Of a stretch of 64,000 nucleotides of DNA, positions 1 to 64,000 are shown piece after piece. This stretch comes from an uncultured Selenomonadaceae bacterium (GTDB lineage: Bacteria > Bacillota > Negativicutes > Selenomonadales > Selenomonadaceae), in NCBI GenBank assembly GCA_905234195.1, contig CAJOFR010000003.1, positions 1 through 64,000 on the forward strand, read 5' to 3'. Numbering within the stretch: position 1 is the first letter of the stretch; every line of letters begins with the position of its first letter. The position numbers and the translations under genes were made by a program. The notes under the pieces are model-generated. The model saw nothing but the letters and a program-made list of their open reading frames with translations. It was not told the DNA's origin and searched no databases.

Positions 1-88
1 CACTAAAGACCGAAGTCTTCCGTTCGACTTGCATGTGTTAAGCACGCCGCCAGCGTTCGTCCTGAGCCAGGATCAAACTCTCCATTAA
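1..88 (-). rRNA. 16S ribosomal RNA, 5' end (partial)
   Basis: The minus strand reads AGAGTTTGATCCTGGCTCAG (positions 81 down to 62), the universal 5' 16S sequence, followed by the conserved GAACGCTGGCGGCGTGCTTA and the start of variable region V1. Matching AGAGTTTG to E. coli base 8 puts the mature 5' end near position 88. Only the first 88 bases lie in the window; the rest of the rRNA operon continues to the left. Upstream (89-193) is the transcribed leader, with a boxA-like stretch (CTCCTTGAAAACTGAACAA on the minus strand, about 154-172) of the kind seen in Firmicutes rRNA leaders. Confidence 0.97.
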
Positions 89-193
89 TTATTTCGAGTC
101 AATCTAGCTCTATCCAAAATTGTCATTTCTGACCTGCACTAGCAAATACATTGTTCAGTTTTCAAGGAGCCCGCTGAGTGAATCAGCTTGCAC

Positions 194-222
194 ATAATAC
201 TACCCTTTAATGATTTTGTCAA
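194..222 (-). promoter_or_regulatory. rRNA operon promoter
   Basis: On the minus strand, TTGACA (222-217) is followed after exactly 17 bases by TATTAT (199-194), about 105 bases upstream of the predicted mature 16S end. This is a near-consensus housekeeping promoter at the expected distance for an rRNA leader. Confidence 0.85.
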
Positions 223-251
223 CCCCCTTTTTAAAAATTTTTTTAAAATTT

Positions 252-3185
252 TTAGAAGGCAGCCCCGACCTCTTCGTTGCGCTTCTCGAAAAATTTTATG
301 AAGTCATCAACCGGCATAGGTTTCGCATTCAGAAAACCTTGCCCGTAATAGCAGCCGAGTTTCAGCAACAAATTTTCTTCCTCTACCGTCTCAATCCCTT
401 CACATATCACCATCATTTTTAGCGACTGCCCAAGCTTTATGACGTTGCCGAGAATTTTACTCATGCGTTTTGAAGTGTCCGCGCCCGTCAAAAGCGAACG
501 GTCAATTTTCATGACGTCCATTGGCAAACTGCCCAGCATCATGAACGAAGAATAGCCCGACCCGAAGTCGTCAATAGAAATTGTAAATCCTAAATCATGC
601 AATCCGCGAACGATACTTGCCGCTTTGCCCTGATTGCTCTTTGAATCAAAATCGCCGAACATAGTTTCGGTAACTTCGAGTTCGATTAAACCTTCGGGCA
701 GTTTGTATTTATCGACGAGCGCTTTCATTTTTTCAAGGTAGCCGTCCTCCGTCATGTGCAAGCGCGATTGATTCACCGAGATGGGTACGACTTTTTTGCC
801 CGCCTCCAGTCTTTCCTTTTGAAGTTGGAAAGTTTTTTCGAGCAAATAATAATCGACGGGGATGACGAATCCGTTTTCTTCAAACAGCGGGATAAATTTC
901 CCCGGCGGCATGAATCCCAAATCCGGACTTATCCAGCGAACCAAAGCCTCTGCTCCGATAATTCTTTTTGAGCGTATGTCGTACTTCGGCTGATACCACG
1001 CTTGAAATTCTCCGTCGTTCAAAGCTTGTTCCATGCGGCTTTCAATTTCGTGTTGCAACTTCAAATGCTCTTCCATTTTGTCATCGAAAACTCTGACGTC
1101 GTCGCTTGAATTTTGGTGGCAAGCAGTCACCGCGCGATCAATTGCCTGCTGCACGTAAGTCGAAGACGAATAATGACTGATACCTGCTTGCATATGAAGA
1201 ACGATTTTAGTTTTTTCGTGCGCGGAAGAATTTAAACCGGTCTGACTGTATTCCTTAATCGAGGCGCGCGCCCATTCGACAACCTCTTCGACGCTGTTCG
1301 CCTTACAAAAACAAATCAAGTGTTCGACGTCAATACCCGCCGCCGTCAAAAGAACATGTTCGCTTTGTGCCAAACTCTTCGCCATTGAGCAAAACTGTTT
1401 GTTAATCAGCCGACGCCCAAAATCTTCGGTGACAGCCACGCTGGACGACATGGAAAAGACTGCGAAGAAAGTTTCGGAATTATCGCCCGCCTCCGAAAGT
1501 TTTTCCATTGTCAAGGGGACTTCTCTCTCAAGCCAAGAAACATTCGGCAGGTCGTAGCGCAAATCTGTATACGCCATGTGTTCGACAAGCTCGAAATGTT
1601 TTTTCTTCATGCGGTTGCGGTGAATCAAAAGCGCAGTCACAATCGCCGTGATAGCCAACATGACCAGGAAGACGCGAACGGGGTGATGGTAGACGAGATA
1701 TTTTGGCGTCATGTGAAAAACCGTTTGGCGATTTTTATTCAGCATATCGCGAACCCAATCCGAATCGATATGACCAATTTCCTTGTTAAGAATGTGCCAA
1801 AGTTTCGGGTCTTCGCCGGAATAAACTCCCAAACTTATGGGCTCGGAAAAAACCGACTCGGCATTCTCTTCCAGATTATAAGCTTGAGTATTTTCGACGA
1901 GGAAACCGATTAAATTTCTGTGCACGTAGGCAATATCTGCGCGCCCGTCCTCAACGGCAAGGATAGAATCTTCGAGGGTATCGACGTAAACTCTTTTGTC
2001 TTCGGGATAAAGCGGCTCAATAAAATCTCTCGTGTAAAACATATCTCGGCAGCAGGCAACCTTCGCCGTCGCGGGAAGACTTTCATTTTTTCGAGTGACG
2101 GGGATATATTCCATTGAAAGAAAAGATTGCGTTGGTTTCATGTTAAAACTTTGCGCCCAGCTGTAGTCGCAAACGGCGTCGACGATAAAATCAATCTCCC
2201 CTTTTTCCATAAGCTCCCTTGTCTCGGTCAAATTTTTTGTCTCGACGATTTCAATTTCAACGCCCAAATCGTAGGAGATGCGGCGAATAATTTCCGGCAT
2301 GACACCGACGAGCTCATTATCTTCGTTGTAATAAGCGTAGGGCTGACGATACATGAAGATAGCCGCGCGAAGTTTTTCACGTCCGGCAAGATAATCTTTT
2401 TCACTGCGGCTTAAAATCAACGGGTTGCCGTCCGCGCGATAATATTTTGTGTTGAGTTTGTCGCGGATATTCGGCTGATTCAAAAGCATTTGATCCATTG
2501 CAAGATTTAAGCGCGTCAAAAGTTCCTTGCGATTTTCGTTGACAGAAAGGCGGTAACTCTGTCTGTCGAAAACCGCCAAAACATCGTGGGATTTGTGCGG
2601 GTCAATCATCGCGTCAACGTATCCGTCAATCTCGTTATCGTTGTAAGCCTTTATCATGTCTTTGTAGTGCGGGTAGTTCACCAGCTCATAACTAAAACCT
2701 TCTCCGCGAGCAACCCCCGCAAGAGCCGGCGTAGCGTAATTCATAGCCCAGTTTCCGATCTTCATTTCGGGCTTGACTTCCTTCGTCACGAGCTCCATAG
2801 GAAAACGAGCGACGACGTGGTCTGTGCGGACGGCGTCTTTCAATTTACGATAATCGCCGGGCATTCCTGGCACAATATCAATTTCGCCGCTTTGAAGTTT
2901 GTCGGAAAGCTCCCCCCAATCTTCAAACTCCACGTACTCAAATTTACAGTGCGCATAATTCGACAAGAACTCCATATATTCGTAGCCGTATCCTGTTTTA
3001 TGATTTGGTCTGTCTTCGTAAACAAAGTCAGTGCCTTTTATGTAGCCGACCTTGTAAATTTCTTCCTCGCCCTGCAAAATTGTTTCGGGCGTCATTTCTT
3101 CAATACTTGGTGCACTTTCTGCGTGCAGGAGTATGGTTAAGTCAAAGAGAAAAAAAATTAATGCTCCTATAAAAATTCTATGCAT
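252..3185 (-). CDS. Exported sensor EAL c-di-GMP phosphodiesterase with two solute-binding domains
   Basis: Predicted membrane enzyme that hydrolyses cyclic di-GMP in response to a periplasmic ligand. Seen in order: a signal peptide (MHRIFIGALIFFLF), two bacterial extracellular solute-binding (SBP family 3) domains filling roughly the first 520 residues, one membrane segment near residue 560, a degenerate GGDEF domain in which the signature is replaced by AGIDVEH, and a C-terminal EAL domain with EALVRW, DDFGSGYSS and a KIDRSLL segment, so the EAL half should be active. The start is placed at 3185 because an AGGAGA ribosome site lies just upstream and the signal peptide begins there; the frame stays open 59 codons further without a ribosome site. 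It ends just upstream of the rRNA promoter. Family assignment is firm; the ligand is unknown. Confidence 0.88.
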   Translation of the reverse strand: MHRIFIGALIFFLFDLTILLHAESAPSIEEMTPETILQGEEEIYKVGYIKGTDFVYEDRPNHKTGYGYEYMEFLSNYAHCKFEYVEFEDWGELSDKLQSGEIDIVPGMPGDYRKLKDAVRTDHVVARFPMELVTKEVKPEMKIGNWAMNYATPALAGVARGEGFSYELVNYPHYKDMIKAYNDNEIDGYVDAMIDPHKSHDVLAVFDRQSYRLSVNENRKELLTRLNLAMDQMLLNQPNIRDKLNTKYYRADGNPLILSRSEKDYLAGREKLRAAIFMYRQPYAYYNEDNELVGVMPEIIRRISYDLGVEIEIVETKNLTETRELMEKGEIDFIVDAVCDYSWAQSFNMKPTQSFLSMEYIPVTRKNESLPATAKVACCRDMFYTRDFIEPLYPEDKRVYVDTLEDSILAVEDGRADIAYVHRNLIGFLVENTQAYNLEENAESVFSEPISLGVYSGEDPKLWHILNKEIGHIDSDWVRDMLNKNRQTVFHMTPKYLVYHHPVRVFLVMLAITAIVTALLIHRNRMKKKHFELVEHMAYTDLRYDLPNVSWLEREVPLTMEKLSEAGDNSETFFAVFSMSSSVAVTEDFGRRLINKQFCSMAKSLAQSEHVLLTAAGIDVEHLICFCKANSVEEVVEWARASIKEYSQTGLNSSAHEKTKIVLHMQAGISHYSSSTYVQQAIDRAVTACHQNSSDDVRVFDDKMEEHLKLQHEIESRMEQALNDGEFQAWYQPKYDIRSKRIIGAEALVRWISPDLGFMPPGKFIPLFEENGFVIPVDYYLLEKTFQLQKERLEAGKKVVPISVNQSRLHMTEDGYLEKMKALVDKYKLPEGLIELEVTETMFGDFDSKSNQGKAASIVRGLHDLGFTISIDDFGSGYSSFMMLGSLPMDVMKIDRSLLTGADTSKRMSKILGNVIKLGQSLKMMVICEGIETVEEENLLLKLGCYYGQGFLNAKPMPVDDFIKFFEKRNEEVGAAF

Positions 3186-3224
3186 AGTCTGTCTCCTTTT
3201 TTCCGTCGTAATTTTTCTGTTGAT

Positions 3225-3253
3225 AAAATATTCAATTATGCGCTTAATGTCAA
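3225..3253 (-). promoter_or_regulatory. Promoter of the EAL gene
   Basis: Minus-strand TTGACA (3253-3248), 17-base spacer, TATTTT (3230-3225), about 40 bases upstream of the chosen start codon. It supports the start at 3185 because the longer reading would begin upstream of this promoter. Confidence 0.75.
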
Positions 3254-3320
3254 GTATTTTTTTTCGGAGGTTGTCAAAAATTTTGTTTGTTTTTAATGCA
3301 ACATGGAAGTAAATAAAAAC

Positions 3321-3349
3321 TTGACGAAGATAAATTAAATTGATATTAT
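3321..3349 (+). promoter_or_regulatory. Promoter of the MATE/GNAT/phosphatase operon
   Basis: TTGACG at 3321-3326, 17-base spacer, TATTAT at 3344-3349. The first gene starts 45 bases further on. It is divergent from the EAL promoter. Confidence 0.75.
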
Positions 3350-3394
3350 CAAAAACTGACATGTTTATAAAAAAATTTCTAGGGGTTCAAAAAT

Positions 3395-5203
3395 TTGACA
3401 ATGAATCAGAAAAACGAAAACGAACTTTCGGATAACGACATCTTTCTAAAAAAAGTTTTTAACAAGCACGTTTCCTCGTCAATAGTTTCCATGTTCGGGG
3501 TGCTTGCCAGCGTCATGGCGAACACGATTATTGCGGGAAAATTTTTTGGTGCGGACGGTTTGGCGATAATGAGCGTCGTTGCTCCTTTTTACTCACTCTT
3601 CTCGACAGTCGGGGCATTGGCGGGCGTCGGCGGGGCAACTCTGACTTCGCACGCGCTGGGACGAGACGACGCGAAGAGCGCGAACGAATCTTTCACGCTG
3701 TCTTTAATTTTGGGCGTGGCAATTTATTTTTTCGTAGCGGCAATTTGTTTGGTATTCATAGATCCGCTTTTGCAACTGCTGGGCTGTTCGGGAAGGATCT
3801 TCGACGATGCGCGCGAGTACGCAGAAATTTATATCGCCGGCGGTTTGGGAACGGTGCTAATGTATTTGCCGTACAACTTCTTCAAGCTGAAAGGTAAACT
3901 GACATTACTCAAGGTTATGTTTTTGGGAATGGCGGCATTGAACGTAATTTTGGACGTCGTCTTCGTAAAATTTTTATACATGGGAATGGACGGCATCGCC
4001 TTAGGGACAGTCATTGCGGCGGTGAGCGTTTCACTTTTGGGAATAAAATTTTTGTTGCAGGGCGATGACTCCTTCGAGATAATTCGCTCGTTTAACAAAA
4101 AATCCGTGAAAGAATTATTGAAACTCGGAACGCCTTCCGCGCTGAATAATCTGCTGACATTTTTCCGCTTAATGATGATGAACAGAATAATTGTTTCGGC
4201 GGCGGGCAGCACGGGCTTGGCGGCGTTTTCGGTGTTCTCCTCTCTGGAAAATCTTTCGCTGGTGATTTTGTCGGGGCTGGCGCAAGCGACGTCGGCTTTC
4301 GTTGGAGTTTTCAGCAAGGAACTGGACACGGTGAGCGTGCGCAGAATCGAAAAGCGCGCACATATAATCGGATTCATTTTCGTGATACCGATGATGGCGG
4401 CGATAATGATTTTCCCGACTGAAATTTGTCACTTCTTCGGAATTTACGACTCGTACAAATTGAAATTGGCGTCAAACGCGGCGTATTACTTCGCGCTTAG
4501 TTTGCCGCCGTCGGTGTGCTGTTTGCTGATGTTCTTCTACTATCAATCAGTCGGCTTCACGAATTTGGCGAACGTTTTAATTTTCTGCCGCTCGTTTTTA
4601 TTTTTGGTAGGACCCGCGTATTTTTTGACGCCGATTTTCGGATTGGACGCCACGTGGTTTTCGCTGACAATCGCCTCAATAAGCCCGCTGGTACTCATGC
4701 TGATCGTGATGCCTTTTTATTTCAAGAAAGGTTACGCGGGATTTTTCTTGCAGGATTTGCACGCGGAAAGGGACGGAACTTATATTTCCTTCGCGGTGAA
4801 AACCAACGTCGATGATATTGTTGACAGCGTCGATAAAATCGCGGAGTTCTGTCAAAAAAATGAATTGAGCAAAAAAGAAGTCATGCTCGTGCGTTTGTCA
4901 ATGGAAGAAATGATGATGAGCATTAAGGAACATTGTTTCGAGGAAGACGCCGAAGAAACAATGGACGTGAGAATTTTGATAATAAAAGATGCAAAAGATT
5001 TGATGATTGTTTTGCGCATTCGTAACGGCGGAAAACTTTTCAACCCAATTGAATATTACGAACGTCAAAGCGAAGATGATCCGCTTGCAATGGGTGACGC
5101 GCTTGGAATTTCCATGATTGTCAACGCGGCGGACGTGATTCATTACAAAACGACGTTCGGGATAAATAATTTAACGGTGATTATCGACAGGAAAGAGGGC
5201 TAA
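3395..5203 (+). CDS. MATE-family transporter fused to an RsbW-like ATPase domain
   Basis: The first 450 or so residues are a polytopic MATE (multidrug and toxin extrusion) transporter: repeated hydrophobic segments, the motif NTIIAGKFFGADGLAIMS near the start and a second half with the same pattern. The last 130 residues are soluble and resemble the anti-sigma-factor histidine-kinase-like ATPase fold (RLSMEEMMMSIKEH, then LRIRNGGKLFNPIEYY and GISMI). In RsbW-type proteins the first motif normally carries Asn and the second Asp; here they are Ser and Asn, so catalysis may be lost. The TTG start at 3395 has AGGGG nine bases upstream; ATG at 3401 is the alternative. It is followed after 4 bases by the GNAT gene and then by a SpoIIE-type phosphatase, which suggests a partner-switching signalling unit. 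The transported substrate is unknown. Confidence 0.85.
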   Translation: MTMNQKNENELSDNDIFLKKVFNKHVSSSIVSMFGVLASVMANTIIAGKFFGADGLAIMSVVAPFYSLFSTVGALAGVGGATLTSHALGRDDAKSANESFTLSLILGVAIYFFVAAICLVFIDPLLQLLGCSGRIFDDAREYAEIYIAGGLGTVLMYLPYNFFKLKGKLTLLKVMFLGMAALNVILDVVFVKFLYMGMDGIALGTVIAAVSVSLLGIKFLLQGDDSFEIIRSFNKKSVKELLKLGTPSALNNLLTFFRLMMMNRIIVSAAGSTGLAAFSVFSSLENLSLVILSGLAQATSAFVGVFSKELDTVSVRRIEKRAHIIGFIFVIPMMAAIMIFPTEICHFFGIYDSYKLKLASNAAYYFALSLPPSVCCLLMFFYYQSVGFTNLANVLIFCRSFLFLVGPAYFLTPIFGLDATWFSLTIASISPLVLMLIVMPFYFKKGYAGFFLQDLHAERDGTYISFAVKTNVDDIVDSVDKIAEFCQKNELSKKEVMLVRLSMEEMMMSIKEHCFEEDAEETMDVRILIIKDAKDLMIVLRIRNGGKLFNPIEYYERQSEDDPLAMGDALGISMIVNAADVIHYKTTFGINNLTVIIDRKEG

Positions 5204-5207
5204 AAAA

Positions 5208-6227
5208 TTGGACTTTACCGAATTTCAAAACTCTGCAGGCAAAAAAATTTTTGCGCGCTTTAGGGAATTTCAAGACGACGACGCCGGCGCGATTGTCAAT
5301 TTGATTCGCGAGGAGTACGGAGAAAAATACCACACGCCGAGTTATTACGACGAAAAAGTTTTAATTCAACTTCACCGCGAAAAAAAAGTTATCTTCTTCG
5401 TCGCGGAGCTGCGCGGCGGGGAAATTATCGGCTGTCTTCATTTGCGGAGGTATTTGCCGCGCGAGACGACCTGCAGCATGGGCACAGGGGTTATTGCGAA
5501 AAGCCACAGGAATTATCATCTTTTCGGACCGCTTATAAATTACGTCATGGAGCAGATAAAAAAAATTCCGGACGCGCCGTCCATTGCCGCGACTCTCGTA
5601 ATGTATCACGTTATCACGCAGAAATTAATTGACGGGCTGGGGCTTACGTTGTGCGGATTTATTCCCCAAATGGTTTTGGCGGACAGCTTTCAACATTCTT
5701 ACGACGCCGAAGAAAATTTGAAATACACTTTCATTTTCACGGTGTACAACATTCGCGCGAAGGACGTCGGGAAAATTTTTCTGCCCGTCGAACACAAAGA
5801 CATTGCGAAAAAAATTTATGATTCGTTGAAGGTAAGTTGTAATATCATATCCGAAGAAACTGCCCTGCGCGGCGAAAGTAAAATCCTTGTCGAAGACAGT
5901 CCTACGCAACAAAATTGCACAATCTCTATCGACGAGGCGGGGGAGGACTTGCGCGAAAAAATTTCCGCGATTGAAAACGCTCGTCAGTTGCCTTTTCAGA
6001 CGTTCAACGTTTTTTTGAACATAAGCGATGAAAAATCTATAGCCGCGTACAAAATTCTTCGCGAGCTGGGATATTGTTTCGCGGGCTTTAAGCCGCTGGG
6101 CGGTGCGCGTGAAATTATGATTATGCACAATCCGAAAAATGTTTCGATAAACTTTGACGAACTCAAGGCTATTGAAAAATATGTTCCGCTGAAAAATTAC
6201 TTCAGAAAATGTTACGAAAGCAGGTGA
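5208..6227 (+). CDS. GNAT-like acetyltransferase of the MATE/phosphatase operon
   Basis: A 339-residue soluble protein. The first half resembles a GNAT acyltransferase: a strand-rich start, then VIFFVAELRGGEIIGCLHLR and a segment (GTGVIAKSHRNYHLFGPLI) at the usual acetyl-CoA binding position. The second half looks like a further, divergent alpha/beta domain ending in NFRKCYE. The start is a TTG at 5208, 4 bases after the previous stop, so translation is probably coupled. The 3' end overlaps the earliest possible start of the next gene. The substrate cannot be named. Its place between an RsbW-like ATPase and a SpoIIE phosphatase suggests a signalling or envelope-modification role, by inference only. 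Confidence 0.65.
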   Translation: MDFTEFQNSAGKKIFARFREFQDDDAGAIVNLIREEYGEKYHTPSYYDEKVLIQLHREKKVIFFVAELRGGEIIGCLHLRRYLPRETTCSMGTGVIAKSHRNYHLFGPLINYVMEQIKKIPDAPSIAATLVMYHVITQKLIDGLGLTLCGFIPQMVLADSFQHSYDAEENLKYTFIFTVYNIRAKDVGKIFLPVEHKDIAKKIYDSLKVSCNIISEETALRGESKILVEDSPTQQNCTISIDEAGEDLREKISAIENARQLPFQTFNVFLNISDEKSIAAYKILRELGYCFAGFKPLGGAREIMIMHNPKNVSINFDELKAIEKYVPLKNYFRKCYESR

Positions 6228-6247
6228 GCTCCTTGAAGGTGGGACAA

Positions 6248-8395
6248 ATGGGAATCCGCAAGCAAGTTTTGTATTTGGTTTTAGCTTGCAGTTTGATAAC
6301 TCTTTTGGTTGCCGGGGGGATTGCTATTTACGGAATTTTCAAGGTTAAATCAAACGCAATTGATATCGGTACCGAAATTGGAAACGTCGCGGCGGAAAGT
6401 AGTAGCTCCGCCTTGAAGGAAGTTTCCATAGCAAGTTTGCAAGGGCTTGTTAGGGAACGTTCAAAGCAGATAGATAATTTCTTTGAAAATTTTATTTGGG
6501 ACGTCAATACGCTGTCAAATGAAATGAATTTGATTTTGCAGAACCCGCAAAATTATTCACTGCGAAGAGTGAACGAGCCGCGCCGCGAAGACGACGGCAA
6601 ACTTACTCCGCAATTGCAGTACAGGGCGGGGGTAAATCGTGCGGCAATAGCAACTGAAGTCGGCTTGACTGCAAACCTGCAAGACTTTTTAATCAGACTG
6701 TACGACGACCAACCTTGGGTAGGTTCCACTTATGTTGCGTCGCAGAGTGGATTTAATATCACGACGGACGTTATCGCCGCGACGAGAGTCGACGCGAATA
6801 ATAATCCTTTGCCGAATGACTACAGCCCGCGCCCGTGGTACCAAAAAGTCATGAAGGAAAAACATTTGATTTTGACGGACGTGTTTCTTGATTCTCAAGG
6901 AAGAGGGCTTGCAATTTCTTGCGCCGCTCCTTACTACAATGCACAGGGAGAAATTGCCGGCGTCGTTGGCGAAGGCGTAACATTAGCCAACATTAACGAG
7001 ATTGTTAATAAAACAAAAATGGGCGAGACAAGTTTTGCTTTCGTGATGGATAACATGAGCGGACGTGTTCTTTTCTCCTCAAAAGAGGAAGGCTCCTTTG
7101 CTTTGGACGGCGATAACGATTTAACGAACGATCCGAGTTTGTTTGACAACGACAACGAAAAACTTGTACAGTCTGCAAAAAAAATGGCGGCAAAAGAAAC
7201 CGGCGTGGACTTAATGGAAGTTGACGGCAGTAGCATTTATCTTGCTTATGCGCCGCTGGAAAATATGAACTGGAGTTTCGGCGTGGCTATCTCAGAAAGT
7301 GAAGTCACCATGCCCGCTGAAACAAACAAGCAAGTTATTGAGCAGAGCACGAACAGTTTTGTTGTCATGCTGGACGATTCGATTAGATTCATGATAATCG
7401 CAATGCTTGTTGCGTTCGTCGTGATTATGGTCATTGCTCCTTTCGCCGGTCGTACCATTGCCGATAAATTCACGCGTCCTTTGCACATTTTGACGGAAGG
7501 CGTGCGCGAAATTGCAAGCGGCAACCTTGAAAAGAAACTTGATATCAAAACCGGCAACGAGATTGAACACCTCGCAACTTGTTTTAATGCGATGACTGAC
7601 GAATTACAAAACTACATGAATAATTTAACGAAGGTCACCGCCGAAAAAGAACGTATCGCCACAGAATTGGACGTCGCGAAAGATATTCAAGTGTCTATGC
7701 TCCCGCAAGATTTCAATTTCGACCGCGATGACTTTGAACTTTATGCGAACATGCACGCGGCAAAAGAAGTCGGCGGAGATTTTTACGATTTCTATTTGCT
7801 TGACGATAATCACCTCGTAATAACTATGGCGGACGTCAGCGGCAAGGGTGTTCCCGCCGCGCTGTTCATGGCGATAAGCAAAACTATCCTCAAAAATTTT
7901 GCAATGACTATGATAAATCCGGACGATCTCGGCGCGGTCGTCACCTGCTCGAATAATCAGCTCTGCCAAAATAATGACGCGATGATGTTCGTCACAGTTT
8001 TTACGGGCATGATTGATTTGAAGACCGGCAGATTTATTTTCGTGAACGGCGGACACAATCCCCCGCTCGTTTACAGAAAGTCGACGGATAAATTTGAGTA
8101 CCTCAAGGTTGAAAAAAATTTCGTGCTCGGCGGAATGGAAGACATGGATTTTGCTCAGCAGGAAATTAAACTCGAAAAGGGCGACATGATTTATCTGTAT
8201 ACCGACGGCGTAACGGAAGCTCTGAACAACGAGAAGGAACTTTACGGAGAACAGCGGCTTATCGATTGTTTGAATCGCGTCGACAGAACTTTGTCAGCCG
8301 ATAAAATTTTGGAGTTCGTGCGCGCAGATGTTCAGGTACACGTTGCCGGCGCGGAGCAGTCCGACGATATGACGATGCTTTTGTTGAAGATTTAA
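6248..8395 (+). CDS. Membrane PP2C-type (SpoIIE/RsbU-like) serine phosphatase with Cache sensor and HAMP
   Basis: Predicted receptor phosphatase that would dephosphorylate a serine on an anti-sigma antagonist or similar target. In order: N-terminal membrane helix, extracellular double-Cache sensor (PRPWYQKVMKEKHLILTDVF), second helix near residue 400, HAMP domain, short coiled coil, and a SpoIIE-type PP2C domain with the metal-binding motifs VGGDFYDF, DVSGKGVPAALF and SDDMTMLLL. ATG at 6248 is preferred because AAGGTGGG lies six bases upstream; the frame is open from 6209, overlapping the GNAT gene. It is the natural counterpart of the RsbW-like domain in the first gene of the operon. No STAS-domain antagonist is encoded nearby. 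Confidence 0.88.
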   Translation: MGIRKQVLYLVLACSLITLLVAGGIAIYGIFKVKSNAIDIGTEIGNVAAESSSSALKEVSIASLQGLVRERSKQIDNFFENFIWDVNTLSNEMNLILQNPQNYSLRRVNEPRREDDGKLTPQLQYRAGVNRAAIATEVGLTANLQDFLIRLYDDQPWVGSTYVASQSGFNITTDVIAATRVDANNNPLPNDYSPRPWYQKVMKEKHLILTDVFLDSQGRGLAISCAAPYYNAQGEIAGVVGEGVTLANINEIVNKTKMGETSFAFVMDNMSGRVLFSSKEEGSFALDGDNDLTNDPSLFDNDNEKLVQSAKKMAAKETGVDLMEVDGSSIYLAYAPLENMNWSFGVAISESEVTMPAETNKQVIEQSTNSFVVMLDDSIRFMIIAMLVAFVVIMVIAPFAGRTIADKFTRPLHILTEGVREIASGNLEKKLDIKTGNEIEHLATCFNAMTDELQNYMNNLTKVTAEKERIATELDVAKDIQVSMLPQDFNFDRDDFELYANMHAAKEVGGDFYDFYLLDDNHLVITMADVSGKGVPAALFMAISKTILKNFAMTMINPDDLGAVVTCSNNQLCQNNDAMMFVTVFTGMIDLKTGRFIFVNGGHNPPLVYRKSTDKFEYLKVEKNFVLGGMEDMDFAQQEIKLEKGDMIYLYTDGVTEALNNEKELYGEQRLIDCLNRVDRTLSADKILEFVRADVQVHVAGAEQSDDMTMLLLKI

Positions 8396-8419
8396 ATTTT
8401 GTTTGACGGGGAGATTTTT

Positions 8420-8899
8420 ATGAGGGAACTTTTGGAGATATTGGAACGTAATTCGCGGGTCTCTGTCAGTGAGCTTGCCTCCATGCTGCAAAAATCTGAA
8501 TACGAAATTGAAAATGACATTGCGCGCCTCGAAAAAGAAAAAATTATTTTGTCCTATGGCACGCTGATAAATTGGGAACGTTTTGGCGACGATAACGTTG
8601 TTGCGATTATCGAAATTAATTTGACGCCGCAACGCGAGTTCGGATTCGATGCCATTGCCGAAAGAATTTATCGCTTTGACGAAGTGCGGACGGTCTACCT
8701 TATGAGCGGCAACTTTGATTTGCTCGTGATAATCGAAGGAAAATCTTTAAAGGAAGTTGCGAATTTTGTTTCGACACGCCTTTCGACAATCGACGGCGTA
8801 ACTCAAACGCGCAGTCATTTTATGTTAAAGGCGTACAAAAAAGACGGCGTGATTCTTGACAACGACGAACAAGACAGAAGGTTGGTGGTAAGCCCGTGA
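8420..8899 (+). CDS. Lrp/AsnC-family transcriptional regulator
   Basis: A 159-residue protein with an N-terminal helix-turn-helix (NSRVSVSELASMLQKSEYEI) and a C-terminal RAM ligand-binding fold (VRTVYLMSGNFDLLVIIEG), the normal Lrp/AsnC architecture. Start ATG at 8420 has GGGGAG eight bases upstream. Its stop overlaps the GTG of the next gene by four bases, so the two are co-translated. The pair resembles the alaR-alaT arrangement of Bacillus, in which the regulator controls an alanine aminotransferase. Which amino acid is sensed here is not visible. Confidence 0.88.
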   Translation: MRELLEILERNSRVSVSELASMLQKSEYEIENDIARLEKEKIILSYGTLINWERFGDDNVVAIIEINLTPQREFGFDAIAERIYRFDEVRTVYLMSGNFDLLVIIEGKSLKEVANFVSTRLSTIDGVTQTRSHFMLKAYKKDGVILDNDEQDRRLVVSP

Positions 8900-10062
8900 T
8901 TTGGAGCAACAAACTTTCAAATTCTGTTCAGTCAATCGCGCCGAGCGGTATCAGAAAATTTTTCGACATTGCCGCGAAAATGAAGGACGTCATTTCTCTT
9001 GGCGTGGGCGAGCCCGATTTTGTGACGCCGTGGACGATTCGCGAAAGTTGTGTTTACGGATTGGAGCGCGGCTACACGAGCTATACTGCCAATCGCGGAA
9101 CGTTGGAGCTGCGCGAAGAAATTGCCCGCCACTACAAAAATCGTTATGCTTTAAATTATGACGTCGACAAGGAAATTTTGGTGACAGTCGGCGTGAGCGA
9201 AGCCCTCGATATTGCACTGCGCGCGATTATAAATCCCGGCGACGAAGTTTTAATTCCGGAGCCGTGCTATGTTTCTTACCAGGCGTGCACAATTTTGGCG
9301 GGCGGCGTTCCAATTTCCGTGCCGGCGAAAATTGAAAACGAGTTCCGCATTACGCCGGAGGAACTTGAACCGCACGTGACGAACAAAACCAAAGCGATTC
9401 TTATCGGCTACCCGAACAACCCCACCGGCGCGATTATGGAGCGCGCAGATTTAATCAAGCTTGCGGATTTTGCGGAGGCGCATGATTTAGTTGTAATCTC
9501 TGACGAAATTTACGGCGACTTGACTTACAAGGGCGTGCACGAATGTTTTGCCGCGTTGCCGAAGATGAAGGACAGGACGATTCTTTTAAACGGATTCAGC
9601 AAGGCTTATGCGATGACCGGCTGGCGCATTGGTTACGCTTTGAGCAATCCGGATTTTATCGGGGCGATGACAAAAATTCACCAGTATACGATGCTCTGCG
9701 CGCCGATAACTGCACAAATGGCGGCAGTCGAGGCACTTCGTCACGGAGAAAAGTACATGAAAAAAATGGTTGCCGAATACGACAGGCGACGCAATTTAAT
9801 TTACGACGGCTTTAACAAAATGGGGCTGAATTGTTTTGAGCCGCGCGGGGCGTTTTACATTTTCCCCGATATTTCTTCCAGCGGTTTGACTTCGGAAGAG
9901 TTTGCCGAGAAACTCATTCAGGCTGAACATGTTGCGCTTGTTCCGGGCAGTGCTTTTGGAAAATCCGGCGCGAATCATGTCCGTTGCTCCTACGCGACGA
10001 ACATTGAAAAAATTTCCGAAGCCCTAAACCGTATCGAACATTTTTTAACGCGCATTAGGTAA
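8896..10062 (+). CDS. PLP-dependent class I/II aminotransferase (AlaT/AspB-like)
   Basis: Cytosolic aminotransferase of 388 residues, full length for the family. Visible signatures are LGVGEPDFVTPW near the start, GYPNNPTGA, the SDEIYGDL cofactor-binding segment, and NGFSKAYAMTGWRIGY, which carries the lysine that forms the Schiff base with pyridoxal phosphate. GTG start at 8896 overlaps the stop of the Lrp gene (GTGA). By analogy with Bacillus yugH/alaT next to an Lrp-type regulator, alanine or a related amino acid is the likely substrate, but aspartate cannot be excluded. Confidence 0.88.
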   Translation: MIWSNKLSNSVQSIAPSGIRKFFDIAAKMKDVISLGVGEPDFVTPWTIRESCVYGLERGYTSYTANRGTLELREEIARHYKNRYALNYDVDKEILVTVGVSEALDIALRAIINPGDEVLIPEPCYVSYQACTILAGGVPISVPAKIENEFRITPEELEPHVTNKTKAILIGYPNNPTGAIMERADLIKLADFAEAHDLVVISDEIYGDLTYKGVHECFAALPKMKDRTILLNGFSKAYAMTGWRIGYALSNPDFIGAMTKIHQYTMLCAPITAQMAAVEALRHGEKYMKKMVAEYDRRRNLIYDGFNKMGLNCFEPRGAFYIFPDISSSGLTSEEFAEKLIQAEHVALVPGSAFGKSGANHVRCSYATNIEKISEALNRIEHFLTRIR

Positions 10063-10074
10063 GGAGGTATCACC

Positions 10075-11175
10075 ATGAAAACTAAAACCTTGAGAAAAAA
10101 ATTTGCCGCCTGTGTTGCGGCAACTGCAGTGGGTGTCTCGTTGACTTTCGGGACGCCCGCGCCGACATCTGCCGCAATATTCGACGACGTCCTTGAAATC
10201 GGATTGTCTGCCGCCGCTGTCAGCGCGCAGGTGGATCAATCGATAAGGCTTTACAATGACACTGAGGACGGGCGTCAAAGTCTCTACCAGGCGTTCAGAA
10301 AAGAATACGGCGTCAATAATGATCCGACGCTTAATGCGCGGCTGAGCAGTATCATGACGAATTTGACGAAGGCGGTTGCGACGTACGACGAAACTGTTTA
10401 CGAGAAACCCTATCTTTATTTTGTCTCGGCTGATAAAAGTTTGAATGCCGCCTGCGCAATGGGGCACGTCATGATGGTGAACACCGGCGCGTTTGATTAT
10501 CTTTCCACTGATGACGAAATCGCCGCAGTTGTCGGGCACGAGATGGGGCACGGGCAAAGGGATCACGTCGCCAAAGGTCAGAAGAAGAATATAACAAAAC
10601 AAGTTGTCGCCTTGATTGGCAATCAAGTTGCCGGCGATACCCTTATCACTCAAACTGTAGGGAAGGTTCTTTTGGATCATTCCGTTGCTCACGGCTCCAG
10701 GAAGTTTGAAACTGAAGCCGATAACCTTGCGTGGGATTATATCACGAGGACGAATTACAATCCCGGTGCTTGCGCGGCTGTCATGCAAAAATTTGTGGAG
10801 ATGGGCAGCGGAAATCGTTCAGCCCTTGAAAAAGTTTTCATTCCTTCCGACCACCCCGACAGCGATAAACGCCGCGACAATTACGTTAAAAAACTTTACG
10901 AGTACAGCAAAAAGCACGCCACTGCCAAAGACGGCGTCATTAAAGTGAACGGCAAGATTTTCACGACTGCCGCAGAAACTTCTAAAATGTCTTCGGCGTC
11001 GCGCGCGTATTTTGTTCTTGGGAATTTGGCGGCAGCTTATCATAACGGGCATAACACTTCCGCCGCGACTGTGAGAAATGGGACGGTTTATCTTGGGGAG
11101 CAGGCAATTATCACGCCCATTGCCGGCGACGAGGACGCCTATACTTTGGCGGAAAGACTCAACTCTATCAAGTGA
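10075..11175 (+). CDS. Exported M48-family zinc metalloprotease
   Basis: A 366-residue secreted or periplasmic protease. A signal peptide covers about residues 1-33, ending in APTSAA. The zinc site is VVGHEMGHG (HExxH at residues 155-159), with the third ligand in FETEADNLAWDY, as usual for M48 and the BepA/YfgC/LoiP-like periplasmic proteases. Downstream are SDHPDSDKR, shared by that group, and a C-terminal extension of about 90 residues of unknown function. A strong AAGGAGG site precedes ATG 10075, and the gene follows the aminotransferase by 12 bases, so it may share its transcript. A role in outer-membrane or envelope protein quality control is likely by family. Confidence 0.88.
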   Translation: MKTKTLRKKFAACVAATAVGVSLTFGTPAPTSAAIFDDVLEIGLSAAAVSAQVDQSIRLYNDTEDGRQSLYQAFRKEYGVNNDPTLNARLSSIMTNLTKAVATYDETVYEKPYLYFVSADKSLNAACAMGHVMMVNTGAFDYLSTDDEIAAVVGHEMGHGQRDHVAKGQKKNITKQVVALIGNQVAGDTLITQTVGKVLLDHSVAHGSRKFETEADNLAWDYITRTNYNPGACAAVMQKFVEMGSGNRSALEKVFIPSDHPDSDKRRDNYVKKLYEYSKKHATAKDGVIKVNGKIFTTAAETSKMSSASRAYFVLGNLAAAYHNGHNTSAATVRNGTVYLGEQAIITPIAGDEDAYTLAERLNSIK

Positions 11176-11211
11176 CAAGTGATTAGTTTTTAGAGGCTGG
11201 GGATTAGAGAT
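11176..11211. repeat. Heptamer-type short tandem repeat, site 1
   Basis: Directly after the M48 stop codon lies a degenerate array that includes AAGTGATTAG and GGGGATTAGAGATT. It matches arrays at 14053, 35904, 38997, 39174, 49987 and 56945. The unit is about seven bases, of the type TAGGGAT. Confidence 0.55.
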
Positions 11212-11251
11212 TCTTTTTTCTAAAAAATTTTTTCCTCTTTTGAATGAACAT

Positions 11252-11345
11252 CTTCTTTTCTTTTGGCGCAAAAGAAAAGAAGCAAAAGAAAACTGCCCGC
11301 AGAGGTCGCATCACGCGACCAAAGCACGTCCTTGTGCGGCCCCTC
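11252..11345 (+). repeat. Dispersed palindromic repeat, copy A
   Basis: A perfect 14-base inverted repeat (11252-11265 with 11269-11282, loop GCG; arm CTTCTTTTCTTTTG) is followed by CAAAAGAAAACTGCCCGC and then by a smaller hairpin GGTCGC-ATCAC-GCGACC. The same layout recurs at 29792 (copy B) and, inverted, at 39048 (copy C). It sits between convergent genes (M48 and recF) and could act as a terminator for either. The apparent reading frame through it is a by-product of the repeat. Confidence 0.8.
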
Positions 11346-11357
11346 TCCTCTTTTAAA

Positions 11358-12524
11358 CTAATCCTTAGTCACCAGTCCGGAATGGAGTTTGAAAAATTTT
11401 CCGAAGTCCCGCGCGGGAAAATACGCCTCCTCCGCCGCAGTTATCAGCGTCTGAATTTTTTCTCGGCGCAAAAAATTTAAAAGTTGTCCGCGTCTTTCGG
11501 CGTCCAGTTCGCTCATCACGTCGTCGAGCAAAAGCACGGGATATTCCCCCGTCTCAGATTCCAAAAATTTCAGCTCCGATAACTTCAGCGCAAGTGCCGC
11601 CGTCCGCATCTGCCCCTGCGAACCGAACAGCCGCAACTCCCGCCCGTTAATAAAAAATTGAAGGTCGTCGATGTGCGGACCCAAACTCGTCGAACCGCGC
11701 TTTATGTCAGAAAAATTTCTTGCCTTGAAGGTTTCATGATACCACGAGGCAAGATTTTTTTTTAGCCGCTCAAAATCAAAAACCTGCGCGCCAAAATCCG
11801 CGCCAATATTTTTTAACGCCGCCTCGTCAAAATCCTGCAACCCGTGCATATCGTAAGCAACCGCAAGATTTTCAGAATGCGCAGAAATTTCCCGCTGCAT
11901 CTCGTTCGCCAAAAAATTCAGCTTGTCCACAGACTCCAGCCGCTTCAAAACAATCTGCGCGGCGGTCTGCGCAAGCTGTTCATTCCATAAATCCAAATTG
12001 GAAGGCGACGCCAGCCCCTCCCGAATTTTTTTCAGCAAATTATTTCTCTGGTCAATCAACCTGTTATAAGTCAGCAAGTCCGCAAAATAAATCGGCGACG
12101 CTTGAGAAATTTCGCCGTCAAGAAATTTTCGACGGACGCCGGGAGAATTTTTGAACACGAATAAATCTTCGGGCGAAAACATCACGGAATTTAACTTGCC
12201 GATTATTCCGCGAAAACGAATCGCGCCGCCGTCAAGCAAAACCCTGCGCCGTCTCTTCTCGGCGGAAATTTCAATCGCCAGCTCGTGAGAAACTTCCGCC
12301 TTGAAAAATTTTATCCGAATCAGCGCGGCGGGCTGCCCCCAACGAATTAATTCCACGTCCTTTGACGCGCGTGACCTCCCGATTGACGCGAAGTGTATCG
12401 CCTCCAAAATGTTCGTCTTGCCCTGCGCGTTTCGTCCGAGAAAAATATTTATCGCGGCGTCCGGTTTTAGTTTCAGTTCGGCTAAATTTCGGAAGTCTTG
12501 AAAAAAAATTTCGTCAATCCGCAT
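11358..12524 (-). CDS. recF: DNA replication and repair protein RecF
   Basis: SMC-like ATPase that binds gapped DNA and helps RecO/RecR load RecA. Walker A is GRNAQGKTNILEAI near residue 31, the signature region is GSQGQMRTAALALKLSE, and Walker B is YPVLLLDDVMSELDAERR, all in the expected order and with a normal length (388 residues). ATG at 12524 is chosen because it begins MRIDEIFFQDFRN, matching the family start, and lies one base after the dnaN stop; the frame is open 15 codons further into dnaN. The last codons and the TAG stop (VTKD-stop) are written by sequence resembling the heptamer repeat. Confidence 0.95.
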   Translation of the reverse strand: MRIDEIFFQDFRNLAELKLKPDAAINIFLGRNAQGKTNILEAIHFASIGRSRASKDVELIRWGQPAALIRIKFFKAEVSHELAIEISAEKRRRRVLLDGGAIRFRGIIGKLNSVMFSPEDLFVFKNSPGVRRKFLDGEISQASPIYFADLLTYNRLIDQRNNLLKKIREGLASPSNLDLWNEQLAQTAAQIVLKRLESVDKLNFLANEMQREISAHSENLAVAYDMHGLQDFDEAALKNIGADFGAQVFDFERLKKNLASWYHETFKARNFSDIKRGSTSLGPHIDDLQFFINGRELRLFGSQGQMRTAALALKLSELKFLESETGEYPVLLLDDVMSELDAERRGQLLNFLRREKIQTLITAAEEAYFPARDFGKFFKLHSGLVTKD

Positions 12525-12525
12525 A

Positions 12526-13644
12526 TCAACCCGTTGTCCTGACAGGCGTGAGGACGTAAATAAAATCATCGTTGCCCACTTCGCGGATATCGACGGGGTA
12601 CAACGGCTGATTCAATCCGATTCGGAAAGTGTCGCTCTCCAAAACTCTCAGCACGTCCAAAATATACTTCACGTTGAAAGAAATATCAATGTCCGCGCCG
12701 TCGACGTCGGCAGAAATATGCTCTTCGGCGCGCCCAAATTCGTGGGCTTCGGAGGAAATATCAATGCCGTCCTGCGTGAAAACAAATCTAATCGTGTTGT
12801 ATTCGGTCTCCTTTGAAACCAACTCCACACGCTCGACAACTTTTCTAAGCTCCCCGACGTCGGCAACAACATTTATGGACGTGGACGCGGGAATAACTTT
12901 ATCGTGCGGCGGGAATTGCCCTTCGATTATCCGCGAAGAAACCGTGAAGAAATCGAAATTGAACGTGACGTACTTGCCGGAATATTCTATCGTCGTGAAA
13001 TTTTCCGTGTCCCTGTACTCAAGCATCGGCACAATACTTTTCAGCGTCGCGGCAGGGACAATAAATTTCAGCTCGTCGACTGCGTCGGGTATCGTGCTTT
13101 TTACTATCGAAAGCCGGTGAGTATTCGTCGCCGCGATAAAAATATCGTTGCCCTGAATATCGAAACAACAGCCGGTAAAAATCGGACGCGCGTCATTTTC
13201 CTTCGCGCAGGCAAAAACAGTTCTGCGGATAGCATTTTTCAGCACGGGCGAAGAAATTCTAAAAGACTTTAGCGTTTCCTGCGACTTGACCTTCGGAAAA
13301 TCTTCCGCCTTCATCGTCAGCAAACTGAACGTGGCGGCTTCCGAAGTTATCGTCACGAAATTATCTTCGTCCTTTTGAGCAATCGTAACCGTGTCGCCTT
13401 GAAGTCTCATAACAATATCCGGAAAACCTTTCGCCAAAAAAGCTGTCTCCCCTTCGACTTCGACACTTGCGGGAATTTTGGCGATAATGCCCAGCGAAAA
13501 ATTATTCGCCTGAATTTCCAGCGTGTTGCCCGCCGCGCGCATATACATTCCGCTGATAATCGGCGTCGGAGATTTTTCAGCAACAGCCTTCGCGGCAAAC
13601 TTCACGGCGTCATTTAAATCTGTCCTCGTGCAAGTACATATCAT
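12526..13644 (-). CDS. dnaN: DNA polymerase III beta subunit (sliding clamp)
   Basis: Ring-shaped processivity clamp, 372 residues, with the usual three repeated domains. Recognisable segments include GMYMRAAGNTLEIQANN, FACAKENDARPIFTGCCF, ATNTHRLSIVKS and the C-terminal DDFIYVLTPVR. In most bacteria the end is MPMR or similar, so the three extra residues TTG are a small variation. A GGGGGG stretch lies ten bases before the ATG. recF follows one base after the stop. dnaA, normally just upstream, is absent: the next gene upstream is on the other strand. Confidence 0.96.
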   Translation of the reverse strand: MICTCTRTDLNDAVKFAAKAVAEKSPTPIISGMYMRAAGNTLEIQANNFSLGIIAKIPASVEVEGETAFLAKGFPDIVMRLQGDTVTIAQKDEDNFVTITSEAATFSLLTMKAEDFPKVKSQETLKSFRISSPVLKNAIRRTVFACAKENDARPIFTGCCFDIQGNDIFIAATNTHRLSIVKSTIPDAVDELKFIVPAATLKSIVPMLEYRDTENFTTIEYSGKYVTFNFDFFTVSSRIIEGQFPPHDKVIPASTSINVVADVGELRKVVERVELVSKETEYNTIRFVFTQDGIDISSEAHEFGRAEEHISADVDGADIDISFNVKYILDVLRVLESDTFRIGLNQPLYPVDIREVGNDDFIYVLTPVRTTG

Positions 13645-13672
13645 TTTAAAAAATTCCCCCCAACAAAAATTA

Positions 13673-13701
13673 TTGACTGTGTTTCGCTCGTAATTTATAA
13701 T
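13673..13701 (+). promoter_or_regulatory. Promoter of the 111-residue protein
   Basis: TTGACT at 13673-13678, 17-base spacer, TATAAT at 13696-13701, ending 24 bases before the ATG at 13726. It is one of the best sigma-70-type matches in the window and points away from dnaN. Confidence 0.8.
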
Positions 13702-13725
13702 TCATTCGAGAAAGGTGGTCTTACT

Positions 13726-14061
13726 ATGGAAATTGACGTTAATGCCAATTTGATTTTGATGCAGTATTTTGAAAACGCGGCGGACTTGAAACCCGGCGAG
13801 TTCGTCCTCCTGCGCGAAGGGCGCGTGATTGATCCGCTGATTCACGGAAAATTTACGAAGGAGCACCCTTCGACCATTCGCATTTCCGATAATCAGGAAG
13901 TTTTGGAAGGCGACGTGCTTGTTTATCCGAAAACTCACCAGTTCTGTTTTATCGACGACATTCGCCATTATTTCAGCGAGGGCGAAGGTTATTATCTTTT
14001 GCATTATCACACGCGCGCGATGTTTCCTCCGCACGGACACTGCCATCATCATAGGGATTAG
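13726..14061 (+). CDS. Small soluble protein of unknown function with a His-rich tail
   Basis: A 111-residue protein with no signal peptide or membrane segment. It reads like a small beta-rich domain (KPGEFVLLREGRVID, EVLEGDVLVYPKTHQF) and ends in a histidine-rich tail (PPHGHCHHHRD) with one cysteine, which could bind metal. An AAAGGTGG ribosome site precedes the ATG, and a near-consensus promoter lies upstream, so it is probably well expressed as a single gene. The last three codons and stop (AGGGATTAG) are part of the heptamer repeat. I do not recognise the family. Confidence 0.75.
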   Translation: MEIDVNANLILMQYFENAADLKPGEFVLLREGRVIDPLIHGKFTKEHPSTIRISDNQEVLEGDVLVYPKTHQFCFIDDIRHYFSEGEGYYLLHYHTRAMFPPHGHCHHHRD

Positions 14062-14140
14062 TTTTAAGGGATAAGGGAAAAGAATCTTATCGCTTACCCC
14101 TTTCCACTTTCCACTTGCCCACTTGCCCCTTATCACTTAA
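14053..14140. repeat. Heptamer-type repeat, site 2, between convergent genes
   Basis: Degenerate 7-base units on both arms: AGGGATTAG and AAGGGATAAGGG on the plus strand, and AAGTGATAAGGGGC with three AAGTGG-type units on the minus strand. The opposing arms can pair (GATAAG with CTTATC), so it may terminate both convergent transcripts. It contributes the stop codons of both the 111-residue gene and ileS. Confidence 0.65.
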
Positions 14141-17100
14141 CAACGACGGCGAGAGAAATTTTTTCTCCGTTAATGTCCCACTCCTTGAAATTTTCGCGGG
14201 CTTCGTCAAAAATAATCTCTTCGGCAAGCGCAACCGCTTTAATCTCGTCGGAATTACGTTTGATAATTTCGGCGAGCTTTTCATTTCCCCGCGCGAAAAT
14301 TTTAATCCTGTCAGTCACTTCAAATTTTGAATCGCGACGCATCGTTTGAATCTTGCTGATAATTTCGCGAACAAAACCCTCTTCAATCAAAGCGGGCGTC
14401 AGTTCCGTCGAAAGCGCAATCGAAACCTCGTTATCGCTCTGACAATTATAACCTTCGCTCTGCGTTATCGTAACTTCGACATCTTCCGCCGTCAAAATAA
14501 CTTCGCCGCTCTTCAAACTCAATTTCAATTCGCCGGTTTTATCAAGTTCAGCCTTCGCCGCCGCGCCGTTAATTTTTTCCAGCGTAGCTTTGACTTCGCC
14601 GATCTGCTTGCCGACTTTTTTGCCGAGCACGCGGAAATTCGGCTTGAAGATATATTTAACAAACTCTTCCATATCCGCGCGGAACTCAACGGCTTTAACG
14701 TTCAGTTCGTCCTCGACAATCTCAACAAAAAATTTCGGCAACTCTTCCGGAGCTTTGACGAACATTTTCGCGACGGGCTGACGATTTTTAATATTCGCGG
14801 CGTTGCGGGCAGCACGACCCAGCACGACGATTTTCAAAACGGTGTCCATATTCTTTTCAAGCTCGGCGTCAATCATTTTTTCGTCGGCGGCAGGGAAGTC
14901 ACAAAGATGAACACTTTCGACGGCTTCCTTGTCAATCGAGCAAACGAGATTGCGATAAATATTTTCCGTGATAAAAGGAACCATCGGCGCGGCCGCCTTC
15001 GCCAAAGTCACGAGCGCAGTATAAAGCGTCATGTAGGCGTTAATTTTGTCCTGCTCCATTCCCTTCGCCCAAAAGCGCGCGCGGCTCCTGCGGACATACC
15101 AATTAGACAGCTCGTCAACAAAATTCTGCAGTGCCTTCGCCGTTTCGGGAACCTTGTAATTTGTCAAGCACTCGTCGACAGTTTTTACCATCGTGTTCAG
15201 CCGCGACAAGCACCACTTATCCATAACACTAAGCTTGTCATAATCGAGCTGATATTTCGTGGCGTCGAAGTTGTCGATATTCGCGTAGAGGACGAAGAAA
15301 GCGTAGGTATTCCACAGCGTGCCCAAAAATTTTCTCTGTCCTTCGACAACCGCATCGTCATGAAAACGATTCGGCAACCAGGGCGCGCTGTTCTCGTAAA
15401 AATACCAGCGAATTGCGTCCGCGCCATGCTTTTTCAAAGTTTCCATAGGCGCGACGGCATTGCCCTTCGACTTCGACATTTTCTGCCCGTCCTTGTCCAG
15501 CACGAGACCCAGCACGATAACATTTTCAAAGGACGTTTTATCAAACAGCAACGTCGAAATTGCAATGAGCGAATAAAACCAACCGCGCGTTTGGTCAACC
15601 GCCTCGCTGATAAAATCTGCGGGGAAGTGCTCCTCAAAAATTTTCTGATTCTCAAAAGGATAATGCCATTGCGCAAAAGGCATCGCCCCGCTGTCAAACC
15701 AACAGTCAATAACTTCAGGTACACGATGCATTTCGCCGCCGCACTCCGGACAAGCAAAGGTCACGTTGTCAATGTACGGGCGGTGCAACTCAATATCGTC
15801 CGGGCAATTTTTCGACAACGACTTCAATTCCTCAATCGAGCCGATAGAATGTTGGTGCCCGCAACTGCACTCCCAAATATTCAGCGGCGTCCCCCAATAA
15901 CGGTTGCGCGAAATTCCCCAGTCCTGCACGTGCTCCAGCCAATCGCCAAAACGCCCCGTGCCAATCGTCGGAGGAATCCAATTAATTGTCGCGTTATTTT
16001 TCAGCAGATTTTCTTTGACCGCCGTCATCTTGATAAACCACGACTCGCGCGCGTAATAAATCAGCGGCGTATCGCATCGCCAACAATGCGGATAGCTGTG
16101 CTCGAAGACCGGAGCTTTAAAAAGTTTGCCGGTTTTTTTCAAGTCGGCAAGAATCAGCGGGTCAGCGTCCTTGACAAAAGTCCCCGCCCAAAAAGTTTCC
16201 GCAGTCATGTTGCCTTTCGCGTCGACAAACTGAACAAAAGGCGTGTCGTATTTTTTGCAAACGCGGTTGTCATCTTCACCGAACGCCGGCGCGCAGTGCA
16301 CAATCCCCGTGCCGTCTTCCGTCGTAACGTAATCGTCGCACGTCACGAAGAAAGCGCGCTTGCCGGATTTTTTAACAATCTCGTCCGCGAAAGGATAAAG
16401 CGGCTCATATTTTTTGTATTCGAGTTCCGCGCCCTTGAACCTCTCCAAAATTTTTCTGTCGCCTTCCACGTTTTCAAAAACTTTTTCGACGAGGGCTTCG
16501 GCAAGAATATATTTCGTGTCGCCCACTTGAATTTTCACGTAGTCGACCTTCGGATTAACGCACAACACCAAATTTGAAGGAAGTGTCCAAGGCGTCGTCG
16601 TCCACGCCAAATAATATGCGTCGTCGTCCGCAGATTTAAACTTCGCAATCGCCGAACGCTCCTTCAGATCTTTGTAGCCGAGCGAAACTTCATGACTGGA
16701 AAGAGGAGTGCCACAGCGCGGGCAGTACGGAACAACCTTGTGCCCCTTGTAAAGCAAACCTTTCTCCCAAATTTTTTTCAAAGCCCACCATTCAGATTCG
16801 ATATAATAATTTTCGTAAGTTATGTAGGGATTTTCCATATCCGCCCAAAATCCAACGACGCCCGAAAATTCTTCCCACATGGTTTTATATTTCCAAACGG
16901 ACTCGCGACATTTTTTAATAAAGGGTTCAATCCCGTACGCCTCGATTTGTTCCTTGCCGTTAATCCCGATAAGTTTTTCGACTTCCAATTCGACGGGGAG
17001 CCCGTGAGTATCCCAGCCCGCCTTGCGCAAAACTTTTTCGCCCTTCATGGAATGATAACGCGGAAATAAATCTTTAATGACGCGCGTCAAAACATGCCCG

Positions 17101-17267
17101 ATATGCGGCTGCCCGTTCGCTGTCGGCGGCCCGTCATAAAAAGTATAATTCTTGCAACCTTCGCGCTGGTCAATCGCCTTCTGCGCGATATTATTTTCCG
17201 CCCAAAAATTTTCAACTTCCTTTTCGCGGCTTGCGAAATCCAAATTAGTATCCACTTTACGATACAT
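14133..17267 (-). CDS. ileS: Isoleucyl-tRNA synthetase, long (IleS2-like) type
   Basis: Class I synthetase charging tRNA-Ile, 1044 residues. The HIGH motif is in TANGQPHIGHVLTR, the editing-domain region follows (WTTTPWTLPSN), KMSKS is in GQKMSKSKGNAV, and a tRNA-binding region carries the WYVRRSRARFW motif. The wording around HIGH (LRKAGWDTHGLPVELEVEK) and the length match the IleS2/eukaryote-like subgroup rather than the common bacterial IleS1; some members are naturally mupirocin-resistant, which is inference here. A GGCGGAGG site precedes the start. No T-box leader was found in the short upstream region; an extended -10 promoter lies there instead. The TGA stop sits in the heptamer repeat. 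Confidence 0.96.
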   Translation of the reverse strand: MYRKVDTNLDFASREKEVENFWAENNIAQKAIDQREGCKNYTFYDGPPTANGQPHIGHVLTRVIKDLFPRYHSMKGEKVLRKAGWDTHGLPVELEVEKLIGINGKEQIEAYGIEPFIKKCRESVWKYKTMWEEFSGVVGFWADMENPYITYENYYIESEWWALKKIWEKGLLYKGHKVVPYCPRCGTPLSSHEVSLGYKDLKERSAIAKFKSADDDAYYLAWTTTPWTLPSNLVLCVNPKVDYVKIQVGDTKYILAEALVEKVFENVEGDRKILERFKGAELEYKKYEPLYPFADEIVKKSGKRAFFVTCDDYVTTEDGTGIVHCAPAFGEDDNRVCKKYDTPFVQFVDAKGNMTAETFWAGTFVKDADPLILADLKKTGKLFKAPVFEHSYPHCWRCDTPLIYYARESWFIKMTAVKENLLKNNATINWIPPTIGTGRFGDWLEHVQDWGISRNRYWGTPLNIWECSCGHQHSIGSIEELKSLSKNCPDDIELHRPYIDNVTFACPECGGEMHRVPEVIDCWFDSGAMPFAQWHYPFENQKIFEEHFPADFISEAVDQTRGWFYSLIAISTLLFDKTSFENVIVLGLVLDKDGQKMSKSKGNAVAPMETLKKHGADAIRWYFYENSAPWLPNRFHDDAVVEGQRKFLGTLWNTYAFFVLYANIDNFDATKYQLDYDKLSVMDKWCLSRLNTMVKTVDECLTNYKVPETAKALQNFVDELSNWYVRRSRARFWAKGMEQDKINAYMTLYTALVTLAKAAAPMVPFITENIYRNLVCSIDKEAVESVHLCDFPAADEKMIDAELEKNMDTVLKIVVLGRAARNAANIKNRQPVAKMFVKAPEELPKFFVEIVEDELNVKAVEFRADMEEFVKYIFKPNFRVLGKKVGKQIGEVKATLEKINGAAAKAELDKTGELKLSLKSGEVILTAEDVEVTITQSEGYNCQSDNEVSIALSTELTPALIEEGFVREIISKIQTMRRDSKFEVTDRIKIFARGNEKLAEIIKRNSDEIKAVALAEEIIFDEARENFKEWDINGEKISLAVVVK

Positions 17268-17302
17268 TAAAAAAAACCTCCGCCAAAAAAATTAAACAAT
17301 TA

Positions 17303-17311
17303 ATTATAACA
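17303..17311 (-). promoter_or_regulatory. Extended -10 promoter of ileS
   Basis: The minus strand reads TGTTATAAT (17311-17303), an extended -10 element, about 35 bases upstream of the ileS start and downstream of the terminator of the preceding operon. The -35 region is poor (TTTAAA). Confidence 0.6.
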
Positions 17312-17333
17312 GGTTATCGGATTTTTTTAAACA

Positions 17334-17362
17334 AAAAATTTGCCCCGACTTTATGTCAGGGC
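17334..17362 (-). terminator. Rho-independent terminator of the NHLM-type operon
   Basis: On the minus strand GCCCTGAC and GTCGGGGC (17362-17342) form an 8-base-pair stem around an ATAAA loop, with one G-T pair, followed by AAATTTTTTGT. It lies about 20 bases after the stop of the 70-residue peptide gene and ends that transcription unit before ileS. Confidence 0.75.
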
Positions 17363-17381
17363 TGTGAATCTGCAGAAAATT

Positions 17382-17594
17382 TTAATCGTCGAAAAAATTT
17401 TTCGTCTCGGTGTCGAAATTTTGAATGCCCGCCGCCGCAACTTGATCCAATACCTCTTCGGACAACTCACAATCGAAAAAATCTTCCCTGCTCTCTTCAC
17501 GTCGATTGACTTGTAAAAGTTTTTCCAGCAAGCTTTCTTTAATCTTACTGTACTTAGAAAAATCTATCTTTATGAGTTCGTTTTCGATGTCCAT
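17382..17594 (-). CDS. 70-residue leader-like peptide, candidate substrate of the NHLM-type exporter
   Basis: A short acidic protein that is the last gene of the export locus. Residues 1-30 form a charged helix (KIKESLLEKLLQ). Residues 43-56 read ELSEEVLDQVAAAG, close to the LSDEELDxVAGG motif that precedes the cleavage site in many double-glycine leaders of exported peptides, but ending AAAG rather than AGG. What follows is a 14-residue acidic tail, IQNFDTETKNFFDD, without cysteine, serine or glycine. The ribosome site AGGGAGG is one of the best in the operon, as expected for a structural peptide. The upstream HExxH gene ends 15 bases before. It could instead be a small regulator or inhibitor; the role as cargo is inference from the motif and the neighbours. 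Confidence 0.6.
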   Translation of the reverse strand: MDIENELIKIDFSKYSKIKESLLEKLLQVNRREESREDFFDCELSEEVLDQVAAAGIQNFDTETKNFFDD

Positions 17595-17609
17595 TTTAAA
17601 ATCCTCCCT

Positions 17610-18437
17610 TCATGAAATATTTTCCAGCCGGTCTGCGATACTGCGCCCGGCAATTTTGCGAAGAATATCCGTTTCAGAAATCCCTGCCACTTCATTTTCA
17701 ATTTCGTCAAGAATTTTGTCGACGGCTTGATAAATTTTCGGACGCTCCTCCGGCAAAACTTTTTGGCAGTAAAATTGCAGACGCCCTTCGCATTTTTCGC
17801 CATGCAGCCCGAAAAAAATTCTCTGCCGCGCAGCACTGAAGTTGCCGAACGCCGCGATTTGCCCTAAAGTGTCAGCCAAAATTTCGTCAAGCGCGTGATT
17901 TTTCATGCCGCCGAAAAGCCGCAAAGTCTCGTAGTGCGCGGACTCGTGACGCAATCTCAACCTGTGAGAAATATTCAGCCATTCTTCGTCAGCCAGCCCA
18001 AAATTTCCGGCGGCAACGTTGCTGTAAGGCGCGCGATTAAGCAAAATGATTCTGTGACGTTCGCCGCGAATTTTCGCAGGTATGGTGAAGGCGTTCACCG
18101 TGTCGACGATTTTTTTCACTTCGGACGCCCCGCTCAAAAAACTTGCCAGCGCAGAAAAATCCTCGTGGTCAAAAGTTTCAACCACCGGCAATTTTCCGGC
18201 AAGTGTCTGCGCAAAAAAAATTTTTATCGCATTTGTATTCCGCCAATCGAAATTAAAATCCTTGTCGTAAATTTTCGCAAGCAGATAAATCGCGTCGAAT
18301 CCGTTTGCTTTTCGCCAGTGCTGTAAAAAATTTTCATCTTCCAGCGGCAATTTTGGCAAGTTCTGCGGAATTTGATAACACTGCGCCAAATACTCCCGTG
18401 CACTTATCGGCGTTTGGTTAGATAATTTTTTTGACAT
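17610..18437 (-). CDS. HExxH metallopeptidase-like protein of the export locus
   Basis: A 275-residue soluble protein with no signal peptide. Residues 162-192 carry RLRHESAHYETLRLFGG followed by NHALDEILAD: an HExxH zinc motif (H164, E165, H168) with a downstream glutamate (E185) at a spacing compatible with a gluzincin-type zinc site. The rest is not familiar in detail. I have the impression of a similar RHExxH-LFG-LDExxAD pattern in uncharacterised proteins near peptide export genes, but cannot confirm this without a search. The ribosome site is GCGGTGAT. It lies between the possible structured RNA and the 70-residue peptide gene, so trimming of that peptide is a plausible job. Alternatives are a zinc-binding structural protein or a self-protection protease. 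Confidence 0.65.
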   Translation of the reverse strand: MSKKLSNQTPISAREYLAQCYQIPQNLPKLPLEDENFLQHWRKANGFDAIYLLAKIYDKDFNFDWRNTNAIKIFFAQTLAGKLPVVETFDHEDFSALASFLSGASEVKKIVDTVNAFTIPAKIRGERHRIILLNRAPYSNVAAGNFGLADEEWLNISHRLRLRHESAHYETLRLFGGMKNHALDEILADTLGQIAAFGNFSAARQRIFFGLHGEKCEGRLQFYCQKVLPEERPKIYQAVDKILDEIENEVAGISETDILRKIAGRSIADRLENIS

Positions 18438-18480
18438 AACATATCACCGCTTAAAATTTTTTTTCCTAAACTGAAAGGGA

Positions 18481-18711
18481 GGCGGAAAATTTTCCGCCCC
18501 CCCCCCGTTGGGATGATTTGATTAAATTTTGACGAGAGACCGTCAACATACGTTTGGGCATATTCCCCGCGCTCGAAGGTAGGGGATTTTGCTGTCGTCA
18601 ACCAACGCTCCGACAAAGGCGAAGTCTTACAAGGTTTCCTGCAAGGATCGATGCCCCAACCCCTTTTTAGAAACATAAATCAGGAAAATTTATCTTTCGC
18701 CCTATTATACG
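18481..18711 (-). ncRNA. Candidate structured RNA between sigma factor and HExxH gene
   Basis: This 315-base gap (18438-18752) has no convincing gene. The minus strand offers a TATAAT (18711-18706) without a good -35, then a region that can fold as nested stems: GTTGGG/CCCAAC (18660-18655 with 18512-18507), TTGACGA/TCGTCAA (18601-18595 with 18535-18529) and an apical TCCCC/GGGGA (18586-18582 with 18568-18564). It is followed by a run of ten G (18506-18497) and a perfect palindrome GGCGGAAAATTTTCCGCC (18498-18481). It could be a stand-alone RNA (a 6S-like layout is one thought) or a leader controlling the HExxH and peptide genes. No known riboswitch consensus was recognised. Confidence 0.35.
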
Positions 18712-18752
18712 TCGAAAATTATTTTTTGCTAGAGTCAATCCAAAAAATTTTT

Positions 18753-19313
18753 TTACTGCTTTTTAAAAATTTCGCGCAGTTTATTTAAAGCCTGGTGCTG
18801 AATAAATCCGACGTTGCTCAAACTCAAGCCCGTCACTTCCGCAATTTCCTTGTTCTTCAGCCCGCCAAAATATCTCAGCCCCATAATACGCTGTTGCCTT
18901 TCGTTCAGCTGCCCCAAAGCCCGCAACAATTCTTCGTTCAATTCGGCGGCAAGAAATTTTTCTTCAGGTTGCTCACTTATCGAGGATTCAACGTTGAAAA
19001 AATCTTCCCAACTGTCTTCTTTTTGGCGAACCGCTCTGCGAAAATAATCCGTAACAGAATTTCTCGCGATTGTGAAAATCCACGTGGAGAAGGCAAATTT
19101 TTCGTTGTAGCTCCTCAAATTCAAAAAGACTTTCGTAAAAATTTCGCTGACAATATCGTCGGCAACAGTCGGATTTTTTACTTTCGCGAAGACGACATTA
19201 TACACGCGCGGGAAAAAATTTTCGTAAAGCTCGGTAAATGCCTCCTCGTCGTCCACAGCTTTTTTCGCCAGCCGGCTGAAGTAGTCTATAGAATTTTTTT
19301 TCAAGCTATCCAT
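18753..19313 (-). CDS. ECF-type RNA polymerase sigma factor
   Basis: A 186-residue sigma-70 family protein of the extracytoplasmic-function group. Region 2 includes ELYENFFPRVYNVVFAKV, the ADDIVSEIFTKVF helix and FSTWIFTIARNSVTDYFRR. Region 4 includes LNERQQRIMGLRYFGGLKN and the DNA-binding helix-turn-helix KEIAEVTGLSLSNVGFIQHQA. It starts 9 bases after the stop of the second ABC transporter with GAGGTGAAATT as ribosome site, so it is part of the export operon. No membrane anti-sigma factor is encoded next to it. The likely targets are promoters for this system, possibly for the downstream RNA and peptide genes, by inference. Confidence 0.9.
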   Translation of the reverse strand: MDSLKKNSIDYFSRLAKKAVDDEEAFTELYENFFPRVYNVVFAKVKNPTVADDIVSEIFTKVFLNLRSYNEKFAFSTWIFTIARNSVTDYFRRAVRQKEDSWEDFFNVESSISEQPEEKFLAAELNEELLRALGQLNERQQRIMGLRYFGGLKNKEIAEVTGLSLSNVGFIQHQALNKLREIFKKQ

Positions 19314-19322
19314 AATTTCACC

Positions 19323-22010
19323 TCAAGCAATTTGCCTTTTTACCAGGTCAGAAAAAATTCCGCCCTTAGCAACAAGTTCGTCGAAAGTCCCGCTTTCGGC
19401 AATCTTCCCCTTGTCGAGAACGATAACGCGATCGCAATCCCGAATTGTAGAAAGACGATGAGCGACAATAATTCGCGTGACGTGCCTTTTGTTCAAACTT
19501 TCAGTGACTATTGCTTGCGTGCGATTGTCGAGCGCGGAAGTTGCCTCGTCGAAAATCAGAATAGAAGGTTTTGCCGCCAAAGCCCGCGCGATTAAAATCC
19601 TCTGCCGTTGTCCGCCGCTGATATTGGAACTGCCCTCGCTTATCACGGTATGCATCCCCATCGGCATTTTTTTTATGTCCTCCTCAAGTCCGGCGGCTCT
19701 TGCGGCGTCCCAAGCGTCGTCCATTGTCAAAGAAGTCGTCCCGATTATGTTCGTGAAAATATCTCCCGTCATTAGCTGCCCGTTTTGCAAGACAACTCCC
19801 ATTTGTGAACGAACCGAAGAAACATTTAACTCCGAAAGATCTTGCCCGTCGTAATAAATTGCGCCGGTCTTCGGTTTTTCAAAGCCGAGCATTAAACGCA
19901 AAAGAGTAGACTTGCCACAGCCGCTCTTCCCGACAATCGCGACGTTTTCGCCCGCCACGATTCTAAAGCTCATGTCGTCAACAATATTCGGTCCGCCTTC
20001 GACGTAGGAGAAACTCAAATGATTAACTTCAATCGCGCCGGACAAAACTTCCGCGTCGGGTTTGTCTTCGGCAATTTCTGGAATCGCTTCCAAAATCGGA
20101 CGAAGGTTTTCAATGTGCGGTCTGATTGTGAAAAACGTTCCGAGTATACCCGTCAAGCCGACCACCGCCGCATTTAAACCGGTGAAGGCAGACAGAAAAG
20201 CAAGGAACTTCGGATATTCAATTTCAGTGACAAATTTTGCGCCGTCCATTTTGCCGAGCACATAAAACGTCATGCAAAAAATCATAAATGTAAAAATCAG
20301 CGGCTGAATCGCGGAAATAATCGTGTTGTAATTATTTTGCCAGCGAAGTTTTAAATTCCACTTCCATTCTTCGCCGAAAACTTTTGCCCAAAGATAATAC
20401 GCCTGTTCTTCTGCGCCCTGTATTCTGAATTTTGGCAGTCCGGTAAAAATTTGTTGGACGATGCCCGACGTCAAATTTTTTGCTTCAACCATTTTCCGCT
20501 GGAAGGAGCCGACTCTTCGGTAAATGAAAAATGTCAAGCCGAAATATACCAGCCAAAGGACTACCGCAAGTGCCGTGAGTTTCAAGCTGTAATAGCACAT
20601 CAAAATTAAGCTCCACACGGAAAAAATCATGTTGAAAATCGTCGAGACAACCTGGTTATTCAAGACTGCTTTGAGGGATTCCATTCCCAAGACGCGCTGT
20701 GTCAATTCGCCCGATTGAAATTGTCGGAAAAAACTTGTCGGCAAGGCGAGTATCCTCCCCCAGAGTGCCGCCTCTATCGACATATCAAATCTTGAAGTGA
20801 TTCTCATGACGGCGATTGCGCGGACGAGTGCCACCGCCGCCAGCGTGAAACTGGAAACGATTGAAACTTGCGTGACGACCACCAAGCCTTCTCTGTCGAG
20901 AATCGGAATTATGTCCGCGAAAATACTTTCGGTGATTATCGGTGAAACAATTGGCACGAGCCCCGCGATAAAACTTGCAAAAAGAATCGCTTTAATATCG
21001 ACGCTCCAACTTCTTTCAATCGCGAACTTAAACAAGTCCGGAAAAGTCAGCTGTCTCAGCGGCAAACCGGCATAACATTCAAAAGCACTCTCGTTAATTT
21101 TTTTCGCAACTTCTTCGTTAATGATAATCTCTTCAGGATTTTTCGCGGTGAGCAGACGATAATCTCCGGGTCCTTTCGGAATAAAAGCCGCCAGCTCTTT
21201 GTTTTCTCCGTAGTATCCGATAATAACGCCGCTGTCCTTCGTGTACCATTCGGGCACAAGAGTTATCAAACGCATTTGCATGTTACATTTTTGCACGAGC
21301 CGACGAATCAAACCAATCTGATCCAGTTTACGGACAATCTCCGGCGGAAGTTGCAAATTATTCACGGGCATACCAAGAGCCTTCGCGATATTTTTTATCA
21401 GGAAGGCAGTTTCTTCGAGCTTGTCGCCGCTACCTGTTTTTTCACGATAAAGCGGCTCCTCGCCCAAAAGATTTCCAATCGCCTCATTCAAAAGATTTTG
21501 TTTATGATATTTGCGAATCTCCAACCGGTCTGCAGTGTTTTTATCTTCGGATTTAAAACGAATACCGACGAACATTGAGAAGATTTTTTCGTTTTCTGAA
21601 AAATCCTCCAGCAAATCATCTAAATTATTTTCGCCGCCGTTAAGTACGCTCCCGTCAATCCAGCTTATCAAAATATCGTCGCCCTTATCCGCAAACAATC
21701 TGAAATACGGCAGGGCGACCAATTTTTTGAACCAAGTGCGCATCCATTTTATTTGAACGTCTGCGGGAATTTCGTCGAAGGAAAAAATTTCAAACTCCGA
21801 ATCCTGCACTGCGTAAACTTCCACGTCAATATTTTCAAAGTCATCAAAAGAAGGGTAGGCGGCGGCGTTTGCTGTCAGCTCCATTAAAAAAAATTTCCGA
21901 AAAGATTTTTCGTCCCTAGTGACGGCGTAAACTTCAACCTTGCCGGATTTTAAAACCGCAAATTTATTTTCATCTTGAAGCCGAAATCTTTGACCGGCAA
22001 TCAGTTGCAT
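19323..22010 (-). CDS. NHLM-type bacteriocin ABC transporter, permease/ATPase with N-terminal sensor-like domain
   Basis: An 895-residue half-transporter. The first 330 residues are soluble: a cyclic-nucleotide-binding-like beta domain (QRFRLQDENKFAVLKSGKVEVYAV) and a linker. Then come about six membrane helices (residues 330-640) and an ATPase domain with Walker A GKSGCGKST, signature ISGGQRQR and Walker B ILIFDEATSALD. This architecture, without a peptidase domain, matches the second ABC protein of NHLM-type peptide export systems. An AGGAGG site precedes the ATG, 13 bases after the stop of the C39 transporter. It probably forms a heterodimer with, or works beside, that protein in moving a processed peptide across the inner membrane. 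Confidence 0.88.
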   Translation of the reverse strand: MQLIAGQRFRLQDENKFAVLKSGKVEVYAVTRDEKSFRKFFLMELTANAAAYPSFDDFENIDVEVYAVQDSEFEIFSFDEIPADVQIKWMRTWFKKLVALPYFRLFADKGDDILISWIDGSVLNGGENNLDDLLEDFSENEKIFSMFVGIRFKSEDKNTADRLEIRKYHKQNLLNEAIGNLLGEEPLYREKTGSGDKLEETAFLIKNIAKALGMPVNNLQLPPEIVRKLDQIGLIRRLVQKCNMQMRLITLVPEWYTKDSGVIIGYYGENKELAAFIPKGPGDYRLLTAKNPEEIIINEEVAKKINESAFECYAGLPLRQLTFPDLFKFAIERSWSVDIKAILFASFIAGLVPIVSPIITESIFADIIPILDREGLVVVTQVSIVSSFTLAAVALVRAIAVMRITSRFDMSIEAALWGRILALPTSFFRQFQSGELTQRVLGMESLKAVLNNQVVSTIFNMIFSVWSLILMCYYSLKLTALAVVLWLVYFGLTFFIYRRVGSFQRKMVEAKNLTSGIVQQIFTGLPKFRIQGAEEQAYYLWAKVFGEEWKWNLKLRWQNNYNTIISAIQPLIFTFMIFCMTFYVLGKMDGAKFVTEIEYPKFLAFLSAFTGLNAAVVGLTGILGTFFTIRPHIENLRPILEAIPEIAEDKPDAEVLSGAIEVNHLSFSYVEGGPNIVDDMSFRIVAGENVAIVGKSGCGKSTLLRLMLGFEKPKTGAIYYDGQDLSELNVSSVRSQMGVVLQNGQLMTGDIFTNIIGTTSLTMDDAWDAARAAGLEEDIKKMPMGMHTVISEGSSNISGGQRQRILIARALAAKPSILIFDEATSALDNRTQAIVTESLNKRHVTRIIVAHRLSTIRDCDRVIVLDKGKIAESGTFDELVAKGGIFSDLVKRQIA

Positions 22011-22022
22011 AGCCGCGCCTCC

Positions 22023-24221
22023 TTAATCATCTTTGCTGCGCTCTTCAATCAAACGGCGATAAGGTCCGTCGTGTTGCATCATTTCCCTGTGTGTTCCGCG
22101 CTCGACGACCTTGCCGCGATTCAAAACAACAATCTCATCGCAATCCCGAATCGTCGACAGCCTGTGAGCAACAATGAAACACGAACAGCCGCGCCGACGA
22201 ATATTTTCAAGCACAGTTTGTTCAGTCACGGGGTCAAGCGCGCTCGTTGCCTCGTCAAGCACCAAAATCGACGGGTTATTTGCCAGCGCGCGGGCAATCT
22301 CCAGACGCTGCCTTTGTCCTCCGCTGAAATTCAAACCGCCTTCAGAAACTTGTGCCTCGTAGCCGCCGTCTAATTGCAAAATATCTTCGTGGATACAAGC
22401 GTCGCGCGCCGCCTGAATCACGTCGCTTTTTTTTATGGAGGTGTCGAAGAGCGTGATATTTTCGTGAACGGTGCCGGTTATCTGAAAAATATCCTGGTCG
22501 ACGGACGAAAGAGAATTTGTTATGACGGCGCGGGGGATATCCCGACGTTTCACGCCGTCGAAGAGAATATCGCCCGACCATTCCTCGTAAAAGCCCGTGA
22601 TAATTTTCGACAGCGTTGACTTGCCGCTGCCCGAAAACCCGACAACCGCAACCCAACGACCGGGTTTGATATGAAGATTAAAATTTTCGAGGAGCGGCGG
22701 CTCAAGCGGACTGTAACCGAAGTTAATACTTTTCAGCTCAATATCTCCGGAAAGACGCGCGCCGTCAAATTTTTTCGCGTCGTCTTCCGCAGGATAATTC
22801 AGCGGATCAATTTCGTAGCGGTAAACGTCGTTCAGCCTCTGCATTTGCATTTCAGTCGTCTGCAAAGTCGTGCCGAGCATAACGATTTTGTCGAAGGGCT
22901 CTTGAAAACTTGCCATGAGATTTTGAAACGCCGTGAAAATACCGGCGGTCATTACCCCTTCCATAATTGAAAAGCCGCCGATTGTTATAATTAATGCCGA
23001 GTTCACGCCGGACAGGAACGTAGGCAAAACAGTCATCGCCAAAGATTGTAATTGAACTTCTTGTTCGCCGAGCGAAGACTTTGCGTGATAGCCCGCCCAC
23101 TTCGCGAAAAAATCTGTTTCGTTTCCGTTCGCCTTTATCGTTTCAATCATGCGCAAGCCGTTCATAGCGACGCCGTATTCTTTTCCTCTGTCCTGCTGAA
23201 TGCGCATATTTAAATCCGTGACTTTTCTGCGCAAGACAAAAAAAATGGCGAGCGAAATGACACTGAACCCGACGCCGATTATCGTTAGCGGGATGCTGTA
23301 TTGCAGGAGGAGCAGGAGATAAAAGACGACAACCAAAAAATCGAGCACGGCAGTTGCCGCCTGGTTGGACAGGACGCTTGCAACAGTATCGTTGAAGGCG
23401 ACGCGAGTACCAATTTCGCCGGCGTACCTCTGTTGAAAAAATTGCATGGGCAGTCTGATTACGTGCCAAAAAAATTTACTGGAGTCAGCCAGCGTCAATT
23501 TTTTTTGCCAGCGCGTAAGAAAAAAAGTCCTCATCGTCGTGAGCACGCCCGTCAAAAAAATCGTAATGCCCATCGCCAAACCAAGATTGAACATCCAATT
23601 CGGGTGCTTGCTGCTCAAAATTTCGTCCAGGAAAATTTGGTTGAAGACCGGCTTGGCGAGATTCGGGAAGACCATAGCCAGACCGATTAGCATGACGAGG
23701 AGCATTGCCCATTTGTCTTCCAAAAGTTTTTCGGCAATTGCCTTGACGATGCTGTAGCGATGACCTGCGGGCTTAAAATTTTCGTCGGGCTTTACAACGA
23801 GAGCGATTCCCGTGTAAGACGTGCGGAAACTTTCCCAAAGCACTGTCCGTCTGCCCATGCCCGGGTCGTTCAAATAAACAACGTCGTCTACAATTCCTTC
23901 AAGGACTACAAAATGATTGAACTCCCAATGAATAATCATCGGAAATTCTTTTTCGCGGAGGGTGCCGGCTTTCCAGCGATAACCCTTTGCCACGCAGTTA
24001 AACCTTCTTGCCGCCTTGAGTATGTTGGAGGCCTTTGAGCCGTCACGATTCACGCCGCATTCTTGCCGCAATTTTTCGAGTGGCACCCAAAGTCCGTAGT
24101 ACGCCAACACCATCGCGAGGGATGCCGCGCCGCATTCAACGGCCTCCATTTGTAAAATCGTGGGAACTTCTTCACGCCGCCCATGCCCGCGTCGAAAAAA
24201 ATTTTTTATTTTATTGAGCAT
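22023..24221 (-). CDS. NHLM-type peptidase (C39)/ABC export transporter
   Basis: A 732-residue protein that would cleave a leader from a peptide and export the remainder. The N-terminal C39 peptidase domain shows the catalytic cysteine in MEAVECGAAS (C30), the histidine in HWEFNHFVVLEG (H103) and the aspartate in YLNDPGMG (D119), so it looks active. Six membrane segments follow (about residues 160-430), then an ATPase with Walker A GFSGSGKST, signature FSGGQRQR and Walker B ILVLDEATSALD. C39 peptidases cut after GG, GA or related pairs, which should be compared with the AAAG of the 70-residue peptide. The ribosome site is AGGAGCAGG, four bases downstream of the adaptor gene. Confidence 0.92.
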   Translation of the reverse strand: MLNKIKNFFRRGHGRREEVPTILQMEAVECGAASLAMVLAYYGLWVPLEKLRQECGVNRDGSKASNILKAARRFNCVAKGYRWKAGTLREKEFPMIIHWEFNHFVVLEGIVDDVVYLNDPGMGRRTVLWESFRTSYTGIALVVKPDENFKPAGHRYSIVKAIAEKLLEDKWAMLLVMLIGLAMVFPNLAKPVFNQIFLDEILSSKHPNWMFNLGLAMGITIFLTGVLTTMRTFFLTRWQKKLTLADSSKFFWHVIRLPMQFFQQRYAGEIGTRVAFNDTVASVLSNQAATAVLDFLVVVFYLLLLLQYSIPLTIIGVGFSVISLAIFFVLRRKVTDLNMRIQQDRGKEYGVAMNGLRMIETIKANGNETDFFAKWAGYHAKSSLGEQEVQLQSLAMTVLPTFLSGVNSALIITIGGFSIMEGVMTAGIFTAFQNLMASFQEPFDKIVMLGTTLQTTEMQMQRLNDVYRYEIDPLNYPAEDDAKKFDGARLSGDIELKSINFGYSPLEPPLLENFNLHIKPGRWVAVVGFSGSGKSTLSKIITGFYEEWSGDILFDGVKRRDIPRAVITNSLSSVDQDIFQITGTVHENITLFDTSIKKSDVIQAARDACIHEDILQLDGGYEAQVSEGGLNFSGGQRQRLEIARALANNPSILVLDEATSALDPVTEQTVLENIRRRGCSCFIVAHRLSTIRDCDEIVVLNRGKVVERGTHREMMQHDGPYRRLIEERSKDD

Positions 24222-24225
24222 AAGT

Positions 24226-25191
24226 TCACCTGCTCCTCAACCACTGACTGAGTTTGTAGAAAACTTTTTCAATCGGCGGCTTTCTTTCGATAACTATTGA
24301 GCCGGTGCAAAAACTCCCCGCAGTTATAGGTTTGTGTTCGCCAATAATCGAAGTCCAAAGGTAACCTGACTCCGAATCCTTATCTTTGACGAGATTAAAT
24401 CTAATTTCCATGAGCGCGCTGCTTTGGGAAGTTTGAATCCACTGCGCAAGTTGGTCGTTGCCGAGATTTAAGCGCAGATATTGAGCAGAAACGGGATACT
24501 GCGAAACTGAACGAACGACGCCTATTAAACTTCCCGTCTGCGTAATATCCACGCCGTTTGGCGCAAGCTGGATCGTCATACCCGGTTCAACCCTCTTGCC
24601 TTTATCGACGGGAATATAAAAAATTCCCTCAAATTCGTCGCGTCCCGAATCAACTCTAATCGTGCAGACAGGAGTGCCGCTGGAAACGACAGAGCCTTTT
24701 TCTACAAAAATGCTGTCAACAATTCCGTCGTATTCGCTGTAAACATATTCGGCGACATTTTTTTGTTCCTTCTTCGCGCCGTATTGATAAGCCTTGTTCA
24801 TTGCGTCCCTGTCGTTTGTGGCGAGACCCAAACTGTATTGTCCCATTTTGACATCGGCGGATTGTTCTGCCTGCTCGAAATAAGCAATCAAATCGCCCTT
24901 GTGAATTTTCTGCCCCTCTCGAATGTAAACTCTTTCTACTTTTCCGCCGGATATATGCGCGACATTCACGACGCCTGCCGCGTCCATAATCATACCCATT
25001 CCGTCCGCCGTGACTGTAAACGCGCCGAAGATAGACCAGAGCACAACCGAAAACAAGAACACACCTATTGCCGCTATACTTATCCAGCCGACCGGCATAG
25101 TTATTGGCAACATGGTATCTAATTTTTCCGGCGAGCGCAATTTATTCAGTGCCTCTTGGCTAAAAATTTGTGACGGGTCAGCCAACATCAT
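24226..25191 (-). CDS. HlyD-family secretion protein (NHLM-type adaptor)
   Basis: Inner-membrane anchored adaptor of about 321 residues. After a short cytoplasmic start (FSQEALNKLRSPEKLD) comes one membrane helix (about residues 37-60 of the ORF) and a lipoyl/barrel region (VERVYIREGQKIHKGDLIAYF and EYDGIVDSIFVEKGSVVSSG). The RSPEKLD start and compact size fit the adaptor of NHLM-type export systems. The exact start is uncertain: TTG at 25203 and ATGs at 25191 and 25188 are in frame. All overlap the end of the upstream adaptor gene, so translation is coupled. Confidence 0.82.
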   Translation of the reverse strand: MMLADPSQIFSQEALNKLRSPEKLDTMLPITMPVGWISIAAIGVFLFSVVLWSIFGAFTVTADGMGMIMDAAGVVNVAHISGGKVERVYIREGQKIHKGDLIAYFEQAEQSADVKMGQYSLGLATNDRDAMNKAYQYGAKKEQKNVAEYVYSEYDGIVDSIFVEKGSVVSSGTPVCTIRVDSGRDEFEGIFYIPVDKGKRVEPGMTIQLAPNGVDITQTGSLIGVVRSVSQYPVSAQYLRLNLGNDQLAQWIQTSQSSALMEIRFNLVKDKDSESGYLWTSIIGEHKPITAGSFCTGSIVIERKPPIEKVFYKLSQWLRSR

Positions 25192-26434
25192 CACCGCTTT
25201 CAATTATGACATCCACTTTCAGACCTTCCTTGAGGTCGTCGGTGCCGGAAACTATGACAACTTCCTCCGCCTTCAAGCCGCCGGTAACTTCGATATAATT
25301 TTCGTCACTGAAGCCCGTTGAAATTTTCCGCGAATGAATCACGCCTTCTTCGTCGACGACAAAAACGGAATCAAGCGCGGCTCCTGCCAAAGCCCTTGTC
25401 GGAATTGTCAAGCAGGAAATAGGATTAAAAGATTGAAGGCGCGCGGAGCTGTAAGTTTGCGGCTCCAACACTCCCGCGCTGTTATCGACTTCCCAAATAA
25501 CTTTTCGTATGCTTGCGGGCTCGTTGGTTGCGGGGGTAATGTCGATTATTTTCGCCGTGAAAGGATGCCGTCTGCCCGTGTTGCCGGGCTCGTATTCTGT
25601 ATCATAAATTTTTGAAAGATCCGCGTGGTGGAAAGAGAGCTCAGCCATGCCGCCGACCTTTAAATTTTTCGTCGCCGTGTCCTCGACCGTCATGGAAAAA
25701 TAAAGATTTTTAAAATCTCCGATTAAAGCCATTGCCGTGCCCGCCGTGACGTAGGAACCTTGCGGGCGATACAAAATCAAAACTTCGCCTTCAATGGGCG
25801 CGGCGACATGCGCATAAGAATTTTCTATCAAGAGCTGTTCCTTCTGCGCAAGATAATAATCTTTCTGCGCGAGGAGCTGTTCCCTTTGCACGTGAACATT
25901 TTTTAAATTAACTTGCGCCTCCTTGTAAAGAGCTTCGGTCTCCTCAAATTTCTCGACAGAAACCGCGTTTTCCGCCAGGAGGTTACTGTAACGATTGTAT
26001 TCGCTTTTCGCGTGAGCCAAAGACGACTCCGCCTTGACAAGTTCGTTATCGTTTTTGACAAGTTCGTTATCGTTTTGGATAATATCAATTTCGGCTTGAC
26101 GAATCCTTATCGGGTGAGAGTCGTTCGTCAGCGTGAAGAGCGTTTGACCTTTTACGACGTGTTGATTTTTCTGCACGTCGACTGTGGTAATTCTGCCGTC
26201 GATAAGCGCGACGGCGTCCGCCATTTTTTCCGAGTAGAGGTTAATTGTGTCCAACACGAGCTGCGGTTTCATTGAGCGCATCTGAACTTTTGCTCCGCGC
26301 AGGGAAATTTTTTGCTCGGACATTCTTTCGACGATTTGAGCTTCGCTGCGGTGATTCAAGTACGTGCCGTAAAACAGCAAACCGAGAATTAAAACTAACA
26401 TCGCGCCCAGCCCGAACAAGAACCAACGTTTCAC
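25178..26434 (-). CDS. HlyD/RND-type periplasmic adaptor protein, first gene of the export operon
   Basis: A 418-residue membrane-fusion protein: N-terminal membrane helix (LFGLGAMLVLILGLLFYG), a split lipoyl domain (DGRITTVDVQKNQHVVKGQ and APIEGEVLILYRPQGSYVTAG), a central coiled-coil hairpin, beta-barrel and membrane-proximal domain. The hairpin contains a duplicated heptad, NDNELVK twice, also visible in the DNA. GTG start at 26434 with AGGAAGGAG upstream. It is the first gene after the operon promoter. A second adaptor beside the NHLM-type one suggests that the export path is extended across the periplasm, presumably to a TolC-like channel. Confidence 0.85.
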   Translation of the reverse strand: MKRWFLFGLGAMLVLILGLLFYGTYLNHRSEAQIVERMSEQKISLRGAKVQMRSMKPQLVLDTINLYSEKMADAVALIDGRITTVDVQKNQHVVKGQTLFTLTNDSHPIRIRQAEIDIIQNDNELVKNDNELVKAESSLAHAKSEYNRYSNLLAENAVSVEKFEETEALYKEAQVNLKNVHVQREQLLAQKDYYLAQKEQLLIENSYAHVAAPIEGEVLILYRPQGSYVTAGTAMALIGDFKNLYFSMTVEDTATKNLKVGGMAELSFHHADLSKIYDTEYEPGNTGRRHPFTAKIIDITPATNEPASIRKVIWEVDNSAGVLEPQTYSSARLQSFNPISCLTIPTRALAGAALDSVFVVDEEGVIHSRKISTGFSDENYIEVTGGLKAEEVVIVSGTDDLKEGLKVDVIIESGDDVG

Positions 26435-26474
26435 TGACGACAGCTCCTTCCTCGAGAATCATTCAACAGAAAGG

Positions 26475-26504
26475 ATTTTAAATCTTTTCGTTATAGTTTG
26501 TCAA
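26475..26504 (-). promoter_or_regulatory. Promoter of the NHLM-type export operon
   Basis: Minus-strand TTGACA (26504-26499), 18-base spacer, TAAAAT (26480-26475), about 40 bases before the GTG start. It lies just downstream of the mfd stop, separating the export operon from mfd. Confidence 0.7.
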
Positions 26505-26510
26505 GAAAAT

Positions 26511-29500
26511 TTATCCGCTTAATCTTTTCAGCACCATTGAAACGATATCCAGGAGATTTTTTTTGCTTTCGAGCTTGATAAAAATTGTGCGCTCCTTCTG
26601 AAAATCTTTCATGCGTCCCTTGAAAATATTTTTGAGTTCGATAAAACCTTTTGGCGAAATTTTTGCGGAGTCCCCGAAAATAAATTCCACGCGCATATTA
26701 TTTTCCTGCAGAGACTTCACGCCGAGATTTTTAGCGGCGCATTTAATTTTCGCGACCTGCAAAAGATTCATTACGGGTTGTGTCGGTTCGCCGAAACGAT
26801 CTATCATCTCGTCAAGCAAATCATTAACTTCGATCTCGTTGCGCATGACCGCAAGCCGCTGATAAATTTCGATTTTATGACCGGAATTGGGAATATATTT
26901 TTCGTCGATAAAAGCTTCGACGGGCAAAGAGATTGTCGGCTCCGGCTCCGCAATTTTTTCCTGCCTGTGTTGAAGTTTCGCGACCGCCTCTTCCAAAAGC
27001 TGACAGTACATTTCAAAACCGACGCTGGCAATGTGTCCGTGCTGTTGTGCTCCGAGCAAATTTCCCGCGCCGCGAATTTCCAAATCGCGCATCGCAATCC
27101 GAAAACCCGCGCCGAGTTGGGCGAACTCTTTCATGGCGTGCAATCTCTTTTCGGCAGTCTCCCCCAAAACTTTTGTGCGACGATAGACGAAATAAGCGAA
27201 CGCCATTTTATGAGAACGCCCGACGCGCCCGCGCATTTGATAGAGCTGCGCGAGCCCGAAGTTATCCGCGTCGTAAATTATAATCGTGTTCGCGTTGGCG
27301 ACGTCCAGCCCGTTTTCAATAATCGTCGTGCACAACAAAACATTGAACGCGCCTTCATAAAAATCCATCATTATCTTTTCGAGAAAAACATCTGATTGCT
27401 GACCGTGCGCCGTCTGAATATTTGCTTCGGGCACGAGATTTTCCAGGCGTTCGCGCATGAAGTCAATCGTTTCAATTCTGTTGTAGACGAAATAAACTTG
27501 TCCGCCGCGCCGAATTTCCCGGCGTATCGCCTCCGCAATAATTTCGTCGTCGTCTTCGATAACGTAGGTCTGCACGGGGAATCTTTCAGCGGGCGGCGTC
27601 GTAATCAAACTCATATCGCGCGCCTTGACAAGGGACATGTGCAGAGTTCGCGGAATGGGTGTCGCGCTCATGGCAAGAACGTCCACGCCGTCCGAAAGGG
27701 AACGGATTTTTTCTTTCTGCTTGACGCCGAATCTTTGTTCCTCGTCAATAATAATCAAGCCGAGATTTTTAAACTCAATCTTAGAATTTAAAATCGCGTG
27801 CGTACCAATCAGAATATCGACTTGACCTGCGCGAACTTTTTGCAGAGTGATACGCTGTTCCTTCTGCGAACGGAAACGACAAATCACATCAACGGTCGGC
27901 AAAAATCCCGTGAACCTTTCAGAAAAAGTTTGGTAGTGCTGTTGCGCAAGGACGGTCGTGGGCACGAGCATTGCAACCTGTTTGCCGTTCATTGCCGCCT
28001 TGTACGCCGCGCGAATCGCGACTTCAGTTTTGCCGAAACCGACATCGCCGCAAATAAGTCTGTCCATCGGGCGCGGGCTTTCCATATCGGCTTTGACTTC
28101 CTCGACGGCTTTAATTTGGTCGGGCGTCTCCTCGTAGGGAAATTTTTCCTCGAAGTCAGCTTGAGTAGCGTCGTCCTCGTCGAAGGCAAAACCTTTCGCG
28201 GCTTGACGGCGCGCATAAATTTCTATAAGTTTTTGAGCAATGTCCTCGACGGCGGCAGCTGCGCGGGATTTTGCGCGGTTCCAGTCGCCGGAGCCGAGCG
28301 TAGACAGGCGGGGCGTCGCGTCGTCGTCCGAAATATATTTCTGCAAAAATTGTACGGCGTCCGTCGGCAAATAAAGTTTATCGCCGCCGCCGTACTGAAT
28401 CTGCAAATAATCTCTGTGGAGCCCGTCAATTTCCAAAGTCTCGACGCCCAAATATTTTCCAATGCCGTTCGTCGTGTGAACAACATAATCGCCGGGACGA
28501 ATGTCGCGAAAATTTTTAATCGTGTCGCCGGCGTATTTCGGAGAATTTTTCAAGCGGCGGCGTTCGACTTGACTGCCGAGAATATCTTTTTCGGTGAAGA
28601 CGACGAGTTTCGCGGAAGGCAAAATAAATCCTTCGTTCAGCGTGCCGACTTGAAAATTTATCGCGCCTTCAAAATTTTTATTCGCCAGATATTTTTTCAG
28701 CCCGTCGAGTTTAGTTTGTGTCGCGAAGAGGATAAAAATTTTTCTGCCGAGATCTGTTTGCCGCTTGAGTTCGTCGACAAAAAATTCAACCTGGTTTTGG
28801 AAGGAGGCAACATTTTCCGAGCTTATCCCGAAGGACGATTCAATTTCAGCCGCGCGAATTTTTTTCAGCATAAGCGAAACATAAATCAGACTGCCCGCAC
28901 GAGAATTTTTAACTAGCTGGTCGAAAGAAAAGATATGCGGCTTGACGGCGGGGTCTTCCTGCACGAGCGCAGCGATTTCCTCCTGAATGCGGGCGGGCTC
29001 GTCAAAAATAATCGTGCCGTTTTCCCCCGCGCATGTCGTGAAAGGTTCAGCCCTCTTCGCGTCGCCGGCGTAGGCGGGCAAAATAATCGCGGCGTCGATA
29101 TTTTTTTCGGAGCGCAGTGTTTCGATACTAAATTCGCGCATTGAATCAACGGTCTCGTCAAAAAATTCTATGCGGTAGGGATTGGGCGCGTTTATCGCGA
29201 AAATATCGAGGATATCGCCGCGCACGCTGAACTTTCCAATTGCGTCGACTTCGTCGGAGCGTTCGTAACCTTGACTGACGAGTTTAGAAATTAATTTTTC
29301 CTGCTGAATTTCCTGACCGATTTCGATTTTGATTTGGTTTTTGGAAAAATCCTGCCGCGAAAAATCTTTTTTGACGGCGGCGGTTGGCGTGGCGAGGACG
29401 ATAAATTTTTCGCCGGCGGAAAGTCTCATTAAAATTTGCAGACGTTTTGCGCGTCGTTCGAGCCCGATTGTTCCGGCGCGCAGGGGAATTAAATCGAGTT

Positions 29501-29747
29501 CGGGGAGTTCTTCGACGGGAACTGCGGGCAAAAGTTCCGACAAGTCCGAAGTCCAGCCGGAGATTTTTTCTTTGTCGCTGACGATAATAATTGTCGGGCG
29601 CGGATTTTTCGCGAAGGCGGCAGCGATTGTCACGACTTTTTGCGTGCCTGAAACGCCGTAGATAGAAAATTCTTTTCGCCGCGTGAAAAAAAATGCCGCC
29701 TCGTCAATCGCAATATCTTTCAGTGCTGTTTCTAAAATTTTGTGCAT
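26511..29747 (-). CDS. mfd: Transcription-repair coupling factor Mfd
   Basis: DNA translocase that removes stalled RNA polymerase and recruits UvrA; 1078 residues, slightly short for the family. Visible parts are a UvrB-like N-terminal region, the RNA-polymerase-interacting CarD-like domain (GDYVVHTTNGIGKYLG), the helicase motor with Walker A GDVGFGKTEVAIRAAYKA, the DEEQ box (IIDEEQRFGVKQKEK), SATPIPRTLHMS, and motif VI (YQMRGRVGRS). The C-terminal TRCF domain follows (PVEAFIDEKYIPN). It is a housekeeping gene unrelated to the export operon downstream. Confidence 0.96.
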   Translation of the reverse strand: MHKILETALKDIAIDEAAFFFTRRKEFSIYGVSGTQKVVTIAAAFAKNPRPTIIIVSDKEKISGWTSDLSELLPAVPVEELPELDLIPLRAGTIGLERRAKRLQILMRLSAGEKFIVLATPTAAVKKDFSRQDFSKNQIKIEIGQEIQQEKLISKLVSQGYERSDEVDAIGKFSVRGDILDIFAINAPNPYRIEFFDETVDSMREFSIETLRSEKNIDAAIILPAYAGDAKRAEPFTTCAGENGTIIFDEPARIQEEIAALVQEDPAVKPHIFSFDQLVKNSRAGSLIYVSLMLKKIRAAEIESSFGISSENVASFQNQVEFFVDELKRQTDLGRKIFILFATQTKLDGLKKYLANKNFEGAINFQVGTLNEGFILPSAKLVVFTEKDILGSQVERRRLKNSPKYAGDTIKNFRDIRPGDYVVHTTNGIGKYLGVETLEIDGLHRDYLQIQYGGGDKLYLPTDAVQFLQKYISDDDATPRLSTLGSGDWNRAKSRAAAAVEDIAQKLIEIYARRQAAKGFAFDEDDATQADFEEKFPYEETPDQIKAVEEVKADMESPRPMDRLICGDVGFGKTEVAIRAAYKAAMNGKQVAMLVPTTVLAQQHYQTFSERFTGFLPTVDVICRFRSQKEQRITLQKVRAGQVDILIGTHAILNSKIEFKNLGLIIIDEEQRFGVKQKEKIRSLSDGVDVLAMSATPIPRTLHMSLVKARDMSLITTPPAERFPVQTYVIEDDDEIIAEAIRREIRRGGQVYFVYNRIETIDFMRERLENLVPEANIQTAHGQQSDVFLEKIMMDFYEGAFNVLLCTTIIENGLDVANANTIIIYDADNFGLAQLYQMRGRVGRSHKMAFAYFVYRRTKVLGETAEKRLHAMKEFAQLGAGFRIAMRDLEIRGAGNLLGAQQHGHIASVGFEMYCQLLEEAVAKLQHRQEKIAEPEPTISLPVEAFIDEKYIPNSGHKIEIYQRLAVMRNEIEVNDLLDEMIDRFGEPTQPVMNLLQVAKIKCAAKNLGVKSLQENNMRVEFIFGDSAKISPKGFIELKNIFKGRMKDFQKERTIFIKLESKKNLLDIVSMVLKRLSG

Positions 29748-29791
29748 GATTTTTCTCTTTCAAATAAAATTTTTGGATTGATATTAGCATT

Positions 29792-29893
29792 TACTTTTCT
29801 TTTTTAGAAAAAGAAAAGTAACAAAAGAAAAATCGCCCGCAGAGGTCGCATCACGCGACCAAATGCGGGCAAGGCCGTCATCCATGACGGCCA
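29792..29893 (+). repeat. Dispersed palindromic repeat, copy B
   Basis: A 13-base inverted repeat (29792-29804 with 29808-29820; arm TACTTTTCTTTTT) is followed by ACAAAAGAAAAATCGCCCGC, the hairpin GGTCGC-ATCAC-GCGACC closed by GCCCGCA/TGCGGGC, and a second hairpin GGCCGTCA-TCCA-TGACGGCC. Compared with copy A, the main stem differs at several positions but both arms have changed together. It lies in the 173-base space between mfd and the lactate permease gene. Confidence 0.8.
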
Positions 29894-29920
29894 CACACTT
29901 AAAAAATTTTCAAGAAATTT

Positions 29921-31456
29921 TTAGCCGACTATAGCTTGCCCCAAATAAACGACTGCTCCCATGAAAATTACGAACGGTATGTAAAATTTTATCGCGAATG
30001 CCAAAAGTTGAGCGTCCGCGCCCTTCACGCCGATAGCCGCCGAGCCGATAGCGATTGACAGCGGAGAAATCATTTTGCCCGCGCAAGCTCCCGTTGCATT
30101 TGCGGCGGCAACCCACGCCTGAACAGTTTCGTTCGCGCCGATAGCCGGACTCTGCATCGCCATGACTTGCAACTTGCCGAACAAAACGCAACTGGAAGTA
30201 GCCGAGCCGGTTATGTATGTGCCGACGGAGCCGAGAAACGCCGCAATCAGAGGGTAGGCCGTGCCCGTGACCGCAACCGCCGTATCAGCAATTTGATTCG
30301 TCATGCCGCTGTAGCCCATAACTTTTGCCGTAGCGATAACCGCGATAATTGTGATCATTGTAAATTTCAAACCGTTAATCGTCCTGCCGAGTAGCGCGAC
30401 CATTTCGCCGAAACCCGCGCCTTGTTTGCTGCCAGCGATAAACGCCGCCAACAAAATTAAAACGCCGGGAGTGTTCACCCAAACGAAAGTGTACGGTGCG
30501 CCGCCTTCGCCCGTGTAAATCGGGACGGCGGATTTAAATTGCATGAGGAATTGGTTAATCGGCGGGACGAGTTTGCTTGTGAACAGCAGGAAGATAAAAA
30601 TTAAAATGAACGGCAAGCAAGCGTTAATTGCCTGCGCCGTGCTGATTGATTTTCCTGTTTGGGAGGGCATGGCAAATTCCGGATCGTCGATGGGGAATTT
30701 TTTTGCAAGGACGACGATTGTACCCATTGTTGCGATTGCGCCGGCGACGACTGCCAATTCAGGACCGACGAACATTGACAGCGCGAGCTCCGGAATAAAA
30801 AACGCGAGCCCCGAACCTAAGCAGAGCATTGTCATTCCGCGCAGAGCCTTCAGTCCGCCTCCGGTGACGATAACCATAAGCCACGGGCAGAGCAAAGTCA
30901 ACACGCCGAGTTGTAAAGAAGTGTAGGTTGCCAGTTGCACGGGATCAAACGCCGTGACGTTAGCCAAAGTAACCAGAGGGATACCGATTGAGCCGTAAGC
31001 CGTCGGAACTGAATTTGCTATCAAGCAGACTGAAACTGAAAGAATAGGATTTATTCCGATACCGGCGAGCATTCCTGCGGGGACAGCTATTGCCGTGCCG
31101 AAGCCCGCCATACCTTCCAAAAATCCGCCGAAGCCCCAACCGATTAACAGAATTAAAACGCGCTTGTCGTGGCTGACACTTGTTAAGAGTTCTTTGATTG
31201 TGTCCATTGCTTTTGTGTGCAATGTCAAATTGTAGGTAAAAATTGCCGCGATAATGACGAGCAAGATTGGCCAACAAGCCAACGCGACGCCCTCTAATAC
31301 TGCCTCTACCGCATAATTGCTTTCCATTGACCAGACGCCCATGCCCGCCGCCAAAGAAATTACCAGCGCAATTATGCACGCTTTCCACGGTGCCATTTTT
31401 ATGACGCTGAGCGCAATCACCAGCCACAAAATCGGCGACAGCGCAAGTAAAAACAT
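29921..31456 (-). CDS. L-lactate permease (LctP family)
   Basis: A 511-residue polytopic protein with about 13 membrane segments, catalysing lactate (or glycolate) uptake or exchange with protons. The segment GWGFGGFLEGMAGFGTAIAVPAGML and the NSVPTAYGSIGIP loop are typical of LctP. The start is placed at the ATG (31456) with AAAGGGG upstream; a TTG one codon earlier is possible. It is followed on the same strand by repeat copy B and preceded by a UspA-type gene 76 bases upstream, so the two may be co-transcribed. Lactate use fits an anaerobic Negativicute. Confidence 0.9.
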   Translation of the reverse strand: MFLLALSPILWLVIALSVIKMAPWKACIIALVISLAAGMGVWSMESNYAVEAVLEGVALACWPILLVIIAAIFTYNLTLHTKAMDTIKELLTSVSHDKRVLILLIGWGFGGFLEGMAGFGTAIAVPAGMLAGIGINPILSVSVCLIANSVPTAYGSIGIPLVTLANVTAFDPVQLATYTSLQLGVLTLLCPWLMVIVTGGGLKALRGMTMLCLGSGLAFFIPELALSMFVGPELAVVAGAIATMGTIVVLAKKFPIDDPEFAMPSQTGKSISTAQAINACLPFILIFIFLLFTSKLVPPINQFLMQFKSAVPIYTGEGGAPYTFVWVNTPGVLILLAAFIAGSKQGAGFGEMVALLGRTINGLKFTMITIIAVIATAKVMGYSGMTNQIADTAVAVTGTAYPLIAAFLGSVGTYITGSATSSCVLFGKLQVMAMQSPAIGANETVQAWVAAANATGACAGKMISPLSIAIGSAAIGVKGADAQLLAFAIKFYIPFVIFMGAVVYLGQAIVG

Positions 31457-31532
31457 CAATTCGACCGACCCCTTTCCGGCTCGGGCATTAACTTCAGCCT
31501 TCAGTGCCTTTCATTAAGCCCTGCCACAAAAA

Positions 31533-31949
31533 CTATTTTACAACAAGAACGGGACATTCTGCCCGCTCCATAATGTATTGACTGACAGAGCCGAGCAGAA
31601 GCCCCTTTATTGTGCCCAGACCGCGACTGCCCATAATTATTAAATCGGCGTCCAAATCCTCTTCAACTTCCAAAATTAAATCGGCGGGTGAACCGACCTT
31701 CAACAAAATTCCTTTTGCGATACCCTTTGGCACCGTACTTTCAGCGCGCTGTAAAATAGTTCTGCCGGCTTTTTTCACGGCGTCCATCACGGCGTGCATA
31801 AGGGAAGGGTTTATTGCAAGCTGGTTGATATTCGCGACGTACAGGAAAATTATTTTCGCGTCACAAACTTTTGCGATATCTATAGCCCGCGCGACAGCCC
31901 TTTCCGAACTTTCAGAGCCGTCAACGGGAACTAAAATAGTTTCTATCAT
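31533..31949 (-). CDS. Universal stress protein (UspA family)
   Basis: A 138-residue single-domain protein with the Usp fold: start ILVPVDGSESSERAVARAI and the nucleotide-binding signature GSRGLGTIKGLLLGSVSQYI near the end, indicating an ATP-binding member. A strong GGGGAGGTG ribosome site precedes the ATG. A moderate promoter (TTGCAG, 17 bases, TAGAAA) is visible upstream on the minus strand. The lactate permease follows. Confidence 0.92.
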   Translation of the reverse strand: MIETILVPVDGSESSERAVARAIDIAKVCDAKIIFLYVANINQLAINPSLMHAVMDAVKKAGRTILQRAESTVPKGIAKGILLKVGSPADLILEVEEDLDADLIIMGSRGLGTIKGLLLGSVSQYIMERAECPVLVVK

Positions 31950-32054
31950 CTTGACACCTCCCCTTCGTTTTGATTTTTCTATGTAATCGGGTAAAATCCT
32001 GCAAGTTTATCTTTCAGAAAATTTTTGCGCGGCTACTATTTTTCAAAAAAAATA

Positions 32055-32083
32055 TCGACGTAAAAAGGTGTTTGTGATAATAT
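32055..32083 (+). promoter_or_regulatory. Extended -10 promoter of the PBP1A gene
   Basis: TCGACG at 32055-32060, 17-base spacer, TAATAT at 32078-32083 with TG one base upstream (TGATAATAT), 30 bases before the PBP1A start. Confidence 0.6.
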
Positions 32084-32112
32084 ATGCGTGTTTTTAATCG
32101 GGAGGTTTTTTT

Positions 32113-34404
32113 ATGGAAAATATAGACGAACGACGCGAGGAGATTCCGGCTCCTCCTCCGCAACGAGACGGCAATAAAAGCAGCAAGCTAAAAACTTTTC
32201 TCAAGATACTTTTAGGGATTTTTACTTTTGTTGTCGTCACGGCTGTCGGGGTTTTGGTCGGGTTTGTCACGGCGAACATAAACGCCAAGCCGAATTTGGC
32301 GGGGGAGATTCGCCCGCCCGCGTCATCTCAAATTTACGATTCTGCCGGCAATGAAATCGCGAACATTCACGCGGCAGAAAATCGCATGCCCGTAAAAATC
32401 GAACAGATCCCCGCGAATTTGCAACAGGCGTTTGTTGCCGTCGAAGACAATCGATTTTATGAGCACAAGGGCGTTGACCCTAAAGGACTTTTGCGCGCAC
32501 TTTATTCTAACATAACGAAAAATGAGATTGCCGAAGGCGGCTCGACAATCACCCAACAGCTTGCGAAGAATGCTTACTTGACGCAGGAGAGGACTTTCAA
32601 GCGGAAGATTCAAGAAGTTTTTCTCGCTATCCAACTCGAAAAGCAATATACCAAGCAAGAAATTTTGGAGCTGTACTTAAATCAAATTTATTTTGGGCAG
32701 GGAGCTTACGGAGTGCAGGCGGCGTCGAAAATTTATTTCGGGAAAAACGTCGAGGATTTAAATTTGTCGGAGTGCGCGCTGTTGGCGGGCATACCCAAGA
32801 GCCCGAATTATTTTTCGCCCTTCAATAATTTTCAGGCGTCACTTGACAGGCGCAACGTCGTCATAGACCAAATGGTCAAGTATCATTACATAAATCACGA
32901 AGAGGCAGTCGCCGCGAAGACCACAGAAATTATTTTGGCACAACCGAACGTTCCGGAAGAGCAGAAGGACGCCGAAGCATTTATCAATTACGTTACACAG
33001 ATTTTAGTTGAAAGATACGGCGCGGATTCGATTTACAAGGAAGGGCTGAAAATTTACACGACAATCGATATGGACATACAACGCATGGCCGAACAGGTCG
33101 TCAAGGATAATTTGCCCGCCTTTTACACCGACGCCAACGGACTTGAGCAACCGCAGTGTGCACTTGTCGCAATTGACCCGAAGACCGGCTACATTAAGGC
33201 GATGATTGGCGGGCGCGGGCAAGATCAATTTAATCGCGCGACTATGGCCGAACGTCAACCAGGTTCCGTTTTTAAACCGTTCGTGTTCGCCGCCGCACTC
33301 GAAAAATTAAATTACACCCCCGATACCTACGTTGACGACAGCCCGATAAATATTAATGGCTGGCGTCCGCAAAACGACAGCGGAACTTTTAGCGGCAGTG
33401 TTCCTCTTCGGACAATCGCCACTCGTTCGCTGAACGTCCCCACCGTTAAAATCGCTAAGGAACTCGGAATGGACGTCCCGATTTATTACGCGCAGGAGAT
33501 GGGCATTACAACTTTTGTGCTGGAAGGAGATCCCAACGACAGAAATTTGGCGTCGGCTCTCGGCGGCTTGACAAGGGGAGTGACGCCGCTCGAACTCACC
33601 AGCGCATATTGCACCTTCGCAAACAACGGTGTCTATGTCCCCTTCGTCGCGATAACAAAAGTTCTTGACCGCAACGGAAAAGTTTTGGAGGAGGCTATCC
33701 CCGAAGGCAAGGTCGTTATCAGCGCGCAGAGTGCTGCTTTTCTGACGAGCATGCTTGAAGACGTTATCACGCGCGGCACCGGCAAGAAGGCAAAAATTGA
33801 TCGCCCCGCCGCCGGAAAAACCGGCACGACAAGCAATTATAACGACGCGTGGTTTGTCGGCTACACTCCCGATTTGGTCGCCGGCGTTTGGATTGGCAAC
33901 GACGATAACAGCAGCTTGCCCGGAATTATGGGCGGACAAACTCCCGCGATAATGTGGAGCGATTTTATGAAAAAAGCTCTCGCAAATGTTCCCGCGCATG
34001 ACTTCGATAATCTCGTGGTACAACAGCGGCAAATTTATGTTCCGCCGCCGACGCCGCCGCGTCAAGAAAATTATAATCCGCAACCAAGTTATCAAGATGA
34101 CTCGTCGCAGTGGAGCAACCCGCGTCAACAGTGGCAAGATAATTCACGCTACGAAGATTATGCGCCGTCATATTCGGAGCCGTCATATTCGGAGCCTTCC
34201 TACTCTGAACCGTCGTACTCGGAGCCGTCATATTCCGAGCCGCAATATTACGACGAGCCCGCCTACGAAGAATATCCGGAGCCTTCCTACTCTGAACCGT
34301 CATATTCCGAGCCGCAATATTACGACGAGCCGGCGTATTCCGAGCCGTCGTATTATGACGATGCGCCTTCGCCTGGTGACAGCGGCGGGAAGGGCATTAA
34401 TTAG
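32113..34404 (+). CDS. Penicillin-binding protein 1A-type bifunctional peptidoglycan synthase
   Basis: Membrane-anchored murein polymerase and cross-linker, 763 residues. After a cytoplasmic start and one membrane helix (about residues 35-58) comes the GT51 glycosyltransferase (VAVEDNRFYEHKGVD, EGGSTITQQLAKN, QIYFGQGAYGVQAAS), then the transpeptidase with serine motif RQPGSVFKPF, TRSLN and AGKTGTTSNYNDAW. The last 90 residues are a low-complexity tail of repeated PSYSE and QYYDEPAYSE units rich in Tyr, Ser, Glu and Pro. A GGGAGG ribosome site precedes ATG 32113. A methyltransferase gene follows after 7 bases. Confidence 0.94.
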   Translation: MENIDERREEIPAPPPQRDGNKSSKLKTFLKILLGIFTFVVVTAVGVLVGFVTANINAKPNLAGEIRPPASSQIYDSAGNEIANIHAAENRMPVKIEQIPANLQQAFVAVEDNRFYEHKGVDPKGLLRALYSNITKNEIAEGGSTITQQLAKNAYLTQERTFKRKIQEVFLAIQLEKQYTKQEILELYLNQIYFGQGAYGVQAASKIYFGKNVEDLNLSECALLAGIPKSPNYFSPFNNFQASLDRRNVVIDQMVKYHYINHEEAVAAKTTEIILAQPNVPEEQKDAEAFINYVTQILVERYGADSIYKEGLKIYTTIDMDIQRMAEQVVKDNLPAFYTDANGLEQPQCALVAIDPKTGYIKAMIGGRGQDQFNRATMAERQPGSVFKPFVFAAALEKLNYTPDTYVDDSPININGWRPQNDSGTFSGSVPLRTIATRSLNVPTVKIAKELGMDVPIYYAQEMGITTFVLEGDPNDRNLASALGGLTRGVTPLELTSAYCTFANNGVYVPFVAITKVLDRNGKVLEEAIPEGKVVISAQSAAFLTSMLEDVITRGTGKKAKIDRPAAGKTGTTSNYNDAWFVGYTPDLVAGVWIGNDDNSSLPGIMGGQTPAIMWSDFMKKALANVPAHDFDNLVVQQRQIYVPPPTPPRQENYNPQPSYQDDSSQWSNPRQQWQDNSRYEDYAPSYSEPSYSEPSYSEPSYSEPSYSEPQYYDEPAYEEYPEPSYSEPSYSEPQYYDEPAYSEPSYYDDAPSPGDSGGKGIN
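34159..34360 (+). repeat. Tandem coding repeat in the PBP1A tail
   Basis: About ten copies of a 15-base unit encoding SYSEP (for example CCGTCATATTCGGAG), interrupted by QYYDEPAYEE-type variants. Copies differ at third positions, mixing TCC/TCA/TCG and TAC/TAT, so they are not all fresh slippage products, though some neighbouring copies are identical. Confidence 0.85.
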
Positions 34405-34411
34405 CTGAACA

Positions 34412-35092
34412 GTGAATCGGAATGAAAAAATTTTTTCGGCTTATAAGCGCGTCGGAATTTTGGCGTCGCTCTATGACGGAATGTTGACCAACTCGAATTT
34501 TTTCGGGAGGCTGGCGATGAAAATTTTTTGGGGCTTGTCCGACGAAGACTATCAAAAATTTTTGAATCAGATGTTCGCGGGCGTGCCGAAAAATTTTTCA
34601 GGAAGGTTGCTTGAAATTCCTGTGGGTACCGGAGTTTTTTCGTTGCCGCTCTACAAAAATTTTCACGACGCCGAAATTTTCTGCGTCGATTATTCAAAAG
34701 AGATGCTTGCCGTCGCGAAGGAACGCGCGCGCAAAATAAATTTGTCCAACGTATTTTTTCAGCGGGGCGATGTTGCGAGCTTGCCTTACCCGAACGAAAA
34801 TTTTGATTTGATTTTGTCGATAAACGGTTTGCATGTTTTTCCCGACAAAAATTCTGCGTACGGTGAAACTTTTCGTGCTCTTAAGCGCGGAGGAATTTTT
34901 TGCGGTTGCATGTACGTCGTCGGGCAAAATTTCCGAACAGATTTTTTCGTGAGGAATTTTTGCGACAGATTTTCTTTCTTCACGCCGCCGCACGAAACTC
35001 TTGATTCTCTGGAGGACAGGCTGAAAAAAATTTATGCCCGCGTCGAAATTACCAACGTTAAATCTTTTGCGGGGTTTGTTTGTCGAAAATAG
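34412..35092 (+). CDS. Class I SAM-dependent methyltransferase
   Basis: A 226-residue soluble protein with motif I LLEIPVGTGVFSLPL, the acidic residue at FCVDYSKEML, and the QRGDVASLPYPNENFDLIL motif typical of the UbiE/Methyltransf_11 group. The substrate is unknown. GTG start at 34412, 7 bases after the PBP1A stop and without a clear ribosome site, suggests translational coupling. It could be a small-molecule or lipid methyltransferase; nothing in the neighbours decides. Confidence 0.8.
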   Translation: MNRNEKIFSAYKRVGILASLYDGMLTNSNFFGRLAMKIFWGLSDEDYQKFLNQMFAGVPKNFSGRLLEIPVGTGVFSLPLYKNFHDAEIFCVDYSKEMLAVAKERARKINLSNVFFQRGDVASLPYPNENFDLILSINGLHVFPDKNSAYGETFRALKRGGIFCGCMYVVGQNFRTDFFVRNFCDRFSFFTPPHETLDSLEDRLKKIYARVEITNVKSFAGFVCRK

Positions 35093-35110
35093 GAAAGGAC
35101 GATAAAAAAA

Positions 35111-35914
35111 ATGTCTGTGAAACTTTTTGTCAGCGATATTGACGGGACGCTTTTGGTTGCGGGAAAAAATATTTCCGCGAAAAATATCGAAGCCGTCCAA
35201 AAAATGACAGCTGCCGGTATTATCGTGACTATCGCGACCGGCAGAATGTACCGCGCCGCCCTGCCGATAGCTGAAGAACTCGGCGTGAACGTACCGATTA
35301 TAACTTACAACGGCGCGCTGATTAAATCGACGGACGGGGAAATTATTCACTGCGAATACCTTCCGCCGAAAATTGTCGTGGACGTCGTGAATTTTTTCGA
35401 GGCGCGCGGCTGGTACCTCCAAAGTTACAGCGGGGACGTCTTGCATTATCCGGAGCACTGCAATTTTTCTGAAGGCTACGAAAAAGCGCAGAAGGTTTCG
35501 GGCGTCGCTGTCGGCTGGGACGGACTGCGCGAAAAGACTGCCGACGTCTGCAAGCTGCTTGGAATTTCTCCCGACGCCGAAGAAAATTTGAAGAGGATAG
35601 CCGAAATTAAAGCCGCCTTCGGAAATAAAATCGACGTCACGAAATCTCATCCGCTTTACTGCGAAATTATTTGTCCAGGTGTTTCAAAAGCCGCCGCCGT
35701 CAAAATTCTCGCGCAGAAACTGAAAATTGACCGCGCTGAAGTTGCGGCGATTGGTGATTCGGATAATGATTTGCCCATGTTGAAAGTTGCGGGCACGAGT
35801 ATTGCAATGGGCAATGCCACTGACGAAGTGAAGGCCGCCTGCGATTTTACAACGGGGCTTTGTGAAGACGACGGTTTTGCCGAAGCCGTACGACGTTTAG
35901 TTTTTAGGGAATAG
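35111..35914 (+). CDS. Cof-type HAD-superfamily hydrolase
   Basis: A 267-residue haloacid-dehalogenase-like phosphatase. The nucleophile motif is FVSDIDGTLL at the start, the threonine motif is in VTIATGRM, and the C-terminal GDSDNDLPMLKVAG segment completes the active site. The cap insertion identifies the Cof (type IIB) subgroup, which usually acts on sugar phosphates or flavin-type phosphates. AGGAAAGGA lies before the ATG. The last codons and TAG stop run into the heptamer repeat. Confidence 0.9.
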   Translation: MSVKLFVSDIDGTLLVAGKNISAKNIEAVQKMTAAGIIVTIATGRMYRAALPIAEELGVNVPIITYNGALIKSTDGEIIHCEYLPPKIVVDVVNFFEARGWYLQSYSGDVLHYPEHCNFSEGYEKAQKVSGVAVGWDGLREKTADVCKLLGISPDAEENLKRIAEIKAAFGNKIDVTKSHPLYCEIICPGVSKAAAVKILAQKLKIDRAEVAAIGDSDNDLPMLKVAGTSIAMGNATDEVKAACDFTTGLCEDDGFAEAVRRLVFRE

Positions 35915-35935
35915 GGATTAGAGATTAGGGTTACG
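35904..35935. repeat. Heptamer-type repeat, site 3
   Basis: Consecutive seven-base units TAGGGAT, TAGAGAT and TAGGGTT after TTAGGGAA. The array contains the stop codon of the HAD gene and the AGGG that serves as ribosome site for the next gene. Confidence 0.7.
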
Positions 35936-35936
35936 A

Positions 35937-36893
35937 ATGATGAAAAGCAATGTTACGCCGCTGGTCGAAGGCGGCTTGCTCACAGCGATAGCGGTTATTC
36001 TCGGATTAGCCACAGTCTACCTGCCAATTTTGGGGCTGGCAATAGAATTTTTCTGCGCGGTGCCAATAGTCGTGCTCACCTTCCGTCAAGGCGAAGGCAA
36101 AGGATTAATGTCGCTGACAGTTTCTTTCGTCTTGCTCGCGATGTTCGTCGGACCGATTTTGGCAATGAGAATCGCTTTGAGTTTTGGAATTTGCGGATTA
36201 ATTTTGGGCTATTGCCTGCGTCGCGGATTGGGCGCGGTAAAATGTTTCGTCGCAACTTTAGTGACAGCTTTTATCGCGCAGGTTATCGCCATAGGTCTTT
36301 TGACGACGGCAATGGGGATGAACGTCATGGAGACGGAAATTTCAGCGGTGAAAGAATCCTTCGAGCAAACTTTCCAAATGTATGAATCAATGGGCGTCGA
36401 CCAAGAGACAATCAGTCAGGCGCGCGCGCAGGTCGAGCCGACACTGCAACTTTTGGGATTTTTGATGCCGACGATTTTAATGTTAATGGCGGTGTTCAAC
36501 GCGCTTGCCTGCTACTTAACTTCGCAATGGATATTCAAAAAATTACGGCTGAAGTTCGCGGAACCAATGCCGCCTTTCGCCGAATGGAGATTCCCAATCA
36601 TTTTCTTGTACGTCGCGGCGTTTTCGATACTCGGCGTTTATTGGGGAGGGACGCGCGGCTGGGATTTGCTCTACACAATTTCAATCAACGCAACTTTTAT
36701 TTCAATGACAGTCGGATTATTGCAAGGGCTGTCGTTGCTGTCTTGCCTCGCGGACAGATACAACGTTTCAAAACTCGTGCGGAGAATAATTTTCGTGATA
36801 ATAATTTTGAACATGATGACGCTGGAAATTGTCGCGTTCACCGGATTGTTTGACATGATTTTTGACTACCGAAAAAAAATAAAGAGAGAATAA
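35937..36893 (+). CDS. YybS-like (DUF2232) polytopic membrane protein
   Basis: A 318-residue protein with about eight membrane segments and a conserved PIVVLTFRQGEGKGLM loop. This family usually sits directly upstream of gdpP (yybT), as it does here with 24 bases between. Its function is not established. A proposed transport or partner role for the c-di-AMP phosphodiesterase rests on gene order only. The Shine-Dalgarno comes from the heptamer repeat. Confidence 0.82.
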   Translation: MMKSNVTPLVEGGLLTAIAVILGLATVYLPILGLAIEFFCAVPIVVLTFRQGEGKGLMSLTVSFVLLAMFVGPILAMRIALSFGICGLILGYCLRRGLGAVKCFVATLVTAFIAQVIAIGLLTTAMGMNVMETEISAVKESFEQTFQMYESMGVDQETISQARAQVEPTLQLLGFLMPTILMLMAVFNALACYLTSQWIFKKLRLKFAEPMPPFAEWRFPIIFLYVAAFSILGVYWGGTRGWDLLYTISINATFISMTVGLLQGLSLLSCLADRYNVSKLVRRIIFVIIILNMMTLEIVAFTGLFDMIFDYRKKIKRE

Positions 36894-36917
36894 TTTTTTT
36901 GAAAAGGTGGTGACGAG

Positions 36918-39002
36918 GTGCCGAAAAATTTATCGGCATGGCCGGATTTAGTCATAAGTCTCGCGGTTTTGCTGGTGATGGTCGCCGTGATTTCCCAATA
37001 CAACAAATATCTGGCGGCGATAGCTTTTTTGGTGTGGCTTATGCTGGCGCTCTTCGTGCGGGAGCGTTGCAAGGACAGGAAGATAAAATTTCAAGAGTAC
37101 TGCGAAAATGTTATCGGCAGCGGCAACGAAATGATGTATTACGCCACAAGAAATATCCCGCAGGCAATTATCGTCATTGACGAATCCGGAAGGATGCAGT
37201 GGCATAACGAATTGACGGTGGCATTTGCCGAAAAGGAACCCGAAGAAGGCGAAGAAGTCAACGAATTTTGGAACGGGATTTTACACGACGAAGTTCTTGA
37301 CCTGCCCGCCGAAGACGAGCCCGACAAACTCAAGCAGGGCAGGTACACCGCGAAAAATACTTCCATAGAGTACGCGGAGGACGGCAGCCAAGTCGAAATG
37401 GTTCGCCACTTTTTCGTGCAGTACAGGCAGATGCTCACGAAGCCCGGCTACCCGAAATTAATTGTGCTCTTCGTGCAAGAAATTACCATCTACGAAAATT
37501 TGAAACTCGAATATAATCAAAGCCGCACAGTGATAATGTACGTGCAGGTTGATAATTACGAAGAGATTATGCAGGGGCTGAATGAGGCGGAAAAAACTTC
37601 TCTCATGCTTTCGATTAACGAGGAGCTTGAAAGATGGATGAGTTCGCTCGCCGGATTTATTCAGCGCATTTCAAACGATTTGTTTATCGTCGTTTTGGAG
37701 AGGTACGCTCTGAACAAGGCGATTGCCGAAAAATTTTCCGTGCTCGATAAAATTCGACAGATTATCAGCAAAAACGGAATACCCGCCACGCTGTCAATAG
37801 GTGTCGCCGTCGCCGAAGAAATTTCTACAAAACAATCAATGGCGGAGCTGGGCAACCAGGCGCAGGAACGTCTTAACGCGGCACTTGCTCGCGGCGGAGA
37901 CCAGGCCGCCGTTATTTTGGACGGCAAGCCGAAATATTTTGGCGGGCACACGCGCGCAGTAGAAAAGCACAACAGAGTTAGGGCGCGCGTCACGGCAAAT
38001 TCTATTCGCGAACACATGGAGGCGGCGGACGAAATTTTTGTCATGGGTCACACCCGCGAAGACTTCGATTCCTTCGGCGCGGCGGTCGGCGTCGCCATAA
38101 TGGCAATGCACATGAAAAAGGCTGTCCGCGTCGTCTTGAGCAACTCCACTGACAGCATAGAAAAAATTATCGAACAGTTCCGCAAGGACAAATCCGGCAT
38201 TTACAAAAATCTTTTCGTCAAGGTCGGCGATTTAAGTATCCCCACTTCGATTAATCCGCTGATTGTCGTCGTCGATACTCACATACCCTATCTTGTCGCC
38301 GCGCCGGCTTTGCTCGAACGGATTCCAAATGTTATCGTGATTGACCACCACAGGAAAAGCGAAAGCGTCATTAAAAATCCCGTCGTCTTTTATCACGAGC
38401 CCAGTTCAAGTTCGGCGTCGGAGCTCGTCACGGAACTTTTGATGTACTTCGACGAAAAAGTTTCCGTCGGAAAATTGGCGGCAACTGCTTTGTATTCGGG
38501 GATTGTCGTCGATACAAAAAGTTTCGTCGTGCAAACCGGTATCCGAACTTTTGACGCGGCGGCTTATCTCAGACGTTGCGGGGCGGATCCCGTCGTTGTC
38601 CGCGAACTTTTTATGGCTGATTACGAAACCACAGTCGCGCTTGCCAGAGCAAAAGCGCAGTCCGAATATTTTGAGGGCGGTCTCGTCGTCTCGATTATGC
38701 CGCATCTTTTCCCGAACATTCAGGCGGTCGCGGGGCAGGCGGCGGATTCTCTCTTGACTATCGAAAATGTTCGCATGACGATTATTCTCTTTCAAATGAG
38801 AAATGACATAATCGGAATCAGCGCGCGGTCGAATGGAAATTTGAACGTGCAGGTTATTATGGAGCAGTTCGGCGGCGGCGGTCATCAAACTGTTGCAGGC
38901 GCGCAGGTACGTGGCGAAAATATTGGCGAGCTACGGAAAAAAGTCATTGACGTTGCTCAAAAATATATTGCCGAAGTCGACAAACTAGTGGAAAGAGATT
39001 AG
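36918..39002 (+). CDS. gdpP: GdpP-type cyclic-di-AMP phosphodiesterase
   Basis: A 694-residue membrane protein that degrades c-di-AMP. In order: two membrane helices (about 8-55), a PAS-like region (IIVIDESGRMQWHNE), a degenerate GGDEF domain, then DHH (VIDHHRKSES, with the other metal ligands in FVMGHTREDFDSFGAA and VVDTHIPY) and DHHA1 (FGGGGHQTVAGA) domains, all intact. GTG start with AAAGGTGG upstream. In many Firmicutes rplI and dnaB follow; here the next genes are a repeat and a SCIFF-type maturase instead. The TAG stop belongs to the heptamer repeat. Confidence 0.94.
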   Translation: MPKNLSAWPDLVISLAVLLVMVAVISQYNKYLAAIAFLVWLMLALFVRERCKDRKIKFQEYCENVIGSGNEMMYYATRNIPQAIIVIDESGRMQWHNELTVAFAEKEPEEGEEVNEFWNGILHDEVLDLPAEDEPDKLKQGRYTAKNTSIEYAEDGSQVEMVRHFFVQYRQMLTKPGYPKLIVLFVQEITIYENLKLEYNQSRTVIMYVQVDNYEEIMQGLNEAEKTSLMLSINEELERWMSSLAGFIQRISNDLFIVVLERYALNKAIAEKFSVLDKIRQIISKNGIPATLSIGVAVAEEISTKQSMAELGNQAQERLNAALARGGDQAAVILDGKPKYFGGHTRAVEKHNRVRARVTANSIREHMEAADEIFVMGHTREDFDSFGAAVGVAIMAMHMKKAVRVVLSNSTDSIEKIIEQFRKDKSGIYKNLFVKVGDLSIPTSINPLIVVVDTHIPYLVAAPALLERIPNVIVIDHHRKSESVIKNPVVFYHEPSSSSASELVTELLMYFDEKVSVGKLAATALYSGIVVDTKSFVVQTGIRTFDAAAYLRRCGADPVVVRELFMADYETTVALARAKAQSEYFEGGLVVSIMPHLFPNIQAVAGQAADSLLTIENVRMTIILFQMRNDIIGISARSNGNLNVQVIMEQFGGGGHQTVAGAQVRGENIGELRKKVIDVAQKYIAEVDKLVERD

Positions 39003-39027
39003 TTGAAAGGGATAAGGGATTATGGGA
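38997..39027. repeat. Heptamer-type repeat, site 4
   Basis: GATTAG followed by AAGGGAT AAGGGAT TATGGGA, in seven-base register. It provides the stop codon of gdpP. Confidence 0.65.
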
Positions 39028-39047
39028 AAGTTTTGAAAGTGGGTGGA

Positions 39048-39147
39048 GCCGCCCAAGGATGGGCGGCTGCCCGCATTTTGTCGCGTGATGCGACCTCTGC
39101 GGGCGGGTTTCTTTTGCTTCTTTTCTTTTGCACCAAAAGAAAAGAAG
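39048..39147 (-). repeat. Dispersed palindromic repeat, copy C (inverted)
   Basis: Same element as copies A and B in opposite orientation: hairpin AGCCGCCC/GGGCGGCT, then GCCCGCA-type arms around GTCGC-GTGAT-GCGAC, then the 14-base inverted repeat (39117-39130 with 39134-39147, loop CAC). Between gdpP and the radical SAM gene. Confidence 0.8.
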
Positions 39148-39173
39148 AGACCCTTCTCAAGGGGAAAGTAACC

Positions 39174-39200
39174 AGGAATTAGAGATTAAAGATTAGGGGA
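39174..39200. repeat. Heptamer-type repeat, site 5
   Basis: GGAATTAGAGATTAAAGATTAGGGG, units of seven bases. The final AGGGG acts as ribosome site for the radical SAM gene that starts at 39208. Confidence 0.65.
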
Positions 39201-39207
39201 AAGTTTT

Positions 39208-40560
39208 ATGATTCATAAATTTAAACAGGGCGAAGATTTTATTTTGCTGGACGTAAATAGCGGCGCAGTTCATCTCGTCGACGAAATGATTTTTGAAATT
39301 CTCGACACCTTCAACGGAAAAAATGACGCCGCCGTTTTGAAAAACCTTTCGGTAAAATATAATCCCGCCGAAATTTCGGAAGCTCTCGACGAACTTCATC
39401 AACTTATCGACGCTCAAGAACTCTTCGCGCCGGAAATTAATGTTCCTCCAACTTTTCATGGCGTCGGCGTCGTGAAAAGTCTTTGCCTTATGGTCGCGCA
39501 GGATTGTAATTTGCGTTGCAAGTACTGTTTCGGCGCGGGCGGGAGCTACGGCGGCGAACGCGCGGTTATGTCCGAAGAAGTCGGGCGCGCGGCTGTCGAT
39601 TTCATTATAAAAAATTCCGGACTCCGCAAGCACTGCGAAATAGATTTTTTCGGCGGAGAACCCCTCTTAAATTTCCGGACAGTCAAAGCCGTCACCGAGT
39701 ACGTCCGCCGGCGCGAAAAGGATACAGGCAAAAAAGTTAAGCTGACTTTGACGACGAACGGCATGTTGCTTGACGACAAAAAAATTTCTTGGCTGAACGA
39801 AAATAATATTTCAATGGTCTTGAGTCTCGACGGGCGAAAGGAAATTCATGACGCAATGCGCCCGGATATTGGCGGGCACGGCAGCTACGAGCGCGTGCTG
39901 AAAAATTTTCAAAAGCTCGTCGAAAGTCGCGGCGGCGATAATTATTACCTGCGCGGGACGTACACGAAAAAAAATCTCGACTTCGCTGAAGATGTCTTGA
40001 GTGCTTACGACGCGGGCTTTGACGTTCTTTCTATTGAACCCGTCGTTCTGAAAAATTCTCCGCTCGCGCTGACTGAAGAGGATTTGCCGAGAATTTTTGA
40101 GGAGTACGACCGCTTGACGAAAATTTATCTTGAATATCACGACGAAGGGCGCGGCTTTTTCTTTTTCCACTTCAATGTTGATTTGTCGAATGGTCCTTGC
40201 GTCGCGAAGAGGCTGGCGGGTTGCGGCGCGGGGCACGAATATTTTGCCGTCGCTGAAAACGGGGACTTGTACCCCTGCCATCAATTTGTCGGGCGCGAAA
40301 ATTACAGGCTCGGTGATGTTTTTGGTGGCGTCGACGAAAATTCAAAGCACTGGATAAAATATTTTCGTGAGTCTCATGTTTTGAATAAGCCGAAGTGTCG
40401 CGATTGTTGGGCGAAATTTTTTTGCAGCGGGGGCTGTCACGCGAATGCGGATTTATTTCACGGGGATATTCGCGAACCTTACGAGGTCGGCTGTGAAATT
40501 CAAAAGAAGCGTCTGGAATGCGCGATTTATGTCCAGGCGAAACTTGCCGCCGAAGAATAA
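39208..40560 (+). CDS. SCIFF-type radical SAM/SPASM peptide maturase
   Basis: A 450-residue enzyme that forms thioether cross-links in the small Cys-rich SCIFF peptide of clostridia-like bacteria. The start MIHKF...LDVNSGAVHLVDE is a hallmark of this family. The radical SAM 4Fe-4S motif is DCNLRCKYCFG (C100, C104, C107). The SPASM auxiliary cluster region shows AGCGAGHEYFAVAENGDLYPC and CRDCWAKFFCSGGCHANAD, and the end PYEVGCEIQKKRLECAIYVQA is again characteristic. The ribosome site comes from the heptamer repeat. The partner SCIFF peptide gene, usually adjacent, is not found in the flanks. Confidence 0.9.
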   Translation: MIHKFKQGEDFILLDVNSGAVHLVDEMIFEILDTFNGKNDAAVLKNLSVKYNPAEISEALDELHQLIDAQELFAPEINVPPTFHGVGVVKSLCLMVAQDCNLRCKYCFGAGGSYGGERAVMSEEVGRAAVDFIIKNSGLRKHCEIDFFGGEPLLNFRTVKAVTEYVRRREKDTGKKVKLTLTTNGMLLDDKKISWLNENNISMVLSLDGRKEIHDAMRPDIGGHGSYERVLKNFQKLVESRGGDNYYLRGTYTKKNLDFAEDVLSAYDAGFDVLSIEPVVLKNSPLALTEEDLPRIFEEYDRLTKIYLEYHDEGRGFFFFHFNVDLSNGPCVAKRLAGCGAGHEYFAVAENGDLYPCHQFVGRENYRLGDVFGGVDENSKHWIKYFRESHVLNKPKCRDCWAKFFCSGGCHANADLFHGDIREPYEVGCEIQKKRLECAIYVQAKLAAEE

Positions 40561-40565
40561 AAAGT

Positions 40566-40593
40566 TTGACATTTTTTTTGAATGTGATAACAT
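40566..40593 (+). promoter_or_regulatory. Extended -10 promoter of the cbiK-like gene
   Basis: TTGACA at 40566-40571, 16-base spacer containing a run of eight T, TAACAT at 40588-40593 with TG upstream. The leader to the start at 40666 is about 65 bases, and no B12-type riboswitch consensus is seen in it. Confidence 0.65.
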
Positions 40594-40665
40594 TAGCGTT
40601 GACCTTTGCGACTTGAAATGTATGAGCAATGTTGAAAAAAAACAAGTGCAAAGGAGAGGTCTCAA

Positions 40666-41649
40666 GTGAAAAATTGGAAAAAGTTTTTGGTGGTGTCAAT
40701 GGCTTGTACCGCTATGTTGGGCGTCGCGCCGGCGCAGGGAGCGTATCAACTTAGTGACGAGGTCGCTAATCCTCCTTCGGCTCTGCAAATGGCAACTCAA
40801 ATTGGGATGCTTAAGTACGAGAATCCGAAAATGAAAAAATCTGCCAACAAAGATGCGATTGTCGTTTTGAGTTTCGGCACGACGTTCAAGGACAGCCGCG
40901 AAAAAACTATCGACGCAACAGTTAAAGAAATTCAGCGGGCGCACCCCAACGTTAAAGTAGTGACGGCTTTTACCAGCCATATCGTTATCAAGCACATTAA
41001 GGAGAACGAGGGTAAAAGCAATTACGTCACGCCCGAAGAAACTCTCGAACAGCTCCGCAAGGAAGGCTACACCAGAATCGCGCTTGTTCCTCTCGCGATA
41101 ATTCCAGGTATCGAATACAAATACGACGTCGCGCTTTTCCACGAGTACAAAACTAAATTCAAGGCAATGACTCTCGCAACTCCGCTCATGTATTGGCAGG
41201 GGCAGGAGGAGCAGCCCGACGACGTCATGGAAGTCATGGAAAGTTTGGACTTGCCGGCGTATAAAAGAGGCACGGCGATTTTGTTAATGGCGCACGGCAC
41301 GCCCGATCCTTCCAACGCTTATTATTCCGTCATGCAAAATAAACTCCGCGCAATGAAACGCAACGACGTCCACATTTATACCGTCGAAGGTTGGCCGTCT
41401 CTTGATGATTGGGCGGGCAAACTCAAAATGCATAAGGTTCAAAATATTATCTTGATGCCGCTCATGATGGTTGCCGGCGACCACGCGAATAACGACATGG
41501 CGGGCGACGAGGAAGATTCCCACAAAACTATTTTGCAAAACATGGGCTTTAACGTGACGACGCAACTCAAAGGGCTCGGCGAAAATGAAAAGATTCGCGG
41601 AATTTATCTTAAGCACGCGAACGAAGCTTGGGACGCTCTCACGAAATAA
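40666..41649 (+). CDS. Exported sirohydrochlorin cobaltochelatase (CbiK-like)
   Basis: A 327-residue chelatase of the CbiK group that inserts cobalt (or iron) into sirohydrochlorin in anaerobic B12 synthesis. A signal peptide is present (FLVVSMACTAMLGVAPAQGA). The fold is marked by AIVVLSFGTTFKDSRE, the metal-binding histidine in LMAHGTPDPSNAYY and the second site GDHANNDMAGDEEDS. Periplasmic CbiK proteins that bind haem are known from Desulfovibrio, so a role in metal or haem handling outside the cytoplasm is possible. GTG start with AAGGAGAGG upstream. It stands alone, with its own promoter and terminator, and no other cobalamin genes are near. Confidence 0.87.
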   Translation: MKNWKKFLVVSMACTAMLGVAPAQGAYQLSDEVANPPSALQMATQIGMLKYENPKMKKSANKDAIVVLSFGTTFKDSREKTIDATVKEIQRAHPNVKVVTAFTSHIVIKHIKENEGKSNYVTPEETLEQLRKEGYTRIALVPLAIIPGIEYKYDVALFHEYKTKFKAMTLATPLMYWQGQEEQPDDVMEVMESLDLPAYKRGTAILLMAHGTPDPSNAYYSVMQNKLRAMKRNDVHIYTVEGWPSLDDWAGKLKMHKVQNIILMPLMMVAGDHANNDMAGDEEDSHKTILQNMGFNVTTQLKGLGENEKIRGIYLKHANEAWDALTK

Positions 41650-41687
41650 ATCACGAGAAATTTTTATAACGAGAAAAAAATTTTCAA

Positions 41688-41720
41688 CCGTCAAAAAATT
41701 TTTTGGCGGCTTTTATTTTT
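41688..41720 (+). terminator. Terminator after the cbiK-like gene
   Basis: CCGTCAAAAAA pairs with TTTTTTGGCGG, followed by CTTTTATTTTT. It overlaps the last codons of the converging cyclase gene. Confidence 0.7.
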
Positions 41721-43557
41721 TGTGCGCAGTGTGACAATTTCCTTGAGTCTTCTTGCTCTGATAGGCGGCGGCGTCCGCGCGCTTGTACAGTTCGGTGAAA
41801 GAACAACCCTCCGCGACACTGAAAAGCGCACTGCCTAAACTGATTGAAATTTTTCTGTCGCCGAGTTCGGGAATATTAATCGCGTCAATCTCCTTGAAAA
41901 ATCTGTCGACAACAATTTTTCCGCGCTCCTCGTCGGTAATTCCAATCGCGTACGCCGCAAACTCATCTCCGCCCAATCTCAAAATTACGTCGCTTTGACG
42001 AAAAGTTTTCCTCAAGCAGTCCGCGATAGCCTTGATAACTTTGTCGCCGACCTCGTGACCAAAATTATCATTGACCGATTTAAATTTATCGGCGTCCAGC
42101 ACGCAGAACATCCCTTCGACGCCCCCCGCCATTAAATCGGTGATAGTTTGTTCGCCGCTGCCACGATTCCGCAAGCCGGTCATCGCATCCGTCTCCGAAA
42201 GATAAAGTAAATGTTTTTCGCGCCGTTTCTCCTCGTCAATCAACTCAATCGCGAAAACAATTTGGTGAATCGCTCCGGCGTCGTTGTTGTCCACGAGCAT
42301 GATATACGCCTTGCACCAACCGTACTGCGCGCTCAAAAATTCCTGCTGAATCACAAATTTATTTTTCATTCTCCCCGACAAATTTTCAAAGCGGATAAAT
42401 TCGAGGAGGGCGGGCAAACTTTCCGCGCTTGTCATTTCGGCGACGGACTTTTTAATTTGCGCGGCGGCGTCCTTCCCGTCTTTAATCGTCATCAAATTTA
42501 CATTCGGGGCGCGGCTCAATTCGTGGACAGTGTCATTTTCCAGGTCAATCAAGTGCATGGAAACATAACGTCCGGCGTGGCTGGCGATACCGTATTTTTT
42601 TGCGCTCTCTTCAATTTCGCGCTGCCCTCTTTTCAAACTGACTCGAATAAAAATAAGCAAAAATATCAGCGCAATTAAAAAGCTCACCGAAATATAAAAT
42701 ATCAAGTTTGAAAAATCCGTATTTATGTTTTCGTCGTCGCGGCTGATAACCAAATACCAATCGAACTCCGGAATATATCTCGTCACCACGTAAGTGCCGC
42801 CGTTAATTTTTTTCAGCACGGGTTGACTTGAATTTGTCCGGTGTGAAAGGACGCTCATCATCATGTACTTTGAAATTTTTCCGGACTCCGTATCGACCTG
42901 GACAATGCCGGATTTGTTCACGAGATTTATTTTTATCCCGTAGACTCTTTCATTCGCCTCGAAAATTTTTTGCAGGCTCGTCATGTCGATACCTATCCCG
43001 CACGCCCCCAAAGTATTTCCGGCGTCGTCTTTAATCCGCGTGTTCGCAAAAATTGTCAACCTCATTTTGTTCGCCTCGTCCGCGCCGACGGTGAAAGCGT
43101 AGTCAACATTTCTCGCGATAAAATTTTTGTACCAAATATCATTCTCGTTATTTTCTTCGTCCAGTTTTTTGACGAAACCGCCGGCAGTGTAATAATTTTT
43201 CGACCCTTCAGAAACAATAAACGCCGCACTGAACCCAAAATTATTTTTCATTTCGCCGAGGTAATCCGTTATCAAATAAATTTCTTCCTTAAGAGGAAAT
43301 GCCGATTCATTTTCCAGATTTTGCTTTAGGAGAGAATCATTAGCCATTGTCCGCGAAACCATCACCAGCTTTAAAAGTTCGTTGTTGATTTTGTCGTAGA
43401 CGTCGGAGGCAATAACTTTTATCATCTCTTCGTCGTGCCGCTGAATGACTTCGTTCAAAATGAAACACGAAACGGAAGTAGACAGCACGAACGCCACCGC
43501 AATTACGACGAGCAACATTTTAGCCATGTCGAAAGTTTCTGCAGGATACTTTTTCAT
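41713..43557 (-). CDS. Membrane diguanylate cyclase with double-Cache sensor (second of a tandem pair)
   Basis: A 614-residue protein that would make c-di-GMP in response to an external signal. N-terminal helix, extracellular double-Cache domain (about residues 40-280, including YFYT-like strands and GACGIGIDMTSLQ), second helix near residue 290, a PAS-like region, and GGDEF domain with LRLGGDEFAAY. An inhibitory site RQSD lies five residues before GGDEF, so product feedback is likely. It overlaps the upstream paralogue by four bases (ATGA). The two proteins share the architecture and long identical stretches such as EKRREKHLLYLSETD, pointing to a local duplication. Confidence 0.9.
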   Translation of the reverse strand: MKKYPAETFDMAKMLLVVIAVAFVLSTSVSCFILNEVIQRHDEEMIKVIASDVYDKINNELLKLVMVSRTMANDSLLKQNLENESAFPLKEEIYLITDYLGEMKNNFGFSAAFIVSEGSKNYYTAGGFVKKLDEENNENDIWYKNFIARNVDYAFTVGADEANKMRLTIFANTRIKDDAGNTLGACGIGIDMTSLQKIFEANERVYGIKINLVNKSGIVQVDTESGKISKYMMMSVLSHRTNSSQPVLKKINGGTYVVTRYIPEFDWYLVISRDDENINTDFSNLIFYISVSFLIALIFLLIFIRVSLKRGQREIEESAKKYGIASHAGRYVSMHLIDLENDTVHELSRAPNVNLMTIKDGKDAAAQIKKSVAEMTSAESLPALLEFIRFENLSGRMKNKFVIQQEFLSAQYGWCKAYIMLVDNNDAGAIHQIVFAIELIDEEKRREKHLLYLSETDAMTGLRNRGSGEQTITDLMAGGVEGMFCVLDADKFKSVNDNFGHEVGDKVIKAIADCLRKTFRQSDVILRLGGDEFAAYAIGITDEERGKIVVDRFFKEIDAINIPELGDRKISISLGSALFSVAEGCSFTELYKRADAAAYQSKKTQGNCHTAHKK

Positions 43558-45425
43558 TTTGCTTCGTCATCTCCAAAATTTTTGTCTTCGTAAGCGGTAT
43601 GGTGATTGCCCGAAAATTTTTTGCTCTCGTAAGCTGCAATGTCCGCGCGCCTGTAAATTTCATCGAAGGAACATTTTTCGACGGGATTAAAAATCGCGGT
43701 GCCCATGCTGACTGTAATTTTTCTGCCGCCCAGTTCGGGAATATTAATTTTGTCAATCTCGTCGAAAAGTCTGTTGACGACAATTTTTCCGTGCTCCTCG
43801 TCGGTAATTCCAATCGCATACGCCGCAAACTCATCCCCGCCCAATCTCAAAGTTACGTCGCTGTTGCGAAAAGATTTCTTCAGACATTTTGCGATAGCCT
43901 TGATAACTTTGTCGCCAACCTCGTGCCCGAAATTATCATTGACAGATTTAAATTTATCGGCGTCCAACAAACAGAACATACCTTCGCTGCCCTTCGCCAT
44001 CAAATCAATCACCGCCTTTTCTCCGCTCCCGCGATTCCTCAAGCCGGTCATCGTATCGGTCTCCGAAAGATAAAGCAAATGTTTTTCGCGCCGCTTCTCC
44101 TCGTCAATCAATTCAATCGCAAGAATAATTTGCTTAATCTCGTTTTTGTCGTCGTAGTCTGCAACCAGGAAATACGCCTTGCACCAGCCGCACTTGTTGC
44201 TCAAAAATTCGCAGTGCACCACGTGATTTTTCTGCATCCTCGCCAAAAGCGTATCGAAGTCCACAAAATTTTTCATTGCCTGGAAATTTTCGGGCGCAGT
44301 CATTTCGGAAACAGCCTTCTGAATTTTTTTTGCGGCGTTGCTCCCGTCGCTGATAACCAGCAAATTTACATTCGGGTCGCGGCTCAGTTCATGAATCATA
44401 TCGTTTTTCACGTCGATTAAATGCATGGAGATATACAAGCCCGCATAGCTGGCAATGCCGTGTCTCTTCGCGGCGTCCTCCACCTGACGGCGATAAATTT
44501 TCAAGGCGATTTGAATAAAAATCAAAAGTATCACGGACGCAATAAAAAAGCTCACCGAAATATAAATTATCAAATTTGAAAAATCATTCTTGGCGTCGTC
44601 GGCGTCGCGGCGAACAACCAGGAACCAATTAAAATCCGGTATGTACTTCGTGATTGTGTAGACGTCTTCATTTTTCGACAGCACAAACTGCGTCGGCTTG
44701 TTGAAGTTCAAAACATTTTCGACTTGCGCATTTTCAATATTCACGTAGTCCGTATCAACCTGAATGATCCCGTTTTCGTCAACCAAATTAATTTTTATGT
44801 CGTACGTCACTTCCGAAGTTATGAAAACATTTTGCAAGCCGCTCAAGTCAACTCCAACACCACACACGCCCAGCAAGTTGCCTTCCCCGTCAACAATGCG
44901 CGCGTTCACAAAAACAGTCCACGCATCTTTATTCACCTCGTCGGTGTCAACGTCGAAATCGTATTCGACATTTTGTTCGACGAAATTTTTATACCAAATG
45001 TCATGCGGATTTTTGTGGACGTCGATTTTTTTGTTGAAGCCTTCGCAAGAATAATAGTTCTTGGAAATATCCGAGATAATGAACGCCGAACTTAAACCGA
45101 ATTTATTTTTCAGCGCGGCAAGATAATTTTCCATAGAGCGAACTATTTCTTCGTGGGGAATATTTTTTTCGTTGCGGAGTTGCTCAATTATGTGGGCGTC
45201 GTTGGCTATGACGCGCGCGACCATTACCGGCGTCAACAGGTCGTTATAAATATCGTCGTAAACGTCCGCCGCAATGAATTTCAAAAGTTCTTCGTCGTGG
45301 CGTTCGATAACCCTATCCAGCACAAAACAGGATACAAAAATCGCCAGCATTGCCGCCATTGCTATGGAAAACAACACCGTCTTGGAAATATCTTTGTTTT
45401 CTGCCAAATATTTTTTTATCTTCAT
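43554..45425 (-). CDS. Membrane diguanylate cyclase with double-Cache sensor (first of a tandem pair)
   Basis: A 623-residue paralogue of the following gene, with the same order of helix, double-Cache sensor, helix, PAS-like region and GGDEF domain (LRLGGDEFAAY, I-site RNSD). Differences are concentrated in the extracellular sensor, so the two probably sense different ligands while sharing an output. An AAAGGCG site precedes the ATG, 22 bases after the adaptor stop. Placement behind tolC and an adaptor gene suggests that a c-di-GMP signal is linked to efflux or secretion at the envelope. Confidence 0.9.
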   Translation of the reverse strand: MKIKKYLAENKDISKTVLFSIAMAAMLAIFVSCFVLDRVIERHDEELLKFIAADVYDDIYNDLLTPVMVARVIANDAHIIEQLRNEKNIPHEEIVRSMENYLAALKNKFGLSSAFIISDISKNYYSCEGFNKKIDVHKNPHDIWYKNFVEQNVEYDFDVDTDEVNKDAWTVFVNARIVDGEGNLLGVCGVGVDLSGLQNVFITSEVTYDIKINLVDENGIIQVDTDYVNIENAQVENVLNFNKPTQFVLSKNEDVYTITKYIPDFNWFLVVRRDADDAKNDFSNLIIYISVSFFIASVILLIFIQIALKIYRRQVEDAAKRHGIASYAGLYISMHLIDVKNDMIHELSRDPNVNLLVISDGSNAAKKIQKAVSEMTAPENFQAMKNFVDFDTLLARMQKNHVVHCEFLSNKCGWCKAYFLVADYDDKNEIKQIILAIELIDEEKRREKHLLYLSETDTMTGLRNRGSGEKAVIDLMAKGSEGMFCLLDADKFKSVNDNFGHEVGDKVIKAIAKCLKKSFRNSDVTLRLGGDEFAAYAIGITDEEHGKIVVNRLFDEIDKINIPELGGRKITVSMGTAIFNPVEKCSFDEIYRRADIAAYESKKFSGNHHTAYEDKNFGDDEAK

Positions 45426-45447
45426 TACGACGCCTTTCTAAAAATTT

Positions 45448-46587
45448 TTACATAGGAGGACCCATTCGACGCATGCCGCTTTGATTGGAAGTGGACTTCT
45501 TTTCGGCGGCCTGGTAAGTGGTAGAAACATCATCGCCCGCCTTCAAATTTCCCTGCGCGACTTCGACAAACTCTTCGCCATAAAGCCCGACAGTGATATA
45601 AATTTTTTCGGCAACGTCACGTCCTTTTTCGTCTTTGGTAATTTTTTCGACGTAGGAGCCTTGCCCGTCAGTCTTGACGGCGGCAATGGGAACGCACAGC
45701 GCATTTTTGACGCGCCCAACAATAATGTCAAGGCGCGCAGTCATCGCGGGGAGCAAAAGATTTTTCGGATCGGGCGCGTTCAAAGTCACGTAGTAATAAA
45801 TTACGGAGTTGCTTGAAGAACTTGAGGAGGAGCTGCTTGACGAACTGCCGACGTCCCACGAATTATTTGTATCGGTCTGCGAAATTTTGTTGACGGTCGC
45901 GGAAAATTTTTCGGAGGGAAAAGCGTCAACAGTGAACGTAGAATTTGCCCCAACCTTCACGCTGCCAATGTCCGTCTCGTCGACTTTCGCCTTGACAAGT
46001 TTTTCGCTAAGGTCCGCAATTCTCAAAATGACCGTCGGATTATTTGTGCCCTGCACCGCCATTGAACCGGCAGTCAGCGGCTCGCCGACAACAACCCCGT
46101 CCATTGGCGCAAGGATAACTGTTTCGTCGACGTCGGATTCAGCCGCCTCCAGTTCGGATTTCGCGCGGTCGTAAGTGTACTGCGCGTCCTGAAGTTCTTC
46201 GAGAGACTTCGCGCCGATATTGTAAAGCCGTTCAGTTCGCGCCAGTTTTTGTGAGGCGTTCGTCAAAGTGAATTGCGCTTGATCTCTGCGCGCCTCCACG
46301 TCCTTGCCGTCTAAAATCGCAACGACCTGCCCGGCAGTGACTGCTTGATTTTCTTCGACGAGGACTTCTTTAACTCGCGCGGTGATTTTACTGCTGACTT
46401 CGACACTGTCGCGCGGCTGAACTGTTCCCGTTGCGGAAATTGTTTTCGTCAAATCCATGCGGATAACTTTTTCTGTGTCAAATTTCTGCGCGGTCTCCTC
46501 CTCTATTTTATCCGAATAAAATTTATATCCTGCAAGCGCGCCGATTATCAAAACGACGACGATTAAAATTTTCCACTGCAATTTCAA
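45448..46587 (-). CDS. Periplasmic adaptor protein (MacA/HlyD-like) with poly-serine insertion
   Basis: A 379-residue membrane-fusion protein: N-terminal helix (ILIVVVLIIGALAGYKFYS), lipoyl halves (KITARVKEVLVEENQAVTAGQ and APMDGVVVGEPLTAGSMAV), short coiled coil, and barrel. Twelve consecutive serines (after NNSWDVG) interrupt the barrel region and are written with all six serine codons. A TTG start at 46587 is supported by GGGGTGG upstream. Adaptors of this kind bridge an inner-membrane ABC or RND pump to TolC, and tolC is the preceding gene, but no pump gene is present in the operon. Confidence 0.87.
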   Translation of the reverse strand: MKLQWKILIVVVLIIGALAGYKFYSDKIEEETAQKFDTEKVIRMDLTKTISATGTVQPRDSVEVSSKITARVKEVLVEENQAVTAGQVVAILDGKDVEARRDQAQFTLTNASQKLARTERLYNIGAKSLEELQDAQYTYDRAKSELEAAESDVDETVILAPMDGVVVGEPLTAGSMAVQGTNNPTVILRIADLSEKLVKAKVDETDIGSVKVGANSTFTVDAFPSEKFSATVNKISQTDTNNSWDVGSSSSSSSSSSSSNSVIYYYVTLNAPDPKNLLLPAMTARLDIIVGRVKNALCVPIAAVKTDGQGSYVEKITKDEKGRDVAEKIYITVGLYGEEFVEVAQGNLKAGDDVSTTYQAAEKKSTSNQSGMRRMGPPM

Positions 46588-46600
46588 TTAAACCACCCCT

Positions 46601-47851
46601 TCAATCAATCGCCGCCAAAGTATTTCCTACGGCATGCGCCAAATCAAACCTGTAACGAGCCACGTCGTAAAGTGCGCTGACATGATTTTTTTTCGCGCTG
46701 GAAAGAGCAACTTCCGCGTCGAGAATATCCAACAAAATTCCTTCGCCCGCGCGATATTTTTCCGTCGCGATATACCTTTCCTCTTCGGCAAGAGCAACCG
46801 CGCGTTGAGTCGTCCGCAGTCTCATCAAGGCAATGCGCAAATTTTTGTAAGCCGTGATAACGCTTTCGTGAATAGAATTTCTGTCGCTAATCATCGCCAG
46901 CCGAAGATTTTCCAGCCGAATTTCTGCATCGCGGATCTGCGCACGAGTAACGCCGCTGTCAAAAATATTCCAGCTTGCACTCACGCCCGCCGAAGCGTCG
47001 GGAGTCAAATGCCAATCGTTTGAACTTGCGCCCAGCCCCGTACCGACTTCCGCAGAAATTGTCGGACGCTTGTTGGACTTCGCGATTTCAATTTCAAATT
47101 CTCCCTGCTCGATTTTAAGTTCGTCGGCTTTGAGGTCGCTACGATTTTCGTCCGCCATCAAAATATAATCCTCCAGGTCTCCCAAAGTCAACGCCGGCTC
47201 AATCTCTTCTACAACCAAATTTGTAATTGAATCAATCGACATGAGCGTCGCCAAATTCGCCAAACTGACTTCGTAAGCGGCTTGAGATTTCGAGGTATCC
47301 TGCATGGCGTTGCTCGTCTCCACCTGCGCGCGGAGGAGGTCTATTCGCGCCTTCGAGCCGGCGTCGTACATTGCGGCGATATTTTTTTCGTGGTCGGCTA
47401 AATTTTCTTCGGTCTCAAGATTAACTTTCGTCGTCGCCAAATTTTCCAGCGCGTCGAGATAAGTTTTCGCCACGTTGTAAATTAAATCGTCACGGGCTTG
47501 CACGTAATTCAGCTTTGAAATATCCAAACCCAGTTCGGCAGAATCAATTTGCGATTCAAGTTTTCTGCCCGAATAAATCGGAACGGAGCCCCTTATTCGC
47601 GTCGAAACACTTTCTGATTCGGAGCTACCTTCTGTTTTTGAGGCGGACACACTGCCGCTTGCCGAAATGGAAATTCCCTTTTGCCCGCGCGCAGATCTCA
47701 AAGACTGCTCGGCAATTTCAATTTGCCTTTCGGTTTGTTTCAAGTCGGGATTTTTTTCCAGAGCCACTTGCGCCGCCTCGTAGAGGGTGATTGCGTTCGC
47801 GGTCGCCGGCACAAAGAGCAAAATTAAAATCGCCGTCAAAATTTTTTTCAA
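46601..47851 (-). CDS. TolC-family outer-membrane efflux channel
   Basis: A 416-residue protein with a signal peptide (KKILTAILILLFVPATANA) and two repeats of long coiled-coil helices with LYEAAQVALEKNPDLKQTE at the start and VTAYKNLRIALMRLRTTQRA later, the TolC/OEP layout. TTG at 47851 is chosen as start: GAGAGG is ten bases upstream and the signal peptide begins there; the frame is open 23 codons further without a ribosome site. Its presence shows that the cell has an outer membrane. It heads an operon with an adaptor and two diguanylate cyclases, and might also serve the NHLM-type exporter. Confidence 0.9.
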   Translation of the reverse strand: MKKILTAILILLFVPATANAITLYEAAQVALEKNPDLKQTERQIEIAEQSLRSARGQKGISISASGSVSASKTEGSSESESVSTRIRGSVPIYSGRKLESQIDSAELGLDISKLNYVQARDDLIYNVAKTYLDALENLATTKVNLETEENLADHEKNIAAMYDAGSKARIDLLRAQVETSNAMQDTSKSQAAYEVSLANLATLMSIDSITNLVVEEIEPALTLGDLEDYILMADENRSDLKADELKIEQGEFEIEIAKSNKRPTISAEVGTGLGASSNDWHLTPDASAGVSASWNIFDSGVTRAQIRDAEIRLENLRLAMISDRNSIHESVITAYKNLRIALMRLRTTQRAVALAEEERYIATEKYRAGEGILLDILDAEVALSSAKKNHVSALYDVARYRFDLAHAVGNTLAAID

Positions 47852-48043
47852 GTTCAACAATCCTCTCGTCAAGTTCAATCGTGGATAATTCGGCGGAAAA
47901 TTTTGCAGGAAATTTTTCAAATTGAAAGAATTAGAGTAAGCGAATTTTTCTCACGGTCGAAGCAAAAAATTCTGCAAGCCATTCAAAAATTTTCGCGTCA
48001 AGTTTATCAAAAGCAAATAGTTTTGTAAAGAAAGGTCTGTGCA

Positions 48044-48898
48044 ATGAAAAAGCTTGGAATACTCGGACCACCCGGCACTCATTCCGAAGCGGCGGCGGTT
48101 TGGCTAAATTCGACACTCGAAAAAAAATACGAGCTCGTGATTTTTCCGGAGATTTTTGAAGTTTTGAACGCCGTCGAAGATGCGCAAATTGATTCGGGAT
48201 TTGTCCCCGTCGAAAATTCTCTGGAAGGCTCGATAAATATCACGTTGGACACTTTGGCGCGAAGTGATTCGCTGATTGTTACGCGCGAATTAATTTGGCC
48301 GGTGCACAACCATTTAACGGCGAAGGCGGGCGTAAAAATTTCCGACGTCAAAAAAATTTTTTCACACCCCCAGCCGATTTCCCAATGTCAAAAATATTTG
48401 CGCCAAAAATTTTTCGACGTGGAGATTATAAAAACGACGAGCACTGCGCGCGCCGCAGAAATTGTTGCCGCGTCGAAGGCTGAAGAGGGTTTCGCGGCGA
48501 TTTGTACGGAACGCGCCGGGCAACTGAATAATCTCGAAACACTTGCGACGGAAATTCAGGACAACATGGCGAACAGTACGAGATTTTTTGAAGTGCAACG
48601 CCGCGAAAAAAATTTCGACTTCAAAAATTTTGACGGCGACAAAGTTTTGATTATCTGTCAGATTGACGGCAGTTGCGCCGGTGCTCTTTGCGGAGTCCTC
48701 GAAGAATTTTCGGAGCGGAATGTAAACATGACGCGCATTGAATCCCGCCCCGCACGCACTGAACTCGGCGAATATATTTTTTTCTTCGACCTGGAGGTTA
48801 CGCCTTATCGGCGTCTGCTTTACGAATCGATTGAGGCAGTTCGCAAGAAAAGTATTTGGCTGAAAAATCTCGGCATTTTTCCCGTTATCCACGCTTGA
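48044..48898 (+). CDS. pheA: Prephenate dehydratase
   Basis: Converts prephenate to phenylpyruvate in phenylalanine synthesis. 284 residues. The catalytic domain starts LGILGPPGTHSEAAA and includes FVPVENSLEGSI and the conserved NSTRFF motif. A C-terminal ACT domain (GALCGVLEEFSERNVNMTRIESRP) carries the ESRP phenylalanine-binding motif, so feedback inhibition is expected. No chorismate mutase domain. GAAAGG precedes the ATG. aroF follows after 21 bases, so the start and end of the pathway are co-expressed. Confidence 0.95.
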   Translation: MKKLGILGPPGTHSEAAAVWLNSTLEKKYELVIFPEIFEVLNAVEDAQIDSGFVPVENSLEGSINITLDTLARSDSLIVTRELIWPVHNHLTAKAGVKISDVKKIFSHPQPISQCQKYLRQKFFDVEIIKTTSTARAAEIVAASKAEEGFAAICTERAGQLNNLETLATEIQDNMANSTRFFEVQRREKNFDFKNFDGDKVLIICQIDGSCAGALCGVLEEFSERNVNMTRIESRPARTELGEYIFFFDLEVTPYRRLLYESIEAVRKKSIWLKNLGIFPVIHA

Positions 48899-48919
48899 CT
48901 TGAGAGGAGCAAAAATTTT

Positions 48920-49951
48920 ATGGTTATCATTATGAATCCCGAAGCAACCGCCGAAAATATTTCGGAAGTTATCCGCACAATAGAGGGCGTCGGGCTTGAG
49001 GCAAAAATTATGGAGGGCGCGCAACAAAAAATCGTCGGCGTTATCGGTGACAAAACTCGTATGGCGTCCGTCGCGATTGACGCGCTGCCCGGCGTAGACC
49101 ACAGCGTTTCAATTTCAAAGAGCTACAAACTTGCCAGCCGCGAATTTCATCCACAGTCGACGATAATTAACATTGACGGCGTGAAAATCGGCGGAGAAAC
49201 TCCTGTCGTTATGGCGGGACCTTGCGCCGTTGAGTCGCGCAAACAAATTTTGGAGGCGGCGGAAATTATCAAGGAGGGCGGCGCGCAATTTTTGCGCGGA
49301 GGCGCGTACAAGCCGAGAACTTCCCCGTATTCTTTTCAAGGTCTCGAAATTGAAGGGCTGAAATATCTTGCCGAAGCCCGCGAAAAAACTGGCTTGAAGA
49401 TTGTCACAGAAGTCACGACGGTCGAAGGAATTGACCCCGTCGCCGAATATTCGGACGTCATGCAAATCGGCGCGCGCAACATGCAAAATTTCGGCTTGCT
49501 CAAGGAAGTTGGCAAGCGCGGCAAACCCGTCATGTTAAAGCGCGGACTTGCCGCCACGATTGACGAATGGCTGAACGCCGCCGAATATATCATGAACGAG
49601 GGCACGCAGGACGTTATACTTTGCGAACGCGGCATAAGAACCTACGAAACTTACACGCGCAACACTTTGGATATGAGCGCGGTTGCCGCCGTGAAACATC
49701 TTTCGCATTTGCCTATAGTCGTTGACCCCAGTCACGGCACGGGCAAGTGGCGCATGATAAAACCTATGGCTTTTGCGGCGATTGCGGCGGGCGCGGACGG
49801 TTTGATGATGGAAGTGCACCCGAATCCCGCGCGGGCTTTGTCTGACGGCTCCCAATCTCTTACCGCCGAAAATTACAGGGAAGTTATGGCGGGCGTGAAA
49901 AAGCTTGCGAAATTTATTCACGACGAAAATTTAAATCCCATTGTCTATTAG
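48920..49951 (+). CDS. aroF: 3-deoxy-7-phosphoheptulonate synthase (DAHP synthase)
   Basis: First step of the shikimate pathway, joining phosphoenolpyruvate and erythrose 4-phosphate. 343 residues: an N-terminal ferredoxin-like regulatory domain (IIMNPEATAENISEVI) then the KDO8P-synthase-like barrel with MAGPCAVESRKQI, LRGGAYKPRTSPYSFQG and VVDPSHGTGKW. This is the class I-beta type found in Bacillus and Thermotoga. A GAGAGGAG site precedes the start. It is paired with pheA. Confidence 0.95.
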   Translation: MVIIMNPEATAENISEVIRTIEGVGLEAKIMEGAQQKIVGVIGDKTRMASVAIDALPGVDHSVSISKSYKLASREFHPQSTIINIDGVKIGGETPVVMAGPCAVESRKQILEAAEIIKEGGAQFLRGGAYKPRTSPYSFQGLEIEGLKYLAEAREKTGLKIVTEVTTVEGIDPVAEYSDVMQIGARNMQNFGLLKEVGKRGKPVMLKRGLAATIDEWLNAAEYIMNEGTQDVILCERGIRTYETYTRNTLDMSAVAAVKHLSHLPIVVDPSHGTGKWRMIKPMAFAAIAAGADGLMMEVHPNPARALSDGSQSLTAENYREVMAGVKKLAKFIHDENLNPIVY

Positions 49952-49986
49952 AAAATTTCTAAAGAGGAGGGACCGCACGAAAAAAA

Positions 49987-50021
49987 TCCTTAATCACTTG
50001 CCCCTTATCCCTTGTCACTTA
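49987..50021. repeat. Heptamer-type repeat, site 6
   Basis: Minus-strand reading AAGTGACAAGGGATAAGGGGCAAGTGATTAAGG, built from AAGTGAT/AAGGGAT-type units, in the 123-base gap between aroF and the oxidoreductase gene. Confidence 0.65.
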
Positions 50022-50025
50022 AAAT

Positions 50026-50045
50026 CTTTTGCGCCAAAAGAAAAG
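50026..50045 (-). repeat. Dispersed palindromic repeat, partial copy D
   Basis: CTTTTG-CGC-CAAAAG followed by AAAAG repeats the centre of the main hairpin of copies A and C. The rest of the element is missing, so this is a truncated or eroded copy. Confidence 0.5.
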
Positions 50046-50074
50046 CAGATTAAAATAAAAAAGGAGGATTAAAA

Positions 50075-51061
50075 ATGCAAAAGGAAAATCTAAATTGGGC
50101 AGTGTTGGGCGTCGGGGTTATCGCCAACGAAATGGCGCAAGCTCTCCGGAAAATGGGAAAAACTTTGTACTCCGTCGGGAACCGCACGCATGAAAAAGCC
50201 GTCGCCTTCGCGGAAAAGTACGGCGTCCAAAAAGTTTACGACAAAATCGACGACATGTTTCACGACGATAACGTTGACATAATCTATATCACCAGCCCCC
50301 ACAACACGCATTTTAATTTCATGCGGCAGGCTCTGAACAACGGAAAAAATATTTTCGTCGAGAAGTCGATAACTCTGAACAGCCGCGAACTCAACGAGAT
50401 GATTTCACTCGCGCGGGAAAAAAATCTGATTCTCGCCGAAGCCATGACCATTTGGCACATGCCCCTTTATAAAAAACTTTGGCAGATTGTCAAAAGCGGC
50501 GAACTCGGCAAAGTTCAAATCATTACGATGAATTTCGGCAGCTTTAAAGAATACAACATGAACAACAGATTTTTTAACATGAACCTAGCCGGCGGCGCAA
50601 TGCTCGATATTGGGGTTTACGCGCTGTCAGTCGTCCGCAGTTTTATGGACGAAAAGCCGACCGAAATTTTGAGTCAATGGAAACCTTCGCCGACGGGCTC
50701 CGACGAACAGGCAACAATCTTGCTGAAAAATTCTCTAGGGCAAATGGCAACCGCCGCGCTTTCCATGCACTCCAAACAACCGAAACGCGCAATTATCAGT
50801 TGCGAAAAAGGTTATATTGAAATTATGGAGTACCCCCGCGCCGATAAAGCGACAATCGTCGACGCGGCAACAGATGAGGTCGTTCATGTTGCTGACGGCG
50901 AACGCGCTAACGCCCTCTATTATGAAATGCTGGATATGGAAAACGCCGTCCGCACCGGTGATATTTCCGAAATGAAACTTGAATTTACGAAGGACGTCAT
51001 GGATATTATGACGACGTTGAGAAAAAGTTGGAAGATGCAGTATCCGAACGAAAAGTGGTAA
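50075..51061 (+). CDS. Gfo/Idh/MocA-family NAD(P)-dependent oxidoreductase
   Basis: A 328-residue dehydrogenase. The Rossmann start is WAVLGVGVIANEMAQAL, the YITSPHNTHF and FVEKSITLN segments follow (the family EKP triad is EKS here), and the C-terminal beta-sheet domain contains LAGGAMLDIGVYAL. It acts on a sugar, inositol or dihydrodiol-type substrate that cannot be named. GGAGG precedes the ATG. The amino acid permease follows after 10 bases. Confidence 0.85.
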   Translation: MQKENLNWAVLGVGVIANEMAQALRKMGKTLYSVGNRTHEKAVAFAEKYGVQKVYDKIDDMFHDDNVDIIYITSPHNTHFNFMRQALNNGKNIFVEKSITLNSRELNEMISLAREKNLILAEAMTIWHMPLYKKLWQIVKSGELGKVQIITMNFGSFKEYNMNNRFFNMNLAGGAMLDIGVYALSVVRSFMDEKPTEILSQWKPSPTGSDEQATILLKNSLGQMATAALSMHSKQPKRAIISCEKGYIEIMEYPRADKATIVDAATDEVVHVADGERANALYYEMLDMENAVRTGDISEMKLEFTKDVMDIMTTLRKSWKMQYPNEKW

Positions 51062-51071
51062 TAATTTAATT

Positions 51072-52415
51072 ATGGCAGAAAATAATTTGAATCGTGGTCT
51101 TAAAAATCGTCACTTGCAAATGATTGCACTTGGCACGGCTGTCGGCACGGGATTGTTTTACGGCTCGACGGCAACAATTTCTTTGGCAGGTCCCGCCGTC
51201 GCGTTGAGCTATTTAATCGGCGGGCTGGTTGTCTTTTTGATTGTCAGAATGCTCGGCGAAATGTCCGTAGAAGAACCGGTAAGCGGCTCCTTCAGCTACT
51301 ACGCCGATAAATACTGGGGAAAATTTTTCGGCTTCCTCGCCGGCTGGAATTATTGGTTTTTGTATATTATCGTCAGCATGGCGGAACTCACCGCCGTCAG
51401 CATTTACGTTGCGTATTGGTTGCCCGATTTCCCGCAGTGGCTTAGCGCGCTGATTTGTCTCGCGATAATCACCGCTATAAATCTAATTACCGTCAGTGCT
51501 TACGGCGAAATTGAATTTTGGATGGCATTAATAAAAATTTCCGCGATTATCTTCATGATAATTCTCGGCTCGTATTTGATTTTCACGGACGCGCGCCCCT
51601 TCCCCGAAAACTTCAGCAACCTTTGGAGTCACGGCGGATTTTTCCCGAACGGAATTTGGGGAATGATGCTTTCAATCGTTCCGGTAATTTTTAGTTTCGG
51701 CGGGATTGAGCTGATTGGAATTACGGCGGGTGAAGCTGAAAACCCGAACAAGACAATTCCCCGCGCGATTAATCAAGTCATTTACCGCATCTTGATTTTT
51801 TACGTCGGCACAATGCTCGTTTTAATGACGCTGTGGTCGTGGGACGAAGTCGGTGTGAAAAATAGCCCCTTCGTTCAGATTTTTGAGAACATAGGGATAC
51901 CCGCCGCCGCGAACATTTTAAATTTCGTCGTGCTGACTGCGGCTGTCTCCGTCTACAACTCCGCAATTTATTCAAACTCAAGAATGCTCTATGGTCTCGC
52001 CGAAAGTTCCAACGCGCCGAAATTTTTTAAGAAACTCTCAAGCCGAAAAGTTCCCGTCAACGGAATTTTAGTTTCGTCGGGAATAACTTTGTTGGTCGTC
52101 TTGCTGAATTACCTTGCGCCGGGCAGAATTTTTATGTACCTGCTTTCAATCGTGACGGGCGCGGTTATTATCAGCTGGGCAATGATTATCATAACGCATT
52201 TAAAATTCCGGCAACACTGCAAAAAAATTGGGCGCGTCCCAAAATTTAAAGCGATACTCTACCCGTTTTCAAATTATCTTTGTCTCGCGTTCATAGCCGG
52301 CGTGATCGCGATGATGACAACGATGGACGAAATGTTACTTGCCGTCGCAATTATGCCGGTGTGGCTCGGCGTGATTGGAGTTTTTTATCTTTTTAAAAGG
52401 CCAAAGGGAGCGTGA
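51072..52415 (+). CDS. Amino acid permease (APC superfamily, AAT type)
   Basis: A 447-residue transporter with about 12 membrane segments. The family marker near the N-terminus is MIALGTAVGTGLFYGS, and FGGIELIGITAGEAENPNKTIP is the conserved loop between helices 6 and 7. It resembles the AroP/LysP/GabP branch, which imports amino acids with protons; the specificity is unknown, though nearby pheA/aroF make an aromatic substrate conceivable. A weak ribosome site suggests coupling to the gene before. Its stop overlaps the GTG of trmB. Confidence 0.88.
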   Translation: MAENNLNRGLKNRHLQMIALGTAVGTGLFYGSTATISLAGPAVALSYLIGGLVVFLIVRMLGEMSVEEPVSGSFSYYADKYWGKFFGFLAGWNYWFLYIIVSMAELTAVSIYVAYWLPDFPQWLSALICLAIITAINLITVSAYGEIEFWMALIKISAIIFMIILGSYLIFTDARPFPENFSNLWSHGGFFPNGIWGMMLSIVPVIFSFGGIELIGITAGEAENPNKTIPRAINQVIYRILIFYVGTMLVLMTLWSWDEVGVKNSPFVQIFENIGIPAAANILNFVVLTAAVSVYNSAIYSNSRMLYGLAESSNAPKFFKKLSSRKVPVNGILVSSGITLLVVLLNYLAPGRIFMYLLSIVTGAVIISWAMIIITHLKFRQHCKKIGRVPKFKAILYPFSNYLCLAFIAGVIAMMTTMDEMLLAVAIMPVWLGVIGVFYLFKRPKGA

Positions 52416-53071
52416 AAATTTTGCGGCTTAGAAAGAAACCGAACACCGACGAGAAATTGAAAAATTTTGCGGACTTCGTGACGCTGGAGAAAATCGGCGA
52501 AGAACGTCAAGGGCAGTGGCGAAAAATTTTCAGCGACGACTTGAATCGAAAACTTTTCGTGGAGCTCGGCACAGGCAAGGGCGATTTTATTTTGCAGATG
52601 GCTGAAAAAAATCCCGATATAAATTTCGTCGGGCTGGAAGTTGAGGCGGGCGTTGTCCTGAAAGCTGCGCGCAAAATTCAAGAAAAAAATCTCGGCAATC
52701 TGCGGCTGGTCGTCTTCGATATTAACCGCATTGCCGAAATTTTTGCCGAACATGAAATCGACAGGCTGTTTATAAATTTTTGTGACCCTTGGCCGAAAAA
52801 ACGCCACGCCAAACGCCGTTTGACTCACGTCAGATTTTTGGAGATGTACAGAAAAATTTTGAAACCCTCCGGCGAAATTCACTTCAAGACGGATAATCGC
52901 GGGCTGTTCGATTTTTCGCTGGAGCAGTTCCAAATTGCGGGCTTCGACGTTCGCGACGTGACGAACGACCTGCACGCCGAAGAGCCGCCCGAAAATATCC
53001 GCACCGAATACGAAAATAAATTTTCCGCGCTCGGCGTCCCAATAAATCGCTGCGTCGTGATTGTCCGCTGA
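52412..53071 (+). CDS. trmB: tRNA (guanine-N7-)-methyltransferase
   Basis: Methylates guanosine 46 in the tRNA variable loop. 219 residues, with SAM motif FVELGTGKGDFILQMA and the family-specific FINFCDPWPKKRHAKRRL. GTG start overlaps the permease stop by four bases. It converges with the coiled-coil gene with only three bases between the stop codons. Confidence 0.94.
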   Translation: MKILRLRKKPNTDEKLKNFADFVTLEKIGEERQGQWRKIFSDDLNRKLFVELGTGKGDFILQMAEKNPDINFVGLEVEAGVVLKAARKIQEKNLGNLRLVVFDINRIAEIFAEHEIDRLFINFCDPWPKKRHAKRRLTHVRFLEMYRKILKPSGEIHFKTDNRGLFDFSLEQFQIAGFDVRDVTNDLHAEEPPENIRTEYENKFSALGVPINRCVVIVR

Positions 53072-53074
53072 AAT

Positions 53075-53632
53075 TTATCTGCCGCGCCTTTTATCGGTAT
53101 CGTCTTTTGTTTCGCCTGTGTGTTCCTCCGCGTAAAACGCCGCGTAAACCATCTTTTTTTTTGTAGCGGGATTTTCGCGGGTGGCGGGCAAAACATCATC
53201 CGCCTCGACAATAATTTCATCGCCCTCGCTCAAAATAATCCCGTTGAAAACGCTTGAGTCGTCGTCCTCTTCGGATTGGTCGTCGTCATTTTCAGCGGGG
53301 CTGATTTCCTCTTTGGTGAAGTGAACTTTTTCTACGTACTCTGCAAAAATTTTTTGAAACTCGCCGTTAAAATGCCGCATCAAGTTACTTAAATTGGTCA
53401 CGAAAGTTTTGTTCGCCTCAAGGAGCTCATTTTTCTCGGCGCGCAAATTTTCCACTTCCGCGCGAAGTTCGTGACTTTCTTTTTGGAGAGTTTCGTTTTG
53501 CTCGCGAAGTTCATCGCCTGCATTTTTAAGAGTTTCATTTTCTTTTCGGACGTTGTCCAGGTCGCCTTGAAGATTTTCGCCGATTTCGCGGGCGGCGGAT
53601 AAAATTTTTTCGAGTTCCGCGAATTTTTCCAT
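53075..53632 (-). CDS. Coiled-coil protein of unknown function
   Basis: About 185 residues. Residues 5-95 are one long coiled coil with ENETLKN/EQNETLQK/ESHELRA heptads; a middle stretch is strongly acidic (NDDDQSEEDDDSS); the end is basic (TDKRRGR). No membrane segment. ATG at 53632 is preferred because AAAGGG lies eight bases upstream; a GTG at 53641 is possible. It follows addB in the mutL-addB operon, where addA would often be. A structural or partner role for AddB is possible but unsupported. Confidence 0.7.
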   Translation of the reverse strand: MEKFAELEKILSAAREIGENLQGDLDNVRKENETLKNAGDELREQNETLQKESHELRAEVENLRAEKNELLEANKTFVTNLSNLMRHFNGEFQKIFAEYVEKVHFTKEEISPAENDDDQSEEDDDSSVFNGIILSEGDEIIVEADDVLPATRENPATKKKMVYAAFYAEEHTGETKDDTDKRRGR

Positions 53633-53656
53633 GTCAGTCACCCTTTTAAAAAATTT

Positions 53657-56600
53657 TTAATTCAAACCCGTTTCAAGGTTTTTCATTTTCTGAAGAATTT
53701 CGTTATCGTTGAGTTTCGGCAGATTTTTTGCGGAGCTTTTAATTTTCGCGTTGAAGCCGCAAAGTTCGGAGTAGATACAAAATTTGCAGGCGTCCCTCTT
53801 CGGAGTACTGCAGGGCTCGGCTTTAATCTCCCCGCGCAAAATATTTTTCCCCGTCTGCCGAATAACTTCCTCAACAAAATTTATAAGCGTCGAAAATTCT
53901 TCTTCGGTCTTGACGTTTTTTAGATAGCTGCCGTGAATCCCGCTGTTCGTCAGCTTAATTTTTATGAAGTCCTGCGCGGCGGAACCGTCAATTTCTTTTA
54001 TGACGTCGACGTTATTCAGAAACCAGCCGGGCATTTTTAATTCCTTGTCGATTTCCTTGAGCGTCTCCTCAATATTTTTCGCGCTCTTCACCGGATATTT
54101 CAAAAAGTAATAAAGCATTCCGGCGGGCTCGCGTTCGCCGACGACGTTCAATTTATTCGCCGCCATAAGGTAAGTCAACAGTTGCAGGTTTATCCCCACA
54201 AAAACTTCAGTCAAATTCAAATACGCACTGCCGGTTTTATAATCGATTATCAAAAAATATTTTCCGTCTTCGTTGAAGTCGACGCGGTCAATTTTTCCAG
54301 TCAATTCCATTTTAACGCCTTCGACGTCATAAATCAACGCCCTTACATTCGCCGCGCCAAAAGTTTTTTCAAACATGGTCGGATGAAATTTGCTGACTTT
54401 GTCGAGTTCGATCAGATTTTTTATCGCGGTGACAGCAACCTTTTTAATTCTGTCGCGCTGTTGTTGAAGGGCGTTTGTGCTGAAAAGAATTTTGTTGTTG
54501 AGTTTCGGCGAAAGGTTATCAAAAATTTCCGTGACAATCTGCGAAAGTTCGGGCTCCTCTACGGAAGACCACGCGCGATTTTCCGCCTGCAACTCCTCCC
54601 CGAATTTCCGCATGACCGCGTGCAAAATATTCCCCACGTCCGGCGGCTGAACCTTGTATTCACGACGCTCCTCCAGTTTCAAACCGTAGCGCGCAAAATA
54701 TTTAAAAGGACACTGATTAAAATTTTCGAGATTGGTCACCGAACCGCGCAACTTTTTATTCGGCGCAAAAAGTTCCCGCGCAGATTTCGGCGACAAAGTT
54801 TTTTCGCTGATTGAGTATTCGACGGCACTGCCAATATTTTTCAGGACGTCGAGGGGCACAAGGGGAATTTCGACGCGCGGGAACATACCTTTCAGCTTGT
54901 CCAGCACAGGCGAAGACCGAATCGCATTGCCCTCCGCGTCGGCAAGCGGGTAGGTTATGTGGAGATATTCGCGCGCCTCGTTCAGCCCGCGATAAGTCAA
55001 AAATTTTTCGGCAAGCATATTTTCGCGCCCGCCCTTTGAAATTTCCAAGCCGGCGTCGTTCAAATGCAAGCGGTCGACGTCCGAGAGCAAAGAATTTTCC
55101 TTAGCCTGCTTCGGGAAATTTGTTTCGCTGAATCCCAAAATATAGATCGCCCGCGAATTTTGCAAGGCGTTCTGGTCAAACTGCGCGACTGTCACTTCGT
55201 CAATGCCCGGCGGAATCAAAGACATCTCCAGCGCGTCAAGCCCTTCGTTGATTATAAATTCAAACTCCCGCGTGTCAATAATCTCTTCGCCCAGCGCGTC
55301 GACGATTTGTTCCATTAAAGTCACGACGTCGTCCCAAATTTTCAAGTGCTCCCGCGAAAGTGACAGGTCGCCGCGCAATTCTTCCACTTCCGCCCAGCGG
55401 ACAAGCTTTTCATGGACTTTTAGATCTTCTATCAAAATGAAAAGGCTTTTTGTCAGTTCGAGGACGGAATTTTTTTTGCCGACTGCCTTTGAAAATTTTA
55501 CGAGCGGCAAAATTATTTCGCGGCGTATCGCGTCGACTTTGACGAGGCGCGCAGATTCCTCCGCCGAAGGTTCATTTTTGGCGTCCTCAAGATTATGGCG
55601 GTGCCAATGCCAAATTTTTTCGCGCGTCCAAATTTTTTCTCCGCGCAAACCAAATTCCAGCACGTAATTTTCCAGCAAGTCAATATCTTCGCGGGCGGCG
55701 TCAAAAAAATCCGTGCGCAGGCAACGAAAAATCGCCTCCGCCTTCCAGCCGCGCAGAACTTCCAACGCCGAACGAATCAGTTCCGCCAAAGGATGATTAG
55801 CCGCCGCGCGTTTGCCGTCGACGAAAAAAGGGATGCCGTGAATTTCAAAAAGCGGCTTGATTAAATCCCGATAACTTTCGTCGCGATAAATAATCCCGAT
55901 TTCGCGAAAACGATAGCCGCGTTCACGACGAAGTTTCAAAATATCGCGGGCAACCGCCTCGACTTCGACGCGCTTATTCACCGCCTCGACAATCTTCAAA
56001 TTTTCGGTATGACCTCTAAAAATTTTCGGCGCGTGGCTGAAAAAATTCTGCTCAATAAATTTCAGCGCGTCATTTTCAAAACGCCGGGAGCCTTCGCAAC
56101 GAGTAACCTTGAAGTCCGCGCCGACTTCCTCCGCGATTTTTTCGAGCATCTTAAAAGTTTTAAAAGAGCGATTGAACAGCCCAAGATTTTCCTGTACATT
56201 TTCGCGGCTGTTAATTTTCGCGTCCATAGGCAGAGCAACATGAACATTGCGGGCGTGCTGAAAAATTTCGCGCAGGATTTTTCTCTGTTGCGGGTCGAAA
56301 AAAATAAACCCGTCGATAAAAATTTCCGAACGCTTAATCGCCGCAGAATCTTTTATAAAATCCGCCGCCTGTTCGATTAAATCGCTTTCATCATTTTGTT
56401 TACCGGCGATAAAATTTTTGAAGTCGTCGGACAAAATCGCGAAGTCATGAATTTTATTTTGGAGTTCCTCGTCGATTTTTTTATCCGGCGGAAGATTTTC
56501 GTTGACCTCGATAATTTTCCGGAAGTTTTCCGCGCCGACAGCGTAGGTGCGCAGATCCTTCAATTCCCGCGAAAGAATTTCAGCAAAGCCGCGACGACGC

Positions 56601-56941
56601 GCCGCATTTTTGTAATAAAGCAAGCTGTCAGATTTTGAAAGATTGAGCAAAATTTTTCGCAGGAGGAGCCGCCGCCCGATTTCGGATATGCGCGGGACAA
56701 TCGAGCCGCCGACTTCGGACAAAATTTGGTAAGCGAATCTCTGGAAACTGCACATGCGCGTACCGGTTGCGCCGCCGGTTATTGTCGCGAGTTCGAGTTC
56801 TGCGCGATAAGTCTGGTAAGCCGGCAACAGAAAAATGATTTCGGTTTTCAGCGGCGACTCTGTTAAAATTTTTTTCATTTGTTGGAGGCAGGTGAAAGTT
56901 TTTCCGGAGCCTGCCCTCCCGATTATCACTTCGACTGACAT
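53657..56941 (-). CDS. addB: ATP-dependent helicase/nuclease subunit B (AddB)
   Basis: Subunit of the AddAB enzyme that resects double-strand ends for recombination. 1094 residues. Walker A GRAGSGKTFTCLQQM at the start, an inactivated UvrD-like helicase core, and a C-terminal RecB-type nuclease (LIIDYKTG). The Fe-S cluster cysteines are in NQCPFKYFARYGL and CSTPKRDACKFCIYSELC. The partner addA is not next to it. Its ribosome-site region is made of the heptamer repeat. Confidence 0.92.
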   Translation of the reverse strand: MSVEVIIGRAGSGKTFTCLQQMKKILTESPLKTEIIFLLPAYQTYRAELELATITGGATGTRMCSFQRFAYQILSEVGGSIVPRISEIGRRLLLRKILLNLSKSDSLLYYKNAARRRGFAEILSRELKDLRTYAVGAENFRKIIEVNENLPPDKKIDEELQNKIHDFAILSDDFKNFIAGKQNDESDLIEQAADFIKDSAAIKRSEIFIDGFIFFDPQQRKILREIFQHARNVHVALPMDAKINSRENVQENLGLFNRSFKTFKMLEKIAEEVGADFKVTRCEGSRRFENDALKFIEQNFFSHAPKIFRGHTENLKIVEAVNKRVEVEAVARDILKLRRERGYRFREIGIIYRDESYRDLIKPLFEIHGIPFFVDGKRAAANHPLAELIRSALEVLRGWKAEAIFRCLRTDFFDAAREDIDLLENYVLEFGLRGEKIWTREKIWHWHRHNLEDAKNEPSAEESARLVKVDAIRREIILPLVKFSKAVGKKNSVLELTKSLFILIEDLKVHEKLVRWAEVEELRGDLSLSREHLKIWDDVVTLMEQIVDALGEEIIDTREFEFIINEGLDALEMSLIPPGIDEVTVAQFDQNALQNSRAIYILGFSETNFPKQAKENSLLSDVDRLHLNDAGLEISKGGRENMLAEKFLTYRGLNEAREYLHITYPLADAEGNAIRSSPVLDKLKGMFPRVEIPLVPLDVLKNIGSAVEYSISEKTLSPKSARELFAPNKKLRGSVTNLENFNQCPFKYFARYGLKLEERREYKVQPPDVGNILHAVMRKFGEELQAENRAWSSVEEPELSQIVTEIFDNLSPKLNNKILFSTNALQQQRDRIKKVAVTAIKNLIELDKVSKFHPTMFEKTFGAANVRALIYDVEGVKMELTGKIDRVDFNEDGKYFLIIDYKTGSAYLNLTEVFVGINLQLLTYLMAANKLNVVGEREPAGMLYYFLKYPVKSAKNIEETLKEIDKELKMPGWFLNNVDVIKEIDGSAAQDFIKIKLTNSGIHGSYLKNVKTEEEFSTLINFVEEVIRQTGKNILRGEIKAEPCSTPKRDACKFCIYSELCGFNAKIKSSAKNLPKLNDNEILQKMKNLETGLN

Positions 56942-56944
56942 TTT

Positions 56945-56985
56945 CTAATCCCTACCCCCTAATCCCTAAACCCCAGCCACTAAAA
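56945..56985. repeat. Heptamer-type repeat, site 7
   Basis: Minus-strand units TTTAGGG ATTAGGG GGTAGGG ATTAGAA, between the mutL stop and the addB start. It forms the whole spacer, including the bases at the ribosome-site position of addB. Confidence 0.75.
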
Positions 56986-58863
56986 TTAGGTGCGCTTGAA
57001 CATTTTGGCGAGGTCTTCTTTGGAAAATTTAATAATCGTCGGACGACCATGCGGGCAAGTGTGCGGGTGCGAAGTCTTGCTCAAATCTTTAAGCAAACTT
57101 TTCATCTGCTGCAAGTCCAATTCCTGCCCCGCCTTAATTGCCGCGCGACAAGCCGTTATCGCGAGGACTGCGTGCCGAATATTCGCGGCAATATCCGCGC
57201 GCCGCTCGTCGTCAATTTCTGCGGCGGAATCTTCGGGCAACGCGGAAATAATTTCGCGAAACATACTATCGGCGTCGGCGTCGGCGGCGTCCAGCGGAAT
57301 TTCAATCAGCCGGAACTCATTTTCACCGCTCGGCTCAATCGTGAAACCCAACTGCGAAAAAATTTCCAAATTATTTTCCAGCAGACGTGTTTCACGGGAA
57401 TCGCATTTAAAAATTCTGTGTATCAAAAGTTGTTGCGCGGGAATGGTGCCGGCGTAATTGCTCAACTTGTCGAATAAAATCCTCTCGTGCGCGGCGTGCT
57501 GGTCGACGATGTATAAATCGGTGCCGCCCTGCGCGACAATGTAACAGAGATTAATTTGACCGAGCGGCTGCAAATTTTCCGTCGACTTGTCAAAATTTTT
57601 CGGCTCGTCGTCAAAAATTTTCGGTTGAGGAATTTCAGGCGGCGTCTCAAAAATTTCCGTTTCGTTCAAAAAATCGGGCGGCTCTTCCGGCGGCGGTAAT
57701 TCGTCGTCAAAAATCGTAAATTCCTCAAAACTCGCGGGCTTGTCGTCAATTTTTGGATCTGGTTTCGGCGAAAAAATTTTCTTCGGTTTTATGTCGTCAA
57801 GGTTCAGCGGCTCGTAGCGCGGCTTGTCCGGAGCAACGGCGATATTTTTCAAGTCATGCTCCTGCGGATTGTAAGCATTTTTTTCAGAGATAGCCTCACG
57901 CACCGCGCGATAAATCAGCTGGAAAATTTTTCCGTCGTCTTCAAATTTCAGCTCGGTTTTCTGCGGATGAACATTGACGTCGATAGAATTTTGCGGCACG
58001 TCGATTTTCAAGACGGCAAGAGGATATCCGGTCTTCGGTATCAAAGATTTATATGATTCGTCAATCGCCTTAGAAATAATTTTACTGCTCACGACGCGCC
58101 CATTTACGATAAAAGTTTGCCAGTGGCGATAAGTCTTTAAAAAATTCGGCTTGGTGATAAAACCGGACAGCTTGAAATTTTCTTCGGCAAGTTTCACGGC
58201 AAGCAAAGAGTCGGTCAATTCCACGCCGTAAATACTCGAAAGCGTGTCGATAATTTTCCCGTTGCCAGGCGTCGTCAAAACCGCGTTTTTATTAATCAGC
58301 TTGAAAGAAATATCCGGGCGGCTCAACGAAAGTTTAACGATAGTGTCGTGAATTTTTCCGGTTTCAGTCGCTGTGGTTTTTAAAAACTTCAAGCGGGCGG
58401 GCGTGTTGAAAAATAAATCCTCCACAATAACCGTCGTGCCCACCTTGCAACCAATTTCATGAAGGTCGACATTTTTTCCGCCTTCGATTTTAATTTTCGT
58501 ACCCAGCTCGTTATCTGCGCGGCGGGTCTGAATCGTGAACTTGGAAACGGCGGCGATAGTCGGGAGGGCTTCGCCGCGAAAACCCAACGTCGAAATTTGT
58601 TGCAGGTCGTTGACGCTGGAAAGTTTGCTCGTGGCGTGGCGGCGAATTGCAAGAGAAACGTCCTCGCGATTCATGCCGCTGCCGTCGTCAGTGACGCGAA
58701 TTAAACTTTTTCCGCCGTTAATAATCTCAACTTCGATGCGCGTCGCTCCGGCGTCAATGGAATTTTCGACAAGCTCTTTGACGCAAGAGGCAGGACGTTC
58801 GACAACTTCACCGGCGGCAATTTTATTTATCGTGCCCGCGTCAAGCAATCGGACATTGCTCAC
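56986..58863 (-). CDS. mutL: DNA mismatch repair protein MutL
   Basis: ATPase and nicking endonuclease of mismatch repair, 625 residues. The GHKL ATPase shows ELVENSIDAGATRIEV, VTDDGSGM and LGFRGEALPTI. The C-terminal endonuclease domain shows VDQHAAHERI and CPHGRP, so it should nick DNA, as expected in bacteria lacking MutH. Between lies a proline/phenylalanine-rich linker. GTG at 58863 (SNVRLLDAGTINKIAAGEVVE) is chosen for its GAGGGGGG ribosome site and family match; the longer frame is unsupported. mutS is not upstream here. Confidence 0.95.
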   Translation of the reverse strand: MSNVRLLDAGTINKIAAGEVVERPASCVKELVENSIDAGATRIEVEIINGGKSLIRVTDDGSGMNREDVSLAIRRHATSKLSSVNDLQQISTLGFRGEALPTIAAVSKFTIQTRRADNELGTKIKIEGGKNVDLHEIGCKVGTTVIVEDLFFNTPARLKFLKTTATETGKIHDTIVKLSLSRPDISFKLINKNAVLTTPGNGKIIDTLSSIYGVELTDSLLAVKLAEENFKLSGFITKPNFLKTYRHWQTFIVNGRVVSSKIISKAIDESYKSLIPKTGYPLAVLKIDVPQNSIDVNVHPQKTELKFEDDGKIFQLIYRAVREAISEKNAYNPQEHDLKNIAVAPDKPRYEPLNLDDIKPKKIFSPKPDPKIDDKPASFEEFTIFDDELPPPEEPPDFLNETEIFETPPEIPQPKIFDDEPKNFDKSTENLQPLGQINLCYIVAQGGTDLYIVDQHAAHERILFDKLSNYAGTIPAQQLLIHRIFKCDSRETRLLENNLEIFSQLGFTIEPSGENEFRLIEIPLDAADADADSMFREIISALPEDSAAEIDDERRADIAANIRHAVLAITACRAAIKAGQELDLQQMKSLLKDLSKTSHPHTCPHGRPTIIKFSKEDLAKMFKRT

Positions 58864-58899
58864 GAAAAAAATCCCCCCTCGAAAAATTTTTTCATGATA

Positions 58900-58928
58900 A
58901 GTATAAACGAAGTTGCAAACATTGTCCA
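58900..58928 (-). promoter_or_regulatory. Promoter of the mutL operon
   Basis: Minus-strand TGGACA (58928-58923), 17-base spacer, TATACT (58905-58900), 37 bases before the mutL start. Divergent from the pur promoter. Confidence 0.65.
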
Positions 58929-58938
58929 CAAGAATCCG

Positions 58939-58967
58939 TTGACAGTTTTTGCGCGAATTGTTATTAT
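58939..58967 (+). promoter_or_regulatory. Promoter of the purine operon
   Basis: TTGACA at 58939-58944, 17-base spacer, TATTAT at 58962-58967, 45 bases before purE. The leader is too short for a purine riboswitch. Confidence 0.8.
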
Positions 58968-59011
58968 TAAGACAAGTTTTTGGCAGAAAAATTTGATTGG
59001 AGGGATTCGGA

Positions 59012-59524
59012 TTGGAAGTTGCAATAATTATGGGCAGTGACAGCGATTGGGGAGTAATGAAAAAATCCGTCGACGTCTTTAAAAATTTTGGGATTGAATT
59101 TGCGGTGACGGTGGCTTCGGCGCATCGCACCCCGCAAAAAGTTCAGGCGTTCGTGGAAAAATGCCACGCGCAGGGCGTAAAAATTTTTATCGCGGCGGCA
59201 GGTTGCGCGGCGCATTTGGCAGGGGTGGTTGCCGCCCACACGACGCGCCCCGTTATCGGCGTCCCGATTAATTCCGAACCTTTCAAGGGCTTGGATTCTC
59301 TTTTGAGCACCGTGCAGATGCCGGGCGGCGTCCCCGTCGCTACGATGGCAGTCGACGGCGCAAAAAATGCCGCACTCTTCGCGGCGGAAATTCTTGCTTT
59401 AAATAATGAAAGTCTCAAGGAAAAACTTAACGAGTATAGAAAAAATATGGTTGAAGAAGTTGAGCGCAAAGATGATTCTATTCAACGCGCGCTTGCAGAA
59501 ATAAAAAATGAGGTGATAGAATGA
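59012..59524 (+). CDS. purE: N5-carboxyaminoimidazole ribonucleotide mutase
   Basis: Purine synthesis step converting N5-CAIR to CAIR. 170 residues. Conserved start [14 protein letters not shown], then SAHRTPQ and the [14 protein letters not shown] region. The TTG at 59012 is chosen because GGAGGG is seven bases upstream; another TTG at 58997 overlaps that ribosome site. First gene of the operon. Its stop overlaps the start of a 56-residue secreted peptide. Confidence 0.95.
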
Positions 59525-59691
59525 AAAAGGTTTTGGCGGCTTTACTTTTGACTTTGGCGGCTGTGAGTTTTAATGCAGCTGAAGCCGCAGATTTTTATTT
59601 TGAATTTGAACAGCCGAGAGTTTCGACTATCGGAATAGACAATATCGAAATTATCGACATAAGAAATTTTTTTGAGGAGGTAATTAAATGA
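59521..59691 (+). CDS. 56-residue exported peptide embedded between purE and purC
   Basis: A small gene that overlaps purE at its start (ATGA at 59521) and purC at its end (ATGA at 59688). The product begins with a convincing signal peptide ([20 protein letters not shown], cleavage near AEA) and leaves a mature part of about 34 residues, acidic, with FYFEFEQPRVSTIGI and a C-terminal FFEEVIK. The purC ribosome site GAGGAGG lies inside its last codons, so it also couples purC translation to purE. It may be a real small secreted protein or the remnant of a larger one; I do not recognise a family. Confidence 0.65.
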   Translation: MKKVLAALLLTLAAVSFNAAEAADFYFEFEQPRVSTIGIDNIEIIDIRNFFEEVIK

Positions 59692-60395
59692 ACAAGACCA
59701 ATACCCTTTACGAAGGCAAGGCGAAAATTGTTTACGAGACAGACGAGCCGGATAAATTGATTGTTTACTTTAAGGACGACGCAACAGCCGGCAATGGTGA
59801 GAAGAAGGGCACGATTCAAAACAAGGGGATTATTAATAACGAGATGAGCGCGTTTTTCTTCAAGCTCCTTAAAGACCACGAGATTAAAAGCCATTTTATC
59901 GACAAGCTTAGCGACCGCGAAATGGTCGTGCAAAAACTCAACATGATTGCGCTTGAAGTTATCGTCCGCAATGTTGCGGCGGGCAGTCTTGCAAAACGTC
60001 TTGGGCTCCCCGAAGGTACGCCGCTCAAAACTCCCGTGCTCGAATACTGCTACAAAAATGACGAGCTCGGTGATCCTCTCCTCAATCGTTACCATATTAT
60101 GGTTCTCGATTTGGCAAGCGTGAATGAACTCGACGAAATTGAACACATTTCTTTTTGCGTGAATCAAGTCATGATTAATCTGCTTAAGGCGAAAAATATT
60201 CGGCTGATTGATTTTAAGTTGGAGTTCGGGCGCGACGAAAAGGGCGGGATTGTTTTGGCGGACGAGATTTCTCCCGATAACTGCCGCTTCTGGGATATGA
60301 CGACTAACGAAAAACTTGATAAGGATCGTTTCCGTCGGGATCTCGGCGGCGTCGAAGAGGCGTACCAGGAAATTTTGAAACGTGTTACCGCTTGA
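59688..60395 (+). CDS. purC: Phosphoribosylaminoimidazole-succinocarboxamide synthase
   Basis: Joins CAIR and aspartate to give SAICAR. 235 residues with LYEGKAKIVYETDEPD at the start, DDATAGNG, VRNVAAGSLAKRLG and LIDFKLEFGRDEKG, and the ISPDNCRFWD motif. All normal for the family. Start at ATG 59688 with GAGGAGG upstream. Confidence 0.96.
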   Translation: MNKTNTLYEGKAKIVYETDEPDKLIVYFKDDATAGNGEKKGTIQNKGIINNEMSAFFFKLLKDHEIKSHFIDKLSDREMVVQKLNMIALEVIVRNVAAGSLAKRLGLPEGTPLKTPVLEYCYKNDELGDPLLNRYHIMVLDLASVNELDEIEHISFCVNQVMINLLKAKNIRLIDFKLEFGRDEKGGIVLADEISPDNCRFWDMTTNEKLDKDRFRRDLGGVEEAYQEILKRVTA

Positions 60396-60410
60396 CTGGA
60401 AGTGCTTAGA

Positions 60411-60788
60411 ATGTTGAAAAAATCTTTGTTGATTCTTATCGCCGGTTTCGTTTTGATTTTCGCCGGCGCGCAGAATAAAGTTGAGGCACGAGATGTTTTT
60501 GTCGGCACTTCCAACACGACGGGCTGGGATTGTTACGCTGTGACTGAAAGTTTTCGTCGCTACGAAGGCAATATGGCTTACGGCGGCGAAACTGCGTACA
60601 CCTACACCGCAACTTTGAAAATGGTTACGCGTTCCGGCAACACCCAATATCTCGACTACACTTTCCACGTCGGCAACTTCCCGATGTGGTTTGAAAATTC
60701 GCAGGGCTACAGCGGAAGAGCTACTCAAAACGGCACGCCCATTGAGTGGAATTTGTTTCAAGTGCTCGCAAGCTACTACAGAGATTAA
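60411..60788 (+). CDS. Small secreted protein in the purine operon, unknown function
   Basis: 125 residues. A signal peptide (LKKSLLILIAGFVLIFAGAQ, cleavage near KVEA) and a mature domain of about 95 residues rich in Tyr, Thr and Gly, probably beta-structured (TYTATLKMVTRSGNTQYLDY). One cysteine (GWDCYAV). ATG at 60411 has GGAAG eight bases upstream; a GTG at 60402 is in frame. It follows purC by 15 bases. The family is not recognised. Together with the 56-residue peptide it makes two exported products inside a cytosolic biosynthetic operon. Confidence 0.75.
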   Translation: MLKKSLLILIAGFVLIFAGAQNKVEARDVFVGTSNTTGWDCYAVTESFRRYEGNMAYGGETAYTYTATLKMVTRSGNTQYLDYTFHVGNFPMWFENSQGYSGRATQNGTPIEWNLFQVLASYYRD

Positions 60789-60877
60789 TTAAAAAATTTT
60801 TTTGGATTGGGGAGTAAACTTTTTGAAGTCAATGCTCCCTGCCTTTTGTAATTTATTTTCTGGGGAAGGTAAACAAT

Positions 60878-61606
60878 GTGGCTAATCAAGAGCAAGTAAA
60901 TATTTTGATGGCGATGGCGCATCTGTCGCAAAAATACGCGAACAATGATTTGTTTAAATTTTGGACGCTTGGTGAACACAGAATGATTAATAAGTTTTTC
61001 CACTATTTCCCAATCTACGAGAAGTGGTTTAAAGATTTTCGTGGAAAAGATTTAGTTTTTGTAGAGATTGGCGTCGATAAGGGCGGCTCCTTACAAATGT
61101 GGAAAAATTATTTCGGTGAAAAGGCAAAGATTGTTGGCATCGACATTAACGAAAACTGTAAAAAATTCGAGGAGGAGCAAATCTCAGTAGAAATAGGCTC
61201 TCAAGAAGATGAAAATTTTTGGACTGATTTTAAGCAAAAATATCCGCGTGTGGATATTCTCCTTGACGACGGCGGGCACGAGATGAACCAGCAGATAGTC
61301 ACTTTTCGACAGATGTTTCCGCACATAAAAGACGGCGGAATTTATATGTGCGAAGATTGTCATACCTCATATTGGCCGGAATATAAGGGAGGATTGCATC
61401 ATCCCGACACATACATTGAATTTGCAAAAGCACTGGTCGACGTTATAAACGCGTTTCACACGGGAGAGGGTCTCAAGCCAAATTATTTCACTGTAAACAT
61501 GGGAGGAATTCATTTTTACGATAGCATAGTAATAGTAGAAAAATCTTTTGTTCCGCTTTTGCCATTCGGTCAAATAATTGGACAACCGGAGTCTGTTGAA
61601 AATTGA
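60878..61606 (+). CDS. Class I SAM-dependent methyltransferase (CmcI/MycE-like)
   Basis: A 242-residue enzyme with motif I FVEIGVDKGGSLQMWKNYFG, the acidic residue in KIVGIDINENCK and the metal-site-like DILLDDGGHEMNQQ, then YMCEDCHTSYW. This resembles methyltransferases acting on sugars of secondary metabolites or on surface glycans. The DNA appears richer in A and T than the flanking pur genes, which suggests later insertion. GTG start with GGGGAAGG upstream. It stands where purF usually lies. Confidence 0.8.
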   Translation: MANQEQVNILMAMAHLSQKYANNDLFKFWTLGEHRMINKFFHYFPIYEKWFKDFRGKDLVFVEIGVDKGGSLQMWKNYFGEKAKIVGIDINENCKKFEEEQISVEIGSQEDENFWTDFKQKYPRVDILLDDGGHEMNQQIVTFRQMFPHIKDGGIYMCEDCHTSYWPEYKGGLHHPDTYIEFAKALVDVINAFHTGEGLKPNYFTVNMGGIHFYDSIVIVEKSFVPLLPFGQIIGQPESVEN

Positions 61607-61629
61607 AATGTTTTTTAAAGGAAAATTTT

Positions 61630-62676
61630 ATGGAAAAGATGACTTATAAAAATTCCGGCGTCGATATTGATGCGGGAAATGAGTCCGTTCAGCTTATCAA
61701 AAATTCCGTGCGCTCCACTTATCGCCCCGAAGTTTTGGGGGATCTGGGAGGATTCGGCGGGCTTTTCGCGCTCAAAAATTACGACGAGCCGATTTTGGTT
61801 TCGGGCACTGACGGCGTCGGCACGAAATTAAAAATCGCGTTTATGCTGGACAAACACGACACAATCGGACAAGACGCCGTTGCCATGTGCGTGAATGATA
61901 TCCTCGTGCAGGGCGCGGAGCCTCTATTTTTTTTGGATTATTTGGCTGTCGGAAAACTGGAGCCGAAAAAAGTCGCGGAGATTGTCGGCGGCGTCGCCAG
62001 GGCGTGTAAGGAATCGGATTGCGCTCTTATCGGCGGAGAAACTGCGGAGATGAGCGGCTTTTATCCGCGCGGAGAATACGACATTGCCGGCTTTGCTGTG
62101 GGCGTCGTCGAGAAAAAAAATCTTATCACTTCCGCGCGCGTCAAGGTCGGCGATATTTTAATCGGGTTGCCTTCCAGCGGCTTGCATTCCAATGGATTCA
62201 GCCTTGTCCGCAAAATTATTTTCGAGCACAAAAAATTTAAGCCAAACGATAAAATCGACGGACTTCAAAAAAATATCGGCGAAGAAATTTTGACGCCGAC
62301 AAGATTATATCCCGCGACTTGCCTGCCGATTATTAAAAAGTTCGGGGAAAAACTTCACGGCATGGTTCACATTACCGGCGGCGGATTTTACGACAATATC
62401 CCGCGCGCCCTGCCCGAAGGTCTCGGCGTCGAAATTGATTGTGACGCCTGGAATGTCCCGACGATTTTTAAACTTCTGCAAGCTTGGGGAAATGTCGATT
62501 GGCGCGAAATGTTCAGGACTTTTAATTGCGGCATCGGAATGATTCTGATTGTTGACGAACTTGCCGTCGACGAACTTGCCGCTCACCTCAACGAGAACTA
62601 CGAAGAATTTTATAAAATCGGGCGCGTTGTCGAAGGCGCGGGAGTAAAAATTTCGGGCGGTGTTTTCAATGACTAA
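61630..62676 (+). CDS. purM: Phosphoribosylformylglycinamidine cyclo-ligase
   Basis: ATP-dependent ring closure giving AIR. 348 residues with the start YKNSGVDIDAGNESV, VSGTDGVGTKLK, QDAVAMCVNDILVQGAEPLF, IGGETAEMSGFY and HITGGGFYDNIPR. ATG at 61630 is chosen (AAAGGA upstream); the frame is open from 61603 inside the methyltransferase end. It overlaps purN by eight bases. Confidence 0.95.
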   Translation: MEKMTYKNSGVDIDAGNESVQLIKNSVRSTYRPEVLGDLGGFGGLFALKNYDEPILVSGTDGVGTKLKIAFMLDKHDTIGQDAVAMCVNDILVQGAEPLFFLDYLAVGKLEPKKVAEIVGGVARACKESDCALIGGETAEMSGFYPRGEYDIAGFAVGVVEKKNLITSARVKVGDILIGLPSSGLHSNGFSLVRKIIFEHKKFKPNDKIDGLQKNIGEEILTPTRLYPATCLPIIKKFGEKLHGMVHITGGGFYDNIPRALPEGLGVEIDCDAWNVPTIFKLLQAWGNVDWREMFRTFNCGIGMILIVDELAVDELAAHLNENYEEFYKIGRVVEGAGVKISGGVFND

Positions 62677-63271
62677 GTTAGGCGTTTTGTGCTCGGGGCG
62701 CGGCACGGATTTACAATCGATAATCGACGCAATTCAGCGCGGAGAACTCAACGCAGAAATTTCAGTCGTCCTCACCGACAAACCAAACGTCATGGCACTT
62801 GAGCGCGCGGCAAGGGCGGGAATAAAAAATATTTGCGTCGACAGAAAAAAATTTTCGGAGCGCGCAGATTTCGAGGCGGAACTCTTAAAAAATTTGGCGG
62901 GCGTCGACCTGGTAATTTTGGCGGGCTTCATGCGGATTTTGAGTCCGGAATTTGTACGGCGATACGCGGGGCGGCTAATGAATATTCACCCGTCGCTTTT
63001 GCCTTCGTTCAAGGGAGCACACGCCCACCGCGACGCGCTGGCTTACGGCGTGAAAATTTCGGGGTGCACCGTCCATTTTGTCGACGAGGGAACTGATTCG
63101 GGGCCGATAATTTTGCAGGCGGCAGTCGAAGTTTTTGACGACGACACCGAAGAAACTTTGTCCGCGCGGATTTTGGAAAAGGAGCACGTGATTTATCCGC
63201 AGGCAATAAAATTGTTCGTCGAAGGGCGGCTGAAAATCGAGGGCAGAAAAGTAAAAATTTTGGAGGGTTGA
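62669..63271 (+). CDS. purN: Phosphoribosylglycinamide formyltransferase
   Basis: Formylates GAR with 10-formyl-tetrahydrofolate. 200 residues with [16 protein letters not shown], the catalytic region [30 protein letters not shown], and [18 protein letters not shown] at 62669 overlaps the purM end. Confidence 0.95.
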
Positions 63272-63273
63272 AG

Positions 63274-63873
63274 ATGGATATTAAAATAAAACGCGCGTTA
63301 GTCAGCGTGTCAAACAAACTCGGCGTGGTCGAGCTTGCAAGAAAACTTAGCAAAGCCGGCGTCGAAATTATCAGCACAGGCGGCACGATGAAAGCAATTC
63401 GCGCCGTCGGCGTGCCCGTGACTTATGTCAGCGATTTGACCGGATTTCCGGAGATTATGGACGGGCGCGTTAAAACTCTGAATCCGAAAATTCACGGAGG
63501 AATTTTGGCAGTGCGTGACAATCCGGAGCACGTCAAACAGATGCAGGAAAATGGAATTGTCCCCATTGATATGGTCGTTGTTAATCTTTATCCTTTCAAG
63601 GCGACGATTCGCAAAAAAAATGTCACGCTGGACGAGGCGATAGAAAATATCGATATTGGCGGTCCCGCGATGATTCGCGCGGCGGCAAAAAATTTTAAGT
63701 TCGTCACCGTAGTGACCAACCCCGATACTTACGACGACATTGCGAAAATGGTTGCGGAGACCGGCGGCGTCAATTACGAGACGCGCAAAAAATTGGCGCA
63801 GGAAGCTTTTGCGCACACGGCTGATTATGATTCGATGATCGCCGATTACCTATCTAGGGAGGATTTACAATGA
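63274..63873 (+). CDS. purH: IMP cyclohydrolase (stand-alone PurH N-terminal domain)
   Basis: Final ring closure to IMP. 199 residues corresponding only to the MGS-like cyclohydrolase half of the usual 500-residue bifunctional Pur[54 protein letters not shown] and [14 protein letters not shown]. It ends with a clean stop at SREDLQ, and the next frame is not the AICAR transformylase. Split enzymes exist in other bacteria, so this is probably genuine, with the transformylase elsewhere. ATG at 63274 follows GGAGGG. Confidence 0.92.
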
Positions 63874-64000
63874 GCAAGACAAATGTTTTTTTCGCGGCTC
63901 AAGGCGCGGTGTACGAGATTCAACGCGACGGCGGCTACCTCTGGGCACCAAAGAAAAATAAAAGCGGCGCGCCGATGTTTTATTGGGAAAATCTCACGCA
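63870..64000 (+). CDS. Start of an unrelated gene (partial, 43 residues)
   Basis: ATG at 63870 overlaps the purH stop (ATGA). The visible start is [15 protein letters not shown], then [13 protein letters not shown] and MFYWENLT. This does not match PurH-C or PurD. It recalls the N-terminus of EVE/PUA-like or HNH-nuclease proteins associated with restriction of modified DNA (Q-G-x-x-Y, GGYLWAP), but the fragment is too short for a firm call. The gene runs off the window. Confidence 0.55.

Follow-up and report, generated by a model that had tools for sequence, protein, structure and literature searches.

The window, by which we mean the whole 64,000-nucleotide stretch analyzed here from an uncultured gut bacterium of the Selenomonadaceae, contains seven ORFs on its minus strand that had been described as a peptide export locus with its own sigma factor, and all seven were found there (Table 1). 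By homology, HlyD1, HlyD2, ABC1, and ABC2 together are a genuine NHLM exporter, with TIGR03794, TIGR03796, and TIGR03797 all above their cut-offs, in agreement with the original prediction of two adaptors and two ABC transporters. The HlyD1 and HlyD2 genes overlap by 26 bp, and HlyD1 homologues occupy the first position in the NHLM operons of relatives. The catalytic triad predicted for the C39 peptidase domain of ABC1 is complete (Cys30, His103, and Asp119; PF03412, 117.5 bits in Pfam), and the Walker A motif of this protein lies at residue 528. ABC2 was correctly recognized as a second transporter, but the cNMP-like domain assigned to it was not recovered, since a Pfam search with its N-terminal 205 aa yielded zero matches at E ≤ 1. 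This extension has a cupin- or cNMP-like appearance by eye only.

Table 1. Features of the export locus, with positions in the window
Feature	Positions	Strand	Evidence
HlyD1, RND_mfp/HlyD-like membrane-fusion adaptor	25178..26434	-	TIGR01730, 138.1 bits (cut-off 94.9)
HlyD2, NHLM-type secretion adaptor	24226..25203	-	TIGR03794, 217.6 bits (cut-off 156.2)
ABC1, NHLM peptidase (C39)/permease/ATPase	22023..24221	-	TIGR03796, 997.6 bits (cut-off 853.3)
ABC2, NHLM permease/ATPase with 205-aa N-terminal extension	19323..22010	-	TIGR03797, 761.1 bits, residues 206-894 (cut-off 709.4)
ECF sigma factor	18753..19313	-	TIGR02937, PF04542, PF08281
Predicted promoter of the sigma factor, TAGC-N16-CGTATAA	18705..18731	-	Matrix rank and pattern searches
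Repeat element between promoter and DUF7005, probable IS200/IS605-type right-end relic	18531..18668	-	Genomic copies
DUF7005 protein, gluzincin-like HExxH...DExxAD signature	17610..18437	-	PF22541, 114.6 bits
PEP, 70 aa, probable sigma partner	17382..17594	-	Family in 100/189 genomes; sigma linkage
PEP residues 44-55, LSEEVLDQVAAA, resembling an export leader but with AA in place of Gly-Gly	17430..17465	-	Family alignments

The sigma factor of the original prediction was likewise recovered, and it has the ECF layout, comprising regions 2 and 4 only (PF04542 with PF08281/PF04545). Because its gene starts just 9 bp behind ABC2, the two probably share an operon. The gap that follows (18438-18752) hosts a repeat element with five further copies in the source genome, which are 74-81% identical. 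As this element is a genomic repeat, one copy of which lies at the 3' end of an ORF that looks TnpB-like by eye, it is probably an IS relic. Its predicted fold is stable (z -2.9); a structured RNA or riboswitch in the gap was considered and rejected, since no Rfam match was obtained at the gathering threshold or, for three copies of the element, at E ≤ 1.

The predicted HExxH protein proved to be a member of DUF7005. Gluzincin metallopeptidases are defined by HExxH plus a downstream Glu in ExxxD, and DUF7005 displays both. Among its homologues, H164, E165, D184, E185, and D189 are present in 45/45 and H168 in 44/45, and we take this HExxH...ExxAD signature to resemble that of gluzincin proteases. 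A comparison with PDB sequences revealed no relative better than E 0.3. An identity as an alpha-ketoglutarate HEXXH enzyme, for which NCBIfam presumably contains a family model, was rejected, as none of the 45 members matched such a model at E ≤ 1. NHLM genes occur within seven genes on each side of DUF7005 in 13 of 66 loci, in 6 of which (Synergistaceae included) it directly follows ABC2, and they occur in 4 of 37 further regions of family genomes. Hence, the conserved association proposed for the peptide and HExxH genes stands for the peptide gene, whereas DUF7005 has an NHLM neighbor in only a subset of its loci.

A 70-residue protein and its linkage to the sigma factor

The PEP ORF, which starts 15 bp behind the DUF7005 gene, is a real gene judging from its homologues in 100 of 189 family genomes, a conservation that bears out the original prediction. 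Window PEP gave zero matches at E ≤ 1 in Pfam and NCBIfam, with TIGR03798 and TIGR03793 included in the search. Its family shares the N-terminal consensus DFSxxSxVKExLLxxLL, followed toward the C terminus by the leader-like motif. The leader likeness noted previously is therefore present, but not the Gly-Gly: AA occupies the position at which cargo has Gly-Gly in 49/49 PEPs, which thus lack a double-glycine cleavage motif. GG is present in two weak matches from Spirochaetia that resemble PEP (E 7e-3). Membrane-like stretches are absent from all 49 PEPs. In Pfam, neither anti-sigma nor FlgM models matched window PEP or 13 relatives, and no anti-sigma model in NCBIfam matched window PEP or 7 relatives. 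We judged two sets of matches to be spurious, i.e., the best PDB match of the PEP profile (a helical stretch of EH domain-containing protein 2, E 1e-3) and the matches to Nop52 that two long PEPs gave below the Pfam cut-off (E 0.0015 and 0.0077). Among 244 pattern matches in viral contigs, there was no PEP relative.

A comparison of 141 PEP places (the 7 weakest omitted) with 134 sigma places (omitting the weakest of those listed as well as one containing an internal stop) revealed a related sigma gene within 1 kb of at least 65 PEP places and within 8 kb of at least 96. For 45 of the 141, no sigma gene lies within 8 kb among the sigma matches listed; places of this kind include additional PEP copies, some within cargo-like arrays and others within RsbW/STAS/SpoIIE operons, and in the latter an RsbW-like kinase could act as the anti-sigma factor instead of PEP. 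In the window, 1.16 kb separates PEP from the sigma gene and, unlike in most relatives with a nearby sigma gene, DUF7005 and the repeat element intervene. Outside the family, the PEP profile alone uncovered 8 places, which are spread over 6 genomes and include two orthologous pairs. An ECF sigma gene abuts or overlaps 7 of the 8, and Nif11/NHLP precursors adjoin several of these distant places. One genome (L330) encodes the PEP N-terminal domain with a different C-terminal part, overlapping a sigma-like fragment. In addition, distances among PEPs correlate with those among the sigma factors (rho 0.77, reached by 0 of 1000 permutations), although with only 19 pairs binding and shared descent are not separable, and shared descent alone may suffice. 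Collectively, these comparisons suggest that PEP is probably the small, soluble partner of the sigma factor.

The C-terminal tails of PEP (9-18 residues) are variable, hydrophilic, mostly charged, and not conserved. Such tails would also suit an exported pheromone, cut near AAAG and sensed outside the cell by Cache-HAMP-SpoIIE phosphatases or a hybrid kinase that set sigma activity. Indeed, Cache-HAMP-SpoIIE, STAS, and RsbW genes adjoin PEP or sigma in several genera, and a response regulator and a hybrid kinase lie near PEP in Anaerovibrio loci. We nevertheless regard a pheromone as rather unlikely, given that PEP has AA rather than the GG, GA, or GS at which leaders typically end (PMC6363468), that the residues following AAA are themselves conserved (an almost invariant G and, in most cases, NP), that the PEP N-terminal domain is also found without this tail, and that no sensor gene was found in the window interval from mfd to ileS.

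Promoter sites and probable dispersed double-glycine cargo

In relatives from the same genus, a TAAC-N16-CGTATAA-type site lies between the sigma and PEP genes, and in the window the TAGC-N16-CGTATAA site lies behind the sigma gene and upstream of the DUF7005 and PEP genes. A matrix trained on the relatives' sites placed this window site top among all window positions on both strands, with a score of 13.9 vs 1.7 for the runner-up. Outside the genus, the sigma-PEP gaps differ in sequence, and the motif counts cover the genus only. Across its 66 genomes (source genome included), TAAC-N16-CGTATAA occurred at 486 sites, compared to 96 for the backward control. The mean per genome was 8.8 in the 46 genomes with both sigma and PEP and 2.1 in the 15 with neither (Mann-Whitney p 1e-4), the corresponding backward-control means being 1.43 and 1.40. 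Zero sites were found in 12 of the 15 genomes with neither gene and zero exact sites in 8 of the 46 with both, and two genomes without detected sigma or PEP have 17 and 13 sites.

We examined 64 of the 486 sites (20 regions from 8 genomes) and found a GG-leader ORF downstream of 60. Out of 2000 random points each, the corresponding numbers were 252 within these regions and 14 in other loci. The 60/64 does not represent a random sample, because most of the regions were selected on account of their multiple sites. Of the four misses, two (L260 and L263) show GG leaders by eye and were missed through the pattern or the choice of start codon, another site precedes PEP itself (L271), and downstream of the last one is the gene of a protein with a Sec-type signal. 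The family scan covered 7 of the 60 cargo ORFs of the relatives. In the source genome, there are three exact sites vs one control, and all three precede genes with GG leaders, located on contigs C23 and C27 (cargo promoters C23:126, C27:166, and C27:1668). With a loose pattern, 5 of 9 matches there have no recognizable leader gene downstream, and with up to two mismatches the 46 matches vs 72 controls are at background level.

Since promoter sites precede GG-leader genes and the matrix ranks the window site first, the sigma factor probably runs a dispersed cargo regulon, a link between sigma and promoter that we draw statistically. The expected cargo would probably be unlinked double-glycine precursors on other contigs. 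Alternatively, sigma, PEP, and exporter could be neighbors through operon history only, with another ECF sigma factor reading TAAC-N16-CGTATAA, as might be argued from a promoter assignment that rests on association and from the two site-rich genomes in which neither gene was detected. We consider this highly unlikely, as site counts track the presence of sigma and PEP, the sites lie next to the sigma gene both in the window and in genus relatives, and the source genome has a single homologue of the window sigma factor at E ≤ 1e-15 among the matches listed.

The regulon also bears on the original view of PEP as the exported product, whether left unmodified or altered by DUF7005 or a novel factor. 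Gene order, the leader-like motif, a cargo-type promoter upstream of PEP, and the PEP copies inside cargo-like arrays would all be compatible with a product. We nonetheless find it quite unlikely: PEP is without a cleavable Gly-Gly, its tails are of the charged, nonconserved kind described above, its linkage to sigma extends beyond the family, and the promoter leads instead to unlinked double-glycine precursors elsewhere. Because the cargo is on other contigs, the absence of a modification enzyme from the window says little. A radical SAM homologue was sought in the window and rejected, the only match being a weak one (21%, E 7e-7) at 39292-40467; in some relatives, a radical SAM/SPASM gene lies within the locus.

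A possible coupling of sigma activity to export

We think there is a reasonable probability that the locus is both the exporter and the control center of dispersed double-glycine secretion, with the sigma factor driving the cargo and PEP likely acting as its anti-sigma factor. Homology and genome comparison support the identity of the exporter, the gene layout, the association of promoter and cargo, the sigma-PEP linkage, and the AA-for-GG exchange. From these we infer that the sigma factor would read TAAC-N16-CGTATAA-type promoters and turn on cargo genes elsewhere in the genome together with DUF7005-PEP, and that HlyD1-HlyD2-ABC1-ABC2 would remove Gly-Gly-ending leaders and export the peptides. 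PEP would not be ordinary cargo but a small soluble sigma partner, most likely an anti-sigma factor, whose N-terminal part (carrying the consensus above) would bind and hold sigma. Its C-terminal motif would mimic a cargo leader and, with AA, should resist cutting, allowing it to dock on the C39 domain; we propose that sigma activity would therefore be tied to exporter occupancy. DUF7005 may serve as a soluble, metallopeptidase-like accessory whose target is either PEP or the switch.

PEP is thus probably an anti-sigma factor that senses the exporter by a FlgM-like logic. The full version, in which the N terminus holds the ECF sigma factor and the C terminus is an uncleavable leader copy for an ABC exporter, we offer more tentatively, as a possibility about which we have considerable doubt. 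The presumed direction of regulation is as follows. When cargo is low, the free C39 domain would capture PEP, or the exporter would remove it, so that sigma is freed and the cargo genes restart; with the exporter filled with cargo, PEP would be back on sigma.

FlgM, the partner of flagellar sigma-28, is a small anti-sigma factor coupled to an export machine whose cargo that sigma factor controls. The likeness lies in the proposed logic only: the exporter here is of the ABC/C39 type, whereas that of FlgM is type III, and PEP has no Pfam FlgM match. Lantibiotic clusters of Actinobacteria are also under ECF sigma/anti-sigma control, i.e., an ECF sigma factor with a partner governs a peptide natural-product pathway, but the candidate partner in our locus is a soluble protein that imitates an export leader, and the putative regulon consists of dispersed GG-leader genes in Bacillota. 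The NHLM/NHLP export cassette (PMC2887384) likewise combines TIGR03794, TIGR03796, and TIGR03797, and there too the genome encodes Nif11-related and similar GG precursors, including some at a distance from the exporter; what differs here is that a dedicated ECF sigma factor and PEP accompany the cassette, and the main text, at least, of that paper (Haft, Basu, and Mitchell 2010) never uses the word sigma. Alpha-ketoglutarate HEXXH enzymes of RiPP pathways, as described in PMC12636437, resemble DUF7005 in placing an HExxH protein in a peptide-export context, but DUF7005 has no match to their family and has the HExxH...ExxAD signature.

In the literature searched, we met no anti-sigma factor that senses export through an ABC exporter. 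If our reading is true, several Bacillota families would have, in PEP, an ABC/RiPP counterpart of FlgM. Many bacterial genomes have Nif11/NHLP-type and other double-glycine precursors distant from any enzyme or exporter. A concrete answer as to how dispersed precursors are expressed in step with export would come from a sigma factor whose gene accompanies the exporter, together with a readable promoter and a partner that mimics the leader; these would also allow the cargo of an exporter to be listed in silico. Should PEP couple sigma to exporter occupancy, the FlgM principle would extend to ABC exporters, and PEP would provide a handle for activating secreted peptides that are silent in bacteria of the rumen and gut.

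The exporter locus and its accessory gene

On the minus strand of the window, two adaptor genes (HlyD1 and HlyD2), a C39 peptidase/permease/ATPase gene (ABC1), a second permease/ATPase gene (ABC2), and an ECF sigma factor gene follow one another with intergenic gaps of -26, 4, 12, and 9 bp. The gene for an HExxH protein starts 315 bp after the sigma gene, and an ORF of 70 aa, here called PEP, lies another 15 bp on. The original prediction of NHLM-type export genes was borne out, with HlyD2, ABC1, and ABC2 scoring above the curated cut-offs of three NHLM models and the predicted C39 catalytic triad retained in ABC1. Pfam detected regions 2 and 4 of the predicted ECF sigma factor and matched the HExxH protein to PF22541 (DUF7005). 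The cNMP-like domain proposed for ABC2 found no Pfam match at E ≤ 1. A second NHLM exporter, with an extra ABC gene before it, is present in the same genome (L072); L072 has neither PEP nor a sigma homologue, each of which occurs in this genome just once, in the window.

Coordinates of features in the window and at the other loci mentioned in the text
Feature	Location	Position	Strand	Remark
ileS	window	14133-17267		flanks the locus on one side; named by eye
PEP	window	17382-17594	-	
DUF7005	window	17610-18437	-	
Repeat	window	18531-18668	-	five further own-genome copies, 74-81% identical
Promoter-like site	window	18731-18705		TAGC-N16-CGTATAA
ECF sigma gene	window	18753-19313	-	
mfd	window	26511-29747		flanks the locus on the other side; named by eye
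Second NHLM exporter	L072 (own contig C9)	5352-14139		
Long PEP form	L278	1420-1776		
Long PEP form	L283	1348-1728		
One-mismatch site and leader	L295 (own contig C11)	from 951		
PEP-type gene	L330	1117-1740		

DUF7005 relatives (66 loci) occur in rumen Selenomonadaceae assemblies, Selenomonas ruminantium, Schwartzia, Anaerovibrio, Succiniclasticum, and other Acidaminococcaceae, as well as in Spirochaetia from ruminants and in Synergistaceae, the latter apparently from termite gut, judging by isolate names. Within seven genes on each side of DUF7005, NHLM genes were found at 13 of the 66 loci and a PEP homologue (E ≤ 4e-11) at 8, and ABC2 came immediately before it at 6. In the family Selenomonadaceae, DUF7005 was present in 33 of 151 genomes (0 of 14 control genomes), and of 37 regions inspected around it, 4 had NHLM genes nearby. 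Given this sparse occurrence, seldom near NHLM genes, DUF7005 is an accessory rather than a core component. H164, E165, D184, E185, and D189 are invariant across 45 DUF7005 homologues and H168 is found in 44 of them, a pattern that we take to resemble the gluzincin signature.

In Synergistaceae (L203, L205, and L208), the DUF7005 gene directly follows ABC2, and at L205 RsbW-, SpoIIE-, and STAS-like genes then come after it. Anaerovibrio loci (L201, L184, L040, and L057) have PEP near DUF7005 together with a hybrid kinase and a response regulator whose receiver domain is C-terminal; a radical SAM/SPASM gene is also present at L201 and L040. The repeat between the sigma promoter and DUF7005 in the window is probably a relic of an IS200/IS605 right end or of an omegaRNA, since one of its copies adjoins a TnpB-like ORF at the 3' end.

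PEP and its association with the sigma gene

A profile built from seven PEPs (E ≤ 0.01) found members in 100 of 189 family genomes and 13 of 30 genera; a sigma homologue (E ≤ 1e-15) was present in 104 of the 189 and the NHLM peptidase transporter, above its cut-off, in 102. A sigma homologue lay within 1 kb at 65 of 141 PEP places (rough uniform expectation, 0.2%) and within 8 kb at 96. Among the 65 close pairs, 62 were on the same strand, 57 had sigma upstream, and 19 had 64-72 bp between the match ends. Of the 98 genomes with a PEP place in this count, 94 also have a sigma place in it; the genomes are related and such counts are not independent events. An arrangement often seen in other genera is ABC1-ABC2-outer-membrane protein-sigma-PEP (L105, L122, and L124).

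PEP matched 12 genomes of a phylum sample of 398, and six of the 12 do not belong to the family. In those six, an ECF sigma gene abutted or overlapped PEP at 7 of 8 places (all inspected), which hold two orthologous pairs from one genus and so amount to about six independent cases, five with sigma; several adjoin Nif11 or NHLP precursors. A broader profile added one genome (L330), in which a PEP-type N-terminal domain is joined to an unrelated C-terminal domain lacking the leader motif, and the gene overlaps an ORF that matches sigma over 41 residues. By this linkage and domain swap, the N-terminus of PEP goes along with sigma genes and its tail can be exchanged; PEP is the core part of the system. 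Three observations count against PEP as a sigma partner: PEP has no recognised anti-sigma domain; at 45 of the 141 PEP places, none of the listed sigma genes lies within 8 kb, perhaps in part an effect of short contigs and of counting listed sigma places only; and the window PEP is set apart from sigma by DUF7005 and the IS-like relic.

The leader-like character predicted for PEP held in part: its motif resembles that of the peptides presumed to be exported (consensus LSDEELDxVAGG, by eye), but AA replaces their GG in 49 of 49 PEPs, among them close relatives. GG does occur in two weak PEP-like matches from Spirochaetia (E 7e-3). According to PMC6363468, the leaders that C39 peptidases cut typically have GG, GA, or GS as their last residues, with Leu at -12, Glu at -8, Leu at -7, and usually Val/Leu/Ile at -4. 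Those recognition residues are retained in the PEP consensus; position -8 of the window PEP is Val. Long PEP forms (L278 and L283) bear a zinc-ribbon-like CxxC...CxxC tail behind an AAG motif.

A dispersed, predicted promoter motif and GG-leader genes

The motif TAAC-N16-CGTATAA emerged from comparison of sigma-PEP gaps among relatives in the genus; the gaps of other genera differ in sequence. In the window's own genome, the loose form WRVC-N16-CGTATAA gave 9 matches and its reversed control 3. Of the 9, one lies before DUF7005 in the window, three have TAAC and are each followed by GG-leader genes (contigs C23 and C27), and five have no recognisable leader gene downstream. The exact TAAC form gave 3 versus 1. 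The leaders on C27 resemble Nif11 at scores below the curated cut-off (for one, TIGR03798 at 27.1 bits, cut-off 32.3), and a further protein of that contig ends in a CFI-box domain that scores above cut-off. TAACNAA with one mismatch added two sites: one, at L295, is followed by a Nif11-like leader broken into two reading frames, the other by an unrelated gene. Searches with up to two mismatches returned background (46 matches versus 72 controls) and were rejected.

Across 66 genus genomes, there were 486 exact sites versus 96 controls, up to 30 per genome and often in tandem at spacings of a few hundred bp. A GG-leader ORF lay downstream of 60 of 64 examined sites (8 genomes; hand-chosen, mostly from arrays), versus 252 of 2000 random points from the same regions and 14 of 2000 drawn from 8 other loci. 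A matrix trained on those 64 sites, to which the window contributed none, ranked the promoter-like site first among window positions (13.9 versus 1.7). Two findings count against sigma reading this motif: among 46 genomes that have both sigma and PEP, 8 contain no exact site, and 2 of 15 genomes without detected sigma or PEP (86% and 60% complete) have 17 and 13 sites.

The mature part spans 74-104 residues in 49 of the 60 cargo ORFs, and all 60 have 0-3 cysteines. Seven were scanned for families; one was a Nif11 precursor above cut-off and the other six had no family above cut-off. In the arrays L252-L271, most GG-leader genes have their own promoter site, and many mature parts share an N-x-Y-Y-L-N-G-K-x-I-x-R-x-E-A-like motif (by eye).

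Regulatory reading and novelty

Collectively, comparative sequence evidence supports the exporter, the gene layout, the ties of the promoter family to GG-leader genes and of PEP to sigma, and the replacement of GG by AA. The sigma likely reads promoters of the TAAC-N16-CGTATAA type. We lean slightly towards PEP inhibiting the sigma; docking of the PEP tail on the C39 domain, which would couple sigma to export, is a more tentative proposal that we consider rather doubtful. In other genera, an extracellular cue may feed in through partner switching, since Cache-HAMP-SpoIIE phosphatases, STAS proteins, and RsbW-like ATPases adjoin sigma or PEP there; none of these genes is adjacent at the window locus.

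The exporter is of the standard NHLM type described in PMC2887384, a paper that never uses the word sigma in its main text. A literature search, with subscription papers outside its scope, returned no description of an NHLM exporter arranged with sigma and PEP, and nothing on DUF7005, NHLM with NHLP or Negativicutes, NHLM with a sigma factor, or a C39 peptidase with an anti-sigma; anti-sigma with bacteriocin ABC transporter gave only unrelated work. This type of exporter was already known, and we rate as new its combination, in one cassette, with a dedicated sigma and a partner that mimics the leader.
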